From positions 1 to 64,000 of the forward strand of contig NZ_JAKFUM010000011.1 in assembly GCF_021732705.1 (NCBI RefSeq): a stretch of DNA of 64,000 nt. Reading direction: 5' to 3'. Shown one piece after another: positions 1 to 64,000 of the stretch (its first letter is position 1; every line of letters starts with the position of its first letter). The translations under genes were made by a program, and so were the position numbers. Source of the DNA: Nevskia sp. Its GTDB lineage: Bacteria > Pseudomonadota > Gammaproteobacteria > Nevskiales > Nevskiaceae. The notes beneath the pieces are model-generated. The model saw only the letters and a program-made list of their open reading frames with translations. It searched no databases and was not told the DNA's origin.

Positions 1-14
1 CTCGGTCGCCGTGA

Positions 15-129
15 TGCCTATCCTTCACCAAAACGAAATCTGGACGCTGAGTTGCTCGAGTTGCGCTCCAGAGTCAGAAATAGATAGGGGCGTGTGCGAT
101 TCCGACGTTTTTCTACAGGCTCGTTAGGC
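15..129 (+). repeat. Putative attC of the preceding cassette
   Basis: The right core site GTTAGGC at 123-129 is a good attC boundary and lies 10 bases before the first cassette ORF. The left core is uncertain: GCCTATC at 15-21 is the best candidate, with one mismatch to RYYYAAC. The two arms are only loosely complementary. The right boundary is much surer than the left. Confidence 0.5.
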
Positions 130-138
130 GCTTACTAA

Positions 139-636
139 ATGCCAATTTATCGTTTCGCGCTTCATGTGCCTTCTCCAGTTCATATCGTAGTGGCGCGCAT
201 TCGGCCATTTGTTCGGCCACCGCGCCGGTTTGTAGAGAAAATCCGTAAAAGCTTTGCTACTCCTAAAACTCTGGAGCCATCTTTTCTCGGCGAAGTCACC
301 GAGGATTCGTTTCGCGTGCGCCGCGACATTCGTTTTCCTAACTCTTGTCTTCCTGTTATCTGCGGTCGTATTACGCCTACTTCGTTTGGGTCGCGAATCA
401 GTGTGACCATGTTTTTGCAACCTATCGTTGCTGCTTTCACTGGGGTTTGGCTTGCGGGAGTTGGTTACACTGCTTGGCGTGTTCTCATCGACCCCAATAG
501 CGCAAGTAAAGGCACTAGTTGGTTCCCGATTAGCATGTTACTTTTCGGCATTGCTATGATTCTCTTGAGCTTCTTTTCCGAAGCACTTAAAGCACGTCGC
601 ATACTTGAAGACGCACTGTCTACACCGCGCGCCTAA
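139..636 (+). CDS. Cassette ORF 1: small membrane protein of unknown function
   Basis: This 165-residue protein has no family I recognise. The N-terminal 90 residues are basic and Arg/Pro-rich. Two hydrophobic segments follow, at about residues 94-112 and 129-146, then a short charged tail. The ATG sits just after the attC boundary at 123, and the TAA stop lies inside the next attC core, so the reading frame fills the cassette as expected. An alternative start at 409 would give a 75-residue two-helix membrane protein, and the odd basic N-terminal part makes that plausible. Base composition is clearly less GC-rich than the chromosome. Confidence 0.55.
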   Translation: MPIYRFALHVPSPVHIVVARIRPFVRPPRRFVEKIRKSFATPKTLEPSFLGEVTEDSFRVRRDIRFPNSCLPVICGRITPTSFGSRISVTMFLQPIVAAFTGVWLAGVGYTAWRVLIDPNSASKGTSWFPISMLLFGIAMILLSFFSEALKARRILEDALSTPRA

Positions 637-708
637 CCAGCCGCTCCATCAGACGCATTTGACTCCGCTGCGCCGCGGCGAATCCGCGGCTGAGCGCGGG
701 CGTTGGAC
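631..708 (+). repeat. attC recombination site
   Basis: The left core GCCTAAC (631-637) and right core GTTGGAC (702-708) both match the attC consensus RYYYAAC/GTTRRRY. The inner part contains a GC-rich hairpin around CCGCGGCGAATCCGCGG. The site is 78 bases long, within the usual attC range. The TAA of cassette ORF 1 is embedded in the left core. Confidence 0.85.
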
Positions 709-712
709 CGCA

Positions 713-1180
713 ATGATGCTTACGTTCTTCACAGTAGCGCTCTGGGGCTTTGCGGCGAACGCCATTGCGGGCGATCAGTCACGAAAGATTCAAAGCTTAG
801 GCGGTCTCGAGGTTGGAGAGCTTCGTGCCGGAGACTATGAGGCTGGCTGCGGCTGCGGCTTCTACTACCCGGCAGAGAAGAAGGGCGCTGGCTCTTTTAT
901 CATTAGTTGGGAGCTCGGCGGCCCGGCCGTGATGTTTACTCGAGGCAACCTTCACAAACTGCAGCCTGCTGCAGACATCCCGTACGCGTCGGCCCTGGGC
1001 GAGAAGCAGCAAGTGTCACTATCGTCTCAGCAACTGAGCGTCGCAGGCACGCTCACGAGCGTCTGGGTATGTCCTAAAGATTCGGAGGGCTGCGAGGTAT
1101 CAGAGTTCACGGGTCCTCTCACCATCGAGGCCGGTACAATCAAATCCAAGATCGCTGTGTGGGTGTCCTGTGGTTGCTAA
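713..1180 (+). CDS. Cassette ORF 2: secreted Cys-rich protein of unknown function
   Basis: The 155-residue product starts with a convincing Sec signal peptide (about residues 1-20, ending Ala-x-Ala-Gly). The mature protein carries a Cys-Gly-Cys-Gly motif, a Cys-Pro-Lys-Asp-Ser-Glu-Gly-Cys pair and a C-terminal Ser-Cys-Gly-Cys, so disulfides or a bound metal are likely in the periplasm. Two tandem ATG codons (713 and 716) are possible starts, both just after the attC boundary at 702. The TAA stop lies within the next attC. I recognise no family; it is a typical orphan cassette gene. Confidence 0.65.
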   Translation: MMLTFFTVALWGFAANAIAGDQSRKIQSLGGLEVGELRAGDYEAGCGCGFYYPAEKKGAGSFIISWELGGPAVMFTRGNLHKLQPAADIPYASALGEKQQVSLSSQQLSVAGTLTSVWVCPKDSEGCEVSEFTGPLTIEAGTIKSKIAVWVSCGC

Positions 1181-1250
1181 CGTGCGATCCAACCAATGGT
1201 TCAGCCGTGACCACGCTTCGCGTGGTCACGGCTGAACCTGAGCGTTAGCG
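1175..1250 (+). repeat. attC site with a near-perfect hairpin
   Basis: The cores GCTAACG (1176-1182) and CGTTAGC (1243-1249) are complementary. Between them is a perfect 19-base stem (1198-1216 with 1220-1238) closed by a 3-base loop. The overall layout is that of a folded attC, though the stem is unusually perfect and could also act as a transcript end for ORF 2. Confidence 0.8.
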
Positions 1251-1266
1251 GTTTAGTTCTTCCACC

Positions 1267-1899
1267 ATGACAGAGCTTCAGACCATTTACCTTGGGAAAA
1301 TCAGTGAGGCACTTGCTAGGCTCGCGGCCTGCGAGCGTCTTCTCGGTGCATATGGCTCTTCCAAAGATGTGTTTTCTCTAGAGTCAGCTGTCCTGCAAAT
1401 TCGCAAGGCTCTGGAAGCGGTTGCATTTGCTGCCATTGCCCCCAACAAGACCCAGTACGCGGAATATCGGGCACAAGCCGATAAAAATTCCGATCTCACG
1501 AAAGACTTCAATGCCAGATCGATCTTGCAGTTCCTAGGCAAGATCAATTCTGATTTTTACCCCGTGCCTGCTTCAGCTCCAATCGCTGTATCTCCCGGAA
1601 ATTGGCGCTTCGATCGGAGGCAAGACAACTCTCTTTCCAAAGATGAATTTGAGAGTTTCTATGATCGATTAGGGAAGCACCTGCATGCTGACAATCCTTG
1701 GGGAAACGACAAGGGCTTAAACAATCTGGCCAAAGACATTCCCGAAGTCATTGCCGCCACTCGCTCTCTGCTGTCGTGGCATTTCACAACAATCCGAACA
1801 CCACAATTTTCTGGCGTGTGGGTTGTTGAGGCACCAAGCAGTGGCGTGCCGCCACGAGTTATCGTTGGCCAAGCCTCCGGTGAGTTCGTCGTCCAATGA
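1267..1899 (+). CDS. Cassette ORF 3: all-helical cytosolic protein, possibly HEPN-like
   Basis: The 210-residue protein has no signal peptide or membrane segment and looks mostly helical for the first 170 residues. Residues near 150-165 contain an Arg-x5-His pattern (Asp-Arg-Leu-Gly-Lys-His-Leu-His), which resembles the RX4-6H motif of HEPN ribonucleases; this is only a suggestion from a short motif. The last 35 residues look like beta strands. It starts 23 bases after the attC boundary and has lower GC than the chromosome. HEPN-type proteins in cassettes often serve in toxin or phage-defence roles, but the sequence alone does not prove that here. Confidence 0.7.
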   Translation: MTELQTIYLGKISEALARLAACERLLGAYGSSKDVFSLESAVLQIRKALEAVAFAAIAPNKTQYAEYRAQADKNSDLTKDFNARSILQFLGKINSDFYPVPASAPIAVSPGNWRFDRRQDNSLSKDEFESFYDRLGKHLHADNPWGNDKGLNNLAKDIPEVIAATRSLLSWHFTTIRTPQFSGVWVVEAPSSGVPPRVIVGQASGEFVVQ

Positions 1900-1906
1900 G
1901 TACTGC

Positions 1907-2005
1907 AGCTAACTATTCCGTCAAGAGGGACAGCCTGCAAGCTGCGCTTGCAGGTTCCCTACGCGGCTTCGCCGCTACGGGGGCCTCTCATATCAAACGT
2001 TATCC
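1907..2005 (+). repeat. attC site, probable right end of the array
   Basis: GCTAAC (1908-1913) and the ending ATCAAACGTTATCC, with GTT core at 1999-2001, bracket a 99-base palindromic stretch. The ending (ATCAAACGTTA) resembles common environmental attC sites. The right core GTTATCC deviates from GTTRRRY, which would fit a terminal site next to chromosomal DNA. Confidence 0.65.
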
Positions 2006-2458
2006 ATCAGCCAGCGCAGTCCGGATTGAGCCTAGCGAAATCCGGGCGACTTGGATTCGGTCTCTCGCGAAAGCGGTCACATGATGTGGAAGCACGCAGG
2101 GGCGGTCGCATACCCCGCTTTCAGTGCCGTGAGTGTCGCCTGCCTTGAACAGGCCACACGCTGCCATCAAAACTGATTGCCGCAGTGCGCTTTCTCTGTG
2201 GTGGATCGCAACCCGCCCTGCGGACCAGTTAACTGGCAGACCGCGCTACTAGGAGCTTGGTTCGCAGCTGCTCTTCCGATTTTTTGCGTTGACGACGTTA
2301 CGTTAATACTGTTTACTTAATACGGAAACGTAGCCGCGTAAGGGGGTCGGAGTGGGAGCGCCGTCCTGCTCGCAGCGGACGTGCCCGATCGGCAGTGGCC
2401 AATTCAGCGTTTGCCGCGACGTGCCGCGAATGTACCGAAAACAAACAGGGGAGAGCCG
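2006..2458. other. Non-coding stretch between cassette array and isomerase-like gene
   Basis: No credible gene is seen here. The stretch begins at the array end, contains one copy of an inverted-repeat element at 2016-2047, and ends with the AT-richer leader of the next gene (about 2285-2335), which may hold its promoter. Confidence 0.5.
2016..2047 (-). repeat. Dispersed hairpin repeat, copy 1
   Basis: On the minus strand this reads GCCCGGATTTCGC, a short spacer, then ATCCGGACT. It forms a hairpin between CCGGATT and AATCCGG. A second copy in the opposite orientation lies at 3045-3076, so the pair brackets the gene between them. Confidence 0.7.
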
Positions 2459-2959
2459 ATGAAGCAGGAGACGTGGGTGGTGGCGGGCAAAGGGTTCTCG
2501 GACCGAATCAGCGGCAAGCTGCTGACCCATTGCTTCATCATGATGTTTCTCGGCTTCGCGGGCGGCTTCGTGTGGCTGATCGCGCTGGCTGGCAACGTCT
2601 TCCACATCGTGCCGCTGCCGCGTTTTGAAGTGATCGTCCCGGACCAGAAAGAGCTGCTCCGAAACGTGCATGTCGGCACGATTCTGAATTCGATCTATGT
2701 CATGGCCATGGTCGGCTTGAGTGCCCGACTGGACTTCAGCGTTCGTCAGGCAAAGTGGGTGTACTACTGGGCCATCGTGCTGCTGTGGGGGAACATGATC
2801 GGCTACTCGACGGCGGTTTACGCACCGGAGCGTGGCCTGCAACCGATCGGCGACTGGCCGAATCTGGTGTCTTACGGCACGTTCTACATTGCCGTGGTCG
2901 CGGCCACGATCACCACCGGCATCTGTCTGTACAACGCGCTGCGCATTGGCCGCAGCTGA
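2459..2959 (+). CDS. Styrene-oxide-isomerase-like four-helix membrane protein
   Basis: This 166-residue integral membrane protein has four predicted helices (about 22-44, 68-86, 99-115, 134-156). From memory, its layout matches styrene oxide isomerase StyC: the motif around Val-His-Val-Gly-Thr-Ile-Leu-Asn-Ser resembles the StyC stretch Ala-His-Ser-Gly-Pro-Ala-Leu-Asn-Gly carrying the haem-ligand His, and Ala-Pro-Glu-Arg-Gly-Leu resembles Ala-Pro-Asn-Arg-Gly-Leu. StyC converts epoxides to aldehydes in the inner membrane using ferric haem b at the subunit interface. The start has a GGGGAGAG ribosome site. No styrene monooxygenase genes adjoin it, so the substrate is unknown. It could be a haem-binding paralogue with another role. 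Confidence 0.65.
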   Translation: MKQETWVVAGKGFSDRISGKLLTHCFIMMFLGFAGGFVWLIALAGNVFHIVPLPRFEVIVPDQKELLRNVHVGTILNSIYVMAMVGLSARLDFSVRQAKWVYYWAIVLLWGNMIGYSTAVYAPERGLQPIGDWPNLVSYGTFYIAVVAATITTGICLYNALRIGRS

Positions 2960-3044
2960 TGTCGGCGCGGAAGGCTGCGTAGCGAGCGCAGACCTCTTAG
3001 CGCGTCGCGAAATCGGGGATTGCCACGTTCCGCAATCGGTATCG

Positions 3045-3076
3045 CCCCGGATTTCGCGTTGGTCGATCCGGGCTAC
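3045..3076 (+). repeat. Dispersed hairpin repeat, copy 2
   Basis: CCCCGGATTTCGC, a short spacer and GATCCGGGCTAC form a hairpin. It is the inverted partner of the copy at 2016-2047. Similar hairpin elements are widely dispersed in related high-GC gammaproteobacteria. Confidence 0.7.
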
Positions 3077-3109
3077 TTAGCTTTCGGCCCGAAACCGGCG
3101 ACCGCCCGA

Positions 3110-3508
3110 CTACGGCGCCTTCCCGCTCGCCAGCATCGCCGCCATCTTCTGATGGATGTGATTGATCGCTTTCAGCGGCCGGATCATGACCTTGAAGTCG
3201 GTGATCTGGCCGGCGTCGTTGCAGCGGATCATGTCGACGCCGTTGATGGCGATATCGTCCAGCGTCACTTCGAACTCCAGGATCGCGTCATTGCCGCTGC
3301 GCACTTCGCGGACGTAGCGAAAGGTGTCGTTGAAGAACACGAAGAACGCCGCCGTCAGGTATTTCGCGGTGATCGCCTTGCCGACCTGCGGCGTGTGCAC
3401 GACCGGCGAGTGGAACACCGCGTCATCGGCCAGCAGCGTTTCGAGGCCGCGCGGGCTGCGGGCGCGAACCATCTCGTGCCAGCGGTGGATCGGGTCGGTC
3501 TGGCGCAT
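3110..3508 (-). CDS. NTF2-like (SnoaL-type) family protein
   Basis: The 132-residue protein has the alpha-plus-beta cone fold pattern of the nuclear transport factor 2 superfamily: an N-terminal helix (His-Arg-Trp-His-Glu-Met), a Leu-Leu-Ala-Asp-Asp-Ala-Val-Phe segment, then three to four beta strands ending in Val-Met-Ile-Arg-Pro. Members include small isomerases, hydrolases and ligand-binding proteins, so function cannot be fixed. The start at 3508 is chosen because GGAGC lies 8 bases upstream; a longer form from 3574 is possible but adds an Arg/Thr-rich stretch untypical of the family. It is a single gene divergent from the AraC regulator. Confidence 0.75.
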   Translation of the reverse strand: MRQTDPIHRWHEMVRARSPRGLETLLADDAVFHSPVVHTPQVGKAITAKYLTAAFFVFFNDTFRYVREVRSGNDAILEFEVTLDDIAINGVDMIRCNDAGQITDFKVMIRPLKAINHIHQKMAAMLASGKAP

Positions 3509-3622
3509 GGTGCGGGTGCTCCGGCGGGTGGTGGTGCCTGCGTCTAGCCTGCCCGCTGCGCGCACCATCTGCATAGCGGTCCGTGCTGCAATTGGCCATC
3601 ACCGCTGCGGCATACTCGGTGA

Positions 3623-4684
3623 ATGAGCCCGCCGCTGCACCTCGAACCGATTCCGTTCATCACCCTGCCGAACTGGGTCAAGGCGGCGTCGCAGTGCGGC
3701 TTCAACATCGAGCCGGTGTTCCGCGAACTGGGCATCGAAACCGACCTGATCCATGTCGAAAGCGCGACGGTCAGTGCGCCGCTGCTGCAGAAGGTGATGG
3801 AAGCCTGCGTGACGCGAACCCGCGACTCGCCGCAGCACTTTCCGTTCGTGCTGGGCGAAACCTTCGCGTTCGACTATCTGCCGGACATCGACACGTTTCT
3901 CGCCACCAGCCCGACCCTGCGCGATGGCCTGCGCGTGTTCGACTGGGTGCGCGAGCTGATCAACCCGCTGATTCAGGTGCGGCTGGCCGAAATCGATGCC
4001 GAGGCCCATCTGGTGCTGGATCTCGCGCCGTCCGGCGAGCCTGCGCCGTACCCGTATTTCAGCGAAACCACGTTCGCGTCGATCGTGAAGTTCGGCCGGC
4101 GGCTGTTGGGATCGGACGTGCCGTTCCGTCGCCTGTGCTTCCGTCATGCGCGGCCGGCGCATGTCGCGGCGTACGACGCCTATTTCCGCGTGCCGGTGCT
4201 GTTCGACCAGCCGCAGCAGCTGCTGGCTTTCGACCGCGCGCTGCTCGATCAGCCGCTGGACGGCGCGTTCCCGGCGCTGCACAGGCAGGCGCGCTTTCGT
4301 GTCGAGCAGCGGCTGGCACAGCTGCCGCCGAAGGCGGGCCACGATGCGCTGCCGTCGCCGGGCCTGGTGGCGGCGATCGAACAGGCGTTCGCCACGCAGC
4401 CGGCATTGCTCGGACAAGGCATCGACCGGATGGCGGCGGTGCTCGGCCTGCATCCGCGCACCTTGCAGCGACGCTTGCAGGACGAGGATCAGCGCTATGC
4501 GGAGCTTCAGGATCGCGCCCGCTTCAGGCTGGCCGTGCGCTGGCTCGAAGACGGCGCGCAGGACATCGAAACGATCAGCGAGCGGCTCGGCTTTTCCGAT
4601 CGCCGCAGCTTCACGCGCGCGTTCAGGCGCTGGTCCGGCACCTCGCCGAGCGCGTTTCGCGGCAAGGAACGGGCGGACGGCTGA
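3623..4684 (+). CDS. AraC-family transcriptional regulator
   Basis: The 353-residue protein has an N-terminal ligand-sensing domain of the type found in OruR/ArgR-like AraC regulators (about residues 15-220) and a C-terminal AraC double helix-turn-helix (about 255-345), including Gly-Leu-His-Pro-Arg-Thr-Leu-Gln-Arg-Arg-Leu and Gly-Phe-Ser-Asp-Arg-Arg-Ser-Phe-Thr-Arg-Ala-Phe-Arg-Arg-Trp. It probably controls a neighbour, either the divergent NTF2-like gene or the downstream metal hydrolase, in response to a small molecule. The effector is not evident. Confidence 0.9.
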   Translation: MSPPLHLEPIPFITLPNWVKAASQCGFNIEPVFRELGIETDLIHVESATVSAPLLQKVMEACVTRTRDSPQHFPFVLGETFAFDYLPDIDTFLATSPTLRDGLRVFDWVRELINPLIQVRLAEIDAEAHLVLDLAPSGEPAPYPYFSETTFASIVKFGRRLLGSDVPFRRLCFRHARPAHVAAYDAYFRVPVLFDQPQQLLAFDRALLDQPLDGAFPALHRQARFRVEQRLAQLPPKAGHDALPSPGLVAAIEQAFATQPALLGQGIDRMAAVLGLHPRTLQRRLQDEDQRYAELQDRARFRLAVRWLEDGAQDIETISERLGFSDRRSFTRAFRRWSGTSPSAFRGKERADG

Positions 4685-4792
4685 GCCGGCGCACCTGTCG
4701 CGAAATGTTCCCTCGAGGTCGCGGTCGGTCATAGTCGGCACAAGCCGCGCGGCCTAGAGTGCAGGCACGCCATTCCATCGAGGCAGCGCCCC

Positions 4793-5677
4793 ATGAAGCA
4801 GACCACCGTCACCAGCGGCTATCCGATCGTGCCGCGCACCGAGGTCGATTTCGATCTGGACGGCGACATTCCGCGCCACTGGTTCGGTGGCGATGCCTTC
4901 AAGTCGCGCTTCTTCGACGCGATGTCGACGCTGTTTCCGGAAGGCGAGAAATTCTTCATCACCTGCGTGCGCGACTACCGCGACCAGATCACCGATCCGG
5001 AACTGCAGCAGCAGGTCAAGGATTTCATGCGGCAGGAAGCGCAGCACGGCCGCGTCCACAAGCAGTTCAACGATCGCCTGCAGGCACAGGGCGTTCGCGT
5101 CGACGTGATCGAAGCGAAGACCCGCGAGATGCTGATCAAGATGCGCCGCCTGTTGCCGGCCTCGTTCACGCTGGCGCAGACCGCGGCGGCCGAGCACATG
5201 ACCTCGATCATGGCGCACAGCTTCTTCGAGCGGCACGAGGTGTTCGCCGACGCCGATCCCCGCATCCGGGCGATGTACCTCTGGCACGGTGTCGAGGAAA
5301 TCGAGCACAAGGCGGTGGCGTATGACGTGATGAAGAACGTCGCCAAGTCCGGCTATTTCCTGCGCACCGGCGTGATGCTGTACACGTCCGTGATGTTCCC
5401 GCTGCACGTGTTCCTGATCCTGCGGCACATGCTCGTCGTCGACGGCTTCAGCTTCCGCCAGCGCATGGGCCTGTGGGCGCGCGGCCTGCGCTGGCTGTAC
5501 GGCTGGAATGGCCTGTTCCGACCGCTGCTGGGCCACTACCTCGCGTACTACCGGCCGGGTTTCCACCCGTGGCAGGACGGCGAGATGCAGACCTACCAGC
5601 GCTGGGCCGATGCCTATGCGCGGACCGGCGGCGATGCCGTGGCTGCCGGCAACGAGGCGTACGCCAGCGCGGCCTGA
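4793..5677 (+). CDS. Predicted metal-dependent hydrolase, ferritin-like
   Basis: This 294-residue protein matches the uncharacterised 'predicted metal-dependent hydrolase' family (PF10118 type). Metal-binding carboxylate/histidine motifs are visible: Gln-Glu-Ala-Gln-His-Gly at about 83, Ala-Glu-His-Met at about 136 and Glu-Glu-Ile-Glu-His-Lys at about 170, the spacing expected of a di-metal four-helix bundle. One membrane-like segment follows at about 196-213. The true reaction is unknown. Such genes often lie near fatty-acid or hydrocarbon genes with an AraC regulator upstream, as here. The gap to the regulator is about 110 bases, so it may have its own promoter. Confidence 0.85.
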   Translation: MKQTTVTSGYPIVPRTEVDFDLDGDIPRHWFGGDAFKSRFFDAMSTLFPEGEKFFITCVRDYRDQITDPELQQQVKDFMRQEAQHGRVHKQFNDRLQAQGVRVDVIEAKTREMLIKMRRLLPASFTLAQTAAAEHMTSIMAHSFFERHEVFADADPRIRAMYLWHGVEEIEHKAVAYDVMKNVAKSGYFLRTGVMLYTSVMFPLHVFLILRHMLVVDGFSFRQRMGLWARGLRWLYGWNGLFRPLLGHYLAYYRPGFHPWQDGEMQTYQRWADAYARTGGDAVAAGNEAYASAA

Positions 5678-5787
5678 GCGTCACGGCGTGCGCGGCGGCG
5701 CCAGTTCAGGCCGCGGTTGTCGATTCCGCGCGCGTCAGTGATGGCCACTGGTGGCGCGCCGCACTCGGGCGCGCCCGAGGTGCAGAC

Positions 5788-7218
5788 TCACGGCACCGTG
5801 TAGAAGCGCGCGCGAACGGTCGTGCGGCGCGGCCCGGGGCTCGTCACGCGCTGCTGCCAGCTCAGCGCGAAGCTGCCGTCGGCCGCCGCGCCAAGACCGA
5901 TCGGCGATGTGGTCGGGGCGAAAGTGGTGCGCTGACGGCTGCCGACGGCAACCGGTGCGGCCAATGGCGCCAGCGCGGCGTCGAAACGCTGCGCCATGAT
6001 CGGACCCGGTAGCGACCCTTCCCAGGCGACGACGGCGTTGCCCGACGCATCGACCGCGATCGACGCGGCTTCAACCTGCTCCGCAACCACGGTGGGCAGT
6101 CGCTGCGGCAACAGCGTCGGCGACAGCGTGGTCAGACGCAGGCTGCGATCGATTTCGCGCGTGTCGCCAACATCGAGGGGCCGCGACACGATCTCGAACC
6201 GAAACGGCAGCGCATAGGCCAGCACGGCGCGGCCATCGTTCCGAAGCGCGATCGACGGCTTCGGGGGCGGCGGGGCGAACGCGATGGTGCCGGGGTTGAA
6301 CGACTGCAACACGACGCTCTGGCCCACATCGACGGTGACCTCCGGCCCCGGCTGTGACGCACCGCGCCGCAACCTGCGCACCTGCACGGTGCCGGCCACG
6401 CGCCCCAGCGTGCTGCCCAGCACGACCAGCGGCGTCACGCCGAAGCCGCTGATGCTGTCCCAGACCACGGTCGCGTTGCCGAACGCGTCCAACGCCACAT
6501 CGACATTGCCACCGAGCTGCGGCGTGACGCCTTCGATGCCGCCGCCGACCAGCGATTGCACCGCGAGGTAGAAGGTCAGGTCGCTGGCGCGCGACAGCGT
6601 CGCCGAGTTGAGCGCCCGGCCGTCGACATCGAAATGGCTGACATTGACCTGCATCGGCGCCGCGAGCAGATCGACGATGCCGGCACCGACGAGCCACAAC
6701 AGGAACGGCCCGGTCGAGATGCCCCGCGCCGGATCGGCATGCGCGGTGGCAATCGCGAAACGGCCGTGATCGTCGAGCGCGATCGCCGCCTGCGTCGCAT
6801 TGCGCGCTGGCGTGCCGACCAGCACCGGCGAGGCCGGACCGGTCGCCAGCCCGTCTGCGCTGTAACGGCGAAACCGGGCATTGGCATCGGCTCCAGGCTG
6901 GATCCAGGTGACGATGAAGCCGCCGTCGGCCGCGATCGCGACATCCGGACGCATGCCCGCCGCGTCCACGACGAATCCGTTGTCGAGCGGTGCGCCGGCG
7001 GCATCGAAGCGTCGCGCGCGGATGGTGCCGTTGTCGTCCCAGACGATCACCGTGCGGCCGCTGGCATTGCGGGCGACGGCCGAGTCGACCTCGTTCTGGG
7101 ATCCGAGCACGTTGACCGGAAATTCGTTTGCCGCCGCCGTCTGCGCGCGTGCCACCGGCACGGCAATGGATAGGCCCAGCAACACGGCAAGCATCGGAAC
7201 GACGCGGTTGAGCGACAT
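5788..7218 (-). CDS. Secreted beta-repeat protein of unknown function
   Basis: The 476-residue product begins with a clear signal peptide (cleavage near Ala-Arg-Ala-Gln). The mature part has at least six degenerate repeats, each with an Asp/Gly-rich turn followed by a hydrophobic strand such as Gly-Phe-Ile-Val-Thr-Trp, Ala-Thr-Val-Val-Trp-Asp or Ala-Val-Val-Ala-Trp-Glu. This pattern suggests a beta-propeller. The start at 7218 is chosen because the signal peptide begins there. There is no anchor or catalytic motif, so it is probably a periplasmic or extracellular binding or structural protein. Confidence 0.7.
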   Translation of the reverse strand: MSLNRVVPMLAVLLGLSIAVPVARAQTAAANEFPVNVLGSQNEVDSAVARNASGRTVIVWDDNGTIRARRFDAAGAPLDNGFVVDAAGMRPDVAIAADGGFIVTWIQPGADANARFRRYSADGLATGPASPVLVGTPARNATQAAIALDDHGRFAIATAHADPARGISTGPFLLWLVGAGIVDLLAAPMQVNVSHFDVDGRALNSATLSRASDLTFYLAVQSLVGGGIEGVTPQLGGNVDVALDAFGNATVVWDSISGFGVTPLVVLGSTLGRVAGTVQVRRLRRGASQPGPEVTVDVGQSVVLQSFNPGTIAFAPPPPKPSIALRNDGRAVLAYALPFRFEIVSRPLDVGDTREIDRSLRLTTLSPTLLPQRLPTVVAEQVEAASIAVDASGNAVVAWEGSLPGPIMAQRFDAALAPLAAPVAVGSRQRTTFAPTTSPIGLGAAADGSFALSWQQRVTSPGPRRTTVRARFYTVP

Positions 7219-7464
7219 GGCGGTACTCCGACTCCGGAACGTGGACTGTTGATCGAATGACCTGAATCCTAGTACAGCACGGTCGAACAGCCGTTGACGA
7301 TGCTTCGAATTCAATCAATCGCCACGCGGTTCGATGTGCAGGGCGCGGCTCGCCTCTGCAGGTGCCGAAGTGGAATGACCGCCGGAACGAGTCTCGCGGC
7401 CAATTGAATCGTCGTTTCGCACACAGCATGCTTCGAGCACCTGCCCGCCTGATCGGAGACCGCG

Positions 7465-9603
7465 ATGACGACGATGCTCGCCCAGGACGCCACCGTGCTC
7501 GGCGCCTGTCCACACGACTGCCCCGACACCTGCTCGATGCTGGTCAAGGTCGCCAACGGCAAGGTCACCGGCGTGCAGGGCAATCCGGCGCATCCGTTCA
7601 CGCAGGGCCGGCTGTGCGCCAAGACCAGCCACTATCAGGAACGCGTCTACCACCCGGAACGCGTGCTCTATCCGATGCGCCGAAGCGGGCCGAAGGGTTC
7701 CGGGCAGTTCGAGCGCATCAGCTGGGATGAAGCGCTGGCGACGATCGGCGAGCGCTGGCGCGCGATCATCAAGGCCGACGGCCCGACCGCGATCCTGCCG
7801 TACAGCTATCTGGGCACGCAGGGCATCGTCAACGGCCTGACCGTCGGTGATCCGTTCTTCAACCAGCTCGGCGCGACCATTTCCGAGCGCACGTTCTGCG
7901 ATTCGGGCGCTTCAACGGCCTACGTGATGACCGTCGGCCCGACGCCGGGCATGGACCCGGAAAGCCTCGCCCACTCGCGCTTCATCATCCTGTGGGCCTG
8001 CAACCTGCTGAGCACCAACGCCCATCTGTGGCCGTTCGTCGATCAGGCGCGGAAGCAGGGTGCCAAGCTGGTGGTGATCGACCCGGTCAAGACCGGCACG
8101 ACGGCGATGGCCGATCTGCACCTGCGGCCGCGCCCCGGCACCGATGGCGCGCTGGCGCTGGCAATGATCCACGTGATCATCCGCGAAGGCTTGGTCGACC
8201 GTGATTACGTCGATCGCCACACGATCGGCTTCGACGAACTGTCGGCCCATGTCGCCCAATACACGCCGGAGTTCGCGGCAGACGAAACCGGCATCGATGC
8301 CGAAGTGATCCGCACGCTGGCGCGCGATTACGCCACCGCCCAGCCGTCGGCGATCCGGATTGGCGTGGCCATCGAACGCTCGGCCGGCGGCGGGCAACTG
8401 GTGCGGGCGATCGCTTGTCTGCCGGCGCTCGTCGGTGCCTGGCGACGTCCCGGCGGCGGCTTGCTGCAACTGCCGCTGTGGGCGTTCCCGGTGCGCTGGG
8501 ATCGGCTGCATCGCGCGGATCTGGCGACACCGGGTACACGCGTCATCAACCAGTGGAAGCTCGGCGCAGCGCTGACCGGCAGCCTGCCGCTGGACCCGCC
8601 GATCCGCGCGCTGTTCGTCTACAACAGCAATCCGCTGGTGGTCGCCCCGGACCAGCTCCGGCTGCAGCAAGGGCTGGCGCGCGAAGACCTGTTCACCGTG
8701 GTCAGCGAGCAGTTCATGACCGACACCGCGCGCTACGCCGACCTGCTGCTGCCGGCGACGACGCAGGTCGAGCAGGACGACCTGATGTTCTCCTGGGGCC
8801 ATCTGTACCTGACCCTGAACCGGCAGGCGGTGCCGCCGCAGGGCGAAGCAGTGTCGAACGCCGAACTGTTCCGCCGGCTGGCGACGGTGATGGGTTTCGA
8901 CGATCCGTTCTTCCAGCGCAGCGACGAGACCATCCTTCGCGAATCGCTGGACTGGGACGCGCCGACGATGCAGGGCATCTCCATGGAACTGCTGGAAGCG
9001 CAGGGCTACGCCCGCCTGAACCTGCCGGCGGCCGATGTCTTTGCGCCGCATGCCGAAGGTGGCTTCCCGACGCCGTCCGGCAAGGTCGAGATGAAAGCCT
9101 CGATGGCCGCCGGCGGCAACTTCGTGCTGCCGACCTTCCGGCAGGGCTACGGCGAGCTTCAGGACGGCTCGCCGGTGCCGGCGCTGCCGACGTACCAGCC
9201 GCCGCGCGAATCCGGCATCCGCGATGCCGCACCCGGCGCCCGCCACCCGCTGGCGATGATGTCGCCGAAGAGCCATTCGTTCCTGAACTCCAGCTATGCC
9301 AACCACCGGCGGCAACTGGCGCGCGAAAGCGAGCAGCGGCTGTTCATGAACCCGGTCGATGCCGACGCGCGCGGCATCCGCAGCGACGATCTGGTCCGGG
9401 TGCGCAATGCCCGAGGCAGCTTCGTCGCCGTGGCCAAGGTTGGCGATGACGCGATGCCCGGCGTGGTCGTCGCCCCGATGGGCTACTGGATCGCGAGTTC
9501 GCGGGCAAAGGCCACGCCCGCCGCGCTGAACCCGACGGTGCTGGGCGATCTCGGCGGCGCGCCGACGTTCTCCGACAACGCCGTCGAAGTGGAGCGCGCC
9601 TGA
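7465..9603 (+). CDS. Cytoplasmic molybdopterin oxidoreductase with [4Fe-4S] site
   Basis: The 712-residue protein belongs to the DMSO-reductase/formate-dehydrogenase superfamily. The N-terminal Fe-S motif is intact (Cys15-x3-Cys19-x3-Cys23 and Cys51). The molybdopterin domains follow, and the C-terminal molydopterin-dinucleotide-binding barrel starts around residue 590. A Phe-Cys-Asp-Ser-Gly-Ala-Ser stretch at about 152 is where a Mo-ligand Cys or Ser would be expected. There is no Tat signal, so the enzyme should act in the cytoplasm. The next gene is a ferredoxin whose ATG overlaps this stop (TGATG), which makes it the likely electron partner. The substrate is unknown. Confidence 0.9.
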   Translation: MTTMLAQDATVLGACPHDCPDTCSMLVKVANGKVTGVQGNPAHPFTQGRLCAKTSHYQERVYHPERVLYPMRRSGPKGSGQFERISWDEALATIGERWRAIIKADGPTAILPYSYLGTQGIVNGLTVGDPFFNQLGATISERTFCDSGASTAYVMTVGPTPGMDPESLAHSRFIILWACNLLSTNAHLWPFVDQARKQGAKLVVIDPVKTGTTAMADLHLRPRPGTDGALALAMIHVIIREGLVDRDYVDRHTIGFDELSAHVAQYTPEFAADETGIDAEVIRTLARDYATAQPSAIRIGVAIERSAGGGQLVRAIACLPALVGAWRRPGGGLLQLPLWAFPVRWDRLHRADLATPGTRVINQWKLGAALTGSLPLDPPIRALFVYNSNPLVVAPDQLRLQQGLAREDLFTVVSEQFMTDTARYADLLLPATTQVEQDDLMFSWGHLYLTLNRQAVPPQGEAVSNAELFRRLATVMGFDDPFFQRSDETILRESLDWDAPTMQGISMELLEAQGYARLNLPAADVFAPHAEGGFPTPSGKVEMKASMAAGGNFVLPTFRQGYGELQDGSPVPALPTYQPPRESGIRDAAPGARHPLAMMSPKSHSFLNSSYANHRRQLARESEQRLFMNPVDADARGIRSDDLVRVRNARGSFVAVAKVGDDAMPGVVVAPMGYWIASSRAKATPAALNPTVLGDLGGAPTFSDNAVEVERA

Positions 9604-9908
9604 TGCCACACGTCGTCACCGATAGCTGCACCGCCTGCCGCTACACCGAATGCGTGGCGCTGTGTCCGGTCGACTGCTTCCATGCCGCCGAGGACCGCCT
9701 CTACATCGACCCGGAGGCCTGCATCGACTGCGCGGCCTGCGTGCCGGTCTGCCCGGTCAAGGCAATCGTCGATGCCTTCGATCTCGAAAGCCGCGCGGAC
9801 GAACTGATCGCGCTGAATCGCCAGCGATCCCGCGAACTGCCGGTGATCGACAGCAAGACCGCCGCGCTGCCGACGGCCGAGGCGCGGCGGGCGGCCTTGG
9901 GCTACTGA
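9603..9908 (+). CDS. Seven-iron-type ferredoxin
   Basis: The 101-residue protein has two clusters of cysteines: Cys-Thr-Ala-Cys-Arg-Tyr-Thr-Glu-Cys ... Cys-Pro-Val-Asp-Cys in the first 25 residues and Cys-x2-Cys-x2-Cys-x3-Cys-Pro at about 40-50. This is the layout of [3Fe-4S]/[4Fe-4S] ferredoxins of the FdxA type. It is translationally coupled to the molybdopterin enzyme and presumably shuttles electrons for it. Its 3' end overlaps the convergent amine oxidase by seven bases. Confidence 0.9.
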   Translation: MPHVVTDSCTACRYTECVALCPVDCFHAAEDRLYIDPEACIDCAACVPVCPVKAIVDAFDLESRADELIALNRQRSRELPVIDSKTAALPTAEARRAALGY

Positions 9909-11275
9909 GCCAGCGCGGTGCGCACTTCCGACGCGGCACGCGCGCCAGACAACAGCGCGCCTTCGATATAGCCGCACCAGCGCCCCGCGGTTTCAGTGCC
10001 GGCCCAGTGGATGCGCCCGCTCGGCGCGGCAAGCGCGGGGCCATGTCGGCTCAGGATGCCCGGCGTCGGCACTCCGACGTAGCAACCGCGACTCCACGGA
10101 TCGCTGATCCAGTCGTGATCGAGATAATCGATCGGCGCCGCGGCCTGCGGGCCGAACGCGCCGACCAGACTGGCCAGCACGGCGGCGCGCCGGGCTTCGG
10201 GTGTGGCCTTGCTCCAGTGGCGCGCGTTGGTGCCATCGATGAAGCCGACCAGCGCGCCGTGACTGCCATCCGCTGGCGAAGCATCGAACACCGGCGACAG
10301 CAGTGCCCGGTCGCCGACGAATTCGCCATTCAAGCCGGCATCGCGCCAGAACGGCCGGGCGTAGGCGATCACGCACTTGATCACGGAGCCCATCGGCATG
10401 CCGTGGGCCAGCGCGCTTCGTTCCGCGCAAGCCGGTGCCATCGCGATGTCACCGGCCATCCGCGGCGCCATCGCGACGATGACCCGCCTCGTCTGCAGGC
10501 AACGGTCGCCATCGAGCCGAATCCGGACGTCGTTTGACCGCTGTTCGAGCGCCAGCACGGCTGTCGACAGCTTCAGCGTGCCCGGCATCAGCTGCTGGGC
10601 CAGGTGAGTGGCCAGCGCGTGCATGCCGCCACCGACCGTCTGTGCCTGTGCGCCATCGCGCACCGCAAGCAGCGCGTCGAAACTGCCACTGCTGCCGAGG
10701 TAATGCAGAAAGCCGAGCATCGACAGGTTCGACGCTTCCGTGCACAGCACCGCGCGCACCGCGGCGTCGAACAGCATCCGGCTGCCGTCGCTCCGCAACC
10801 AGCGGCGCTGCCAGTCGGCGACCGTCAGCGCGTCGAGCTGCGTGGCGCGGGTCGCCGTCCACGGCGCGTCTGGCGGCACCTGACGCTGCATCAGACGCAG
10901 ACGCCACAGCAGGATCTGCATCTCGATCAGCGCGACCGGCGACGCGGGCGGAATCAGGCCCGAGTAGCGATGCAGCCGGTCGCCGATCTGCAGCAGCTTC
11001 GCCCCCGGCCGTTCCTGCGACAGCAACGGTGCACCGGCGTCGGCGGCGAGCCGGGTCAGCTGCGCATGACCATGGCCGACCCATTGGCCGCCGGTATCGA
11101 CGACACGCCCGGCCAGCATCCCAGGCCGCGATCGGCCGCCGACGCGATCCCGCGCTTCAAGCAGCGCGATATGCAGGCCGGCACGCTGCAGATCGACCGC
11201 TGCCCGAAGGCCCGCAAAGCCGGCGCCGATGACCACGGCATCGAACGACGGGACGGTTGAATCGGAGTCGAACAT
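9902..11275 (-). CDS. Flavin-containing amine oxidase family protein
   Basis: The 457-residue protein starts with a dinucleotide-binding motif (Gly-Ala-Gly-Phe-Ala-Gly-Leu) followed by Leu-Glu-Ala-Arg-Asp-Arg-Val-Gly-Gly-Arg, the FAD signature of monoamine oxidase-like enzymes. It ends with Trp-Ala-Gly-Thr-Glu-Thr-Ala-Gly-Arg-Trp-x-Gly-Tyr-Ile-Glu-Gly-Ala, which closes the FAD site. There is no signal peptide. The covalent-FAD Cys of mammalian MAO is not seen (Arg-Trp-Cys-Gly is shifted), so FAD is probably non-covalent. The amine substrate is unknown. The ATG at 11275 is preferred; a TTG five codons upstream is possible. Confidence 0.85.
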   Translation of the reverse strand: MFDSDSTVPSFDAVVIGAGFAGLRAAVDLQRAGLHIALLEARDRVGGRSRPGMLAGRVVDTGGQWVGHGHAQLTRLAADAGAPLLSQERPGAKLLQIGDRLHRYSGLIPPASPVALIEMQILLWRLRLMQRQVPPDAPWTATRATQLDALTVADWQRRWLRSDGSRMLFDAAVRAVLCTEASNLSMLGFLHYLGSSGSFDALLAVRDGAQAQTVGGGMHALATHLAQQLMPGTLKLSTAVLALEQRSNDVRIRLDGDRCLQTRRVIVAMAPRMAGDIAMAPACAERSALAHGMPMGSVIKCVIAYARPFWRDAGLNGEFVGDRALLSPVFDASPADGSHGALVGFIDGTNARHWSKATPEARRAAVLASLVGAFGPQAAAPIDYLDHDWISDPWSRGCYVGVPTPGILSRHGPALAAPSGRIHWAGTETAGRWCGYIEGALLSGARAASEVRTALAQ

Positions 11276-11560
11276 GGGCGCGCGTGGCAAGGTCGAACCT
11301 TGATGACACCGGAGGCGGCGCGCTGACGCAAGCGAGCGCCGCGATCAGCGCCCGTGGCGTGTCGCGCCCTGCCGCCTTCGGCTCTGTGATGGCCGGCGAA
11401 CGTGGGTGATCGATGCGTCGCGAGCCCGGTCAATGGCCGAATCGCGGGTCAGCAAGCGAGTCACGGCCCGCTCGGAGGACTCATCGAACGAAGCTGCTGG
11501 GAATTCTCGGCGCCGCGCGCCACCGTCGCGCAAGGCCATCGGCTGCCGGGAAGGCAGCGT

Positions 11561-11842
11561 TCAATCCCCGTCCTCATTCTCCTGCGCCAGCAGGGACTTG
11601 AGGTGGTAGGCATTGACGTCGAAGTCCCGGTCGTCTGAGGCCGCGGCGAGCACCTGCGGTGCGAGGCGGGCGCGTTCCTCGTCGATCTCCGCGCTGGTGA
11701 AGCCGGCGTCAAGCGCGTCGGCGATCATCTTGTCCGTCATGCGCTTCGCGCGTGCTGCATACGTTTCAACGTCGGGATTGGCACCGGGCAGGATGTTGTC
11801 CTCGATCCAGGTGCTGGCCCATCTCAGGAAGCGATTGCTCAT
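11561..11842 (-). CDS. Small helical protein resembling DUF768
   Basis: The 93-residue protein starts Phe-Leu-Arg-Trp-Ala-Ser-Thr-Trp-Ile and has an acidic helical body (Glu-Ile-Asp-Glu-Glu-Arg), a pattern I associate with the uncharacterised DUF768 family. An AGGAG lies 13 bases before the ATG, a little far. No signal peptide or membrane segment is seen. It stands alone. Confidence 0.6.
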   Translation of the reverse strand: MSNRFLRWASTWIEDNILPGANPDVETYAARAKRMTDKMIADALDAGFTSAEIDEERARLAPQVLAAASDDRDFDVNAYHLKSLLAQENEDGD

Positions 11843-12338
11843 GACGTCTGCTCTGCTCCTATGTCGAATTCGGCGCGGTGTCCCGCGAACGGCGCCTCAC
11901 ATCATGCCGTGATCGAGCGCTGGGCCCGCCGGACGCTGCCACGGCAATCGGCGCTGCGAGCCCGCACGTGCGCGGCAAGACCTAACCTGCAGATTAGCGA
12001 GGACGGGCTTGCCATGTCATCCGGTTTCGAGGGCGCCGGATCGCGTCGACGGTCCGCATACGTCGGCAGTTTCCGAACGGCCGTGGGTTCGCCAAACCGC
12101 GCGGGACGCCGGACCATCGGCCACCCGCGCTTGCACGCGCGGCCGCACGAGCAATCGCAGCAAGGGTGCTTCGAGTGCTTCGCCGGGAGCGCCCGGTCGG
12201 AAGCACTGTCCCATCCGCGTGACAGCCGCGCGCACGCGGGGTGCGGTCACGACACCGGATAATGGCTTGCAAACAAGGGCTTGCGCGTTATTCTGCGTGC
12301 CGTGCCAGACGGCACGCTTTCTGCCTTTGTCGCCGACC
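11843..12338. other. Intergenic stretch with no supported gene
   Basis: Several overlapping frames are open here because of the high GC content, but none has family resemblance or a good start. A 9-base inverted repeat (GCGTGCCGT ... ACGGCACGC) at about 12296-12318 lies just before the cytochrome gene and could be an operator. Confidence 0.4.
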
Positions 12339-12683
12339 ATGCCGCTGCCCCGCCCTCGCTCCGTCACCGCGCTGATCGCCTTGCTGCTGGCGACAGGCCC
12401 GGCTGTCGCGGCGCCGGCAAAGTCGCTGTCGCCGCTCGCCCTGTCGTGTCTCGCTTGTCATCAGCCGGCGGTCAATGCCGCGTCGATGCCGGCGCTGGAT
12501 CACTACGCGCCGGCGGCAATCGCTGCCTCGCTGCGTGCCGCGCGCGATCAGCCGCAACCGGGTTCGATCATGGCGCGCTTCGCCGTGAAGCTGGGCGATG
12601 CCGAGATCGAACAGCTCGCCGCCGAGCTGGGTCAAGCCACGTCCTCGTCGAAAGCGGTCGGCTCGAACGCGAAACCGCGATGA
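12339..12683 (+). CDS. Monohaem cytochrome c subunit, FccA-like
   Basis: The 114-residue protein has a signal peptide (residues 1-25), a haem-binding Cys37-Leu-Ala-Cys40-His motif and a likely Met ligand at Gly-Ser-Ile-Met about 38 residues later. Its stop overlaps the start of the flavoprotein gene (ATGA). Together they look like flavocytochrome c sulfide dehydrogenase, where the cytochrome takes electrons from the flavin subunit in the periplasm. The size fits a monohaem subunit. No ribosome site is evident before the ATG. It is distinct from the alcohol-oxidation cytochrome at 21144. Confidence 0.8.
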   Translation: MPLPRPRSVTALIALLLATGPAVAAPAKSLSPLALSCLACHQPAVNAASMPALDHYAPAAIAASLRAARDQPQPGSIMARFAVKLGDAEIEQLAAELGQATSSSKAVGSNAKPR

Positions 12684-13972
12684 GCCTGTCGCGCCGCACC
12701 TTGCTGCAGGGCCTGCTGGCATCGGCCATGGTGCCGATGACTGCGGCCGCAGCGGGCAGCCGCCGCAAGGCGCGCGTCATCGTCATCGGCGCCGGATTTG
12801 GCGGTGCCACCTGCGCCAAGACCTTGCGGCAATTGTCGTCGTCGATCGACGTGCTGCTGATCGAGGCGCGCGAGCGCTACTGCACCGGCCCGTTCACCAA
12901 CCTCGCGATCACCGGCCTGCGCACAGTCGACAGCATCACGCGGCGCACGGCGGACATCGGCAAGGCGCATGGCGTGCGGACCGTGGTCGATGAAGTGATC
13001 GCGCTCGATCCGGTCGCGAAGTCGGTGACGACCGCGAGCGGCCAGCGCTACACCGCCGACCGCATCGTGGTCTCGCCCGGCGTGGCGATGCACTGGGGGC
13101 CGATCGCCGGGCTCGATGCCGGCAACAGCGGCGCGATGCCGCACGCCTGGCTCGGCGACACGCAGCTGTTGAACCTGCGTGATCGCCTCGATGCCGTACC
13201 GGACGGTGGCGTGATCCTGATCGGCTCGCCGCCGAATCCGTACCGCTGCCCGCCCGGGCCGTACGAGCGTGCCGGCCTGATCGCCGATCACCTGCGGAAG
13301 ACCGGCCGCAAGCGCTGCAAGATCCTGATCGCCGATGCCAAGGACGATTTCACCAAGCGCGCGCTGTTCCTGCTCGAATGGGACAACCGCTACGGCGCGA
13401 TGATCGAGTGGCTGCCGCGCGCCAAGGGTGGCGAGGTGGTTCGCGTCGATGTCACGACCGGCGAGGTCTGGCTGCGCGATGCGAACACGTCCATCGGCAC
13501 CCATCTCGCGTCGATCGTGCCGCCGCAGCAGGCCGCCGCGATTGCGGCGAAGGGCGATCTGGTCGACGAATCCGGCTGGTGCCCGATCGAGCCGACGACG
13601 TTCGAATCGACCCGCCACGCCGGCATTCACGTGCTGGGCGACGCCTCGGTGGCAGCGCCGATGCCGAAGTCGGCCTTCGCGGCGAACACGCAGGCCAAGC
13701 TCTGCGCATCGGTCATCGTCGCGGCGTTCGAGGGCCGCGAGGCACCGCTCGCCCGCTTCGTCAACACCTGCTACAGCCTCGTTGCCGAGGATGCAGCAAT
13801 CTCCGTTTCCGGTTTCTATTCGGCCGCCAATGGCCGCATCTCGGTGATTTCCGACGGCGTCAGTCCGTTGTCGGGCAGCGCCGAATTGCGGCAGCAGGAA
13901 GCGGCCCAGGCACGCGATTGGTATGAAAGCATCACGACTGACAGTTTTGGCGCGCAAGCGAAACGGACCTGA
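12680..13972 (+). CDS. Flavocytochrome c sulfide dehydrogenase-like flavoprotein
   Basis: The 430-residue protein has a twin-arginine-like export signal (Ser-Arg-Arg-Thr-Leu-Leu-Gln), an FAD-binding Gly-x-Gly-x2-Gly motif near residue 37 and strong resemblance along its length to FccB. Both cysteines of the redox-active pair known in FccB are present (Arg-Cys-Pro-Pro-Gly-Pro-Tyr-Glu-Arg and Asn-Thr-Cys-Tyr-Ser). The Cys that carries covalent FAD in FccB is not at the same place by eye alignment: Cys lies two residues earlier in Arg-Tyr-Cys-Thr-Gly-Pro-Phe-Thr-Asn. The pair likely oxidises sulfide or a related sulfur compound. The 3' end overlaps the next gene by 50 bases. Confidence 0.85.
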   Translation: MSLSRRTLLQGLLASAMVPMTAAAAGSRRKARVIVIGAGFGGATCAKTLRQLSSSIDVLLIEARERYCTGPFTNLAITGLRTVDSITRRTADIGKAHGVRTVVDEVIALDPVAKSVTTASGQRYTADRIVVSPGVAMHWGPIAGLDAGNSGAMPHAWLGDTQLLNLRDRLDAVPDGGVILIGSPPNPYRCPPGPYERAGLIADHLRKTGRKRCKILIADAKDDFTKRALFLLEWDNRYGAMIEWLPRAKGGEVVRVDVTTGEVWLRDANTSIGTHLASIVPPQQAAAIAAKGDLVDESGWCPIEPTTFESTRHAGIHVLGDASVAAPMPKSAFAANTQAKLCASVIVAAFEGREAPLARFVNTCYSLVAEDAAISVSGFYSAANGRISVISDGVSPLSGSAELRQQEAAQARDWYESITTDSFGAQAKRT

Positions 13973-14621
13973 GGGGCTGCGCCGGGAAGATCCGGTCGGC
14001 GCCTGCTGGCATCGCTGGCTGCTGATCGCGGCTGCGATCGCCTATGGTCTGTACATCAGCAACGATCTGGGCTGGCTGCCGCTGCTCGCGTTTGGCGACC
14101 CGACCTGGCTGACGTTCGGGATCATCGTGCTGTTCGTCGCCGCGTCGATCTATTGCGGCAGCATGGCTTTCGAACTGGCGCGGCAACATGCGGTGCTGCA
14201 GGGGTTGCAGAACGGCCAGCCGAGCGCCGGACCGAGCTGGGTCGGCGACTATCTCGCCGAACGTCAGGCGCTGAACGGCGCCGACTCGACCGCGCTCGGC
14301 GACCTGCTGCACGAGCGGATCAAGGGCCGTACCGAACTGGGCTGGTTCTCGGCCGGTCTGCAGATCAAGCTGGGGCTGCTCGGAACGGTGATCGGCTTCG
14401 TCATCATGCTGGCGTCGATCGGCAACGCCAGCGATCTGCAGAGTCAGGGGCTGGATCGGTTGATCCAGAACATGGGGCTGGGCATGCGCGTGTCGCTGTA
14501 CACGACGATCGTCGGCCTGATCGGCTCGATGATGATCGGCATCCAGATGCTGGTGATCGATCGCGCGGCGGATCGCCTGTTCGCGCTGATCATCACCATG
14601 CCCGATCCGGGCGCGCGCTGA
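13923..14621 (+). CDS. MotA/TolQ/ExbB-type proton channel protein
   Basis: This 232-residue membrane protein has predicted helices at about 30-48, 64-83, 142-165 and 184-210. The last two, with Gly-Leu-Leu-Gly-Thr-Val-Ile-Gly-Phe and Tyr-Thr-Thr-Ile-Val-Gly-Leu-Ile-Gly-Ser, are the hallmark of ExbB/TolQ/MotA stator proteins. Such proteins form inner-membrane ion channels that drive work in the envelope together with an ExbD/TolR/MotB partner. The next gene, 4 bases downstream, supplies a matching partner. The start overlaps fccB, implying cotranscription. Confidence 0.85.
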   Translation: MKASRLTVLARKRNGPEGLRREDPVGACWHRWLLIAAAIAYGLYISNDLGWLPLLAFGDPTWLTFGIIVLFVAASIYCGSMAFELARQHAVLQGLQNGQPSAGPSWVGDYLAERQALNGADSTALGDLLHERIKGRTELGWFSAGLQIKLGLLGTVIGFVIMLASIGNASDLQSQGLDRLIQNMGLGMRVSLYTTIVGLIGSMMIGIQMLVIDRAADRLFALIITMPDPGAR

Positions 14622-14625
14622 GCCG

Positions 14626-15237
14626 ATGTCTCGCCGCGGCAGCAACCGTCATCACTACGAGGAAGATCCGTTCACGGATCTGCTGTTCAATGCCCTGATG
14701 GGCTTCACGATGCTGCTGTTCCTGACCTTGCTGTTCCTGAACCCGCCATCGAAGAAGACCGGCGTGATCGACACCAAGGCCGAGTTCATCGTGACCACGA
14801 CCTGGCCGGATGGCGCCGAGGACGACATCGACACCTGGGTCGAGTCCGGCACCGGCGACGTGGTCTGGTTCAGCCATCCGGACGACGGGCAGATGCATCT
14901 GGACCGCGACGACCGCGGGCTGGCCAACGACACGATCACGGTCAACGGCCAGAAAGTCGTGAATCCGCTGAATCAGGAAGTGGTGACCTTGCGCGGCAAG
15001 GCACCGGGCGAGTACACGGTGAACGTCAACAACTACAAGTCGGCGAACACCGGACCGGTGCCGGTGCAGGTCAATGTCGTCAAGGTCAATCCGGTGCTGC
15101 GGGTGATCTTCTACGACACCATCACGCTGACGCGGCAGGGCGAGGAGAAGACCGCCGTGCGCTTTACCGTGACGCCGGAAGGCGACGTCATCAACGTCAA
15201 CACGCTGCAGAAATCGCTGGTCAAGTCCAGCAACTGA
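14626..15237 (+). CDS. ExbD-like single-span protein with a beta-rich periplasmic domain
   Basis: The 203-residue protein has a basic, His-rich N-tail, then Asp14-Pro-Phe-Thr-Asp18-Leu-Leu-Phe-Asn leading into one membrane helix (about 19-39), and a 160-residue periplasmic part that looks like a beta sandwich. The Asp at the helix start matches the proton-carrying Asp of ExbD/TolR/MotB, but the C-terminal domain is not the usual ExbD or OmpA-like fold. With the preceding gene it would form an ion-driven motor. I do not recognise a named system. Confidence 0.75.
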   Translation: MSRRGSNRHHYEEDPFTDLLFNALMGFTMLLFLTLLFLNPPSKKTGVIDTKAEFIVTTTWPDGAEDDIDTWVESGTGDVVWFSHPDDGQMHLDRDDRGLANDTITVNGQKVVNPLNQEVVTLRGKAPGEYTVNVNNYKSANTGPVPVQVNVVKVNPVLRVIFYDTITLTRQGEEKTAVRFTVTPEGDVINVNTLQKSLVKSSN

Positions 15238-15265
15238 TCATTCTCGTCACCACCCTCAAGCCTCC

Positions 15266-15781
15266 ATGTCCAACGGACTCGTGCTGTTGTCGCTGCTGTA
15301 CTTCTCGCTGGCCTTGCTGCTGCTGGCGCTGCTGGTCCGCACTACGCTCGGCGCGCGGCTCAAGACCGTGATGATCGTCGCGTTCGTCGCGATGGCCGGG
15401 CTCAGCCACTACGGCTGGAAGCAGATGGCAGGCTGGCCGACCCGCGCCGTGCTGCCCGAACGCTTCCTGTATCACGCGGCCAGCGTGCGCGAGCCGAACA
15501 GCGCCACCGGCGACCCGGGCCTGATCCACATCTGGGCCACCGAGCTGACGCCGTCCGGTCCAGCCAAGGAACCGCGCGCCTACGAACTGCCGTACAGCCC
15601 CGAGGACCAGAAGCAGATTCAGGACGCGCGCGAGCGCCAGCGGCAGCAGGGCTTGCCACAGATCGGCCGCAAGGCCGGTGTCCGGAACAAGTCGAACGTG
15701 GTCTCGGATGCCCGACGGACCGCGGCGCTGGCGAGCTTCACGCTGGCCGATCTGCCCGATCCGGCGCTGCCGGAAAAGTGA
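15266..15781 (+). CDS. Two-span membrane protein of unknown function
   Basis: The 171-residue protein has two N-terminal hydrophobic helices (about 4-25 and 34-50) and a soluble tail rich in Gln, Arg and Glu. It lies inside the ExbB/ExbD-like operon and its stop overlaps the next start (GTGA), so it is probably an accessory subunit. I see no known domain. Confidence 0.7.
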   Translation: MSNGLVLLSLLYFSLALLLLALLVRTTLGARLKTVMIVAFVAMAGLSHYGWKQMAGWPTRAVLPERFLYHAASVREPNSATGDPGLIHIWATELTPSGPAKEPRAYELPYSPEDQKQIQDARERQRQQGLPQIGRKAGVRNKSNVVSDARRTAALASFTLADLPDPALPEK

Positions 15782-16500
15782 GGCGCGTGCGCATGCGTCG
15801 CCTTCCTCTGCCGTTCACTGCCCTCGCCAGCCTGCTGCTCGCAGCCTGCGGCAACGCGCCCGACACACCGTACTTTCCGCTCGAATCGGGACGTCGCTGG
15901 ACGTACACGCTGCACGAGACCAATGCCCTCGGCGAGAAGACCGAGACCTTCGAGATCACCAGCGCCGGCCCGCGCGAGCGCAACGGCGAAACCTTCTGGC
16001 TGCGTCGCAACAGTCTCGGCACCGAGTACTGGCTGAAGCTCGACGACCGCAACATCGTTCGTGCCGGCCTGCGCACGACGGTCGAGTTCGAGCCGCGGGA
16101 CGAACCGACGCCGCGCACCGTGCTGCCGATCGCCCCGAAGCTCGGGGATGGCTGGGAACAGCCGAGCCAGCCGTTCATCCTCGAACGCGCCGTGCCGTTT
16201 CGCGAACGCTTCCTGCACCATGAATCGGTGCGCTTCGCGCTGCAGATGAAGATCACGGCCGTGGACGAGGAAGTGACCGTGCCGGCCGGCACCTTCAAGC
16301 ACTGCATCAAGGCCGAAGGCGATGCGCTGATCTACGTGCTGGCCGATCCGCGACTCGGCGGCTCCGAAGTCGTGGTCCGGCATACCGAGTGGTATGCGCC
16401 CGGTGTCGGGCTGATCAAGCTGCAGCGGGTCGAGCCGCTCGAAACCACGCAGATCGTCGGCGGCGAAGTGACGATGGAACTGGAGTCGTTCGAGCGCTGA
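15778..16500 (+). CDS. Lipoprotein, last gene of the motor operon
   Basis: The 240-residue product has a lipoprotein signal with lipobox Leu-Leu-Ala-Ala-Cys at about residues 21-25. The mature part opens with a 'Tyr-Phe-Pro-Leu-Glu-Ser-Gly-Arg-Arg-Trp-Thr-Tyr' segment typical of uncharacterised beta-rich lipoproteins that start with a 'pltxGxxWxY' strand. A GTG at 15778 overlaps the preceding stop; an ATG at 15793 is equally possible. It may be the outer-membrane or periplasmic target of the ExbB/ExbD-like pair. Confidence 0.75.
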   Translation: MRRVRMRRLPLPFTALASLLLAACGNAPDTPYFPLESGRRWTYTLHETNALGEKTETFEITSAGPRERNGETFWLRRNSLGTEYWLKLDDRNIVRAGLRTTVEFEPRDEPTPRTVLPIAPKLGDGWEQPSQPFILERAVPFRERFLHHESVRFALQMKITAVDEEVTVPAGTFKHCIKAEGDALIYVLADPRLGGSEVVVRHTEWYAPGVGLIKLQRVEPLETTQIVGGEVTMELESFER

Positions 16501-16598
16501 TCCCGCGCGCGGCCCCGACTGATCGAGCCGGCCGCGCGACTGAACCGGCGCGGCAGACCTGAGCGGGCCTGCAGCGCCTCACGCGTTAGAGCCCGGGT

Positions 16599-18389
16599 TC
16601 AGTCCGGCAGGCCGAACGTCACCACGGCATCGCCCTGGCGATAACCCCAGATCTGGCTGCCCCCGGCGGCCACCGTGATGTACGGCTTGCCGTCCATCAT
16701 CCACGCGATCGGCGGAGCGTTGACGCCGGCGCCGCAGTTGAACTGCCAAAGACGCTTGCCGGTCCTGGAATCGAAGGCCGACAGGTTGCCGTCGCCTTCG
16801 CCGGTGAACACGACACCGCCCTGCAGCGCGAGCACGCCGCCAATCAGCGGCTGCGCGGTCTTGGTCGACCACGCGATCTGGCCCTGTCTCCCCAGATCGA
16901 TCGCCGCCAGAACGCCCCAGCTCTGCTCGTTGGACGGCTCGGCCGCGAAGTACGGCACCGCCGGCTTGTCGCCATCGGCCGGGATTTCCTTGACCTTGTA
17001 GGTTGTCGGCAGATGCATTGCCGCGACGAACACCAACTGGCGCGCGGCATCGAGCGCGGCCGGTGACCAATTGACACCCCCGCCGATGCCCGGCGAGATC
17101 GTCACGCCGTCGCGGCTCGGCTGCGCGAACAGGTTTTTCTGCGGGACGTAGGCGTCCGACTTGTACAGCAGCTTGCCGGTGTAGCGGTCGTGCACGAACA
17201 GCCAGCCGAGCTTCGACGCCTGCGCCACGGCTGGCACCTTCTGGCCGTTGACGGTGGCCTCGAGCAGCATCGGCGGCGACGCCACGTCGTAGCCCCAGAG
17301 ATCGTGCGGCACCTGCTGCCAGCTCCAGCGGCGCTCGCCGGTCTCGACGTCGACCGCGACCAGGCTCGAGGTGTAGAGGTTGTCGCCCGGGCGACCGTCG
17401 CCGTTCATCTGCGGGCTCGGGTTGCCGACGCCGAAGAACAGCAGGCCGGATTTCTGATCGAACGCCGGCGTGTTCCAGACCGAGCCGCCGCCGAACTTCC
17501 ACGCGTCCCTGCGCGTCGGCGCGAGCTTGCGCTCCGCGTCGACATTGCGGTTCAGCGGCACGCCGTCCGGCGTGGCGGCGGCAAACTCGCCTTCCCAGCC
17601 GCCGTTCTCCGGGCGAACCACGGTATCGAACCGCCACGACGGCTTGCCGCTGTCGGCATCGAACGCGGCAAGGAAACCGATGCCGCCGTACTGACCCGGC
17701 AGGCCGACCACGGCACCCAGCGGCGCGCCGGGGCGCAGGCTGTCGAGATGCAGGCCGTAGCCGAGCCCGTTGACGCCGACGATCACGCGATTGCCGAACA
17801 CGAGCGGCGCCGAAGCGATGCCGACGCCGGACGCACCGGTGACCTTCACATCCTTCAGGCTGTCGCTCGCGGCAAAGCCGGCCTGCGTTTCCGCGGCCGC
17901 TTCCGGGCGCGCGACCTCGACATCCCACAGCACCTTGCCGGAGGCAGCATCGAGCGCGACCAGACGCGCGTCGACGGTGCCGACGAAGACCTTGCCGTTG
18001 GCGACGGCCACGCCGCGATTGGCCGGCCCGCAGCAGATGCGCTCGCTACGCTTCTTGTGTTCGTAACGCCACAGCTCGTGGCCGGTCTTCGGATCGATCG
18101 CGACCACTGACGAGAACGGCAGCGACACGTACATGCGGCCGTCGACCACCAGCGGCGTGGCCTGGAACGTGCCGCTGACGCCGCTCTGGTAGATCCACTT
18201 CGGCACCAGCTTGCCGACCGTTGTCGGGTTGATCGACGTGATCGCGGCTAGACGGCTGTTGGCGTTGTCGAGGCCGTAGACCGGCCAGTCCAGCGTCCGG
18301 GGGGCCTTGGACGGGCTGGCAGCGCTGATCGCGAACACGGAAGCGGACAGCAGTCCGAAGATCGTGTGACGGAGGAGTTTCTGGATCAT
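16599..18389 (-). CDS. Second PQQ-dependent dehydrogenase-like quinoprotein
   Basis: The 596-residue protein has a signal peptide and a propeller of Trp-motif repeats (Gly-x-x-Leu-Trp-x-Tyr/Phe). Vicinal Cys119-Cys120 form the disulfide seen over PQQ in alcohol dehydrogenases, and a Gly-Asn-Pro motif at 322-324 is the likely metal ligand site. Where other quinoprotein alcohol dehydrogenases have Trp-Asp-x-Asp/Ala, this one reads Trp365-Gly366-Tyr-Asp368, so the usual catalytic Asp appears to be Gly. It ends the operon begun by cytochrome c PedF, and its ATG overlaps the metallohydrolase stop. The substrate is unknown, and activity is not certain. Confidence 0.85.
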   Translation of the reverse strand: MIQKLLRHTIFGLLSASVFAISAASPSKAPRTLDWPVYGLDNANSRLAAITSINPTTVGKLVPKWIYQSGVSGTFQATPLVVDGRMYVSLPFSSVVAIDPKTGHELWRYEHKKRSERICCGPANRGVAVANGKVFVGTVDARLVALDAASGKVLWDVEVARPEAAAETQAGFAASDSLKDVKVTGASGVGIASAPLVFGNRVIVGVNGLGYGLHLDSLRPGAPLGAVVGLPGQYGGIGFLAAFDADSGKPSWRFDTVVRPENGGWEGEFAAATPDGVPLNRNVDAERKLAPTRRDAWKFGGGSVWNTPAFDQKSGLLFFGVGNPSPQMNGDGRPGDNLYTSSLVAVDVETGERRWSWQQVPHDLWGYDVASPPMLLEATVNGQKVPAVAQASKLGWLFVHDRYTGKLLYKSDAYVPQKNLFAQPSRDGVTISPGIGGGVNWSPAALDAARQLVFVAAMHLPTTYKVKEIPADGDKPAVPYFAAEPSNEQSWGVLAAIDLGRQGQIAWSTKTAQPLIGGVLALQGGVVFTGEGDGNLSAFDSRTGKRLWQFNCGAGVNAPPIAWMMDGKPYITVAAGGSQIWGYRQGDAVVTFGLPD

Positions 18390-19318
18390 GGTCGTGCCGC
18401 AGGCAGGGTTTCGAGTTCGTACGCCGGATACAGATGGGCAATCGATCGGCTGTACTCCGTTTGCAGCACGGCCAGCGTGCGGAATCGCTCCGGAATCGGC
18501 AGCCGCATCACTTCCGGCATGTCGAGGCCGCGATTCGCGGCGTCCTTCAACGCGCCGCTGAGCCATTGCAGATAGTCGCGGGTCTGCATGACGCCCGCAT
18601 GGTCGCGCAGCACCGGGCCATGGCCCGGCACCATCACCTTGAAATCAAGCTTGTCGATCGCATCGAGCGTCGCCAGCCAGCGCGGGATGTCGGCATTCGG
18701 CGTGGTCAGCGCGCGCTGGAAGAACACGAGATCCCCGGTGAACAGGGTCTTCGTCGCTTCGTCGAACACCATCAGATCGCCAGCGGTGTGGCCAGCCGCG
18801 GGAATCAGGCGCAAGGCGCGGCCGGCAATCCGGACGCTGCCGGGAGCTGCATCGGCCGAGCCGAACTGCACCTGCGTGCCGCTCATCGCGCCGCCGACCA
18901 AGCGATACAGATTGTCGAGCAGCGCGTCACCGCTCTGGCGCAGGGCCGCGTTGGTCGCGACGGTGGCCGCGATCGGCACATCGGCATAGGCCTGGTTGCC
19001 GAGGAAATGGTCCGGGTGCGCATGGGTCAGATAGACCTGCGTGACCTTCTGCGGGGTCACGCCGGCAATCGCCGCGCGCTGCTGCGTGCCATAGGCCTTC
19101 GACGGACCGGAATCGATGACGATGACGCCATCCTGCCCGACGATGAAACCGGTATTGACGATGTTGCCACCGTTGTCGCGGGTGAAATTCTCGGTCTTCC
19201 CGATCAGCGCGTAGACGCCGTCGGCAACCGCCGTCGGCTTGAGCTGGTAGGCGAAATCGTCGCCGCGCGCCGTCATGGCTCCGGCCACGATCAGCGCCGC
19301 GCCTGCCCATCGGAGCAT
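18386..19318 (-). CDS. Quinoprotein relay-type zinc metallohydrolase
   Basis: The 310-residue secreted protein has a short signal peptide and a metallo-beta-lactamase fold, with the zinc motif Thr-His-Ala-His-Pro-Asp-His, a later Ala-Gly-His-Thr-Ala-Gly-Asp and Phe-Thr-Gly-Asp. Its place beside a SoxYZ-like carrier and a quinoprotein dehydrogenase matches the 'quinoprotein relay system zinc metallohydrolase' (SoxH-related) families. The biochemical role of these is not established. It shares TGATG with the carrier gene upstream and ATGA with the dehydrogenase downstream. Confidence 0.85.
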   Translation of the reverse strand: MLRWAGAALIVAGAMTARGDDFAYQLKPTAVADGVYALIGKTENFTRDNGGNIVNTGFIVGQDGVIVIDSGPSKAYGTQQRAAIAGVTPQKVTQVYLTHAHPDHFLGNQAYADVPIAATVATNAALRQSGDALLDNLYRLVGGAMSGTQVQFGSADAAPGSVRIAGRALRLIPAAGHTAGDLMVFDEATKTLFTGDLVFFQRALTTPNADIPRWLATLDAIDKLDFKVMVPGHGPVLRDHAGVMQTRDYLQWLSGALKDAANRGLDMPEVMRLPIPERFRTLAVLQTEYSRSIAHLYPAYELETLPAARP

Positions 19319-20109
19319 CACGGACGAATCTCGGCCGCGATCTTGTTGCCCTGGATGTCGCCGCCGGTGATGCGCACCGGACCGCTGCCCTTCAGATCGA
19401 AGCTGAGCACCGGATTCTCCGAGATCGGCTCGTAGGTGTTCAGCCGCGCGATCTGCTCGCCCTGGGCGTCGCTGATCACCAGACGGTCGATGTAGAACGC
19501 CGGGATGCCGCTGGCGAGACCGGTGTCCATCGGGTGGACCACGCGCAGGCGCAGGCGCTGCGTGTTGCTGTCGGCCTTCGGCCACAGACGGCCGCTGACC
19601 TCGTTCAGATGCGTCTGCCACAGCGGGTCGGCACTGCCGTGACTCGGCGTGGTGCAGCCGCCACCAGCGGCGCTGAGCCAGACGCCGCCGACATGCCAGA
19701 CGCCGTCCTTGGTCCGCATTGCGGCGCGGATCGGCGTCGACTGCTCCACCTTGAACCGGAACGACAGGCTGGGCAGCGCCCGCGTAGGTTCGTAGCTCAG
19801 GATCTTCTGGATCGGGTTCAAATCGGCGACCACCAGCACCTGCTCGACATCGGCCAGGCCATCGGCGTCGATCTGCACCGGCACGTCCAGCGGGTTTTCC
19901 GCTGCCGACGGCGCCATCACCTTCACGCGCTCGTCGAAGACCACGGTCTGGTCCTTGAAGTAGCGGCCGTGGATCGTGCTCCAGCCCGGGGAGTTCAGCG
20001 GATCGACCGGGCGCTCCGCGGCTAGTGCCGCGAATCCGGACAGCAGGCAAGCTGCTGCGCCGATCATTCGCGCAACGCGCTGCGCTGCCCTGCCTGCGAC
20101 TTCATTCAT
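19318..20109 (-). CDS. Quinoprotein-associated SoxYZ-like carrier
   Basis: The 263-residue protein has a signal peptide (start at 20109, preceded by AGGACAG). The first half resembles SoxY and ends with Gly-Gly-Gly-Cys-Thr-Thr-Pro-Ser, comparable to the substrate-carrying Cys of SoxY. The second half, starting near His-Pro-Met-Asp-Thr-Gly, resembles SoxZ. Such SoxY-SoxZ fusions are found next to PQQ dehydrogenases. SoxYZ carries sulfur intermediates on a Cys arm; what this fused form carries is unknown. Confidence 0.85.
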   Translation of the reverse strand: MNEVAGRAAQRVARMIGAAACLLSGFAALAAERPVDPLNSPGWSTIHGRYFKDQTVVFDERVKVMAPSAAENPLDVPVQIDADGLADVEQVLVVADLNPIQKILSYEPTRALPSLSFRFKVEQSTPIRAAMRTKDGVWHVGGVWLSAAGGGCTTPSHGSADPLWQTHLNEVSGRLWPKADSNTQRLRLRVVHPMDTGLASGIPAFYIDRLVISDAQGEQIARLNTYEPISENPVLSFDLKGSGPVRITGGDIQGNKIAAEIRP

Positions 20110-20170
20110 GAGCCTGTCCTCGTCCTTGCACCGTGGCGTATCGCCGCTCCGGCCGTCGAAACGAGACCAG

Positions 20171-20199
20171 CGCGGATTCCCGATCATGCGGGAATGACG
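20171..20199. repeat. Short hairpin repeat (REP-like)
   Basis: ATTCCCG (20176-20182) pairs with CGGGAAT (20189-20195) around an ATCATG loop, followed by GACG. This is a common dispersed hairpin in proteobacteria. It sits in the 144-base gap that splits the relay operon and could attenuate or stabilise the transcript. Confidence 0.6.
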
Positions 20200-20253
20200 C
20201 TTCGTGTGGTCCAGCACCGGCAGCGCGGGGGCGCGGCCGGTGCCAGCCGTTGC

Positions 20254-21147
20254 CTACTTCAAGCCCGGCGTCTGGTAATCCATCCCGTGACGGGCGTAGA
20301 TCGCCTTCAGTTGTCCGTTCTCGATCATCGTGGCCAGCGCGTCGGCCAGCGCATCGCGCAGTTTCGGGCTGTCCCGCTTGACCGCGATGCCGATTTCCCA
20401 GGCATTGCGGAACAGACCCTGGAACTGCACCGTCTGCGCCGGCGAGGCGCGACCGTTTTCCCCATTCAGCTTCAACAGGCCCTGCAGTTCACCGCGCGGC
20501 GCGATCGTGGCATCGGCCTTGCCCGCGACAAAGGCCTTCACCGCCTCGTTCGCGGTCGGGTAGCGGTTCAGCGACTGGCGCAGCGCGCCGTCGTTGAAGT
20601 TCGTCAGGTACAGATCGGCAATCGACCCCAGTTCCACGGCGATGCGCTTGCCTTCGAGATCCTCCAGCACCGAATAGTCCGGAAACTTCTTCGGATCGAA
20701 CGACAGCGACACCGTCTCGCGGAAATAGACGCCGAAAATCCAGACCTTGTCCTGGCGCGCGACGTACTGCGGATCAGCGCCGACGTGGAGCATCACGTCG
20801 CCGACGCTGCCGCCGACGATGGTGCCGCGCCACAACTGGTTGCGCAGGTCATCGTCGAGGTCGTCGCCGGGAATGAAGGTCTTGAACGTGGCCTTCAGGC
20901 CGAGCGCTGCAGCCAGCGCTTCGCCCATCTCGACGTCGACGCCCTTGAACGCGCCATCCACCTGATACGAGTACGGCGGGAAGTCGCGATAGACCACGAA
21001 CTCGATCGCGCCCTTCTTGCGAACCAGATCGAGACGGTCGTCGCCTTCGTCAGCGAACGCCACGCCGGTCAGCAGCGTGGCCGCCAGCGCCAGTACCGTC
21101 AGGATGCCGCGTGCCAGCAACCGGACCGACGTCCGGAACAGGCTCAT
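20254..21147 (-). CDS. Quinoprotein-associated periplasmic binding protein (PedB/XoxJ type)
   Basis: The 297-residue protein has a signal peptide and an extracellular solute-binding domain of family 3. Characteristic features are Phe-Pro-Pro-Tyr-Ser-Tyr near residue 55, Gly-Val-Asp-Val-Glu-Met-Gly-Glu-Ala-Leu, and a C-terminal lobe. Proteins of this type (XoxJ/MxaJ-like) sit beside methanol and ethanol dehydrogenase genes and are thought to help dehydrogenase maturation or cofactor delivery rather than uptake. Here it overlaps the cytochrome gene by four bases. No cognate permease lies next to it. Confidence 0.85.
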   Translation of the reverse strand: MSLFRTSVRLLARGILTVLALAATLLTGVAFADEGDDRLDLVRKKGAIEFVVYRDFPPYSYQVDGAFKGVDVEMGEALAAALGLKATFKTFIPGDDLDDDLRNQLWRGTIVGGSVGDVMLHVGADPQYVARQDKVWIFGVYFRETVSLSFDPKKFPDYSVLEDLEGKRIAVELGSIADLYLTNFNDGALRQSLNRYPTANEAVKAFVAGKADATIAPRGELQGLLKLNGENGRASPAQTVQFQGLFRNAWEIGIAVKRDSPKLRDALADALATMIENGQLKAIYARHGMDYQTPGLK

Positions 21148-21593
21148 GGCTCGGTGTGGATGCTGACGAGGTAGCTGCGCAGCGCCCAGATCGCTTCTTC
21201 CTTGAAGACATCCTTGAATGCCGGCATGTAGGTCACGCCGTTGCGGATCGCGCCGCCCTGGACCTTGCCCTTGAAGTATTCGTCGGTTTCGGCGTCGGTC
21301 GGCAGGTAGCGCAGATCCGGCGCGATGCCGCCGGACACGGCGCCGAGGCCATGGCAGCGCGCGCAGTTCTGGTTGAACGCGGACGAACCGATCTTGATCG
21401 CGTCCGGGTTGCCGACGTACGGATTGCTGGTCTTCGGGCCGTCGAGCGGCGGCAGGTGTGAGACATCGACTGCCTGCGGCGTGACGTCACCATGGGCGCT
21501 GACCGCCGGGCTGTTGAACGCGAACGTGGCGACCGCGGCCACGGCAACCGCCGAGGCCAGTGCTGCGGACTTGAACATCGTGCGAATCATCAT
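21144..21593 (-). CDS. pedF: Cytochrome c-550, PedF type
   Basis: The 149-residue protein has a signal peptide, an N-terminal His-Gly-Asp-Val-Thr-Pro-Gln-Ala-Val-Asp segment and a haem motif Cys-Ala-Arg-Cys-His-Gly at about residue 80, with a Met-Pro ligand at Tyr-Met-Pro-Ala-Phe. This is the pattern of the PedF cytochrome that accepts electrons from PQQ alcohol dehydrogenases in Pseudomonas. It would relay electrons from the dehydrogenase at 21740 to the terminal oxidases. It is the first gene of the relay operon, after a terminator, so it either has its own promoter or depends on read-through. Confidence 0.88.
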   Translation of the reverse strand: MMIRTMFKSAALASAVAVAAVATFAFNSPAVSAHGDVTPQAVDVSHLPPLDGPKTSNPYVGNPDAIKIGSSAFNQNCARCHGLGAVSGGIAPDLRYLPTDAETDEYFKGKVQGGAIRNGVTYMPAFKDVFKEEAIWALRSYLVSIHTEP

Positions 21594-21660
21594 GGGTGTG
21601 AGACCGAGTGGTAATGAAAAAAATGGGTGGGGGGATGATCGATGAGACCGCGTGAATCGA

Positions 21661-21688
21661 AAAAGGAGCCCGAATCCGGGCTCCTTTT
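21661..21688 (-). terminator. Terminator of the PQQ alcohol dehydrogenase gene
   Basis: AAAAGGAGCCCG and CGGGCTCCTTTT form an 11- to 12-base stem with a 4-base loop and T-tracts on both strands. It ends the minus-strand dehydrogenase gene and may partly insulate the PedF operon. Confidence 0.85.
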
Positions 21689-21739
21689 CGTTCCGCTTTC
21701 TAGCTTTCGTTCAGCTTCGACGGCCGAGGCCGGTCGAGC

Positions 21740-23524
21740 TTAGTTCTGCGCAACGGTGGCCTTGCCGGACTTGTGCAGCTTGAAGACCCAGAACGAGCCA
21801 CCTTGGCTGATGTCCTTGACCTTCTTGGCGACTTCGCCGCCCCAGAGCGGAACCGCACCGCCCCAGCCCGACGCGACGCCGATGTACTGCTCGCCGTCCA
21901 TTTCCCAGGTCGTCGGCTGGCCGACGACGCCCGAACCGGTCTGGAACTTCCACAGTTCCTTGCCGGTCTTGGCGTCAAACGCCTTCAGGAAGCCTTCCGG
22001 GGTACCGGTGAACACCAGATTGCCGGCGGTGGTCATGACGCCACCCCACAGCGGAGCCGGGTTCTTGTATTCCCAGACGACCTTGCCGGTGGCCGGATCC
22101 ATCGCGCGCAGCGCGCCGATGTAGTCGTCGTACAGCGGCTTGATGGTGAAGCCGGCGCCCAGATAGGCCGCACCCTTCTTGTAGGTGATCGGCTCGTTCC
22201 AGATGTCCATGCCCCACTCGTTCGCCGGCACGTAGAACAGGCCGGTCTGACCCGAGTACGCCATCGGCATCCAGTTCTTGCCGCCGAGGAACGACGGAGC
22301 GGCGAACACCGCGCTGCCCTTCTCGCCGGAACCCGGATTGCCCGGACGGTTGTTGGACTCGATCGGACGACCGGTCTTCAGGTCGACGCCCGAGGCCCAG
22401 GTCTGCTTGGTGACGAACGGGCTGGCGCTGAGCAGCTTGCCGTCAGTGCGGTTCAGAACGTAGAAGAAGCCGTTGCGGTCAGCCTTGGCGCCGGCCTTGA
22501 CGGTCTTGCCGTCCTTCTTCATGTCGAACGAGATGAACTCGTTGACGCCGTCGAAGTCCCAATGGTCGTTCGGCGTGCCCTGGTAGCTCCACTCGATCTT
22601 GCCGGTATCGGCGTTGATTGCGACGGTCGAGGTCGAGTACAGGTTGTCGCCCGGACGGGTGAAGGCATTCCACGGAGCCGGGTTGCCGGTGCCGCAGTAG
22701 ATCTGGTTGGTGTCGGCACCGTAGGTGCAGCCGAGCCAGGTGGCGGCGCCGCCGGTCTTCCACAGGTCGCCCGGCCAGGTCGCGTTGGTCTTGCCCGACA
22801 CGCCGTTTTCCTTGCCGTTCAAGTAGCCCATGTGGCCTTCGACCGTCGGACGCGTCCAGACCATCTTGCCGGTCTTGGCATCGCGTGCTTCCACGCGGCC
22901 GACCACGCCGAACTCGCCGCCGGACACGCCGGTGATCAGCTTGCCCTTCACGATCAGCGGCGCTGCCGTGTACGAGTAGCCGCCCTTGAAGTCGGCGATG
23001 GTTTCGGTCCAGACGACCTTGCCGGTGGTCTGGTCGAGCGCGACGAGCTTGGCGTCGAGCGTGCCGAAGATCACGAGGTTGTCGTACAGCGCGGCGCCGC
23101 GGTTGACCACGTCACAGCACGGCACGATGCCTTCCGGCAGGCGATGCTCATACGACCAGAGCTTGGCGCCGGTCTTCTGATCCAGCGCCCAGAGACGCGA
23201 GTACGAACCGGTGATGAAGATCTTGCCGTCGTGCACCAGGGCCTGGGTTTCCTGGCCGCGCTGCTTTTCGCCACCCATCGAGAACGACCAGGCCGGAACC
23301 AGGTCGACGACGGTGTCGGAATTGATCTGCGTCGACGTGCTGAAGCGCTGGCCGCTGAAGCCCATGCCCACCGTCAGCACATCGTTCGGCGTGTTCTGGT
23401 CGTTCGCGATCATGGCATCGGTGACCGGCACCGCGGCCACTGCCGGCAGCGCGCTCGCCGCCGCCGCCAGCCCGATCAGGCCAACGGCCCGAGCGATGCT
23501 GGTTCGTTCAATTTTGTGGTTCAT
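21740..23524 (-). CDS. PQQ-dependent alcohol dehydrogenase, predicted lanthanide type
   Basis: The 594-residue periplasmic quinoprotein has a signal peptide (residues 1-31), eight propeller blades with Trp motifs, the vicinal disulfide Cys136-Cys137 followed by Asp-Val-Val-Asn-Arg-Gly, a metal-ligand Glu near 204 and Asn281. The active-site motif is Trp322-Asp323-Phe-Asp325. The second Asp is the residue that distinguishes lanthanide enzymes (PedH, XoxF) from calcium enzymes (PedE, MxaF), so a lanthanide cofactor is predicted. It should oxidise alcohols to aldehydes and pass electrons to PedF. The ribosome site GAGGAGGAG is strong, and a sigma54 promoter match lies 73 bases upstream. Confidence 0.93.
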
Positions 23525-23596
23525 CTGTTTTCTCCTCCTCAGGTTTCAATTCGTACACAAGTGTGACGACCCGACCAAAGTCATCGCGCCGCCAGA

Positions 23597-23612
23597 AGCA
23601 TGATCAATGCCA
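23597..23612 (-). promoter_or_regulatory. Sigma54 (-24/-12) promoter for the PQQ alcohol dehydrogenase
   Basis: The minus strand reads TGGCATTGATCATGCT. It has GG and GC exactly ten bases apart, close to TGGCACRNNNNTTGCW. Transcription would start about 60 bases before the ATG at 23524. Confidence 0.65.
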
Positions 23613-23897
23613 TTTAACGCAACGCAACATTCGCGTGCGCATCGCCATTGAAAGCAGCTATTCAATCCCGGCGATTCCGCTTCAAGTCCATGATTCTTCG
23701 ATAATAAATTCGACGACTCCATCAGCCGGACCGACGTCATGCGGGGGACCTTGCCAGCACGTGAACAACGGGGTCTGACGCAAGTGCCGCCAGTGTCACC
23801 AGCCGGGGACAGCCCCTTTTTCGCTGTACCGTCACCGGGACGCAAGCGCGGCGTCGACACCATCCACACGCCATGGCAAGCCATGGTGTGTCGAGTT

Positions 23898-23917
23898 TGT
23901 CACAGTGGATGACACAG
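23898..23917. promoter_or_regulatory. Candidate activator-binding inverted repeat
   Basis: TGTCACAG and TGACACAG lie 12 bases apart, centred about 300 bases upstream of the dehydrogenase promoter. TGTCA and TGACA form an inverted repeat. The same two octamers recur at 29495-29545. The position fits a sigma54 enhancer-binding site. Confidence 0.5.
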
Positions 23918-23972
23918 TTCATCGGCCGCTATCGTTCGGACTTGAGCCATGACCTCCGCCGGAATCCGGGCC

Positions 23973-24001
23973 AAAAAAAACCGGGCGCAAAGCCCGGTTC
24001 A
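23973..24001 (-). terminator. Terminator of the porin gene
   Basis: On the minus strand AACCGGGC, a short loop and GCCCGGTT are followed by a run of T, just downstream of the porin stop. It is a strong intrinsic terminator. Nothing coding is seen between it and the dehydrogenase start at 23524; that gap holds the sigma54 promoter and the inverted repeat. Confidence 0.9.
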
Positions 24002-24038
24002 ATTTGGCGCTAGGAGAGGTTCTTTATCAGCCGACGAC

Positions 24039-25268
24039 TCAGAACGACAGGAACGTGCCGATGTTGAAGTTCAGGGCTTCGTTCTTGCCGCCACCGTGAG
24101 CCTTGGCGGTCACCGACGAGATTTCGCCGACCAGGGTCAGGTTCTTCGTCAGCGAGTAGTACGCGCCGCCGGTGATCTTGCTGTTGCTGCGGACCGGCAC
24201 GCTCGACTGCAGTTCGCCATCGGCCTGACCGAGGCGGCTGGTGCCGTAGTTCACGCCGAGCTTCAGGGCGTTGATCTTGTACGACGCCTGGGCCAGATAG
24301 CCGTTGGAGCCACGGCGGCCGCCGTTGCCGTCGGAGGCGAACGCGAACAGCGCGGTCGTGCCGAGGCCCTTGCCGTAGTAGTACCAGTAGCCGAGTTCGA
24401 GGTCGGCGATGTTCAGCTTGGCGCCGGCATCGACACCGTAGCTGCGATAGTCGTCGTTGCCGCCATCGTCACGCGTCTGCTGCGTGATGAAGGTCGACGA
24501 GGCGTACAGCTTCGCTCCGCCGATGTCGGTCTTGTACGCGAGCTTGCCGTGGATGCCCGGCTGCGACTTGCGGCCCGAGCCGCCGGTCAGCGAGTTGAGC
24601 GGATCGTAGATGCCGACCGTGGCATTCAGGCCGAACAGGCTCGGCGTGGTGTAGTTGATCTGGCCGAGCGTGTCGGTATAGACGTAGCCGAGACCGATCG
24701 AGCCCAGCGTGGTGTTGGCCGGAGCGCCCGAAGCGGCGGCGCCGGCAACGCCGACACCCGGAATGGTGATGTCGTTGATGATCGCGTCGAAGCCGAACAG
24801 GCCGAAGTTGCGACCCAGCGTGAAGGTACCGATGTCCTTGTTGCCGAAGGTCAGATAGACCTGACGAACATCGAGGCCGGTGGTGCCGAGCGCCACATTG
24901 TTCTGCGGACCCACCTGGTTCGGGCTGCCGCCGTCGTTGGTGCTGATGCCCGGATAGAAGCCGAAGTGGCCTTCGATATCCAGACCGGCCTGCTTGGTGA
25001 TGATGCCGAACGACAGCGCAGCCGGCAGCAGGCCGTTGGTGACGGCGGACGCGCTCTTGGCGGTACCGCCGCCGCCGGTGCAGGCGAGGCCCGCGGCGAT
25101 GACAGCCGGCGAGCTGCTGTCGCAATCCGAGTAAACGTAATGGACGTTGATATTGCCGTTGACCGTGAACTTGTAGTCACCGGCATTGAGTTCCAGTGCG
25201 CTGGCACTGGTGGCGGACAGCATGGCCACGGCGGCCGCAATCAGATTTCGCTGGTTCGCTGCTTTCAT
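24039..25268 (-). CDS. Outer-membrane porin
   Basis: The 409-residue protein has a signal peptide (cleavage after Ala-Ser-Ala) and a body of alternating hydrophobic and aromatic strands ending in Phe, as in Gram-negative porins. It resembles the porin family that includes Ala-Leu-Glu-Leu-Asn-Ala-Gly-Asp-Tyr-Lys at the mature N-terminus. It sits in the alcohol-oxidation island and has its own sigma54 promoter match, so it may admit the alcohol or another ligand to the periplasm. Confidence 0.85.
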   Translation of the reverse strand: MKAANQRNLIAAAVAMLSATSASALELNAGDYKFTVNGNINVHYVYSDCDSSSPAVIAAGLACTGGGGTAKSASAVTNGLLPAALSFGIITKQAGLDIEGHFGFYPGISTNDGGSPNQVGPQNNVALGTTGLDVRQVYLTFGNKDIGTFTLGRNFGLFGFDAIINDITIPGVGVAGAAASGAPANTTLGSIGLGYVYTDTLGQINYTTPSLFGLNATVGIYDPLNSLTGGSGRKSQPGIHGKLAYKTDIGGAKLYASSTFITQQTRDDGGNDDYRSYGVDAGAKLNIADLELGYWYYYGKGLGTTALFAFASDGNGGRRGSNGYLAQASYKINALKLGVNYGTSRLGQADGELQSSVPVRSNSKITGGAYYSLTKNLTLVGEISSVTAKAHGGGKNEALNFNIGTFLSF

Positions 25269-25597
25269 TAGTGAATCCCCAATATTGTTGAGAGGTTGAA
25301 CGGCGCAGCCATCCACCGACCCGGTGGATCGCTCACTCCTGCCGCCACACTTCCTCTTCAGCCCCGCTGCCGTTCAGCCGTTTTGTTGAGATCGGCTTTC
25401 AGCGCGCGCGGCCCGCACAAGTGTGTCGGCGTGACCCATAGAGCAACGGCCATGCCAAGATAAATTTATCTCACAAGCTATTGTATTTATTGTTTTTTAC
25501 GATGTTCCACACGCGATGTGACAATCGCTCGTTGTTTCATTGAGGGGACGACTTTCGAGTCAGTTCCGTTACACCGCCAGCGCAGGGGTGCAAAACC
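25269..25597 (-). promoter_or_regulatory. Porin control region
   Basis: No gene is seen. Besides the sigma54 site at 25442-25457 the stretch has an unusually AT-rich block (about 25460-25500), fitting a DNA-bending (IHF-type) site, and a TGTGACA half-site at about 25514-25525. These are the usual parts of a sigma54-controlled promoter. Confidence 0.5.
25442..25457 (-). promoter_or_regulatory. Sigma54 (-24/-12) promoter for the porin gene
   Basis: The minus strand reads TGGCATGGCCGTTGCT, which differs from TGGCACRNNNNTTGCW at one position and has the correct ten-base GG-GC spacing. The leader to the ATG at 25268 would be about 165 bases. Confidence 0.75.
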
Positions 25598-27010
25598 TCA
25601 GGCGTCGCGCGAGGCCGGCAGTCGCAGCAGGATGCAGGTGCCACCGCCGGGGTTCGCGCCGAGCGTCAGCGTGGCCCCGAGGGTCTCGGCGCGCTCGGCC
25701 ATGCCGAGCAGTCCGAGCCCGACCCGCTCCGACGCCGACCGGGTCGTGCCGGCAGTGCCGGGAAGACCGCAACCGTCGTCGACGATGCGCAGCTCGATCG
25801 CGCCGTCGCTGCCCGCTTCCAGCATCAGGCTGATCCGCCGCGCACGGGCATGCCGTGTGGCGTTGGTCAGCGCTTCCTGCGCGATGCGGAACAGATACAC
25901 CTGCACCAGCGGCCCGCCCGGCACGCGGTCCAGCGCGATGTGCTGCTCGAAGCGGATCTGCGGGCAGCGCGCAGCCCAGTCCATCACCAGATTCTCGAGC
26001 GCCGGCCCCAGCCCGAACTCTTCGAGACCGGCGGGCCGGAGCCGTGCCAGCAGGCCGTGAAGGCCGTCGTAGAGGCTGGCGATGCCGGACCGGATCGCCG
26101 AGGCACGATGGGTCAGCTCCGGCACCGCGGTACCGGCCTTCTGCTGCAGCACCGCCGCCTCGGCATCCATCGCCGCGAGGCTCTGGCCGAGATCGTCGTG
26201 CAGCTCGCGGGCGATCGAGCGCCGTTCGCGCTCCTGCACTTCCAGACTGTGGCGCAGCAGGCGCTGATTGTCCGATCGCGCATGTTCGAGGCTTTCGCCG
26301 AGTTCGACGACGCTGTCGATGATCGTGCGCAGTTCCGGTGTCGTGGCCGTCGGCATGCCGGGGTGCAGCTCGCCGCGGCCGATACGAGCCAGCGCGTCGC
26401 GAATCAGGTCGATCGGCCGGAACGCGCGCCAGACCGAGAACACGACGATGGCATTGGTCAGGAAGCCGATCGCGACGATCAGCAGCAGCAGCGGCCGCGC
26501 CTCGTTCCAGGCTTCGAGGATTTCATCGGCGGGATCGGAGCGGATGACGACTGCGGCGATTCGTCCGTCGCGTCCGGTGACATTGCGCCGGAGCTCACGG
26601 GGTGCCGTGGTGACATGGGCGACGAACCAGTCCGGCACGCTGTCGTCGACCGCCGCCGGGCACCCGCGAGCCGCCGGCAGTTCGCCGACCTTCTCGACGC
26701 ACAGGTGCCGGGTGTGCTCGAACACGCCGAGCAGCACCGGCAGCAGGTCGGCGTCGGTCGCCTCGACCGGAATCGCGTGTTCGTCGAGCAGGCTCGACGC
26801 CAGCCGCATCACCGCATCGATCTCGCCCTGGACCGAACGGCGCGAGTTGCCGAGCACGGCATAGACCGCCAGCAGCAGCACGATGCCGAGCAGCAGGCCG
26901 ATCGACAGGCTGAGCCGAGTCTTGAGATCGATCCGGGTCAGCGCGCCATGCAGACGCAGTCGCGCGCGATCCACCCAGCCGGGTGGCGCCAGCGCGGCGA
27001 CGTCAGACAC
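25598..27010 (-). CDS. Sensor histidine kinase, MoxY/NarX-like
   Basis: The 470-residue protein has two membrane helices (about 33-52 and 173-194) around a periplasmic domain of about 120 residues that resembles the LapD/MoxY sensor domain and contains two cysteines. A HAMP-like linker follows, then a HisKA_3 dimerisation region (Arg-Arg-Ser-Ile-Ala-Arg-Glu-Leu-His271-Asp-Asp-Leu-Gly) and a HATPase domain ending near 465. It pairs with the response regulator upstream, overlapping by 8 bases. Similar kinases (MoxY, ExaD, PedS2) control PQQ alcohol dehydrogenases, so this one may sense alcohol, lanthanide or redox state. Confidence 0.88.
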   Translation of the reverse strand: MSDVAALAPPGWVDRARLRLHGALTRIDLKTRLSLSIGLLLGIVLLLAVYAVLGNSRRSVQGEIDAVMRLASSLLDEHAIPVEATDADLLPVLLGVFEHTRHLCVEKVGELPAARGCPAAVDDSVPDWFVAHVTTAPRELRRNVTGRDGRIAAVVIRSDPADEILEAWNEARPLLLLIVAIGFLTNAIVVFSVWRAFRPIDLIRDALARIGRGELHPGMPTATTPELRTIIDSVVELGESLEHARSDNQRLLRHSLEVQERERRSIARELHDDLGQSLAAMDAEAAVLQQKAGTAVPELTHRASAIRSGIASLYDGLHGLLARLRPAGLEEFGLGPALENLVMDWAARCPQIRFEQHIALDRVPGGPLVQVYLFRIAQEALTNATRHARARRISLMLEAGSDGAIELRIVDDGCGLPGTAGTTRSASERVGLGLLGMAERAETLGATLTLGANPGGGTCILLRLPASRDA

Positions 27011-27629
27011 GCACGACGCCGGCCACGATGGCCAGGCGCGCCATCTCGGCGGCCGAGCGCAGACCCAACTTCAGCCGGATCTGGGAGTAATGGTTGGAAA
27101 CCGTCTTGCCGCTGATGCACAGGCCGCTGGCGATGTCGCGCACCGATCGTCCTTCGGCGATCTGGCGGAAGATCTCGAATTCGCGCTGACTCAGGCGATG
27201 CAGCGCATCGTCCGGCCGCCGTTGCTGCTGTCGGGTGCCGGCCAGATCCGGCGACAGGAATTCACGGCCGTGGGCCACGCTGTCGACGGCCGCCACCAGC
27301 GTGTCGGGCGCCGAGCGCTTGCTGACATAGCCGAGCGCGCCGGCGGCAAACGCACGATTCACGAACATCGGCTCCTCGTGCACGCTGAACGCGAGGGCCT
27401 TCAAATCCGGCTGCCGCGCGCTCAGCCGGCGCAGCAGTTCGATGCCGCCGACACCGGGCAGGGACAGGTCGGTGATGACCACATCGGGCGCACATTCCAG
27501 GAAGCGGCGATACCCGCAGGCGGCCGATGACGCTTCGGCGACGACCTGATATTCGGGAGCGCACTCGAGCAACTGACGATAGCCGGCACGCACGACGGCG
27601 TGATCGTCGACCAGCAGGATACGGATCAT
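27003..27629 (-). CDS. NarL/LuxR-family response regulator
   Basis: The 208-residue protein has a receiver domain (acidic Asp8-Asp9, phosphorylatable Asp54, Lys near 104) and a C-terminal LuxR helix-turn-helix (about 145-205: Leu-Ser-Gln-Arg-Glu-Phe-Glu, Ile-Ser-Gly-Lys-Thr-Val-Ser-Asn-His). A clear AGGAG precedes the ATG. It is the partner of the downstream kinase and is comparable to ExaE, PedR and MoxX. It probably regulates genes of the island, perhaps the pair of quinoproteins or the sigma54 activator. Confidence 0.9.
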   Translation of the reverse strand: MIRILLVDDHAVVRAGYRQLLECAPEYQVVAEASSAACGYRRFLECAPDVVITDLSLPGVGGIELLRRLSARQPDLKALAFSVHEEPMFVNRAFAAGALGYVSKRSAPDTLVAAVDSVAHGREFLSPDLAGTRQQQRRPDDALHRLSQREFEIFRQIAEGRSVRDIASGLCISGKTVSNHYSQIRLKLGLRSAAEMARLAIVAGVVRV

Positions 27630-27703
27630 CGGGGTTTCTCCTCAGGCAGCGGGCGCGCTCGAATCGGCGCTTGTGTTCGTCTGTCTCAAGTCCGCGACGA
27701 CGA

Positions 27704-27731
27704 AGGCCCGGGCAAGCATCGCCCGGGCCTC
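27704..27731 (-). terminator. Terminator-like hairpin after the aldehyde dehydrogenase gene
   Basis: The minus strand reads GAGGCCCGGGC, a 6-base loop and GCCCGGGCCTTC, downstream of the aldehyde dehydrogenase stop. The stem is very stable but the T-run is weak. Confidence 0.6.
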
Positions 27732-27779
27732 GTGTCACTGACAACTATCGGCTGAAGCCAGCCGATGTCGACCGCTCGA

Positions 27780-29291
27780 TCAGTAGGCGATGCAGACAGC
27801 CTTCGTTTCGAGATAGTTGTTCAGCACCTGATGGCCCATTTCGCGGCCCCAGCCCGACTGCTTGTAGCCGCCGAACGGCATCGAAGCATCGAAGATGTTG
27901 TAGCAGTTGACCCAGACCGTGCCGGCGCGCAGGCGCGGAACCAGCTTGTGGATCTTCGACACGTCCTGCGACCAGATGCCGGCGGCCAGGCCATAGACCG
28001 AGTCGTTGGCACGACGGACCAGCTCGTCATCGACGTCGCTGAAGCGGGTGGCGACCAGAACCGGCCCGAAGATTTCTTCCTGGACGACCTTGGCGCTGTC
28101 GGCAGCGTTGATGATGACGGTCGGCTCGACGAAGTAGCCTTCGTTGCCCCAGCGGCCGCCACCGGTGGCGAGCGACGCGCCTTCGGTCTTGCCGGCAGCC
28201 ATGTAGCCCGAAACGCGGTCGAACTGGTTCTGCGACACCAGCGGTCCGAGCTGGGTCGACGGGTCGAGGCCCGGGCCCATCTTCAGGCCCTTGGCGTAGG
28301 CGGCGATGCCGGCCACGACTTCGTCATAGACCTTGTCCTGGATGAACAGGCGCGAGCCGGCGCTGCAGGTCTGGCCCTGGTTGAAGAAGATCGCGCTGGC
28401 GGCACCCGGAATCGCCTTCGACAGGTCGGCGTCGTTCAGGATGATGTTCGGCGACTTGCCGCCGAGTTCCAGGGTCAGCTTCTTCAGGTCGTTGGCGGCC
28501 GCCTTGACGATCAGCTTGCCGACTTCGGTCGAACCGGTGAAGGCGACCTTGTCGACGCCCGGGTGGCTGGCCAGCGGCGCGCCGGTGGTTTCGCCGAAAC
28601 CGGTGACCACGTTCAGCACGCCCTTCGGCAGGCCGGCTTCCTGGATCAGTTCGGCCAGGCGCAGCGCGGTCAGCGGGGTTTCCTCGGCCGGCTTCAGCAC
28701 GACGGTGCAGCCGCAGGCCAGCGCCGGAGCGAGCTTCCACGCCGCCATCAGGATCGGGAAGTTCCACGGAATGATCTGGCCGACGACGCCGATCGGCTCG
28801 CGCTTGGTGTAGGCGTGGTACTCGGTGCCCGGGGTGAACGGCACCGACAGGTCGAGCACGCCGCCATCGGCCTTGGTCGTCCAGCCGGCCATGTAGTGGA
28901 AGATGTCGGCGGCGAGCGCGACGTCGGCCACCTTGGCAACGACGACCGGCTTGCCGTTGTCGAGCGATTCCAGCTGGGCCAGCTCGTCCTGATGCTTCAG
29001 GATCAGGTCACCGATGCGATGCAGCAGCTTGCCGCGGTTCGACGGCGACATCTTGCGCCACTCGCTGTGATCGTCGAACGCGCGACGGGCCGCGGCAACA
29101 GCCGCGTTGACGTCTTCCTTGCTGCCGCTCTGGGCGTGGGCCACGACCTGACCGGTGGCCGGGTTGTAGATTTCGAAGGTTTCGCCCGACGTCGAGTTGA
29201 CCCACTCGCCGTCGATCAGAATCTTCTTCGGGCTGCTGATGAACTTGCGGGCTTCTGCGCCCAGTGCTTCCAGGCCTTTTGATCCATCCAT
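27780..29291 (-). CDS. NAD(P)-dependent aldehyde dehydrogenase
   Basis: The 503-residue cytoplasmic enzyme has the family motifs: Pro-Trp-Asn-Phe-Pro near 165, Phe-Thr-Gly-Ser-Thr-Glu-Val-Gly, the general-base Glu in Leu-Glu-Leu-Gly-Gly-Lys-Ser-Pro-Asn and the catalytic Cys in Gln-Gly-Gln-Thr-Cys-Ser-Ala-Gly. It would oxidise the aldehyde made by the PQQ dehydrogenase to the acid. The start at 29291 is set by AGGAGA seven bases upstream; a longer form from 29330 is possible. A sigma54 promoter match lies about 100 bases upstream, and the gene is divergent from the sigma54 activator. Confidence 0.93.
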   Translation of the reverse strand: MDGSKGLEALGAEARKFISSPKKILIDGEWVNSTSGETFEIYNPATGQVVAHAQSGSKEDVNAAVAAARRAFDDHSEWRKMSPSNRGKLLHRIGDLILKHQDELAQLESLDNGKPVVVAKVADVALAADIFHYMAGWTTKADGGVLDLSVPFTPGTEYHAYTKREPIGVVGQIIPWNFPILMAAWKLAPALACGCTVVLKPAEETPLTALRLAELIQEAGLPKGVLNVVTGFGETTGAPLASHPGVDKVAFTGSTEVGKLIVKAAANDLKKLTLELGGKSPNIILNDADLSKAIPGAASAIFFNQGQTCSAGSRLFIQDKVYDEVVAGIAAYAKGLKMGPGLDPSTQLGPLVSQNQFDRVSGYMAAGKTEGASLATGGGRWGNEGYFVEPTVIINAADSAKVVQEEIFGPVLVATRFSDVDDELVRRANDSVYGLAAGIWSQDVSKIHKLVPRLRAGTVWVNCYNIFDASMPFGGYKQSGWGREMGHQVLNNYLETKAVCIAY

Positions 29292-29394
29292 TTTTCGATC
29301 TCCTCGTGCATTGTTTGGGGTGACGGACATACTGCCGGCGATGTTGCGCCGGGTGCGTGGACTCTACACCCGGGCATCGCAACGAACCGCTGAT

Positions 29395-29410
29395 GGCAAG
29401 AACCAAGCCA
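29395..29410 (-). promoter_or_regulatory. Sigma54 (-24/-12) promoter for the aldehyde dehydrogenase
   Basis: The minus strand reads TGGCTTGGTTCTTGCC. TGGC and TTGC are exact and the GG-GC spacing is ten bases. Confidence 0.65.
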
Positions 29411-29494
29411 GCCGCCCGCGCGCCTGAAAAAATGAATCAACTGCCTGTTTTTTCTCAAGTTGCTGACGATGTACCGAGGTGGTGCACCCCCTGC

Positions 29495-29545
29495 TGTCAC
29501 AGCCGCGGCGCGTGCGCCGGCATCGGTGTTGCAGGGCTGACACAG
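29495..29545. promoter_or_regulatory. Candidate activator-binding site pair
   Basis: TGTCACAG (29495-29502) and TGACACAG (29538-29545), the same octamers as at 23898-23917, lie about 85-150 bases upstream of both sigma54 matches in this region. The flanks TGTCACAGCC and GGCTGACACA also form an inverted repeat. Confidence 0.5.
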
Positions 29546-29625
29546 TGGTGCGCCTTCGGGCGGCAGACGGGCCGACGGCCGTCCGCTTTTCGTTGACCGG
29601 GGGCGATTCCGGGTCTACCGTGCCT

Positions 29626-29641
29626 TGGCATCACAGTTGCT
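29626..29641 (+). promoter_or_regulatory. Sigma54-like promoter before the activator gene
   Basis: TGGCATCACAGTTGCT has the ten-base GG-GC spacing and lies about 100 bases before the activator ATG. It would imply autoregulation, which is less usual for such activators. Confidence 0.5.
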
Positions 29642-29742
29642 TGGGCCGCGCGTATGCGGGTTCGCGGGCACCGGCATCGACCAGAAAGAACACAACAAGC
29701 CCCGTGACGACGAGCGCGGGGAGTGCGATGAGGAGCGATGAG

Positions 29743-31818
29743 ATGGGCGACAACGCCGCCGTACAGCATGCCAATGGCGTGCTGCGGTTGATCAATGGCG
29801 ATGGCATGGCGCGGACCGGGCTCGATGAAGCCGTTCGCGTGTCATGGCAGCGCTGCCTCAACGAATTCCAGCTCGATCCTGCACGGCTGCATGCACCAAG
29901 CGTGATCAACAGCAACAACCTCAAGGATCTGCAGGCGCGCCACGACGAACTGGTGGAAATCGCCCGGGCCGAGATGGATACGCTGTACGACCAGATCAGC
30001 GGCTCCGGCTACGCGCTGCTGCTGACCGATGCCAAGGGCATCATCCTGACCGAAAAGGTCGATCCGACGCTGACCAAGATGTTCCGCAGCGCCGGCCTCA
30101 TCGTCGGCGCCGAATGGAGCGAGAAGAGCGAAGGCACCAACGGCATCGGCACCTGCATCGCGGAAGGCCGCTCGATCACCATTCACCGCAACGATCACTT
30201 CCGCGCGCGCCACATCGGCCTGTCGTGCTCCGGCTCGCCGATCCGCGACATGAACGGCAACATGATCGCCGTGCTCGATGCCTCGTCCGTCGGCAGTCAC
30301 GACACCCGCGCCAGCCAGATGCACACGATGGCGCTGGTCAACACGTCGGCGCGGCTGATCGAGAAGTGCCTGTTCCTGCGCCGCTGCCAGCCGTACCGCA
30401 TCCTGCGATTCCACAGCCGCCCGGAATTCGTCAACCTGCTGCATGACGCGGCGCTCGCGCTGACCGAGGACGGTCACGTCGCCGCCGCCGACGACATGGC
30501 CGTGTCGCTGCTGTCGGCCCCGAGCCGCGCCAGCCTGATCGGCCGGCCGGTCAGCGAACTGTTCGATCTTGGCGAGCTGGAACTCGAACAACTGGTGACC
30601 ACGCGTCAGGCGCTGCTGCCGATGCGCGACCAGCGCTTCGGCCGGCGCTTCTTCGTCACTCTCGCGCCGCCGCAGATGCTGACTCGCCTCGTCGATTCCG
30701 GCGATCGCCCGCGCCGCTCGATGCCGGAGCGCGTCCAGATCACGCCGGCACCGCTGATGACGGCGCTGTCGCTGGAGGATCTCGCGGGCCAGGATCCGCA
30801 GATGCTGCAGAACATCCGCACCGCACGCCGGCTGGCCGATTCGCGGGTGCCGATCCTGATCCAGGGACCGACCGGCTCGGGCAAGGAAGTGTTCGCCAAG
30901 GCCATTCATCTGGCCAGCAGCCGCGCGTCGCAGCAGTTCGTCGCGGTGAACTGCGCGGCCATTCCGGAGACGCTGATCGAATCCGAACTGTTCGGCTACA
31001 AGGCTGGCGCCTTCACCGGCGCGCGCAAGGAAGGCATGCGCGGCCGCATCGTGCAGTCCTCCGGCGGCACGCTGTTTCTCGACGAAATCGGCGACATGCC
31101 GCTGAACCTGCAGACGCGCCTGTTGCGCGTGCTCGAAGAACAGGAAGTGGTGCCGCTCGGCTGCGAGCAGGCCGTGAAGGTCGAGCTGAGCGTGGTCAGC
31201 GCCTCGCACCGCAACCTGCAGGACATGATCGCCCGCGGCGAATTCCGCGAAGACCTGTACTACCGACTCAACGGCATGACGCTCGAGCTTCCGGGGCTCA
31301 AGGACAGGGTCGACGCCGAAAGCCTGATCCGCCGCTTCATCGCGCTCGAAGCCCGCGCCGGGCAGGCCGTGTCGATCGAGGCCGACGCCTTCGAGAGTCT
31401 CGTCAGCTACGACTGGCCGGGCAACATCCGCGAACTGCGCAATGTCATCCGCACGGCGCTGGCGATCTGCGAGAACGGGGTGATCCGGAGCGTGGACCTG
31501 CCGCGCACTGTGTCGCACCGCCAGCGCAAGCCGGGCCTGCCGACCCCCGCCGCGGCGCTGCCGGCACCGGCGGTGACGGCAGCGGTCAGCACCCCGGAGG
31601 CCCTGCCGGCACCGCCGAGCCTGCAGGCCGTCGCAGGCGTCAATCCGCTGGAAGCGGCCGAGCGCGGCGCGATCCTGAGGGCGGTCGAAAGCAATGCCTG
31701 GAACATGACCTTGACCGCGCGCGAACTCGGCATGAGTCGCAACACGCTGTATCGCAAGCTCAAGCGGCACAGCATTCCCGTGGGCGATGCGCGGCGCGAC
31801 GATCTGTCCCGGATGTGA
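29743..31818 (+). CDS. Sigma54-dependent activator, AcoR-like
   Basis: The 691-residue protein has an N-terminal GAF sensor region (about 50-215), a degenerate PAS-like part (about 225-300), an AAA+ domain with Walker A Gly-Pro-Thr-Gly-Ser-Gly-Lys-Glu (about 374) and the sigma54-contact motif Gly-Ala-Phe-Thr-Gly-Ala (about 423), and a Fis-type helix-turn-helix at the C-terminus (Ala-Arg-Glu-Leu-Gly-Met-Ser-Arg-Asn-Thr-Leu-Tyr). Related activators (AcoR, BmoR) respond to acetoin or alcohols. It lies between the aldehyde dehydrogenase and pqqA, both with sigma54 promoter matches, so it is the prime candidate to activate the island. The start is set by AGGAGC six bases upstream. Confidence 0.92.
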   Translation: MGDNAAVQHANGVLRLINGDGMARTGLDEAVRVSWQRCLNEFQLDPARLHAPSVINSNNLKDLQARHDELVEIARAEMDTLYDQISGSGYALLLTDAKGIILTEKVDPTLTKMFRSAGLIVGAEWSEKSEGTNGIGTCIAEGRSITIHRNDHFRARHIGLSCSGSPIRDMNGNMIAVLDASSVGSHDTRASQMHTMALVNTSARLIEKCLFLRRCQPYRILRFHSRPEFVNLLHDAALALTEDGHVAAADDMAVSLLSAPSRASLIGRPVSELFDLGELELEQLVTTRQALLPMRDQRFGRRFFVTLAPPQMLTRLVDSGDRPRRSMPERVQITPAPLMTALSLEDLAGQDPQMLQNIRTARRLADSRVPILIQGPTGSGKEVFAKAIHLASSRASQQFVAVNCAAIPETLIESELFGYKAGAFTGARKEGMRGRIVQSSGGTLFLDEIGDMPLNLQTRLLRVLEEQEVVPLGCEQAVKVELSVVSASHRNLQDMIARGEFREDLYYRLNGMTLELPGLKDRVDAESLIRRFIALEARAGQAVSIEADAFESLVSYDWPGNIRELRNVIRTALAICENGVIRSVDLPRTVSHRQRKPGLPTPAAALPAPAVTAAVSTPEALPAPPSLQAVAGVNPLEAAERGAILRAVESNAWNMTLTARELGMSRNTLYRKLKRHSIPVGDARRDDLSRM

Positions 31819-31987
31819 CACAACGACCGTTTCAGGCAGCGCCGTGACAATTTGCCGTCGTCTCGAAAAGGCCGTGAAAAAGACCTTGATTCGCGCGTCG
31901 GAAACGGCTTAAATTCCAGCAGTGACAGGGACTTGCGAAGAAGCAATTCGCACCATTGAATCATACGATTGGGAACTAATCCTGACG

Positions 31988-32003
31988 TGGCATAGTCTCT
32001 GCA
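31988..32003 (+). promoter_or_regulatory. Sigma54 (-24/-12) promoter for pqqA
   Basis: TGGCATAGTCTCTGCA has GG and GC ten bases apart and matches TGGCACRNNNNTTGCW except at two positions. Transcription would start near 32014, about 50 bases before pqqA. GTGACA motifs just after the activator stop (about 31814-31852) may be binding sites. Confidence 0.7.
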
Positions 32004-32066
32004 CTGTCGGGATGTCCTTTAAGGGCATGCTGGCAAAATCACTGCGATCAGACGGAGGAATCAATC

Positions 32067-32141
32067 ATGCGTTGGACGAAGCCGAGCTTCACCGAAATGC
32101 GTTTTGGCATGGAAGTGACGATGTACATCCTCAACCGCTAA
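32067..32141 (+). CDS. pqqA: PQQ precursor peptide PqqA
   Basis: This 24-residue peptide is the substrate from which pyrroloquinoline quinone is made. It has the conserved Glu16-Val-Thr-Met-Tyr20 motif: PqqE crosslinks the Glu and Tyr side chains, and these two residues become the cofactor. The N-terminus (Met-Arg-Trp-Thr-Lys-Pro) and Arg at the end are also typical. A strong GGAGGAA precedes the ATG. A terminator-like hairpin follows, so pqqA mRNA should exceed that of the other pqq genes. Confidence 0.97.
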   Translation: MRWTKPSFTEMRFGMEVTMYILNR

Positions 32142-32203
32142 GCCTTCCGGCACCGGTCCGCCCAGGGTTCTCCCGAAGCGGCGCCAGCCAGATAGCGGTG
32201 ACG

Positions 32204-32235
32204 AAGCCCCCGGCCAAAACTGGGGGCTTTGTTTT
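32204..32235 (+). terminator. Attenuating terminator between pqqA and pqqB
   Basis: AAGCCCCC and GGGGGCTT form a stem with a 10-base loop, followed by TGTTTT. It is a moderate intrinsic terminator, so only part of the transcription would continue into pqqBCDE. Confidence 0.8.
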
Positions 32236-32297
32236 GAGGGCGCGTTTTTGCGACGCAGCGCAGCAATCGACGCGGCGTCCGTTACGAAACCCCGAAC

Positions 32298-33212
32298 ATG
32301 AAAATAAGAATTCTGGGTTCCGCGGCGGGAGGAGGATTCCCCCAGTGGAACTGCAATTGCGAAACCTGCGCCGGCCAGCGTAGCGGCACTCTGCTGGCAA
32401 CGGCCCGCTCCCAGTCGTCGATCGCGGTCAGCGACAACGGTCAGGACTGGGTGCTGATCAATGCATCGCCGGACATCCGTTCGCAGATTCTGGCCACGCC
32501 GGACCTGCAGCCGAACCGTGCCCTGCGCGATACCGGGATCAAGGCCGTGTTCCTGATGGATGCGCAGATCGATCACGTGACCGGTCTGCTGATGCTGCGC
32601 GAGTCCAAAGTCCGGCTGCCGATCTACTGCTCGGCGCGGGTCAAGGCCGATCTGACATCCGGCTTCCCGATCTTCAACATCCTCGAACACTACTGCGGTG
32701 TCGACTGGCACGACGTGAAGCCGGACGGCACGACGTTCACCGTCGACGGCATCGATCACATCGAGTTCGCGCCGTTCGCGCTGACCAGCAAGGCGCCGCC
32801 GTATTCGCCGCATCGCGCGAATCCCGCGCCCGGCGACAACCTTGGCCTCGTCATCCGCAGCACACGCACCGGCAAGCAGGCGCTGTACGCGCCGGGTCTG
32901 GGCGTGATCGAGCCACCGGTCGAGCAGGCGATGCGCGAAGCCGACCTGATCCTCGTCGACGGCACGACCTGGACCGATGACGAGATGAGCCGTCGCGGCG
33001 TTGGAAGCAAGCTCGCGCGCGAGATGGGGCACCTGTATCAGTCCGGCCCCGGTGGCATGCTCGAAGTGTTGAGCGCCTATCCGAACGCGCGGCGCGTGCT
33101 CATCCACATCAACAACACGAACCCGATCCTCGTCGACAACGGCCCCGAGCGCGCGCTGGTGGCGCAGCATGGTGTCGAAGTGGCGCAGGACGGCATGGTT
33201 TTCGAACTGTAG
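32298..33212 (+). CDS. pqqB: PQQ biosynthesis protein PqqB
   Basis: The 304-residue protein has the metallo-beta-lactamase fold of PqqB and its N-terminal zinc site (Asn-Cys-Asn-Cys-Glu-Thr-Cys, about residues 18-24), followed by [11 protein letters not shown]. PqqB is thought to hydroxylate the excised Glu-Tyr intermediate before PqqC acts. Length is normal for the family. It is cytoplasmic and 10 bases upstream of pqqC. No good ribosome site is visible before the ATG. Confidence 0.97.
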
Positions 33213-33222
33213 GAGTCGGGCA

Positions 33223-34011
33223 ATGAACGCATCGGTCGATACCTCCAATCTGCCGTGGACCAAGGAAGAGTTCGCGGCCCGGCTCAAGGCCTTCGAGCCG
33301 TACTACCACATCCACCATCCGTTTCAGGTGGCGATGAACAGCGGCAAGCTGTCGAAGGAAGCGGTTCAGGGCTGGGTGCTCAATCGCTTCTATTACCAGA
33401 CCGCGATTCCGAACAAGGACGCCGCACTGCTGGCCAACTGCCCGGATCGCGAAGTCCGCCGCCGCTGGATCCAGCGCATCATCGATCACGATGGCAACGA
33501 TCAGGTCGAAGGCGGCATCGAGCGCTGGGTCCGGCTTGGCGAAGCGGTGGGACTCAAGCGCGAGGACATCGTCAGCCACCGCTACGTGCTGCCCGGCGTG
33601 CGTTTTGCCGTTGATGCCTACGTCAACTTCGTGCGCCGTGCGTCGTGGCAGGAAGGCGTGGCGTCGTCGCTGACCGAGCTGTTCGCGCCGTCGATCCACA
33701 AGGAACGCATCTCCGAGTGGCCGAAGCACTATCCGTGGATCGAAAGCAGCGGGCTCGACTACTTCAAGGGCCGCGTGCAGGAAGCGCATCGCGACGTGCA
33801 GCACGGCCTGGGTTTGACTCTGGATCTGTTCGTCACCCGCGCCGAGCAGGAACGTGCGCTCGAGCTGTTGAAGTTCAAGCTCGACATCCTGTGGACCATG
33901 CTCGATGCCATGACCATGGCCTACGTCAAGAACGAGCCGCCGTATCACTGCGTGACCGGCTTCGCGCAGGGCATGAACGCCGCCGAGATCAGCGGAGCGG
34001 CGCATGTCTGA
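33223..34011 (+). CDS. pqqC: Pyrroloquinoline-quinone synthase PqqC
   Basis: The 262-residue protein is PqqC, the cofactor-less oxidase that performs the final ring closure and oxidation to PQQ. Family features are Tyr-Tyr-His-Ile-His-His-Pro-Phe near residue 28, Asn-Arg-Phe-Tyr-Tyr-Gln, Asp-His-Asp-Gly and Arg-Val-Gln-Glu-Ala-His-Arg-Asp. AGGAG lies nine bases before the ATG. It overlaps pqqD by eight bases. Confidence 0.97.
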
Positions 34012-34312
34012 GCCGGACAAGAAGATCGAGTACGCCACCGAATACAAGCCGCTGCACGATGGGCCGATCAGGCTCGCGCGCGGTCATCGCATCCAGTACG
34101 AGACCGTGCAGGGCTGCGATGTGCTGCTGTATCCGGAAGGTGTGGTCCAGCTCAGCGAATCCGCCGCGATGATCCTGAAGACCGTCGACGGCCAGAAGTC
34201 CGCGACCGAGATCGCGGCCGCGCTGATGGCGCAGTTTCCCGAAGCCGGCGACATTTCCGGCGATGTGAAGAGCTTTCTGGAGGTAGCCCATGCACGAGGG
34301 TGGATCGCCTAG
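34004..34312 (+). CDS. pqqD: PQQ peptide chaperone PqqD
   Basis: The 102-residue protein is PqqD, the RiPP recognition element that binds PqqA and presents it to PqqE. Typical segments are [15 protein letters not shown], Leu-Ser-Glu-Ser-Ala and Ile-Leu-Lys-Thr-Val-Asp-Gly. It overlaps pqqC by 8 and pqqE by 23 bases, indicating tight coupling. Confidence 0.95.
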
Positions 34313-35456
34313 TCCAATCGCGATGCCGGCGATCAAGCCGCCGCTGTGGCTGCTCGCCGAGCTGACCTATGCCTGTCCGCTGCAGTGCGCGTACTGCTCG
34401 AATCCGGTCGATTTCAACGGCCACGGCAAGACCATGGACACGGAGACCTGGATTCGCGTGCTGCGCGATGCCCGCTCGATGGGCGCGCTGCAGCTTGGCC
34501 TGTCCGGCGGCGAACCGCTGGTGCGTCAGGACCTCGAAACGCTGGTCGCGGAGAGCACCAAGCTCGGCTACTACTCGAACCTGATCACCTCGGGCATCGG
34601 CATGGATGCCGCCCGCGCCCGTTCGCTGAAGGCGGCCGGCCTCGACCACATCCAGGTCAGCTTCCAGAGTTCGGAAGCCAATCAGAACGACGAGATCGCC
34701 GGCATGCGCGCCTATGCGCACAAGCTGGACATGGCGCGCGCGGTCAAGGCCGCCGGCTTCCCGATGGTGCTGTGCTTTGTCCTCCACCGGGACAACCTGC
34801 ATCGCCTGCGCGAAATGCTCGATCTGGCGATCGAACTGGAAGCCGATTACGTCGAGCTGGCGACCACGCAGTACTACGGCTGGGCGCTGCTGAATCGCGA
34901 CCGCCTGCTGCCGACGCTTGAACAGGTTCGCGAAGCCGAAGGCGTTGCCAACGAGTATCAGGCGCGCCTCAAGGGCAAGATGGACATTTACTTCGTGGTG
35001 CCGGACTACTACGAGAAGCGTCCGAAGCCGTGCATGAACGGCTGGGGCTCGGTGTTCCTGCTGGTGACGCCGGACGGCACCGCCCTGCCCTGCCACGCCG
35101 CGCGCCAGCTGCCGGGCTTCGAGTTCCCGAACGTGCAGACCTCGTCGGTCAAGGACATCTGGCAGACCTCGGATGCCTTCAACCGCTTCCGCGGCTTCGG
35201 CTGGATGAAGGAGCCGTGCCTGTCGTGCCCGGAGAAGGAAAAGGATTTCGGCGGCTGCCGCTGTCAGGCCTTCCAGTTCACCGGCGATGCCGCCGCCACC
35301 GATCCGGTCTGCGACAAGTCCCCGCTGCGGCATCTCGTCGATGAAGCCGTCTCCAGCGCCCGCAGCACGACGATCGAAAAGCCGATCATCTTCCGCAATC
35401 CGAAGAATTCTGACCGGCACGCAATCAAGCTCGCGGAATTGACGACGCCGAGGTAG
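34290..35456 (+). CDS. pqqE: PqqA peptide cyclase PqqE (radical SAM)
   Basis: The 388-residue radical SAM enzyme forms the Glu-Tyr carbon-carbon bond in PqqA. The SAM [4Fe-4S] motif is Cys29-x3-Cys33-x2-Cys36, followed by Gly-Gly-Glu-Pro-Leu, and the C-terminal SPASM cysteines are present (Leu-Pro-Cys-His-Ala and Cys-Leu-Ser-Cys-Pro ... Gly-Gly-Cys-Arg-Cys). The start within pqqD is the first ATG; one at 34323 is possible. The operon ends here without pqqF, so the protease that trims the peptide must lie elsewhere. Confidence 0.97.
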   Translation: MHEGGSPSPIAMPAIKPPLWLLAELTYACPLQCAYCSNPVDFNGHGKTMDTETWIRVLRDARSMGALQLGLSGGEPLVRQDLETLVAESTKLGYYSNLITSGIGMDAARARSLKAAGLDHIQVSFQSSEANQNDEIAGMRAYAHKLDMARAVKAAGFPMVLCFVLHRDNLHRLREMLDLAIELEADYVELATTQYYGWALLNRDRLLPTLEQVREAEGVANEYQARLKGKMDIYFVVPDYYEKRPKPCMNGWGSVFLLVTPDGTALPCHAARQLPGFEFPNVQTSSVKDIWQTSDAFNRFRGFGWMKEPCLSCPEKEKDFGGCRCQAFQFTGDAAATDPVCDKSPLRHLVDEAVSSARSTTIEKPIIFRNPKNSDRHAIKLAELTTPR

Positions 35457-35633
35457 CACGCGCCAAGCCCGCACCGATCCGCCGCCACGCGCGGCGATCG
35501 GTGCACGGCGAAACAGAGTTCAGGCGACGTTCATCGCGACGGGTCCACGATGGCGCCATCACGTCGCTGTCCGCGAGTCCGATTCGGGCCCGGCGATGCT
35601 GAACCGATCCGTGAAAATTCGAGGAATGTCATC

Positions 35634-36080
35634 GTGAAAATGAATCTCAAGACGCTGTTTGCCGCCATCGCGCTGAGCGCCTGTGCTGCCCCGTTGCAGG
35701 CAGCCGACGTCGGCATTTCGGTGAACATCGGCCAGCCCGGCTTCTACGGCCAGATCGACATCGGCGATTTCCCGCAGCCCCGCGTGATCTACGAGCAGCC
35801 GGTGATCATCGAGCGCCATCGCGTCGTCGAGCGGCCGGTGTATGTGCGTGTGCCGCCGGGTCACCGCAAGGATTGGAAGCGCTACTGCGGCCGTTACAGC
35901 GCCTGCGGCCGCCCGGTCTACTTCGTTCGCGATGACTGGTACAACAACGACTATGCGCCGCGGTACCGCGAGCGTCATGGCGACCACGACGACCATGGTG
36001 GTCGCGGTCACGACGACCATGGCCACGACGACCACCGCGGTCATGGCAAGGGCAAGGGAAAGGACAAGGATCGGCATTGA
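35634..36080 (+). CDS. Secreted His/Asp-rich protein, probable metal binder
   Basis: The 148-residue protein has a signal peptide (about 1-25) and a mature core with Arg-Val-Pro-Pro-Gly-His-Arg-Lys-Asp-Trp-Lys-Arg-Tyr-Cys, a motif of small periplasmic proteins. Its last 35 residues are a run of His, Asp, Gly and Lys (His-Asp-Asp-His repeats). That tail should bind divalent or trivalent metal ions. GTG at 35634 is preferred as start because GAGGAA lies seven bases before it; the ATG at 35640 is the alternative. Its position between pqqE and a PepSY lipoprotein suggests a metal-handling role for quinoproteins, but no family is recognised. Confidence 0.8.
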   Translation: MKMNLKTLFAAIALSACAAPLQAADVGISVNIGQPGFYGQIDIGDFPQPRVIYEQPVIIERHRVVERPVYVRVPPGHRKDWKRYCGRYSACGRPVYFVRDDWYNNDYAPRYRERHGDHDDHGGRGHDDHGHDDHRGHGKGKGKDKDRH

Positions 36081-36139
36081 TCCGGTAACGACGGCACAGG
36101 TCTGGATTCCGAATAGCGGTCAATCCATTAATGTTGGTG

Positions 36140-36166
36140 AAATCCGACTATCGACCGGATTTTTTT
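36140..36166 (+). terminator. Terminator after the His/Asp-rich gene
   Basis: AAATCCG and CGGATTT form a stem with a 9-base loop and run straight into a T-tract, so the following lipoprotein gene likely has its own promoter. Confidence 0.75.
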
Positions 36167-36238
36167 CCCAGCAACGGCTCGGCAGACTCTCAAATGTTGC
36201 ATCGCGATATCCATCGCGCCCAACGCCCGGAGTGATAG

Positions 36239-36793
36239 ATGCTCAAGAATCAGACCCTGATGATGGCTGCTGCCGTGCTCGCGCTGTCTGCCTGCAGCAA
36301 GGCACCGGCCCCCGCCGCTGCCGAAACCGCCGCCCCGGCCGTCGAAGCGGCCCCGGTTGCGGCCGGCATCGAAGGTTGCGCCAAGGCCGTGCTCGCGCAG
36401 GCACCAGGCGAACTGCTGCAGGCGACCCTGAAGTCCGAAAGCGCTGGCAAGGTCTGGGAGTTCGAGGTCAAGCAGGCCGATGGCAAGCTGCTCGACATCG
36501 AGTGCAGCGACACCGCCGGCACCATTGTCGAGACCGAGACCCGCGTTGCCAGCGCCGCCGATCCGGCGTTCGCTGCGAAGGCCAAGGTCGATGAAGCGAC
36601 GGCGACCAAGACCGCCACCGACAAGGTGCCGGGCACGATCGAACGCGTCGAATACGAAGTCGAACCGGACGGCAAGGTGTCGTACGAATTCGACATCAAG
36701 GGCGCCAACGGCGACGTTCGCGTCGAAGTCGATGCCGAAACCGGCGCCATCGTCGAGGAATCGCCGGAACTGCTGGAGATCGGCAACGTCTGA
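36239..36793 (+). CDS. Lipoprotein with tandem PepSY-like domains
   Basis: The 184-residue lipoprotein has lipobox Leu-Ser-Ala-Cys (Cys19), an Ala/Pro-rich linker, then two repeats of a PepSY-like fold (about 45-100 and 117-182). Each has a helix, two strands and a 'Gly-Lys-x-x-Glu/Tyr' turn, the second ending Val-Asp-Ala-Glu-Thr-Gly-Ala-Ile-Val-Glu. It is very acidic. A lanthanide-binding protein with two PepSY domains (LanPepSY) is known from Methylobacillus. The fold, acidity and neighbourhood make a lanthanide-binding role plausible here, but this is inference. An inhibitor or general PepSY role is the alternative. Confidence 0.8.
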   Translation: MLKNQTLMMAAAVLALSACSKAPAPAAAETAAPAVEAAPVAAGIEGCAKAVLAQAPGELLQATLKSESAGKVWEFEVKQADGKLLDIECSDTAGTIVETETRVASAADPAFAAKAKVDEATATKTATDKVPGTIERVEYEVEPDGKVSYEFDIKGANGDVRVEVDAETGAIVEESPELLEIGNV

Positions 36794-36820
36794 TCCGCGG
36801 CTTCGCGGTTCGCTGCAACG

Positions 36821-36853
36821 AAAAAGCCGCCGGTGCGAACCGGCGGCTTTTTT
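36821..36853. terminator. Bidirectional terminator
   Basis: AAAAAGCCGCCGGT, a GCGA loop and ACCGGCGGCTTTTTT form a long stem with T-tracts both ways, between the convergent PepSY and ABC permease genes. Confidence 0.92.
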
Positions 36854-36868
36854 ATGTCGGCCGTACGT

Positions 36869-37675
36869 TCAGGCCTGTGCCCGCTTCTTCACCATGCCGC
36901 GCTGCGGGTCGTAGCCATACGCCGCCCAGGCGAAGAACACGACCAGCGTGCCGGCGACCACGGCCAGCGATTCGACATTGAGCTGGCCGTACATCGCGAA
37001 CCGGGTCAGCTCCACCGAGTGCGTGAACGGGTTGATGCTCGACACGTAGAACAGCCAGTCGGCGCCCGATTCCTTGAGCTTCCACAGCGGATACAGCGCC
37101 GACGACATGAAGAACATCGGGAAGATCACGAAATTCATCGTGCTCGCGAAGTTTTCGATCTGCTTGATGTAGACGCTCAGCAACAGGCCCAGCGCACCGA
37201 GCATCAGGCCGCCGAGCAACAAGGCCGGCAGCGCGTACAGCCAGCCGATCCACGGCAGGTCGACGCCGAACAGCGCGCAGACGCCGAGAAACGCGTAGCA
37301 CTGCACCAGCGACAGCAAGGTGCCGGCCACCAGCTTGCACGCCAGCAGATAGGCGCGTGCGAGCGGCGCGGTCAGCAGAAGCCGCATCATGCCCATCTCG
37401 CGGTCATAGACCATCGCGAGGCTCGACTGGATGCCATTGAACAGGCAGACCATGCCGAGCAGACCCGGCGCGACATAGACCTGATATTCGACGAAGCTCG
37501 TGTACGGCTCGATCACCGCCACGCCGAACACGTTGCGGAAGCCGGCCGCGAACACCACCAGCCACAGGCTCGGCCGCACCAGCGCCGACAGCAGTCGCGA
37601 GCGCTGCTGGATGAACTTGCGCAACTCGCGCGAACTGATGGCCCACAGCGCCTCGAGCGCATGTCCCAGCTTCAT
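36869..37675 (-). CDS. ABC-2 type permease, PedC-like
   Basis: The 268-residue membrane protein has six predicted helices and the ABC-2 permease motif around Met-Met-Arg-Leu-Leu-Leu-Thr-Ala-Pro-Leu. It is the last gene of a seven-gene operon. Together with the ATPase at 39845, the propeller at 38883 and the binding protein at 37672 it matches the PQQ-alcohol-dehydrogenase-associated ABC system (PedA1A2BC in Pseudomonas putida, related to the lut lanthanide cluster of Methylorubrum). Whether it imports or exports is not clear from sequence. Confidence 0.88.
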   Translation of the reverse strand: MKLGHALEALWAISSRELRKFIQQRSRLLSALVRPSLWLVVFAAGFRNVFGVAVIEPYTSFVEYQVYVAPGLLGMVCLFNGIQSSLAMVYDREMGMMRLLLTAPLARAYLLACKLVAGTLLSLVQCYAFLGVCALFGVDLPWIGWLYALPALLLGGLMLGALGLLLSVYIKQIENFASTMNFVIFPMFFMSSALYPLWKLKESGADWLFYVSSINPFTHSVELTRFAMYGQLNVESLAVVAGTLVVFFAWAAYGYDPQRGMVKKRAQA

Positions 37676-38886
37676 TTGGACGCTCCCGCTGCTGCCGGTT
37701 TCGAAGCCGAAGACTTCGAACAGGCCGTTTCCTTCGAATCAAAGCCCAAGGTATCGAGATTGTTGACCGGATCGAGGAAGCCCTCGATCGGCGCGATCGC
37801 GATCGCCCAATTGCCGGTGTTCAGCAGCACCGGCTGGCGCAGCTGGCCATCCCACGGCCGATAGCCCATGCGGAAGCCCTTGAAGCCGTCGAGCACGATG
37901 TCCGGGCCGCGCAGGTAGGCGTCGCTCTTGTCGTAGTCCGGCGTGCCGGCACGGACCACCGCCTCGACCACGCTCTTGACCGCCATCCATGCCGCCCAGT
38001 CATACGACGTCACCTGCCGCCCCGCCGCCTTGATCAGGCGATTGTTCAGCTGGCGCGCACCGTCGCGTTCCCACGACCAGTGCCAGCCATCGGCGACCAG
38101 CCCGGCCGCGCCGATCACGACTCTCGGCTTGGCGGTCTGATACGGCACGGCGCGGGCAAACTCGCCATCGGTATCGGCGACAAACACGGCGTCGTAATCC
38201 TTGGAGCCGGTCAGCAGCTGCAGATTGTTCAGTTCGCGCTCGCGCGGATCCTGGCCCAGCTTGAATGGCTTGCTGTCGACGGTCTTGATGCCGAAGCGCT
38301 TGGCCGAGCGCGCCCACGCGGCCGCCAGCTCGGCATCCGCAGGATTCGGCCCCTGAAGCACCAGCACGCTGGCCCAGCGCCGCAGCACCAGATACTGCGC
38401 CAGCGCATCGGTGAGCATCGCGTGATTCGGCAGCACATGCAGCAGCCGGCTCTGGCACTGCGCGCCGCGCAGGCTGTCCTGCGCGGCAGCGATGTTGAAC
38501 AGCGTCACCGGCAGGGCCGCGGTGCGCTTGGCGAGATCGGCCAGCACCGGGCCATCGGCATCGACGATCACGTAATGGATGCCGGCGGTGACCATCGCCT
38601 TGACCGCATCGGCCATGCCGGCGACATCGGCAGCCTCGCGCTTCAGCAGCTCGAACTTGAGCTTGAGCGCGGCACCCGAGAAAGCGGTTTCGCTGATCGC
38701 CTGCGCAGCACCGGCATACGGTCGACCCCAGGGTTGCAGCGGGTACTGCGCCTTGAGCCGTTCGGCACGGTAACGCGGGTCTTCCGACCATTCGAGATAG
38801 CCGATGCGGAACGGCGTGTCGGCCGCCCGCGCCATCGGCAGCAGCGCCAGCAGCCCCAGCGCAACCGTGGCCAGCATCGCCCTCAT
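37672..38886 (-). CDS. PQQ-system ABC transporter substrate-binding protein
   Basis: The 404-residue secreted protein has a signal peptide and a two-lobed periplasmic-binding fold of the Leu/Ile/Val-binding type. Typical segments are Ile-Gly-Tyr-Leu-Glu-Trp-Ser-Glu-Asp near the mature start and Leu-Val-Leu-Gln-Gly-Pro-Asn-Pro in the hinge. This form is specific to PQQ alcohol dehydrogenase loci and corresponds to the LutA/Ped-type binding protein. The ATG at 38886 overlaps the propeller stop by four bases. Its ligand is unproven; a lanthanide complex is a candidate. Confidence 0.88.
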   Translation of the reverse strand: MRAMLATVALGLLALLPMARAADTPFRIGYLEWSEDPRYRAERLKAQYPLQPWGRPYAGAAQAISETAFSGAALKLKFELLKREAADVAGMADAVKAMVTAGIHYVIVDADGPVLADLAKRTAALPVTLFNIAAAQDSLRGAQCQSRLLHVLPNHAMLTDALAQYLVLRRWASVLVLQGPNPADAELAAAWARSAKRFGIKTVDSKPFKLGQDPRERELNNLQLLTGSKDYDAVFVADTDGEFARAVPYQTAKPRVVIGAAGLVADGWHWSWERDGARQLNNRLIKAAGRQVTSYDWAAWMAVKSVVEAVVRAGTPDYDKSDAYLRGPDIVLDGFKGFRMGYRPWDGQLRQPVLLNTGNWAIAIAPIEGFLDPVNNLDTLGFDSKETACSKSSASKPAAAGASK

Positions 38887-39848
38887 TCGTGCACCCCGAC
38901 GGTGTATGGCACGCGACCGGCCGGGACGGCCTTGGTGACCTTGAAGCTGCCGAGGTCGACGACGGCCAGATCGTCCGAGCGACCGTTGGTGACATAGAGC
39001 GTCTTCTCGTCCTTCGAGATGCCGATGCCCCACGGGCGGCTGCCGGTCAGCAGGTATTCCTTCGGCGTGCGGCTCTTCACGTCGACCTTGGCGACATGGT
39101 TCGCGCCGCCCATCGTCACGTACGCAGTGCTGCCGTCCCTGGTCATCAGGATGCCGACCGGCGTGATGTCTTCCTGCCGGAAGCCCTTGATCGCGAACTT
39201 GATCTCGCCCTTCACGGCATTGGCCTTGGTGTCGATCACGGAAATCGTGCCGCTCAGTTCGTTCGAGACCCACAGCTCACCGCCATCCGGCGTCAGCGCG
39301 AAGCGCCGCGGCCGATTGCCGACCGGAATGTTGGCCTTGACCGTCTTGCTTGCCGTATCGATCACGTGGACCAGATTGGCCACTTCGGACGTGGCGTAAA
39401 TGGTCTTGCCATCCGGCGTGATGAGGATGCCTTCCGGCTCCTCGCCAACCTTGACCTCGGCCAGTCGCTTGCCGGTGGCGACGTCGGTCGCCGAGACCAC
39501 GCCGTCTTCCTCGAGCGTGGCCCACACGGTCTTGCCATCCGGCGAGAAGACGAAGCGTTCCGGATCCGGGCCGACATCGAGCTTGCCGCTGATCTTGTCG
39601 GTGGCCGTGTCGATGACATTGATCACGTTGCCTTCGCCGCAGGCGACATAGAGCTTCTTCTGGTCTGGCGAGAACACCAGCTCGCGCGGCTTGTCGCCGG
39701 TCTTGATCTTCGCGAGCTGCTTCAGGCTTGCGCCGTCGAACACGGTGACCACGTTGTCCTTCTCGCTGCTCACGTAGAGCTTGCCGGCCATCGCCGGAGC
39801 ACAGGCCAGGGCGCCGCAGGCCGCGGCCACGATCAATTTCTGGTTCAC
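38883..39848 (-). CDS. YVTN-type beta-propeller, PQQ-catabolism associated
   Basis: The 321-residue periplasmic protein has a signal peptide and seven repeats of the Tyr-Val-Thr/Ser-Asn type (for example Gly-Lys-Thr-Ile-Tyr-Ala-Thr-Ser and Lys-Thr-Leu-Tyr-Val-Thr-Asn-Gly). It belongs to the 'PQQ-dependent catabolism-associated beta-propeller' family, with no known catalytic activity and a probable binding or assembly role. The start is GTG, set by GTGA overlap with the ATPase gene upstream and GGAGAAAG ahead of it. Confidence 0.88.
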   Translation of the reverse strand: MNQKLIVAAACGALACAPAMAGKLYVSSEKDNVVTVFDGASLKQLAKIKTGDKPRELVFSPDQKKLYVACGEGNVINVIDTATDKISGKLDVGPDPERFVFSPDGKTVWATLEEDGVVSATDVATGKRLAEVKVGEEPEGILITPDGKTIYATSEVANLVHVIDTASKTVKANIPVGNRPRRFALTPDGGELWVSNELSGTISVIDTKANAVKGEIKFAIKGFRQEDITPVGILMTRDGSTAYVTMGGANHVAKVDVKSRTPKEYLLTGSRPWGIGISKDEKTLYVTNGRSDDLAVVDLGSFKVTKAVPAGRVPYTVGVHE

Positions 39849-40621
39849 GCCGCTTTCTCCTCGGGTTTGCCGCCGGGTGCAGCGCCCGCCGGCGGAACGG
39901 TCATCTTCAGGAACGCTTCTTCGAGCGACGCGCAGCCGCTGGCGGCCACGACTTCCGTCGGTGTGCCTTCGGTGAGCTTTCGGCCCTTGTGCAGCACGTA
40001 GACGCGATCGGCGGCTTCCGCTTCGTTGACCAGATGCGTGGCCCACAGCACGGCCAGCCCCTGATCCCGGCACAGACCCTTGACCAGCGCCATCAGCGTG
40101 GTTCGCGACTGCGGGTCCAGGCCCACGGTGGCCTCGTCCATCAGCAGCAGCGCCGGGCGGTGCAGCAGCGCGCGCGCCAGTTCGACCTTGCGACGATTGC
40201 CGCCGGACAGCGTGCGGCAGATCTTGTCGCCGGCATCGCCAAGGCCGACCTGTGCCAGCAGCGGCGCGATCCGCGCCCGGCCTTCGGCACCCAGACCATG
40301 CAGCGCGGCGTGGAAGCGCAAATTGCCGGTGACGCTGAGATCGAGATCGAGCGTCGGCTGCTGGAACACGACGCCAAGCTTGGCGAGGCCGATGGTCGGC
40401 TTCTTCAGGAAGTCTTCGCCGCAGATCGCGATTGCGCCGGCGTCCGGCACGAACAGACCGCTCAGCAACTGGAACAGCGTCGACTTGCCGGCGCCGTTCG
40501 GCCCGAGCAGCGCCATGAACTGGCCGGCTTCGATGCGCATCGAGACGCCCTGCAGCGCCTTGACCTCGCCGTAGGATTTGACCGCGTCGCGGACTTCAAG
40601 TGTCGGTGTGGACGACGCCAT
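39845..40621 (-). CDS. ABC transporter ATPase, Ped/Lut type
   Basis: The 258-residue ATPase has Walker A Gly-Pro-Asn-Gly-Ala-Gly-Lys-Ser, signature Leu-Ser-Gly-Gly-Asn, and Walker B Leu-Leu-Met-Asp-Glu. It energises the ABC-2 permease at 36869. Genes of this type lie in PQQ-dependent alcohol dehydrogenase loci. The start shares TGATG with the stop of the preceding NitT-type ATPase, so two different ABC systems are translationally coupled here. Confidence 0.9.
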   Translation of the reverse strand: MASSTPTLEVRDAVKSYGEVKALQGVSMRIEAGQFMALLGPNGAGKSTLFQLLSGLFVPDAGAIAICGEDFLKKPTIGLAKLGVVFQQPTLDLDLSVTGNLRFHAALHGLGAEGRARIAPLLAQVGLGDAGDKICRTLSGGNRRKVELARALLHRPALLLMDEATVGLDPQSRTTLMALVKGLCRDQGLAVLWATHLVNEAEAADRVYVLHKGRKLTEGTPTEVVAASGCASLEEAFLKMTVPPAGAAPGGKPEEKAA

Positions 40622-41379
40622 CAGGCGCTCTCCGGTTCGGGGCGGGTCGACTGCAACCCGCCAAGCAATTCTGGATGCCGCGCCATCAGCGCGCGATGCA
40701 TCTGGTCCACCGCCTCATCATCGCGGCGGCGGGGTTTCGGCAAGTTCACGGCGTGATCAAGGATGATCCGCGCCGGGCTGCGGCTGACGAACAGCACGCG
40801 GTCCGCCAGCGCCAGCGCCTCGCGCAGGTCATGCGTCACCAGCACCGTGGTCGGCATCACGTCGCGCCGCAGGTCCGCCAGCAGCGCGTACAGACTTTCG
40901 GCCGTCGGCACGTCGAGCGAGATGAACGGTTCATCGAGCAGCAGCAACGCCGGCCTGATCAGAAACGCCCGCAGCAATGCCACGCGCCGCTGCATGCCGC
41001 CGGACAGCCGCAGCGGAAACTGCTGTGCGGTGCCGGCGAGGCCGACCCGCGCCAGTGCCGCATCGAGCGTTCCGGTGTCGAGCGCCGGCATCACCAGGCG
41101 CAGATTGTCGGCCACCGTGAGCCATGGCAATAGGCGTGGTTCCTGAAACACGAACCCGAGCTTGCCGCTGCCCAACCCGTCGACTTTTGCGCCGACCGTG
41201 CCGACGAAGTCCGGATCGAGCCCGGCGATGATCTTCAGCAGACTGGTCTTGCCGGCGCCGCTGGGCCCGACGATGGCGACGAATTCGCCCGAACGCAGCG
41301 CAAAGCGCAGCGGCCCGATGGTGTCTCCGGCCGCGCCCGGATGCCGCTTGCGCTGGATATCGACTGTCAGCGCCGTCAT
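40621..41379 (-). CDS. ABC transporter ATPase, NitT/TauT type
   Basis: The 252-residue ATPase has Walker A Gly-Pro-Ser-Gly-Ala-Gly-Lys-Thr, signature Leu-Ser-Gly-Gly-Met-Gln-Arg-Arg and Walker B Leu-Leu-Leu-Asp-Glu-Pro, and the overall look of nitrate/taurine-type importers. With the permease at 41376 and binding protein at 42136 it makes a complete importer. Confidence 0.9.
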   Translation of the reverse strand: MTALTVDIQRKRHPGAAGDTIGPLRFALRSGEFVAIVGPSGAGKTSLLKIIAGLDPDFVGTVGAKVDGLGSGKLGFVFQEPRLLPWLTVADNLRLVMPALDTGTLDAALARVGLAGTAQQFPLRLSGGMQRRVALLRAFLIRPALLLLDEPFISLDVPTAESLYALLADLRRDVMPTTVLVTHDLREALALADRVLFVSRSPARIILDHAVNLPKPRRRDDEAVDQMHRALMARHPELLGGLQSTRPEPESA

Positions 41380-42134
41380 GCCCGCCACCCGTTGAGCCTG
41401 CGATCCAGCGGCCGCAGCAGCACGGCTTCGATCACGAACACGACGCCGGCGAACGCCGCCGTGTACGCGAGGATGCTGGTCAGGTCGAAGAACTGGAAGA
41501 ACGTCCCGAGCTGGAAGCCGATGCCATCCGAGCGGCCGAGCAGTTCGATCACGAGCACGATCTTCCAGATCAGCGCGAGCCCAGAGCGCGCCGACGCCAT
41601 GATGTACGGGTACAGTTGCGGCAGCACGATGCGGCGCAGCACGGTCAGCCGCGGTACGCGATAAACCTCGCCCACCTGCAGCAGTTGCGTGTCGAGCGCC
41701 CGCGCGCCTTCCCGGATGTTGATGATCACGGTCGGAACCTTGTTCAGCGCCACCGCCAGCACCGCAGCGGTCTCGTTCAGGCCGATCCAGATGAAGCACA
41801 GGATCGCCGCGACCAGCGCCGGCAGGTTCAGCATCAGCACCAGCAGGCTGTCGAGCAAGTTGTTGACCAGCTTGCTGCGCCCCATCCAGACGCCGACGGC
41901 GACCCCGATCAGCATCGCGATGACGAACGCGGCCGCGACCCGCATCAGGGTCTTCGCCAGGTGATGCAGGAGTTCGCCTTGCATCAGGTGGTGCTGCAGG
42001 CTCAGCAGCACGGCGAGCGGCGACGGCAGCAGCGGATCATTGACCATCGCCGCCAGCGCTTGCCACAGCGCCAGCAGCACGACGAACGCTGCGCCGCGCA
42101 CCACCGCAGCCGGCAGTGTCCGGACCGCGGTCAC
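41376..42134 (-). CDS. ABC transporter permease, NitT/TauT type
   Basis: The 252-residue permease has about six helices and the coupling-loop motif of binding-protein-dependent permeases (Glu-Val-Tyr-Arg-Val-Pro ... Ile-Val-Leu-Pro-Gln-Leu). The GTG at 42134 is preferred: it follows the binding-protein stop by one base, and the membrane region starts soon after. Longer forms begin with a low-complexity Arg stretch that is probably not translated. Confidence 0.85.
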   Translation of the reverse strand: MTAVRTLPAAVVRGAAFVVLLALWQALAAMVNDPLLPSPLAVLLSLQHHLMQGELLHHLAKTLMRVAAAFVIAMLIGVAVGVWMGRSKLVNNLLDSLLVLMLNLPALVAAILCFIWIGLNETAAVLAVALNKVPTVIINIREGARALDTQLLQVGEVYRVPRLTVLRRIVLPQLYPYIMASARSGLALIWKIVLVIELLGRSDGIGFQLGTFFQFFDLTSILAYTAAFAGVVFVIEAVLLRPLDRRLNGWRA

Positions 42135-42135
42135 G

Positions 42136-43200
42136 TCAGGGTTTCGAGCCGGACTTGCCGCCCGCGTTCTCGGCCGGCACGGCGTAGAACGTCTGCGGGT
42201 CGAGCGTGGTCGCCTTGCCAACCAGTTCCTCGCCGCCTTCCGCCGCCAGCAGCGCGTACAGCGACTGCATCACCGGCAGATTGACCTTGAGCTGTTCGGC
42301 GACGATGCCGGCGCGGTGGGCGTCACGCAGGGCGAGGAAATCGGCATCGGTCTCGATCTTCATCAGCGGCCGCAGGCGCTGCCATTCGGCATCGTCGCGA
42401 CGCAGCACCTCGTTGGTCTTGTCGGCGGCGGCGAGAAAACGCGCCAGCAGCTCGCGATGGCTGCCGGCCCATCCTTCATTGAACACCCAGCCGACCATCG
42501 GCACCGGCTTGTCGACGCCGAGCCCGACGAGCACGTCATCGAGATCGATCAGCGGCGTCAGGCCGGCCGCCTTCAGACGCGCCGCGTACGGCCAGAAGTT
42601 CAGCACCGCCGGAAGCTTGCCGCGCAGGATGAATTCGTTCAGCGCGGGCGGCGCGGCGAAGCTCGGGCGTGCGTCGCGCTTCAGATCGAGCTTCGCCGAC
42701 TTGCGTGCCCAGGCCTGCAGGAACAGCCAGCTCTTGTCGACCGGCGTGCCGGCCACGCCGATCTCGCGGCCCTTGAGGTCGGCCACGGTCTTGATGCCGG
42801 AATCGCTGCGCACGTAGACACCGCCGAGTGCCGTGGAATTCGGCGCGAACTGCAGCCTGCGGCCTTCCGAGCGATTGCGCGTCACCCACAGCCAGTCCGA
42901 CGTGATCATGTCGACCGCCCCGCCCTGCAGCGCGATCTGCGCGGCATTGCTGGCCGCCATCGGCACGATCTCGATCTTGAAGTCGCCGGCCTTGTCGAAG
43001 CCGCGCGCGGTCATGGTGTCCAGCGTCCACGCGACGGTGCCGAACTGCAGGATGCCGATGCGGATGGTCTTGTCGTCCGCCGCCTGTGCCGTGCCGATGC
43101 CGACGCAGGCCAGCACGGTCAGCAGCCATCCGCGGACGGCCCGAAGCGCGGTCCGGTTCGAGCGCGGTTGGACCCGCGCCGTCGTGCGACTTCCGATCAT
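42136..43200 (-). CDS. ABC substrate-binding protein, NitT/TauT type
   Basis: The 354-residue secreted protein has a signal peptide and the NMT1/SsuA-like fold: Ile-Arg-Ile-Gly-Ile-Leu-Gln-Phe-Gly-Thr-Val-Ala-Trp at the start and Gly-Val-Ala-Gly-Thr-Pro-Val-Asp-Lys-Ser-Trp in the second lobe. It is the first gene of the seven-gene operon. Two tandem ATG codons follow GGAGG; the second (43200) has the better spacing. Its ligand is unknown. Being cotranscribed with the Ped/Lut-type system, it could serve the same pathway. Confidence 0.85.
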   Translation of the reverse strand: MIGSRTTARVQPRSNRTALRAVRGWLLTVLACVGIGTAQAADDKTIRIGILQFGTVAWTLDTMTARGFDKAGDFKIEIVPMAASNAAQIALQGGAVDMITSDWLWVTRNRSEGRRLQFAPNSTALGGVYVRSDSGIKTVADLKGREIGVAGTPVDKSWLFLQAWARKSAKLDLKRDARPSFAAPPALNEFILRGKLPAVLNFWPYAARLKAAGLTPLIDLDDVLVGLGVDKPVPMVGWVFNEGWAGSHRELLARFLAAADKTNEVLRRDDAEWQRLRPLMKIETDADFLALRDAHRAGIVAEQLKVNLPVMQSLYALLAAEGGEELVGKATTLDPQTFYAVPAENAGGKSGSKP

Positions 43201-43314
43201 CATTCCTCCAGCTTTTCGTTATTCGTCCGGGGTTGCCGGATCGTGTGCCGCGCTTGCCACCTGCCGCGTTGCCGCCCGCATGCTACTGGACTGCGGCGCG
43301 TTCCGGACACTGCC

Positions 43315-43683
43315 TCAAGCGAGGCCGTCGTTCGCGGGATCGAGCCAGTGATTCAGGAACACGTCGAGCTGCTGGCGCTGGATCATGCCGCTCTTGGTCA
43401 TGATCATCCGGCCTTGGCGATACAGCGCGATCGTCGGCACGGCGCGCGGATGATCGGTCGGCTTGACCTCGGGATGACGCTCGACGTTGACCTTCAGCAT
43501 CCGCAGGCGGCCGTCGAACTTCGGCTGCGCCGCAGCCAGCACCGGCTCCAGGCGCTGGCACCAGACGCAGTGGTCGGCCATGTATTCGACCAGCAGCGGC
43601 AGCGCGTGATCCGACAAGGCCGCGGCGAGGCCGGCGGCGTCGACTTCCGGCAGGGTGGCGGCAGGGCTGGCGACGTCGTTCAT
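43315..43683 (-). CDS. Thioredoxin-like protein
   Basis: The 122-residue protein has a thioredoxin fold with active site Cys39-Val-Trp-Cys42 and the cis-Pro segment Val-Pro-Thr-Ile. No signal peptide is seen, so it should act in the cytoplasm. The active site differs from classical Cys-Gly-Pro-Cys, so the redox potential and role (thioredoxin or thiol oxidoreductase) are unclear. Confidence 0.8.
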   Translation of the reverse strand: MNDVASPAATLPEVDAAGLAAALSDHALPLLVEYMADHCVWCQRLEPVLAAAQPKFDGRLRMLKVNVERHPEVKPTDHPRAVPTIALYRQGRMIMTKSGMIQRQQLDVFLNHWLDPANDGLA

Positions 43684-43808
43684 CGGAATCTCCGGGCAAT
43701 AGCGGCAGGGGCTGGCGGCGTCCATTGTCCACGAGATCGGCGCGTCTGCCGATTCATGGACACGCGCCAGGCCGGCCGGTTCCCTCGGCCATGTTCGCGG
43801 GTCCGCGA

Positions 43809-44567
43809 TCAGGCGCTGAGGTACAAGCCGCCGTTGACCGGCAGTTGCGCGCCGGTGATGTAGGCTGCGGCCTCCGAACACAGGAACGCGACGGCAGCGG
43901 CAACATCGGCCGGCTGGCCGTAACGCCCGGCCGGAATGCCGGCGAGGATGTCGGCGCGAATCGCGTCGGGCACGGCGCTGATCATCGGGCTGTCGATGTA
44001 GCCCGGGGCCACCGTGTTGACGGTGACGCCCTTGCGCGCGACTTCCAGCGCCAGCGCCATCGTGAAGCCGTGCACGCCGGCCTTCGACGCCGAGTAGTTG
44101 GTCTGGCCGAACTGCCCGCGCTGGCCGTTGACCGACGAAATGTTGACGATCCGGCCCCAGCCGCGCTGCGCCATGCCATCGGCCACCTGACGCGAGGTGT
44201 TGAACACGCTGTCGAGGTTGACCCGGAGCACCGCCTGCCACTGCTCGGGCGTCATTCGCCGCAGCGGCGCATCGCGGGTGATGCCGGCGCAGTTGACGAG
44301 GATGTCGATCGCATCGAATCGCGCTTCCAGCCGCAAGATCGACGCCGCGGTGTCGTCGAAATCCGACGCGTCGAAGCTGGCCAGCGCGATGTCGAGACCT
44401 TCCGCCTGCCAGCCGGACTGCACCGCTTCGGCCTGCGGTCGATCCGCCGGCAGACAGACCGCGATCACACGGTGCCCGGCCTGCGCCAGTTGCCGGCTGA
44501 TGGCCGCGCCGATGGCGCCGGTGCCGCCGGTGACGAGCGCGGTGCGGGAGATCGATTCCGTTTTCAT
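43809..44567 (-). CDS. phaB: Acetoacetyl-CoA reductase (PhaB-like)
   Basis: The 252-residue short-chain dehydrogenase has the NADPH motif Thr-Gly-Gly-Thr-Gly-Ala-Ile-Gly, catalytic Ser145, Tyr158 and Lys162, and the PhaB-typical Ser-Val-Asn-Gly-Gln-Arg-Gly-Gln-Phe-Gly-Gln-Thr-Asn-Tyr-Ser. It reduces acetoacetyl-CoA to 3-hydroxybutyryl-CoA for polyhydroxyalkanoate synthesis. No phaA or phaC lies next to it. FabG is the alternative, but the motif favours PhaB. Confidence 0.8.
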   Translation of the reverse strand: MKTESISRTALVTGGTGAIGAAISRQLAQAGHRVIAVCLPADRPQAEAVQSGWQAEGLDIALASFDASDFDDTAASILRLEARFDAIDILVNCAGITRDAPLRRMTPEQWQAVLRVNLDSVFNTSRQVADGMAQRGWGRIVNISSVNGQRGQFGQTNYSASKAGVHGFTMALALEVARKGVTVNTVAPGYIDSPMISAVPDAIRADILAGIPAGRYGQPADVAAAVAFLCSEAAAYITGAQLPVNGGLYLSA

Positions 44568-44592
44568 CGGCAGCAGCAGGCTTCGAGCGCCA

Positions 44593-45450
44593 TCAGCGCG
44601 TGGAGGCCGCGGCGCGCGCAGGCCGGCGCGACGCGGGACGGTACAGGGTGGCCAGCGCCAGCCCGCCGAGAATCAGCAGCGCGCACAGCAGCAGCCGGAG
44701 ACTTGGCGGCTCGCCAAGCAAGCCGATGCCGACCAGCGCCACCAGCACCGGGACGGCGATCTGCACCAGGCCGGCGCGGATCGCGGTCAGCTTCGGCAGC
44801 ACCGTGTACCACACGGCATAGCCGAGGCCGGATGCCACCGCGCCGGACAGCACGGCGAACACCACGCCGGTCGCGCTGGCATGCAGTTGCGGCTGTAGCG
44901 CGATCGGCAGCAGCGCCAGCGGCGTCGCGCGCAGGAAATTGCCGGCGGTCGCGCCGGTCGGATCGCCGCCACGGCGGCCGCGCAGGCTGTAGATCGCCCA
45001 GGCGATGCCGGCACCGAGCATCAGCAGCGAGCCGCCCAGCGGCGGTGCCGTGACCCCCGGCAGCAGCAGCGCGATCAGCCCGATGATCGACAGCCCCTCG
45101 CCGATCCACTCGTGCGCTTGCGGGCGCTCGCCGTTGACCAGCCCGGTGCCGATCATCGTCACCTGCACCGCGCCGAACAGCATCAGCGCGCCGGTGCCGG
45201 CCGGCAGCGCGACATAGGCCAGCGAGAAGCCGATCGCGTACGCGAGCAGCGCCAGCGACGACGGCCAGTTGCCGCCGATGGCAATGCCGCGCAGCCGCAC
45301 CAGCGCCACCAGCACGATGGCGCCGGCCGCAATCCGGATCGCGGTGAAGCTGACCGGATCGATCTCGCCATGGCGCAATGCCAGGCGGCACAGGATCGAG
45401 TTCGCGGCGAACGCGACCAGCGCCATCAGGGTCAGCAGCACCAGACGCAT
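44593..45450 (-). CDS. EamA/DMT-family transporter
   Basis: The 285-residue protein has ten predicted membrane helices in two five-helix repeats, as in drug/metabolite transporters (RhaT/YdcZ-like EamA domains). It probably exports a metabolite or amino acid. It ends 26 bases before the acetoacetyl-CoA reductase start and may be cotranscribed with it. Confidence 0.85.
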   Translation of the reverse strand: MRLVLLTLMALVAFAANSILCRLALRHGEIDPVSFTAIRIAAGAIVLVALVRLRGIAIGGNWPSSLALLAYAIGFSLAYVALPAGTGALMLFGAVQVTMIGTGLVNGERPQAHEWIGEGLSIIGLIALLLPGVTAPPLGGSLLMLGAGIAWAIYSLRGRRGGDPTGATAGNFLRATPLALLPIALQPQLHASATGVVFAVLSGAVASGLGYAVWYTVLPKLTAIRAGLVQIAVPVLVALVGIGLLGEPPSLRLLLCALLILGGLALATLYRPASRRPARAAASTR

Positions 45451-45508
45451 CAGGCGGCCGCCGGGCGAGCCGGGACCCGCGTCGACGCGATCGGCGGCGC
45501 CAGTGGCT

Positions 45509-46624
45509 TCAATGGCTCGCCTGATCGAGCAGGCGCAGCCGTTCGGAAGTCGCCGGATGCGTGTGGTAGACGCGCTCGTACCAGCGATCGGCGACCGGCG
45601 CGTTGCGATTGTTGCGAGTCAGCGTGCGCAGCGCGCGCGCCAGCGCATGACCGCTGGCGTTCTCGGCCGCCGAGGCATCGGCCTCGAACTCGAAGCGGCG
45701 GTAGAAATGATTCACCAGCGGCTGCGCGAAGAACCACAGCGACGGCAGCAGCGCCCAGGCCATCGCCAGCCGGGTCACGGGATCGCCGATCTCGTTGGTC
45801 GCCATTCCGGCGACGGCCATCAGCAGCAGCCACGCGGCGCCCAGCATCAGCACCTGGAAGCGCAGGTGCCCGCGCTGCAGGTGACCCAACTCGTGCGCGA
45901 CCACGGCTTCGACTTCGTCCGGCGGCAGCTTGTCGATCAAGGTGTCGCTGAGCACGATGCGCGGCGCGCCGATGCCGCCGGTAACCTGGGCATTGGCCTG
46001 CGCCGAGCGCGCCGAAGCCCGCACCAGATACAGCCGGGGTTCGACGACGCCGCAACGCAGCAGCAGGCGTTCGAGCCGCTGCCGCAGATCGCCGGCCGGC
46101 AGCGGCTCGACCCGGTCGAACAGCGGCGTGATCCACTGCGGCTGCGCCCAGCGCAGCACGCCCCAGCCGGACCAGCCGACGGCCCAGGCTGGCAGCCACC
46201 AGTGGTCGCCGCTGCGCTCGATCAGCGCCAGCGCCACCGTCGCACCCGGCACGGCCAGCACGACGAGCAGCACCAGCTTCAGCGCCTGCTCGCGGGCAAA
46301 CGCCGCGACGGTCATCCGGTTCATGCCATGCGCGGCATCCAGCCCGAACACCTTGACGATCTTCGGCGGCAATTCCCAAAGCCAGCCGAGCGCGACCAGC
46401 AGCACGAGCGCGAGCACCGACGGCGCAAGGCCGCCCGCCTGTGCGACGAACGGTGCCAGCGCCACCAGCAACAGCGGCCAGCCCTGCTGCCACAGCTGCT
46501 GGCCAACGCGCTGCGTGACCAGGCCGCGGGCATAGGCCTCGTCGGTCAGCACGGCGCGCTGCCGCAGCAGCAGAGCCAGCCGCAGGACCGCAATCAGGCA
46601 GAGCAGGACGAAGACGGGCAGCAC
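45509..46624 (-). CDS. M48-family membrane metallopeptidase
   Basis: The 371-residue protein has several N-terminal membrane helices and a zinc peptidase site His-Glu-Leu-Gly-His (about residue 245), with a third-ligand Glu in Arg-Phe-Glu-Phe-Glu-Ala-Asp further on. This is the STE24/HtpX-like M48 layout, used for membrane-protein quality control. A GTG at 46624 is the likely start. Confidence 0.88.
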   Translation of the reverse strand: MLPVFVLLCLIAVLRLALLLRQRAVLTDEAYARGLVTQRVGQQLWQQGWPLLLVALAPFVAQAGGLAPSVLALVLLVALGWLWELPPKIVKVFGLDAAHGMNRMTVAAFAREQALKLVLLVVLAVPGATVALALIERSGDHWWLPAWAVGWSGWGVLRWAQPQWITPLFDRVEPLPAGDLRQRLERLLLRCGVVEPRLYLVRASARSAQANAQVTGGIGAPRIVLSDTLIDKLPPDEVEAVVAHELGHLQRGHLRFQVLMLGAAWLLLMAVAGMATNEIGDPVTRLAMAWALLPSLWFFAQPLVNHFYRRFEFEADASAAENASGHALARALRTLTRNNRNAPVADRWYERVYHTHPATSERLRLLDQASH

Positions 46625-46761
46625 GCGGATCGATCAGTCAGAAAACCGCTTGCACTGTTCCAGATCAACGACGACGCGGCAATGGCGCATTGAGACCATG
46701 TCGGCACTTGGCAGACAGGGTGCGCGTCCGCCGCGGATCCTCGCCAAGCATCGGCTTCGCG

Positions 46762-47349
46762 TCATCCCCGTGCTGCGAGGCGATCCAGCAGCGCGGCCGG
46801 GCTGGCCTCGGTCCGGATCAGCGCCCGGTTCCTCGCGGAGACGAAATCCTCGTCGCGCGAGCGGTCGAAGAAGCCGAGCAGCCCATCGTAATAGTGGGCG
46901 GTGTTCAGCAGCCCGAGCGGCTTCTCGTGCAGGCCGAGCTGCGCCCAGGTCAGAATTTCGCACATCTCGTCCATCGTGCCGAAGCCGCCCGGCAGCACGA
47001 TGAAGGCGTCCGACATCCGCTCCATCATCGCCTTGCGGGTGTGCATCGAGTCGACCTCGTGCAGTTCGGTCAGGCCGCGATGCTCCACCTCTTTCTCGAT
47101 CAGCAGTTTCGGAATCACGCCGACCACCTCGCCGCCGCCGGCCAGCACGGCATCGGCGACCACCCCCATCAGCCCGACCCGCCCGCCGCCGTACACCAGC
47201 CGGATGCCGCGTGCGGCCATCAGCCTGCCGAGCTCGCGGGCGTGATCGGCATAGGCCGGATTGCTGCCGAAGCGGGAACCGCAGAACACGCAGATCGAGC
47301 GGATGCCGGTGGCAGGCGAAGGGAACGAATCGGAGGATGCGGTGGTCAT
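46762..47349 (-). CDS. LOG-family protein (TIGR00730 type)
   Basis: The 195-residue protein contains Pro-Gly-Gly-Phe-Gly-Thr-Met-Asp-Glu, the LOG signature, preceded by His-Thr-Arg-Lys. Members hydrolyse nucleoside 5'-monophosphates; plant homologues activate cytokinins. Soluble and single-domain, it is probably nucleotide salvage. Confidence 0.88.
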   Translation of the reverse strand: MTTASSDSFPSPATGIRSICVFCGSRFGSNPAYADHARELGRLMAARGIRLVYGGGRVGLMGVVADAVLAGGGEVVGVIPKLLIEKEVEHRGLTELHEVDSMHTRKAMMERMSDAFIVLPGGFGTMDEMCEILTWAQLGLHEKPLGLLNTAHYYDGLLGFFDRSRDEDFVSARNRALIRTEASPAALLDRLAARG

Positions 47350-47581
47350 CGACGGGTGGCCATGGAATTCAGGCCGGCATTATCCACCGAGCGGCGGCCC
47401 ATCCCGCAGGCCGCAGCGCCACTCCGGTTACCGCGCCGGCACCCGGATCGTCCGGCCGTCTCCACGGCGTCATCATGATTCAGCACGCTTGTTGCGAGCT
47501 GAATTGCTGCAGCTTGCATGACCGCGGCCGAAGCGCTGACCCGCACGGACGCCGAAGGACCATCATCCGGGAGGAGAACCG

Positions 47582-49045
47582 ATGAAACGACTCACCGTGC
47601 TCGACATGGGCTTCATCCATCTGGAGCGGCGCAACCAGCCGCTGCATGTCGCCTACCTGACCCTGCTGCGCCCGCCGGCCGATGCGCCGCCGGACTTCGC
47701 GCAGACGCTGGTCGCGCGCCTGCGCTCGTACGCGTCGCCGCTGCCGCCGTTCAACCAGCGGCTGGAAAGCCGGCTCGGCAAGGGCTTCTGGGTCGAGGAC
47801 CCGGAGTTCGACATCGCCCAGCACGTCGTCCATCTGGCCCTGCCCCAGCCCGGCACGATGGATCAGCTGCTGGCGATGGTGTCGCGCATGCATGCCAGCC
47901 ATCTCGACCGCGCCTACCCGCTGTGGCGCACCTACATCATCGAGGGCATCGCCGGCGGCCAGATCGCGATCTACTCGAAGGTTCACCATGCGGTGGCCGA
48001 CGGCGTGGCCGGCACCCGGCTGTTCCTGCGTTCGATGTCGCTGAACCCGAACGACATCCTGCCGCCGCCGTGGGCGGTGCCGCCGCAGGGGCGGCGCGAA
48101 CGGCCCAGCGGCCTGCTCGCCGCGCCGGTCGACGGCGTGGTCAAGCTCGCCGGACGCTTCGGCGGCGTGGTCGAACATCTGCCGACGGTCTATCGCGAAC
48201 TGCGCAAGGCCCGGCAGGACCGGCGCGACGGCAACGTCGATGCCCTGTCCGGCCATCAGGCGCCGCCGACGATCCTGAACCAGCCGATCAGCGCCTCGCG
48301 CCGCTACCTCGCGCGCAGCTATCCGCTGGCGCGGATCAAGGCCGCAAGCCGCACGCTCGGCTGCACCGTCAACGACGTGATGCTGGCGATGTGCAGCCAC
48401 GCGCTGCGCCGCTACCTGATCGACCAGCGCGCCCTGCCGAGCGAGCCGATGATCGCCGGCGTGCCGATGTCCACCCGGCGCGACAAGAGCGACGTCGGCA
48501 ACCAGATCAGCTTCCTGCTGGCCAATCTCGGCACCCATCTGGCCGATCCGGCCGAACGGTTGCGGGTGATCCGGGCGTCGGTCGAACACAGCAAGCAGCG
48601 CTACGCGCCGATGAAGCCGGGCGCGATCCTCGGCTTCGCCGCGGCCCAGATGCTGCCGGGGCTGGTCAACATGCTGCTGGCGCCGAAGCGCGGCCGTCTG
48701 GCGTTCAACCTCGTGATCTCCAACGTTCCCGGCCCCCGCTCGCCACTGTACTGGCAGGGCTGCGCGGTCGAAGGGATGTTCCCGGTCTCCGTGCTGGCCG
48801 ACGGCATGGCGCTGAACATCACGGCGTCCAGCCGGGCCGATGCCCTCGATTTCGGCGTGCTGGCTTGCCGCCGCACCTTGCCGAACGTCGAATCGCTGAT
48901 GGACTACCTCGGCGACGGTCTCGACGAGATCGAGCGGCTGGCGCGAATGACGATCGCCGTCGGCAGGCCGGTTCCGATGCTCGAGGGCGAGCCGACCGCC
49001 GAATTGGAGGTGCTGTCGCCCGCGGCGTCGGAGCCGGCGCCGTGA
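47582..49045 (+). CDS. Wax ester synthase / diacylglycerol acyltransferase
   Basis: The 487-residue protein is of the bacterial WS/DGAT family, with the catalytic His135-His136-Ala-Val-Ala-Asp140-Gly motif and the C-terminal Asn-Val-Pro-Gly-Pro segment. It esterifies acyl-CoA with fatty alcohols or diacylglycerol to make storage lipid. GGGAGGAG precedes the ATG. It is a single gene. Confidence 0.92.
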   Translation: MKRLTVLDMGFIHLERRNQPLHVAYLTLLRPPADAPPDFAQTLVARLRSYASPLPPFNQRLESRLGKGFWVEDPEFDIAQHVVHLALPQPGTMDQLLAMVSRMHASHLDRAYPLWRTYIIEGIAGGQIAIYSKVHHAVADGVAGTRLFLRSMSLNPNDILPPPWAVPPQGRRERPSGLLAAPVDGVVKLAGRFGGVVEHLPTVYRELRKARQDRRDGNVDALSGHQAPPTILNQPISASRRYLARSYPLARIKAASRTLGCTVNDVMLAMCSHALRRYLIDQRALPSEPMIAGVPMSTRRDKSDVGNQISFLLANLGTHLADPAERLRVIRASVEHSKQRYAPMKPGAILGFAAAQMLPGLVNMLLAPKRGRLAFNLVISNVPGPRSPLYWQGCAVEGMFPVSVLADGMALNITASSRADALDFGVLACRRTLPNVESLMDYLGDGLDEIERLARMTIAVGRPVPMLEGEPTAELEVLSPAASEPAP

Positions 49046-49226
49046 ACGCGCGCTAGCGCCCGGGACGGCGCGCGACGCCCCCGCGACCATCGCCGGATCG
49101 CGCGCGGCGGCCGCGCCGGGGATGCTGGTCGTCGGCGGCGCCCGTCGCCGGGCCGCAGATGCCGGCCCGGTCCAGCCGCAACTGCCGTCGACGCAGTCGA
49201 ACCAGCCGCCGCGGGATGACCGGCGC

Positions 49227-49457
49227 TCAGGCAATCGGCGCGAATCGGCGCTGGCGCACGCCGTCGTGCTCGATCTCGTCGAGGAACATCGCGTACGGCC
49301 GTACCCAGAGACCGCTGTCGTGGTGCAGCGGCCGGTACAGCATCAGCGGCTCCAGCGTTTCGCTGTGCCGCACGACCCCGATCACCTCGTATTCGCCGCC
49401 CTTGTAGTGGCGATAGCGGCCGATCGGGGCTACGGGCAGCGGCGGAAGATCATTCAT
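49227..49457 (-). CDS. DUF1653 family small protein
   Basis: The 76-residue protein has the pattern Gly-x-Tyr-Arg-His-Tyr-Lys-Gly-Gly-x-Tyr-Glu-Val and Trp-Val-Arg-Pro of DUF1653, a small beta-rich family of unknown function. It stands alone. Confidence 0.85.
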   Translation of the reverse strand: MNDLPPLPVAPIGRYRHYKGGEYEVIGVVRHSETLEPLMLYRPLHHDSGLWVRPYAMFLDEIEHDGVRQRRFAPIA

Positions 49458-49780
49458 GGTCGGGCAAGCCAGCCGGTGTTCGAGCCGGGAATTCGGCCAG
49501 GTGATCCCACCGCACTGCGGCCGGCTTGGCAAGGCATGGCCCGGCAGCGGATGCCCGCCGTCGGGCCGGCACGGTCGCGGATGACGGGATGACCGTTCGG
49601 TGACGGAAATGCGACGCCCGTCGAGACCGAAACTTGCAAGTGGCCTCGCGCATCTCGTCACCCCCGCGTATGAAAACTGCTTGCCCATCCGGACAGCGGA
49701 TCGCCCCCGTGCATGGGGGCGAGCCTGCCGACCGGAGCCGGTTCGACCGCTGCACACGGAGACCGATCGATGGAACGATC
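49458..49780 (+). other. Leader of the diguanylate cyclase gene
   Basis: The 323-base gap has no supported gene. A perfect 8-base hairpin (TCGCCCCC at 49701-49708 with GGGGGCGA at 49715-49722, loop GTGCAT) lies about 60 bases before the next ATG. It does not look like a c-di-GMP riboswitch. Confidence 0.4.
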
Positions 49781-52597
49781 ATGGCGATCAACATGATTCA
49801 GGCGGCGCTGCAGACATTGCTGGCGACACCGGCTGCGCCGTTGACCTTGAGCTTTCCGTTGATTGCCGCCGGCGCCTGGCTGTGGGGCCACCGGGCAAGC
49901 CTGGCGATCAGTGCGCTGAGTGCCGTCGGCATGATGCTGGTCGCCGTCGGCTGGCCCATCGTCGCGCAGGCGCTGGCCGTGTCGGCGATCGGCGGCTGGG
50001 GCGCGCTCTGCGCCTGGGCGGCACGCCAGCGGGTCAGCACCGTGCCGATCGCGCCGCCCGCGTCACGGATCGCCCCGACCGACCTCGAACTGGTCGAAGC
50101 GCAGCGCCTGGCGGGTGTCGGCAGCTGGTGCTGGAGCATCGAGTCGGACACGGTGGAGTGGTCCGCCGCGCTGTACGCGATCTTCGGTCGCGATCCGGCA
50201 CTGGCAGCGCCGAGCTATCGCGAACATGCCAGCCTCTACGCGGCCGAGAGCTTTGCCCGGCTGGACGCGGCCGTCGCCAATGCGGTGGTCAGCGGCACGG
50301 CGTACACGCTCGAACTCGAGATCAGGCACGCCTCGGGCGAGCCGCGCTGGATCACTGCGCGCGGCGAAGCGATCCGGGAGGCATCGGGCCGCATCATCGG
50401 CCTGCGCGGCACGGTCACCGATGTCACCGATCGCCACCAGCTGATGACCGCGCTGGCCGAGCGCGAACGGGCGCTGCAGATCAGCGAGCAGCGCTTCCGC
50501 GCCAGCTTCAATTCGATGTTCCAGTTCATGGCGATACTGGCGCCGGACGGCACCCTGCTGGAGGTCAACGATGCCGCCGCCAGCTTCTCGGGAGGGCCAG
50601 CGTCCGATCTGCTCGGCAGACCGTTCTGGGCGACGCCGTGGTGGCGCATCAGTGAACCCACCCGCAACGGAATTCGCGCCGCCGTCTCGCGCGCGGCCCA
50701 CGGCGAGTTCGTGCGCTACGACGTCGAAGTGCTGGATCTGAAGGACCGGCGCGTGACTGTCGATTTCTCGATCAAGCCGGTCTACGACGATAGCGGCAAT
50801 GTCGTGCTGCTGATTCCCGAGGGTCGGGATGTCACAGAGGAGCGGCGCACGCGCGACGGCTTGCGCCAGGCGCAGGAACGGTTTGAGGCGATCTTCAATT
50901 CGACCTTCCAGTTCATCGGCCTGCTCCAGCCTGACGGCACCTTGCTGGAAGCCAACGAGACCGCGGTGCAGTTCACCGGCGTGCACGCATCGCAATTGCT
51001 CGGCCGGCCGTTCTGGGACTGTCACTGGTGGACTTACTCGCTGCACGCTCAGCTGCAGCTCAAGGCGGCCGTGCTGCGCGCTGCCGAAGGCGAATTCGTT
51101 CGCTACGACTGCGAGGTGCAAGGCGCCGGCGGCGCCCTGATCACCATCGATTTCTCGTTGAAACCCGTCCGCGACGAGACTGGCCGGATCGTGCTGCTGA
51201 TTCCCGAGGGCCGCAACGTGACCGAGGAGCGGCGCACGCGGGCGGCGCTGCAGGAAAGCGAGAACCGTTTCCGGCTGGCGATGAAGAACGCACCGATCGG
51301 CAAGGCGCTGGTCTCGCTTGATGGTCAGTTCCTGTCGGTCAACGAATCGCTGTGCAGGATGCTCGGCTATTCGGAAACCGAGCTGCTGACCCGAACCTTT
51401 CAGGACGTGACCCATCCCGATGATGTCGCCAAGGATGTCGCCCATCGCCGGGAATTGCTCGACGGCATTCGCGAGCGCTACCAGATGGGCAAGCGCTATC
51501 TGCGCGCCGACCGCGCCATCGTCTACGTGCAGCTGCATGTGAGCCTGCTGCGCGACGCCAACGGCCAGCCGCTGCATTTCATCTCGCAGATGCAGGACGT
51601 CACCGTGCGCCGCGAGATGGAAGCGCATCAGGAAGAACTCACGCAACGGCTGACCCTCGCCCTGCGCGCCTCGGGCATCGGCGTCTGGGAATGGGACCTC
51701 AAGACCAACCTGCTGACCTGGGACGCCGGGATCCGACGCATCTACGGCGTCAACGACGGCATCGCGCTGCACTACGAGACGTGGCGCAGCGCGGTCGTCG
51801 ATGAAGACCTGTCGCACTGCGAGGAAGCGATGGCGGAAGCCATCCGGAGCAAGACTCGCGGGTCCAGCGAGTTCCGCATCGTTCATCCCAGGCTCGGGCA
51901 GCGCTTTATCGAATCCCTGTTCGGCCCGGTGATGGACGACGAGGGAAACCCGGTGCGGATGGTCGGCGTGAATCTCGACGTGACCGAGCGCTGGATGGCC
52001 GAGAAGCGCATCGGCGAAGCCAACCGGATGCTTCAGAACCGGATCGCGGAAGTTTCGGAACTGCAGGAGCAGCTCCGCGAGCAGGCCATCCGTGACGGCC
52101 TGACCGGCCTCTACAACCGGCGCTACTTCGATGAGCGGCTGGCCAGTGAACTCGACCGAGCGGCCGTCGAGGATCACGGCGTCAGCCTGATCATGGCCGA
52201 TCTCGACCACTTCAAGCGCATCAACGACCGCTACGGTCATCAGGCCGGCGATGCGCTGCTGCAAGCCTGGGCCGAGCTGCTGCGCGCCAACCTGCGCAGC
52301 ACCGATGTGCTGTGCCGTTACGGCGGGGAGGAATTCGTGATCGTGTTGCCGCGGAGCAGTCTGGCGGACGCCGTCAGCCGGGCCGAAGAGATTCGCACCC
52401 GGTTCGAGCAACTGCGCCTGCCCGCCGCGAACGGCACGAAGGAACTCGGAACGACGGTCTCTATCGGCGTCGCGCATGCCGCCGCCGACAGCCTGACGGC
52501 CGAGCAGCTGATCCACGCCGCCGATGCGGCGCTGTATCGGGCCAAGGCCGAAGGCCGCAACCGCGTGGTCTGCGAGCTGCTGCCGCAGTCCGGGTGA
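49781..52597 (+). CDS. Multi-PAS diguanylate cyclase
   Basis: The 938-residue protein has two or three N-terminal membrane helices (about 5-75), then about five PAS-type sensor domains and a C-terminal GGDEF domain. The active site is Gly-Gly-Glu-Glu-Phe (about 847), preceded five residues earlier by Arg-Ser-Thr-Asp, the RxxD inhibitory site. It should make c-di-GMP, with product inhibition. The second and third PAS units are close copies (about 240-360 and 365-485), a recent tandem duplication. No phosphodiesterase domain is present. Confidence 0.9.
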   Translation: MAINMIQAALQTLLATPAAPLTLSFPLIAAGAWLWGHRASLAISALSAVGMMLVAVGWPIVAQALAVSAIGGWGALCAWAARQRVSTVPIAPPASRIAPTDLELVEAQRLAGVGSWCWSIESDTVEWSAALYAIFGRDPALAAPSYREHASLYAAESFARLDAAVANAVVSGTAYTLELEIRHASGEPRWITARGEAIREASGRIIGLRGTVTDVTDRHQLMTALAERERALQISEQRFRASFNSMFQFMAILAPDGTLLEVNDAAASFSGGPASDLLGRPFWATPWWRISEPTRNGIRAAVSRAAHGEFVRYDVEVLDLKDRRVTVDFSIKPVYDDSGNVVLLIPEGRDVTEERRTRDGLRQAQERFEAIFNSTFQFIGLLQPDGTLLEANETAVQFTGVHASQLLGRPFWDCHWWTYSLHAQLQLKAAVLRAAEGEFVRYDCEVQGAGGALITIDFSLKPVRDETGRIVLLIPEGRNVTEERRTRAALQESENRFRLAMKNAPIGKALVSLDGQFLSVNESLCRMLGYSETELLTRTFQDVTHPDDVAKDVAHRRELLDGIRERYQMGKRYLRADRAIVYVQLHVSLLRDANGQPLHFISQMQDVTVRREMEAHQEELTQRLTLALRASGIGVWEWDLKTNLLTWDAGIRRIYGVNDGIALHYETWRSAVVDEDLSHCEEAMAEAIRSKTRGSSEFRIVHPRLGQRFIESLFGPVMDDEGNPVRMVGVNLDVTERWMAEKRIGEANRMLQNRIAEVSELQEQLREQAIRDGLTGLYNRRYFDERLASELDRAAVEDHGVSLIMADLDHFKRINDRYGHQAGDALLQAWAELLRANLRSTDVLCRYGGEEFVIVLPRSSLADAVSRAEEIRTRFEQLRLPAANGTKELGTTVSIGVAHAAADSLTAEQLIHAADAALYRAKAEGRNRVVCELLPQSG

Positions 52598-52631
52598 CGA
52601 CGCGCCATCCACCGACGATGGCGGCAGACAC

Positions 52632-52665
52632 CAAAAACCCGCAGCACTGTCACCGATGCCGCGGG
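52632..52665 (-). terminator. Terminator of the sucAB operon
   Basis: On the minus strand CCCGCGGCA, a 10-base loop and TGCTGCGGG with one wobble pair are followed by TTTTT, just after sucB. Confidence 0.8.
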
Positions 52666-52687
52666 TCGATGGATCGCGCGTTGCGCC

Positions 52688-53920
52688 TTACAGCGAAAGC
52701 AGCAGGCGCGCCGGGTCTTCGAGGCAGTCCTTGATGTGCTTCAGGAACAGCACGGCTTCGCGGCCATCGATCAGGCGGTGATCGTAGGTCAGCGCGAGAT
52801 ACATCATTGGCCGGATCACGACCTGGCCGTTGACGGCGATCGGGCGGTCGAATATGCCGTGCATGCCGAGAATCGCGGCCTGCGGCGGGTTCAGGATCGG
52901 CGTCGACATCATCGAACCGAAGACGCCGCCGTTGGTGATGCTGAACGTGCCGCCGGACAGGTCCTCCATCGTCAGCTTGTTCGCGCGGGCCTTGACGCCG
53001 AGCGCACCGATCGCCTTTTCGATGTCGCCGAGGTTCAGGGCATCGGCATCACGCACGACCGGCACGACCAGACCGCGCTCGGTCGACACCGCCACGCCGA
53101 TGTCGTAATAGCCGTGGTAGACCACGTCGTTGCCGTCGATCGAGGCATTGACGGCCGGGTACTTCTTCAGCGCTTCGATCGCGGCGCGCACGAAGAAGCT
53201 CATGAAGCCGAGCTTGACGCCATGCGCCTTCTCGAACGGCTCCTTGTACTTCGCGCGGATCTCGCCGACGGCCTTCAGATCCACTTCATTGAACGTGGTC
53301 AGCATCGCGGCCGTGGCCTGCGCTTCGACCAGACGCTCGGCGATGCGGGCGCGGATGCGGGTCATCGGCACGCGCTGCTCGGTGCGGGCGCCGAGCACGG
53401 CCTTCGGTGCCGGCGCGGCCACGGCCGCCGGAGCGGGCGCAGCCTTCGGCGCGGCAGCCGGCGCCGCCTTCTGATTGGCGGCGTAAGCCTTGACGTCTTC
53501 GGTGGTCAGGCGGCCGCCCTTGCCGGTACCGGCCCCCGCTGAAATCAGGGTCGACGCCGAGAGGCCGAGTTCGGCCAGCAGCTTGCGCACGGCCGGGCCC
53601 TGCGCGTCGTCGTCAGTGGCAGCGGCCGCGGGTGCTGCAGCTTCCGCCTTGGCCGGCGCAGCGGCGGGCGCGGCAGCGGTGGCCCCTTCCGACACCACGC
53701 CGATGACGTCGCCGGCCTTGACCGTCTGGCCAGCCTGCACGCGAATCTCGGTCAGCACGCCGTCGGCGGTCGACGGTACTTCCAGCATGACCTTGTCCGT
53801 CTCGAGATCGACGAGGTTCTGCTCGCGCGACACCTTGTCGCCGGCCTTCAGGTGCCAGACCGATACCGTGGCTTCGGAGACCGATTCCGGCAGGTTGGGG
53901 ACTTTGATCTCGATACTCAT
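52688..53920 (-). CDS. sucB: Dihydrolipoyl succinyltransferase (E2)
   Basis: The 410-residue enzyme has a lipoyl domain with Asp-Lys43-Val, Ala/Pro-rich linkers, an E1/E3-binding domain (Gly-Pro-Ala-Val-Arg-Lys-Leu-Leu) and a catalytic domain ending with [10 protein letters not shown]. It is the core of the 2-oxoglutarate dehydrogenase complex. It follows sucA in an operon; the E3 gene (lpd) is not in the window. Confidence 0.96.
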
Positions 53921-53987
53921 GACAGCTCCGGATTCTGGTTGTAGTTCGTGCAGCAATGATGGTCGAGGCAGTGAAACGGGCAGCGGA

Positions 53988-56852
53988 TCAGGCGCCGCCC
54001 TGCAGCGGCAGACCGCCGCTCAGCGCGGCTTCGCACAGGTCCGCCTGTTCCTTGACGTGGACCTTGAGGTAGCCGACCGCCGTCGTCGCGCTGCCCTTGC
54101 GGGTGGCGTAGTACAACTGGTGGTCGGCCGCGAGGTAGGCGCGCAGGCGATGCTTGATCTGGTACCAGGCGCCCTGGTTTTCCGGCTCTTCCTGACACCA
54201 CACCACATCCTTGGCGTTCGGATACGAGGCGATCACCGCTTCGTACTCGGTGCGCGGGAACGGATAGAGCTGTTCCAGACGGACCAGCGCCACATCGTCG
54301 CGCTTGGCCTTCTCGCGGGCTTCGAACAGGTCGTAGTAGACCTTGCCCGAGCAGAACACGATGCGCTTGATCTTGGCCTTGTCGGTGCTCGCCGGTTCGT
54401 CGATGACGTACTGGAAGCTGCCCTGCGTCAGGTCTTCGAGCGTCGACACCGAGAGCTTGTGGCGCAGCAGCGACTTCGGCGTCATCACGATCAACGGCAG
54501 GCGCAGGCTGCGCTTCATCTGGCGGCGGATCATGTGGAAGAACTGGGCCGGCGTCGACGGCACGCAGACCTGCATGTTGTTGCCGGCACAGAGCTGCAGG
54601 TAGCGCTCGAGGCGCGCCGACGAGTGCTCCGGGCCCTGCCCTTCATAGCCATGCGGCAGGAACATCGTGAGGCCGCACAGACGGCCCCACTTGACGTAGC
54701 CGGAGGCGATGAACTGGTCGACGACGACCTGCGCGCCGTTGGCGAAATCGCCGAACTGCGCTTCCCAGATCACGAGGCTGTCCGGATCGGTGGTCGAATA
54801 GCCGTACTCGAAGCCGAGCACGCCTTCCTCGCTCAGCAGGGTGTCGCTGACGATGAACTTGTCCTTGTCGGCATCGAGATGGCGCAGCGGCGTGTAGCTG
54901 TAGCCGGTCTTGGCGTCGTGCAGCGTGGCGTGACGGTGGAAGAACGTGCCGCGGCGGACGTCCTGACCGGACAGGCGGACATTGAAGCCTTCGGTGACGA
55001 GGCCGGCATAGGCCATGGTCTCGGCGAAGCCCCAGTCCATCGGCAGGCTGCCTTCGGCCATCTTCGCGCGATCCTCGAGGATCTTGGCGACGCGGGCGTG
55101 CGGCGTGAAGCCTTCCGGCAGCTTCAGCAGCCGCGCCGACAGGCTCTGGATCATGTCGCGGCTCATCGAGGTGTCGGCCGGGGTCGCCCAGTCGCCCTTC
55201 GAGTAGTTCGCCCAGTTCACCGTGTACTTGTTGCCGACCAGACCGAGCGTGGTGCGGGCGATGTTCTCGCCGCGGTCCAGCGCGTCGCGGTACGCGCGAA
55301 CCAGCTTTTCCGGCTCGTCCTTGCTCACAGTACCGTCCTGCACCAGACGCTGCGAGTACAGCGCCAGGGTCGTCGGCAGGTTCTTGATCGTCTCGTACAT
55401 CACCGGGCTGGTGACGGACGGCTCGTCGGCCTCGTTGTGGCCGAGGCGGCGGTAGCAGCAGATGTCGACGATCACGTCCTTGTGGAACGCGTTGCGGAAG
55501 TCCATCGCCAGCCGGGTGACGAACACGACCGCGTCCGGATCATCGCCGTTGACGTGGAACACCGGTGCTTCCGACATCTTCGCGAGATCGGTGCAGTAGC
55601 GGCTGGTGCGCGATTCGTGGCCTTCGCGGGCCTCGATCGGGTTCGGCGTGGTGAAGCCGATCTGGTTGTTGACGATGATGTGCATCGTGCCGCCGGTCGC
55701 GTAGCCCTTCGACTGCGACAGCTGCATCGTTTCCATCACGACACCCTGCCCGGCGAACGCGGCGTCGCCGTGGATCAGCACCGGCAGCACCTTGTTGCCG
55801 CTCTCGTCCTTGCGGCGGGTCTGGCGGGCCTTGACCGAGCCTTCGACCACCGGGTTGACGATTTCCAGATGCGACGGGTTGAACGCGAGCACGAGGTGCA
55901 GGCGCTTGCCGGACACCTCGACGTCGGTCGAGAAGCCCATGTGGTACTTGACGTCGCCAGCGCGCGACAGCGCCTCGACCGAGTACTTGCCCTCGAATTC
56001 GGCGAACAGGTCCTTCGGCGACTTGCCGAGGACGTTGATCAGCACGTTCAGGCGGCCGCGATGGGCCATGCCGATGACGACTTCATCGGCGTCGGATTCC
56101 GCCGCCGTGCGCATCACTTCGTCGAGCGCCGGGATCAGCGCTTCGCCGCCTTCGAGCGAGAAACGCTTCTGGCCGACGTACTTGTTGTGCAGGTAGCGCT
56201 CGATGCCTTCCGCCGCCACCAGCTGCGTCAGCACTTCCTTGCGCCGGGTCGGCGACAGCCGAGGCTGGAACGCGCGCGTTTCGAGACGCGCCTGAATCCA
56301 GCGCTTCTGCGAAGTTTCGGTGACGTACATGTACTCGGCACCGATGGTGTCCGTGTACACCGCCTTGCAGATACGGATGATCTCGCGCAGCGGCAGGCGT
56401 TCGGCAGCGGCCAGCGTGCCGGTGTTGTAGACGGTGTCGAGATCGTCCGGCTGCAGGCCGTGGTAGACCGGATCGAGATCCGCGATCTGCGGAATCGGCG
56501 TCAGGCCGAGCGGATCGAGCTTCGCTGCCTGATGGCCGCGGACCCGGTAGTAGTTGATCAGCCGCAGTACCGCGGCCTGCTTTTCCGCCTGCACCAGATC
56601 GCCGGCCGGCGGATTGTTCGCGACGGCCACCTTGGGCTCGCGCGCGAGCTTCTCGAACTGTGCGCGGACCGGGCCGTGGGCGGTTTCGCTGCCGCCGCCC
56701 GGTCCCTGCACGCTGCGGAAATACGCCCGCCACGAATCGTCGACCTGCGTCGGATCGTCGAGATACTGTTCGTACAGGTCTTCGACGTAACTGGCGTTGC
56801 CGCCCTGAATCGACGAACTCTCGATCAGGCTCAGATACTTGCTTCCGGTCAT
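53988..56852 (-). CDS. sucA: 2-oxoglutarate dehydrogenase E1 component
   Basis: The 954-residue thiamine-diphosphate enzyme starts with the N-terminal E1 segment ([13 protein letters not shown]) and contains the His-Arg-Gly-Arg-Leu and [10 protein letters not shown] motifs of the cofactor site. It decarboxylates 2-oxoglutarate in the citric acid cycle. Length is normal. Confidence 0.97.
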
Positions 56853-56880
56853 TGCTCTTCCTGCGCCTCAGGCGCTTCGC

Positions 56881-57813
56881 TTACTTTCGGGCTGCTTTGG
56901 CAGCCGCTTCGAGATTGTTCGGAACCTGACCCTGTGCCGGCCAGTCGGCCGTCAGATTGCCCAGATAATCCCGGAACTCGCCCGCCAGTTCCGGATGCTT
57001 CAGCGCGTACTCGACGTTGGCCTTCAGATAGCCGAGCTTCGAGCCGCAGTCATAGCGCGTGCCTTCGAATTCGTAGGCCAGCACCGTCTGTTCCTGGATC
57101 ATCATGCTGATCGCGTCGGTCAGCTGGATTTCGCCGCCGGCGCCGCGCGGCGTGCGTTCCAGCAGCTTGAAGATGCGCGGCGTCAGGATGTAGCGACCGA
57201 CCACGGCCAGATTCGACGGCGCATCTTCCGGCTTCGGCTTTTCGACGATGCGGCGAATCTCGCCGAGCCCCGGGCCCACCGGCTGGGTATCGACCACGCC
57301 GTAGCTGGAGATCTCGTCCATCGGCACGCGCTGCGTCGCGATGACGCTGGTGCCGTACTCCTGATACACGCGCTGCATCTGCGCGAGGCAGGGACGCAGG
57401 CGGCCATCGATCAGGTCATCGGCGAGGATCACGGAGAAGTCTTCGTCGCCGACCGCCGGCCAGGCGCACAGCACGGCGTGGCCCAGGCCCAGCGCTTCGG
57501 CCTGGCGGATGAAGATGCAGGTGATGCCCGGCGGCAGGATTTCCTGCACGGTCTCCAGCAGCTTGCCCTTGCCGCGCGAGGCCAGTTCGGCTTCCAGTTC
57601 GTAGGCCTTGTCGAAGTGATCCATGATCGAGTTCTTCGAGCGGCCGGTGATGAAGATCAGCTCTTCGGCACCGGCGCTGATCGCTTCCTGCACCGCGTAC
57701 TGGATCAGCGGCTTGTCGACGACCGGCAGCATTTCCTTGGCGCTGGCCTTGGTGGCCGGGAGGAAGCGGGTGCCGAGGCCGGCGACGGGGAATACGGCTT
57801 TTCTGATGCGCAT
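56881..57813 (-). CDS. galU: UTP-glucose-1-phosphate uridylyltransferase
   Basis: The 310-residue enzyme begins with Ala-Gly-Leu-Gly-Thr-Arg-Phe-Leu-Pro-Ala-Thr-Lys-Ala, the nucleotidyltransferase signature, with Lys-Glu-Met-Leu-Pro. It makes UDP-glucose for envelope polysaccharides. It starts upstream of sucA on the same strand, 28 bases away, so the two may be cotranscribed. Confidence 0.96.
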   Translation of the reverse strand: MRIRKAVFPVAGLGTRFLPATKASAKEMLPVVDKPLIQYAVQEAISAGAEELIFITGRSKNSIMDHFDKAYELEAELASRGKGKLLETVQEILPPGITCIFIRQAEALGLGHAVLCAWPAVGDEDFSVILADDLIDGRLRPCLAQMQRVYQEYGTSVIATQRVPMDEISSYGVVDTQPVGPGLGEIRRIVEKPKPEDAPSNLAVVGRYILTPRIFKLLERTPRGAGGEIQLTDAISMMIQEQTVLAYEFEGTRYDCGSKLGYLKANVEYALKHPELAGEFRDYLGNLTADWPAQGQVPNNLEAAAKAARK

Positions 57814-57898
57814 GGCGGGCCTCAGCGGTCCTTGAAGTTCGTTGTTCGGTGGATGGCGACACCGGAGCGGGTGTCAGTGTGTCAGTGGTGAAACAAGT

Positions 57899-58774
57899 CT
57901 ATCGCAGGGTCCCGGTCAGATGCACCTTGCCGCCGGAGGGCTCCAGCAGCGAAAAATCGACGCGCGCCGGCTCCTGCACATAGCGCAGCGTGGCGCGTCC
58001 GGGCAGCAGCAGCGGCTGCTTGAACTGGACATCGAACAGGCGCGGCACGGACGGCAGCCGGCCTTCGAGTGCTGCCAGCACGCGGGCCTTCGACCACAGG
58101 CCATGGGCAATCGCGCGCTTGAAGCCGAACAGCTTCGCCGACGTGGCGTACAGATGGATCGGGTTGAAATCCTGCGAAATCCGGGCGTAGCGGCGACCGA
58201 TGTCGGCGGGTGCCGCGATCGACAGGTATTGCGCCACGCCATTCGGCAGCGCCGGTGCCGCGGGCGCCGCCGGGCCGGACTCCTTGCGGGCACCGCGCTT
58301 CAGCACGGTCATCGTGGCTTTCCACAGCACATCGCCGTTGAGCTCGGCGAATTCGACGATCAGATCGAGTTCCAGCCCGGCGCGCACCTCGCGGCTCGGG
58401 CCGAGACGCACCGAAGCATCGAAGCTGTCGTCGAGCGCCAGCTCGCGACGCTGCTCGATCGCGTTGCGAACGTGCACCAGTCCCATCAGCGGCAGCGGGA
58501 AACCCGGCTGCGTCATCAGATGGAGGTACAGCGGCGTGGCGAGGACCTGCGGGTAGGTCATCGGCACCGAGTCGCTGCGGGTGAAACCGCACAGCGCGTT
58601 GTAGTCGGCCAGATGCTGGCGGTCGAAACCGAGGCCCGGCACGCGGACTTTCCAGTCCGGAATCTCGACCGGCGCGCGGACCGAGCGGGTCGCGGACCAG
58701 GCGGCGCGGGCGAAGGCTGGAAGCACCGGCGGCAGGGCCGGAAGATCGAAGACGCGGACTGTATTTGGGCTCAT
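57899..58774 (-). CDS. MaoC-like acyl dehydratase
   Basis: The 291-residue protein has two hot-dog halves; the second holds the hydratase motif (Asp-Phe-Asn-Pro-Ile-His-Leu-Tyr and Ala-His-Gly-Leu-Trp). Such proteins hydrate enoyl-CoA, in beta-oxidation or polyester synthesis. ATG at 58774 is preferred to 58804. Confidence 0.85.
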   Translation of the reverse strand: MSPNTVRVFDLPALPPVLPAFARAAWSATRSVRAPVEIPDWKVRVPGLGFDRQHLADYNALCGFTRSDSVPMTYPQVLATPLYLHLMTQPGFPLPLMGLVHVRNAIEQRRELALDDSFDASVRLGPSREVRAGLELDLIVEFAELNGDVLWKATMTVLKRGARKESGPAAPAAPALPNGVAQYLSIAAPADIGRRYARISQDFNPIHLYATSAKLFGFKRAIAHGLWSKARVLAALEGRLPSVPRLFDVQFKQPLLLPGRATLRYVQEPARVDFSLLEPSGGKVHLTGTLR

Positions 58775-58885
58775 CGGACTCACGAGTTCGGTGGCCCCTG
58801 CCACCGACGCGCGAATCTTACGCGCCTTGCTCGGGATTTTGGTCGCACGAAGGTGGTTGAAAGGCAGGATTCGGCCTGTGAATGG

Positions 58886-60181
58886 TCACGGCAGCTGCTT
58901 GTCGATGACCAAGGTCAAGGCCTTGCCGCCGGACTGCGCCTGCGTCGCCTCGATGCGGCCTTCGAGATCGCCCGGCTGCGCCTGAACGCTGCCGGCGGCG
59001 CTGAGCCGGGCCGTGATCACGTATTGCTCGAACCGCGACAGGCTCAGGCCGGGCGCCATCGCCATGCTTTCATCGAGCGACACTTCCAGCGGCAGCGTGG
59101 CACCCGGCAGACGCTGCACCGCCAGCGGCATCGGCGGACCGCTGGCGGCCTTGGCGAACACGAACAGCGTGGCGCCCGCCGGCACCTTGGACGCGAGTTC
59201 CGGTGCCAGCGACACCTTGACCTTCAGACTGATCGCCGGCCCGGCCGCAGATTCGGCATCGCCCGCCGCGGCCGCCGGTTGCGCGGCGGCGGCGCCGGCT
59301 TCGGCGGCAGCCGGATTCACGCCGTTGGCGGCAATGGCCTGTTCGAGCGTGGTCATCCGCTCCTGAAGGGCGCTGCGCATCTCGGGCGCCAGATCGTTCT
59401 TCGCCAGCAGGCGCTGCCAGCGCGCCTTCGCCGTCGCGTAGTCGCCGGCCACGGCCGAACCGAGCCCGCCGTACCACAGCGCCTTGCTGTAATCCGGATC
59501 GAGCTTCAACGCCGCGTCGAACAGCGCGGCGGACTCGCCCGACACGTCCTGGCCATTGGCGAACGCGATGGCTTCGCCTTCGTCGGCCAGCAGCTCGGCG
59601 GTCGGCGTCGGCGTGCGGCTGCGCGCCTCGGCATACGCGGCGGCGGCCTCGGCGTAGCGCGACATCACCACGTACGAGCGGCCGAGCATGGTCCAGCCGG
59701 TCGGGTCATCCGGCTTCTGCTGCAGGCGTTCGGCCAGCTTGTCGACCATCGCGACCACCTGCGGGTCGATGGCCGGAGCCGCTGCCGGCGGCGGCGCCGA
59801 GGCGATTTCCTGCTGTACCCGCCAGCTGCCGCCGACCGCATACCAGGCGATCGCGAACATGCCGAGCAGCGATGCGACGACCAGCACCGACAGCGGCCGA
59901 CGTTCGGCCTTGGCGACCAGCTCCGGCTCGGTGCCGTCGGCATCGGTCAGCAGCCGGGCATCGAGTTCGGCGCGCAGGGCGGACGCCTCTTCCGCCGGAA
60001 TCATGCCGGACGCGGTTTCGGCCTCGATCTCGGCCACCCGCAGGCGATAGGCCGCGACATTGGCCGCCCGCCGGTTCTGCCGTGTGCCGGCCTTGGCGCG
60101 CCACCACGGGTGCGTCGACACGGCGACGGCCATCAGCAGCAACACGGCCATCAGCAGGCCGGCAGTCAACGCAGGAGTCAT
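58886..60181 (-). CDS. ccmI: Cytochrome c biogenesis protein CcmI
   Basis: The 431-residue protein has two N-terminal membrane helices, a cytoplasmic loop and a periplasmic tetratricopeptide region (Gly-Trp-Thr-Met-Leu-Gly-Arg-Ser-Tyr). It is the apocytochrome chaperone for haem ligation. It is the last gene of the ccm cluster on this strand, 4 bases after ccmH. Confidence 0.92.
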   Translation of the reverse strand: MTPALTAGLLMAVLLLMAVAVSTHPWWRAKAGTRQNRRAANVAAYRLRVAEIEAETASGMIPAEEASALRAELDARLLTDADGTEPELVAKAERRPLSVLVVASLLGMFAIAWYAVGGSWRVQQEIASAPPPAAAPAIDPQVVAMVDKLAERLQQKPDDPTGWTMLGRSYVVMSRYAEAAAAYAEARSRTPTPTAELLADEGEAIAFANGQDVSGESAALFDAALKLDPDYSKALWYGGLGSAVAGDYATAKARWQRLLAKNDLAPEMRSALQERMTTLEQAIAANGVNPAAAEAGAAAAQPAAAAGDAESAAGPAISLKVKVSLAPELASKVPAGATLFVFAKAASGPPMPLAVQRLPGATLPLEVSLDESMAMAPGLSLSRFEQYVITARLSAAGSVQAQPGDLEGRIEATQAQSGGKALTLVIDKQLP

Positions 60182-60185
60182 GGGT

Positions 60186-60695
60186 CTATTCGTCGAGCAG
60201 CTTGCGGAGCGCTGCCGGGTCCACGGTCGGTGTCGTCGTCGCTTTCGGCTTGCGGCTCTGGCGCACGTTCCAGAGCAGCGCCAGCAGGCCGATGATCACT
60301 AGACCGATCGGTCCCAGCCACAGCAGCCAGGTCCGTGGATCGAACGGCGGCCGGAACAGCACGAAATCACCGTAGCGCGCCGTCAGGTACTGCTTGATCT
60401 CGGCATCCGACTTGCCCTGCGCCACCAGATTGCGCACCTCGTACTTGAGGTCCAGCGCCAGCGGCGCGCGCGATTCGGCCAGCGACTCGTTCTGGCAGAC
60501 GAGGCAACGCAGATCCGGCAGCAGCACTTCAAGCTGCTTTTCCTGCGCGGCGGTCAGCGGAATCTCGGGCTTGACCGTCGTCACCTGCGCGCTCGCGCGA
60601 AGGGGTGACAGCGCGCACAACGCGATCAGCAGCAAGGCGCTCGCGCGGGGCGCGAAAAGCCGAAACAGCCGGTTCGGCGGCCGCGTCGCGCTCAT
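60186..60695 (-). CDS. ccmH: Cytochrome c biogenesis thiol protein CcmH
   Basis: The 169-residue protein has a signal peptide, the Leu-Arg-Cys64-x2-Cys67-Gln-Asn motif that reduces apocytochrome cysteines, and a C-terminal membrane anchor (about 120-142). Confidence 0.95.
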   Translation of the reverse strand: MSATRPPNRLFRLFAPRASALLLIALCALSPLRASAQVTTVKPEIPLTAAQEKQLEVLLPDLRCLVCQNESLAESRAPLALDLKYEVRNLVAQGKSDAEIKQYLTARYGDFVLFRPPFDPRTWLLWLGPIGLVIIGLLALLWNVRQSRKPKATTTPTVDPAALRKLLDE

Positions 60696-60726
60696 GCTTC
60701 GACGCCTCGTGACTGTCGCTTCGTGC

Positions 60727-61257
60727 TCATGGCTTTACCAGCAACGGCTTGATGTCCTTTTCCCAGGCTTCCGGCGTCATCGCGCCGATGTGCTTGTGCA
60801 GGATCGTGCCGCGGGCATCGACGACGAAGGTCTCCGGAACGCCGTAGACGCCCCAGTCGATGCCGGTGCGGCCGTCGAGATCGACCAGGATCGGCGCGTA
60901 GGGATTTCCGCGCACGCCGAGCCACTGACGGACATCGGCATCGGCGTCCTTGTAGTCGACGCCGACGATCTGCACCTGCCCGCTCTGGGCCAGACGCATC
61001 AGGAACGGATGCTCGACCTGGCAACCGGCGCACCAGCTGGCGAAGAAATTGACGAGGATCGGCTTGCCGACGAAATCGGCATTGGTCAGCAACGGCGGCG
61101 CGCCGTCCTTCTTCGGGAATTCGAGCACCGGCAGTTCGAACGCCGGTGCCGCCTTGCCGATCAGCGGGCTCGGCAAGGTCCGCGGGTCACGATTCAGGCC
61201 AACCGCGAAAAATCCGATCAGCACGGCCAGCACCAGCAACGGAATCGCGAATCTCAT
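60727..61257 (-). CDS. ccmG: Thiol:disulfide interchange protein CcmG/DsbE
   Basis: The 176-residue protein has an N-terminal membrane anchor and a thioredoxin fold with Trp-Cys76-Ala-Gly-Cys79. It keeps CcmH and apocytochrome reduced in the periplasm. Confidence 0.95.
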   Translation of the reverse strand: MRFAIPLLVLAVLIGFFAVGLNRDPRTLPSPLIGKAAPAFELPVLEFPKKDGAPPLLTNADFVGKPILVNFFASWCAGCQVEHPFLMRLAQSGQVQIVGVDYKDADADVRQWLGVRGNPYAPILVDLDGRTGIDWGVYGVPETFVVDARGTILHKHIGAMTPEAWEKDIKPLLVKP

Positions 61258-61279
61258 CGCGCCAGTCTCATCGCGCGCA

Positions 61280-63253
61280 TCAGGCCGGCTGTGCGCCGTC
61301 GAGCACGGCCTTGCGATCGGCGGCCATCGCCAGACGGTAGCGGCGGTCGCTCGCGGCGAGGCACCCGCCGAGGAACATCAGCACACCGCCGAGCCAGATC
61401 AGCCGGATCATCGGCTTGACGTAGATGCGCAGGCTCCACGAACCGTCATCGAAGCGTTCGCCGAGCGACACATACAGGTCGCGCAGCAGCGAGGCCTCGA
61501 CCGCCGACTCGGTCATGACATTGCGCTGCGACGGATAGAAGCGCTTCTGCGGATAGAGCGTCGCGACCGAGTGATCGCCGTGCTCGATCGTCACCTCGCC
61601 CTGCTGGGCGACGAAGTTCGGGCCCTTCGCTTCCTGCGCGCCGACGAAGCCGAACGTGAAGTCGCCGATCTCGGTGCTGGCGTTCGGTGCCAGCCGCACG
61701 TCCTTCTCGAAGCCGTAGCTGATGACGAAGGCCACGCCGAGCGCCCAGACGCCGAGGCCGGCGTGCGCGAGCGTCATGCCCCAGACGGCGCGCGGGACCG
61801 ACGTGAGCCCGGTGATGAACTGACGCTTGGCGCGGATGCGGCGCCAGACATCCTGCGACGCGGCGATGATCGTCCACGCACCGAGCAGGGCGCCGGTCAC
61901 GGCCAGCAGCGTCGCGCGTCCGTGCAGCGCCAGCGGCAGGACGATGGCGATCGCCACCGCAGCCAGCGCCGGCAGCTTCAGGCGCTGCCAGGTCTCGCCG
62001 ACCTTGCCCTTCTTCCACGGCACGACGGCGCCGAGACCGACCAGCACGAACAGCGGCGCGATCATCGGCAGGAACACGGCGTTGAAGTACGGCGGGCCGA
62101 CCGAAATCTTGCCGAGGTTCAGCGCATCGAGCACCAGCGGGTACAGCGTGCCAACCAGAATGGCGGCTGCCGCGACGACCAGAAACACGTTGTTGAACAG
62201 GAGCAGGCCTTCGCGCGAGAACAGGTTCAGCTCGCCGATGCTGACCAGCTTCGGTGCCCGCCACGCATAGAGCAGCAAGGCGCTGCCGGTGACGATCGCC
62301 ATGAAGATGAGGATGAACAGGCCGCGCGCCGGATCGCTGGCAAACGCGTGGACGGACACCAGCACGCCGGAGCGGACGAGAAACGTGCCGAGCAGCGACA
62401 GCGAAAAGGTCAGGATCGCAAGCAGTGCCGTCCAGCTCTTCAGCAGGCCGCGTTTCTCGGTCACCGCCAGCGAATGGATCAGCGCGGTGCCGGCAAGCCA
62501 CGGCATGAACGAGGCGTTCTCGACCGGATCCCAGAACCACCAGCCACCCCAGCCCAGTTCGTTGTAGGCCCACCACGAACCCAGCGTGATGCCCAAGGTC
62601 AGGAACATCCACGCCGTCGTCGTCCACGGGCGCGTCCAGCGCGCCCAGGCCGCATCGAGCTTGCCGGTGATCAGCGCCGCCACGGCGAACGCGAACGCGA
62701 CGCTGAAGCCGACATAGCCCATGTACAGCGTCGGCGGATGGATGGCGAGGCCGAAATCCTGCAGCAGCGGATTGAGGTCCCGTCCCTGCAGCGGCACCGG
62801 GAACAGGCGTTCGAACGGGTTCGAGGTCAGCAGCATGAACAGCAGCAGGCCGGTGCTGATCACGCCGAGTATGGCGATGACCAGCGCGCTGAGATCGGCC
62901 GGCAGACGGCGATTGAACACCGACACGGCAAATGTCCAGCCCGACAGCATGAACATCCACAGCAGCAGCGAACCTTCGTGCGCGCCCCAGACCGCCGACA
63001 CGCGGTAGATCAGCGGCAAATCGGTGTGGGCATTGGCGGCGACGTAGGCAACCGAGAAATCGGTGTCGACGAACGAGATCGTCAGACAAACGTACGCCAC
63101 GGCAATGCAGAAGAACTGCCCCTGCGCCGCGGAGCCGGCGAACGCGAGCAGCTTGGCATCGCGGCGCGCGTAGCCGATCAGCGGTGCGACGGTCTGCAGC
63201 AGCGCAATGCCCAGCGCCAGAATCAGCGCGAAGTGTCCCAGTTCAGGAATCAT
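61280..63253 (-). CDS. ccmF: Haem lyase CcmF
   Basis: The 657-residue protein has about 14-15 membrane helices and the haem-handling motif Trp-Gly-Gly-Trp-Trp-Phe-Trp-Asp-Pro-Val-Glu-Asn. It attaches haem to apocytochrome c. Confidence 0.96.
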   Translation of the reverse strand: MIPELGHFALILALGIALLQTVAPLIGYARRDAKLLAFAGSAAQGQFFCIAVAYVCLTISFVDTDFSVAYVAANAHTDLPLIYRVSAVWGAHEGSLLLWMFMLSGWTFAVSVFNRRLPADLSALVIAILGVISTGLLLFMLLTSNPFERLFPVPLQGRDLNPLLQDFGLAIHPPTLYMGYVGFSVAFAFAVAALITGKLDAAWARWTRPWTTTAWMFLTLGITLGSWWAYNELGWGGWWFWDPVENASFMPWLAGTALIHSLAVTEKRGLLKSWTALLAILTFSLSLLGTFLVRSGVLVSVHAFASDPARGLFILIFMAIVTGSALLLYAWRAPKLVSIGELNLFSREGLLLFNNVFLVVAAAAILVGTLYPLVLDALNLGKISVGPPYFNAVFLPMIAPLFVLVGLGAVVPWKKGKVGETWQRLKLPALAAVAIAIVLPLALHGRATLLAVTGALLGAWTIIAASQDVWRRIRAKRQFITGLTSVPRAVWGMTLAHAGLGVWALGVAFVISYGFEKDVRLAPNASTEIGDFTFGFVGAQEAKGPNFVAQQGEVTIEHGDHSVATLYPQKRFYPSQRNVMTESAVEASLLRDLYVSLGERFDDGSWSLRIYVKPMIRLIWLGGVLMFLGGCLAASDRRYRLAMAADRKAVLDGAQPA

Positions 63254-63269
63254 TCGACGGTGCCACCGG

Positions 63270-63737
63270 TCATGACGCTGCGACGGCCTTGAACGGCATG
63301 CACGAATGCTTGCCCGATTCCGGATTGCCCTTCAGCGACTCCGCCACCTGCGGCGGCATGTAGTTTTCGTCGTGCTTGGCGAGGATGCGGGTGGCGACGA
63401 ACACCTTGTCCGGGCCGAGGTGACCATCGGCGACCACGCCCTGCCCTTCACGGAACAGGTCCGGCAGCACGCCTTCATAGCGCACCGGCACGTTCTTTTC
63501 GCAGTCGGCGACCTTGAACTCGATCTTCAGACCTTCGGCACGCACCAGACTACCCTGCACCACGAGTCCGCCGAGCTGCAGGCTGGCGCCTTCCGGCACA
63601 CCGCCGGCGACGAGATCGCTCGGCGTGTAGAAATACATCATGTTCTTGCGGAAGGCGGTAAAGCCGAGCGCAGCGGCGACGCCGACCCCAACGACCAAGG
63701 CGGCCACCGCCAGCAGTCTCTGTCTACGTTTGGTCAT
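63270..63737 (-). CDS. ccmE: Haem chaperone CcmE
   Basis: The 155-residue protein has one N-terminal helix and the covalent haem-binding motif His122-x3-Tyr126 in Ala-Lys-His-Asp-Glu-Asn-Tyr-Met-Pro-Pro. Its start overlaps the end of ccmD by four bases. Confidence 0.96.
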   Translation of the reverse strand: MTKRRQRLLAVAALVVGVGVAAALGFTAFRKNMMYFYTPSDLVAGGVPEGASLQLGGLVVQGSLVRAEGLKIEFKVADCEKNVPVRYEGVLPDLFREGQGVVADGHLGPDKVFVATRILAKHDENYMPPQVAESLKGNPESGKHSCMPFKAVAAS

Positions 63738-63883
63738 TCCGCGTTTTCCTCGTCAGGCGCATCCTCAGACAGCTGCCTGCGCAGTTCGTTGCGCCGAAAT
63801 CGCGGCGCCAGCCAGTTCCACAGCAGCACGCCGAAGGTCAGGGCGTAGCTGGTCCAGATGAAGACGGCGTGCTTCGGATTCAT
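63734..63883 (-). CDS. ccmD: Haem exporter accessory protein CcmD
   Basis: The 49-residue protein has a single helix (about 5-22: Phe-Ile-Trp-Thr-Ser-Tyr-Ala-Leu) and a basic Arg-Arg tail, the standard CcmD form. The short start at 63883 is chosen because it overlaps the ccmC stop (ATGA). It tethers CcmE to the haem exporter. Confidence 0.9.
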   Translation of the reverse strand: MNPKHAVFIWTSYALTFGVLLWNWLAPRFRRNELRRQLSEDAPDEENAE

Positions 63884-64000
63884 GGGTTGCTGCCGGCTCG
63901 GGGAGCGACATCCAGCAGATCGGCGGGCGATGCCTGCAACGCGATCTGCCTGACCCACTTGGCCCGCTTTTCGCGCACCAGCACTTCGTTCTGCATGCGG
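63880..64000 (-). CDS. ccmC: Haem exporter protein CcmC, 3' end only
   Basis: The last 39 codons of a frame ending in TGA at 63880 are visible. They run Arg-Met-Gln-Asn-Glu-Val-Leu-Val-Arg-Glu-Lys-Arg-Ala-Lys-Trp-Val and match the basic C-terminal tail of CcmC. The stop overlaps the ccmD start, and the gene continues beyond the window. Confidence 0.75.
   Translation of the reverse strand, partial: RMQNEVLVREKRAKWVRQIALQASPADLLDVAPRAGSNP

Follow-up and report, generated by a model that had tools for sequence, protein, structure and literature searches.

Most descriptions of how PQQ-dependent alcohol dehydrogenases are controlled, from Pseudomonas and from methylotrophs, involve LuxR-type and two-component regulators. 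At the ped/exa loci of Pseudomonas (AgmR/PedR1/ErbR, PedS2-PedR2, EraSR), the LuxR-type AgmR/PedR1 is described as joining the ped genes and the pqq operon, so that one regulator connects the cofactor with oxidation (PMC12997753). The exaA gene of Azospirillum brasilense Sp7 encodes a PQQ alcohol dehydrogenase that is described as sigma54-dependent, with a LuxR-type regulator as partner (PMC6115532, PMC12826043). A review describes EatR of Pseudomonas aeruginosa as an acetaldehyde sensor that works together with sigma54 (PMC5821096); it controls an ethanolamine operon. BmoR of Thauera butanivorans, reported as an alcohol-linked sigma54 activator with an upstream activating sequence (PMC8899819), controls butane monooxygenase.

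The locus described here lies in a 64,000-nucleotide stretch of a Nevskia sp. contig (the window) and shares features with each of these systems. Like the ped/exa loci it has a PQQ dehydrogenase, a PedF cytochrome and PedABC-like ABC genes, and a single regulator would join cofactor and oxidation; however, the ped/exa master regulators are LuxR-type, whereas the sigma54 sites found here are conserved and go with an activator of the enhancer-binding type. As in the EatR regulon, the genes of a GAF/AAA+/HTH sigma54 activator and of an aldehyde dehydrogenase point away from each other, the promoters are of the -24/-12 kind, and a palindrome of the same class occurs in the eatR intergenic region, although the targets here would be a PQQ alcohol dehydrogenase, a porin-like gene, an aldehyde dehydrogenase and the pqq genes. 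The likeness to exaA is a sigma54-linked PQQ alcohol dehydrogenase with a different partner, and that to BmoR, whose target is unlike those here, is by description. An earlier note on this DNA had contrasted the island with the two-component control usual for exa/ped loci, a contrast that the sigma54-dependent exaA (PMC6115532) and the joint control of ped and pqq genes by AgmR/PedR1 (PMC12997753) make softer than was stated.

Genes of the island

The genes and their assignments are as follows.

21740..23524, minus strand: PQQ-dependent alcohol dehydrogenase, PedH-like (TIGR03075, 782 bits, cut-off 480)
24039..25268, minus strand: putative porin-like outer-membrane protein (by eye, N terminus resembling a signal sequence and F at the C terminus)
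25598-27010, minus strand: sensor histidine kinase (HisKA_3, HATPase_c)
27003-27629, minus strand: LuxR-type response regulator (Response_reg, GerE)
27780..29291, minus strand: aldehyde dehydrogenase (Aldedh, 606 bits)
29728..31818, plus strand: EatR/AcoR-like sigma54 activator (start codon 29728 or 29743)
32067..32141, plus strand: pqqA, 24 aa (TIGR02107, 50.2 bits, cut-off 20)
32298..35456, plus strand: pqqB, pqqC, pqqD, pqqE (TIGR02108, TIGR02109, TIGR02111, TIGR03859, each over cut-off)

The top solved-structure matches of the PQQ dehydrogenase (P0002) are 6zcv/6zcw, and it has DFDG where ExaA (1flg) has DFSG, that is, the lanthanide-type aspartate in place of serine. Under the rule described in PMC5487730, in which an aspartate two residues after the catalytic aspartate marks the lanthanide type, this DFD motif would place the enzyme in the PedH type. 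The porin-like protein had no family match at E 0.001 and no solved-structure match, its sole weak family match being OmpG-porin PF16946 (E 0.054, 13.2 bits, below the cut-off of 23). No specific NCBIfam model exceeded its cut-off for the aldehyde dehydrogenase among the best 25 of 43 matches.

The kinase and response regulator genes are flanked by those of the porin-like protein and the aldehyde dehydrogenase. The earlier note was silent on both, and with the pair encoded inside the island the contrast with two-component control is not supported. The kinase has a weak LapD/MoxY_N match (21.1 bits, below the cut-off of 25).

Sigma54 sites and their conservation

The earlier note had placed five sites with exact spacing, four of them starting TGGCAT, upstream of the PQQ dehydrogenase, porin, aldehyde dehydrogenase, activator and pqqA genes, and we found all five present and on the right strand.

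23598-23612, minus strand: sigma54 site of the PQQ dehydrogenase gene, TGGCATTGATCATGC, score 13.8
25443-25457, minus strand: sigma54 site of the porin-like gene, TGGCATGGCCGTTGC, score 15.1
29396-29410, minus strand: sigma54 site of the aldehyde dehydrogenase gene, TGGCTTGGTTCTTGC, score 12.7
29626-29640, plus strand: sigma54 site of the activator gene, TGGCATCACAGTTGC, score 14.9
31988-32002, plus strand: sigma54 site of pqqA, TGGCATAGTCTCTGC, score 15.6

Each faces its own gene, and the GG-N10-GC spacing with TGGC and TGC-type cores is exact in 5/5; the aldehyde dehydrogenase site is the one that starts TGGCTT. For rpoN, the genome (G000) has three PF04552 matches.

The bare pattern TGGCAN{6,8}TGC is not rare, with 13 occurrences in the window against 11.2 expected. 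With a matrix whose frequencies were set by hand and whose cut-off of 12.5 was placed just below the weakest of the five (12.7), the motif scan with shuffled controls that had been proposed gave a divided answer. The whole-window total was unremarkable (5 matches, shuffle mean 3.03, maximum 8), whereas all five matches fall inside four intergenic regions of the island, 1,460 bp in sum, for which the mean over 1000 shuffles was 0.107 and the maximum 2. In the 4.53 Mb genome the stricter TGGCATN6TGC was counted 47 times, as against 10 for the pattern read backwards, and four of the 47 lie in the 8.4 kb that hold the five sites. Because the bare pattern is found at its expected frequency, we did not rely on counting alone and turned to placement and conservation.

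Activator matches were present in 38 genomes of the order, of which the loci of 26 were examined; outside the order, 10 of 11 class-level genomes were taken in. A best upstream site scoring at least 10.5 was found in 20/20 rows for the porin gene (where every site reached at least 12.9), 12/12 for pqqA (at least 11.9), 15/16 for the aldehyde dehydrogenase and 17/19 for the PQQ dehydrogenase; the best dehydrogenase sites of L048 and L049 are poor (4.1 and 8.5). The sites are thus kept widely across the order, the activator's own site excepted: it reached 10.5 in only 11 of the 27 rows scored, so autoregulation, as judged from these sites, is not general. In 7-8 congeners the cores of the five sites are invariant while 14-45% of flanking positions are (for the PQQ dehydrogenase site in 7 congeners, 7/7 core positions versus 18/97 in the flanks). 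Dehydrogenase or porin genes separated from the activator, by about 12-33 kb or by lying on a different contig, also keep sites (L071, L072, L074, L075, L077). The placement and conservation of the five sites are not due to chance. The notion that they are chance matches in a G+C-rich genome, which the frequency of the bare pattern in shuffles would favor, is contradicted by placement, orientation, conservation and absence where the activator is missing, and we regard it as very improbable.

The two-component genes present a different picture in the genus, where none of the 7/7 kinase rows and 7/7 regulator rows had an own site scoring at least 10.5. Outside the genus the regulator has its own site in L042, L043 and L050, there as the first gene opposite the activator, and scores 10.7 in L049. 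Kinase rows above 10.5 are L046 and L047 (10.7, inside the preceding coding region); that of L002 was discarded because its upstream stretch had been cut wrongly.

One further sigma54-like site, absent from the earlier list of five, lies near pqqA.

32031-32045, plus strand: sixth sigma54-like site, TGGCAAAATCACTGC, score 10.3

It is also found in 4/7 other congeners scored and is missing in L001, L006 and L040. At the usual spacing its RNA start is predicted at about 32057, on the pqqA ribosome-binding site, and for this reason the site is probably unproductive; a tandem second pqqA promoter was set aside on both grounds.

Upstream palindromes

Further upstream of the sigma54 sites we found a common palindrome, CTGTSNCR-N4-YGNSACAG, which is weak at the porin-like gene. 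The enhancer-like copies are listed without strand.

23793..23812: weak, score 11.4
23824..23843: weak, 31 bp from the preceding one, score 12.4
23886..23905: upstream of the PQQ dehydrogenase gene, score 18.4 (p 0.005, out-of-genus matrix)
25532..25551: possible, porin-like gene, weak, score 9.8
29494..29513: weak, common to the divergent aldehyde dehydrogenase and activator genes, score 9.7
29526..29545: common to the same divergent genes, 32 bp from the preceding one, score 17.2
31804..31823: of pqqA, overlapping the activator stop codon, score 20.0 (p 0.005, out-of-genus matrix)

Within the window by itself the porin copy falls short of significance (p 0.119), and its core is invariant at 8/8 positions in 7 congeners. 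The top enriched 7-mer, CTGTCAC/GTGACAG, occurs in 57/91 upstream regions versus 4.3 expected. The matrix was learned from these same promoters and the cross-trained runs were seeded from the full set; read with that in mind, training outside the genus matched 23/30 genus promoters versus 5/400 random segments, and training inside it matched 15/45 out-of-genus promoters versus 4/400. Rows dropped from training were L044, L056, upstream stretches of at most 100 bases and activator stretches duplicating the aldehyde dehydrogenase stretch. Symmetric motif runs with off-centre seeds led to unrelated G+C-rich palindromes and were not used.

Genome-wide, the strict palindrome is no commoner than its reversed control (6 places versus 7 per strand); three of the six fall in the window, one beside a flavocytochrome gene. 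The intergenic region between eatR and its aldehyde dehydrogenase gene carries two palindromes, a pair seen in 0/2000 shuffles, and copies were also found at several further activator homologues. Two loci from outside the order, L078 and L081, have sigma54 sites but showed no such palindrome.

The activator and its distribution

The AcoR-like sigma54 activator that the earlier note described amid the sites was recovered as EatR/AcoR-like, with GAF (PF01590), Sigma54_activat (PF00158) and Fis-type HTH_8 (PF02954) domains over cut-off and a GAFTGA loop read in its AAA+ domain. The nearest named homologue found, in a plasmid collection, is EatR; the identity is only 44.7%, and the recognition-helix region SRNTLYRK is common to both. 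In a tree of 39 activators EatR and L079 are neighbours and fall on the side of the PQQ-linked activators; given an arbitrary root and a long branch to EatR, we draw no origin from it.

Relatives without the activator are a natural comparison. G030-G032 have kept the dehydrogenase (74-78% identical) and rpoN, no activator orthologue was found in them, and neither a sigma54 site nor the palindrome was found upstream of their dehydrogenase gene. The exception is G061, with a site (15.8) and palindrome (18.1) at the dehydrogenase and no activator orthologue found in its 190-contig genome. That one sigma factor links cofactor synthesis, uptake and two oxidation steps, as had been proposed, is supported by these relatives, the conservation and the common palindrome, while the words "porin" and "uptake" are unproven for a protein with no family match over cut-off.

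Proposed regulation and alternatives

These results suggest that the island is likely to be a sigma54 regulon run by the EatR-type activator encoded in it, with the palindromes as enhancers and an aldehyde as the most likely inducer. This EatR-type bacterial enhancer-binding protein would bind CTGTSNCR-N4-YGNSACAG, which lies some 70 to 290 bases ahead of the -24 elements, and an inducer bound by the GAF domain would lead the AAA+ domain to open sigma54-RNA polymerase at pqqA and at the PQQ dehydrogenase, porin-like and aldehyde dehydrogenase genes, as well as at the activator's own promoter in the closest species and some others. The inducer may be the aldehyde product of the dehydrogenase or, less probably, the alcohol; in the former case cofactor synthesis and both steps would be induced jointly by what step one produces. 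A second tier is the probable role of the regulator and kinase pair, whose genes would be expressed downstream of the aldehyde dehydrogenase gene.

It could be argued that the sigma54 promoters are real and that their main input is the two-component pair, as with EraR in Azospirillum, the EatR-like protein mainly serving the aldehyde dehydrogenase. A LuxR-type regulator and a kinase are indeed encoded inside the island, and exaA is reported to be sigma54-dependent with a LuxR-type regulator (PMC6115532). However, a similar regulator and kinase lie near the dehydrogenase in two of the three genomes that have neither activator nor sigma54 sites (L069, L070), and the regulon palindrome also occurs at the eatR locus and several other activator homologues. 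LuxR-type regulators lack the AAA+ domain needed to open sigma54 promoters, and we consider this explanation unlikely. A stronger competitor concerns the signal: the activator could sense the alcohol itself, given that BmoR is described as an alcohol-responsive sigma54 activator (PMC6366067, PMC8899819). Its nearest named relative found is nevertheless the acetaldehyde sensor EatR, with the same divergent aldehyde dehydrogenase layout, and BmoR is set beside it by description only. Alcohol sensing is possible and the less favored reading, at roughly one chance in three.

Beyond the regulon under an EatR-type activator, we tentatively suggest, at somewhat short of even chances, that the Nevskiales recruited an EatR-type aldehyde sensor as master switch of lanthanide-type PQQ alcohol oxidation. 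The aldehyde product of the periplasmic enzyme would then switch on both oxidation steps simultaneously with the making of the cofactor, the two-component pair would be subordinate, and having or losing the activator would determine if the dehydrogenase gene is under a sigma54 promoter at all. Conserved sigma54 control, with a candidate enhancer motif and an aldehyde as candidate signal, would be an alternative wiring for PQQ alcohol oxidation, and might explain the sigma54 need of exaA in Azospirillum. The homologous dehydrogenase gene of Azospirillum lipoferum 4B had no site scoring at least 9 in the 800 bp scanned upstream, and the Azospirillum link therefore stays a literature precedent.

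Conserved sigma54 sites in the alcohol-oxidation island

The five sigma54 sites (-24/-12 elements, GG-N10-GC) claimed by the earlier note are present, all as described, each about 60 to 175 bases from its gene, the pqqA distance being reckoned from the corrected true start, 32067. They lie upstream of the PQQ dehydrogenase, porin-like gene, aldehyde dehydrogenase, activator and pqqA, in the first 64000 bases of contig C6 of a genome of 4.53 Mb, assembled as 28 contigs:

21740-23524, -, PQQ alcohol dehydrogenase
24039-25268, -, porin-like gene (putative: OmpG match below threshold, and general appearance of the sequence)
25598-27010, -, histidine kinase
27003-27629, -, LuxR-type response regulator
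27780-29291, -, aldehyde dehydrogenase
29728-31818, +, sigma54 activator
32067-32141, +, pqqA
32298-35456, +, pqqBCDE

Profile and structure searches with the porin-like gene product gave no family match above any cut-off. Further ped-like genes, all on the - strand (16599-18566, 21144-21593 and 36869-40621), are a second PQQ dehydrogenase, cytochrome PedF and PedC/PQQ_ABC-type transporter genes; no sigma54 site scoring 12.5 or more lies near them.

Among seven to eight genus members the seven core letters are invariant (7/7) at each of the five promoters. Invariant flanking columns number 18/97 for the dehydrogenase, 28/95 for the porin, 14/103 for the aldehyde dehydrogenase, 15/104 for the activator and 45/101 for pqqA, in an alignment anchored on the site and hence somewhat biased in its favour. 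Named relatives found through the activator were species of Hydrocarboniphaga and Solimonas; two metagenome assemblies at 82-83% identity were found as well. The names suggest that the order is Nevskiales. Of 85 genomes of the order searched, 38 had an activator match at E 1e-100, and loci from 26 of these were scored. An upstream sigma54 score of at least 10.5 was reached in 20/20 porin rows, 12/12 pqqA rows, 15/16 aldehyde dehydrogenase rows (failing in L055; L003 and L005 are genes of only 44% identity), 17/19 PQQ dehydrogenase rows (failing in L048 and L049; L005, L055 and L056 are genes of about 39-42% identity, and L056 is a second locus of our genome) and 11/27 activator rows. At least one rpoN-type gene occurs in all 85 genomes, two or three in many, and three in our genome (C1:508863, C8:184290 and C6:148669). 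At L056, on contig C18 of our genome, a second activator gene, paralogous at 44%, is accompanied by a distantly related PQQ dehydrogenase (39%) bearing a strong sigma54 site (16.2) of its own.

A candidate enhancer-like palindrome

The most enriched 7-mer among 91 upstream regions was CTGTCAC/GTGACAG (57 versus 4.3 expected), and TGACACA/TGTGTCA occurred 52 times versus 4.85 expected, divergent regions entering these counts twice. Motif fitting on 75 non-duplicate regions gave a 20-base palindrome, CTGTSNCR-N4-YGNSACAG. A matrix trained on the 45 out-of-genus regions recovered 23/30 genus regions at score 12 (random segments, 5/400), and one trained on the 30 genus regions recovered 15/45 out-of-genus regions (random segments, 4/400), the starting seed in both runs being drawn from the full set. 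Within the window, p for the palindrome is 0.005 at both the dehydrogenase and pqqA and 0.01 at the aldehyde dehydrogenase/activator region, all significant; the porin value, 0.119, is not, though 5 of the 7 genus porin regions reach 0.05. All five promoters keep the palindrome's eight core letters unchanged across the genus. The strict palindrome occurs at six places genome-wide, three of them inside the window, and the pattern alone is insufficient to define a regulon because a reversed control is as frequent (seven per strand).

Other matches in the window include a strong palindrome (20.5) at 12206-12225, ahead of a gene resembling flavocytochrome c sulfide dehydrogenase (12281-13972, +), where the only sigma54-like site, at 12310, is weak (10.6). 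A palindrome-like match (15.3) at 27681-27700, in the gap separating the aldehyde dehydrogenase gene from that of the response regulator, and another (17.1) at 57877-57896 have no sigma54 site nearby; of the ORFs tried near the latter, two gave no Pfam match at E 1e-8.

Relatives with and without the activator

Three genomes of the order, G030-G032, retain the dehydrogenase at 74-78% identity and gave no activator match at E 1e-100; matches at E 1e-40 mostly reached no further than the AAA+ and HTH part, with 34% identity over the longest (G031). Sigma54 scores upstream of their dehydrogenases peaked at 6.3, 7.2 and 2.5, and palindrome scores at 0.1, -1.3 and -1.2; none beat shuffles, and widening to 1 kb brought no gain. 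All three have rpoN. At dehydrogenase and porin genes distant from the activator (L071, L072, L074, L075 and L077) sigma54 sites are kept, scoring 13.3-16.6 at the dehydrogenase and 14.9-17.2 at the porin where present, with palindrome scores of 9.0 to 21.8. An exception is genome G061 (L076), with a site of 15.8, a palindrome of 18.1 and no activator orthologue detected. A second dehydrogenase copy in L068 (54% identity) has a palindrome-like score of 11.8 and no site (sigma54 score 5.2).

A class sample of 369 genomes gave 14 activator matches at E 1e-160, 11 of them outside the order. Ten of these 11 loci were retrieved, and three (L078, L079 and L081) have PQQ genes within the stretch, with upstream sigma54 scores of 13.3-16.9. 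The L079 activator has a clear palindrome (14.4); at L078 and L081 none is clear. Upstream of the activator, the palindrome beat at least 496 of 500 shuffles, uncorrected for partial matches, in 6 of 11 loci (L079, L082, L083, L084, L086 and L087) and fell short in L056, L078, L080, L081 and L085; L080 has one scoring 14.2 further upstream.

Relation to known systems

The activator comprises a GAF domain, a sigma54-interaction domain with a GAFTGA loop and a Fis-type HTH. In a plasmid collection 296 records match it at E 1e-60, the top one an annotated eatR (44.7%) that is divergent from an aldehyde dehydrogenase gene. The 338-base intergenic region there contains a sigma54 site (13.2) and two palindromes (14.1 and 11.6) spaced 34 bases apart; of 2000 shuffles, three reached the first and none both. 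SR(N/K)TLYR occurs in every C-terminal region listed, including that of eatR. EatR is reported to be required for the sigma54 promoter of its operon and to respond to acetaldehyde, not ethanolamine (PMC5821096). Taken together, these observations suggest that our activator reads EatR's kind of palindrome and senses an aldehyde or alcohol.

The island also contains a kinase/regulator pair that the earlier note did not mention. In the genus neither gene has its own sigma54 site, and the regulator starts 151 bases from the end of the aldehyde dehydrogenase; in L042, L043 and L050, where it comes first opposite the activator, the regulator has sites of 13.7, 13.8 and 12.6. The pair is thus probably expressed inside the sigma54 regulon, as a second tier, a role that would resemble the control of pedS2R2 by PedR1 described in PMC13390443.

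In Azospirillum one PQQ dehydrogenase is reported to be controlled by sigma54 (PMC6115532), and a single regulator, AgmR, is reported for ped and pqq genes (PMC12997753). A sigma54 regulon that brings pqq genes together with PQQ dehydrogenase and aldehyde dehydrogenase was not found in the literature searched and may be new, the evidence for novelty being weak because few subscription papers were covered.

Metal type of the dehydrogenase

The window dehydrogenase has its best solved relatives in 6zcv and 6zcw, both entered as quinoprotein ethanol dehydrogenase, which we take to be PedH. All three have the metal-site motif DFDG; ExaA (1flg) has DFSG. Serine is assigned to calcium enzymes and aspartate to PedH (PMC5487730). 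D-x-D is found in 24/24 relatives' copies of at least 62% identity with a readable motif (the truncated L042 copy lies outside this count), and DFSG in 6/6 copies at 52-56% identity. Sigma54 control does not depend on the metal type, because serine-type dehydrogenases in L051 and L076 also have good sigma54 sites. The genes of these two calcium-type (DFSG) enzymes lie in genomes of two families and have near-identical palindromes, a likeness hinting at transfer of the gene together with its promoter.
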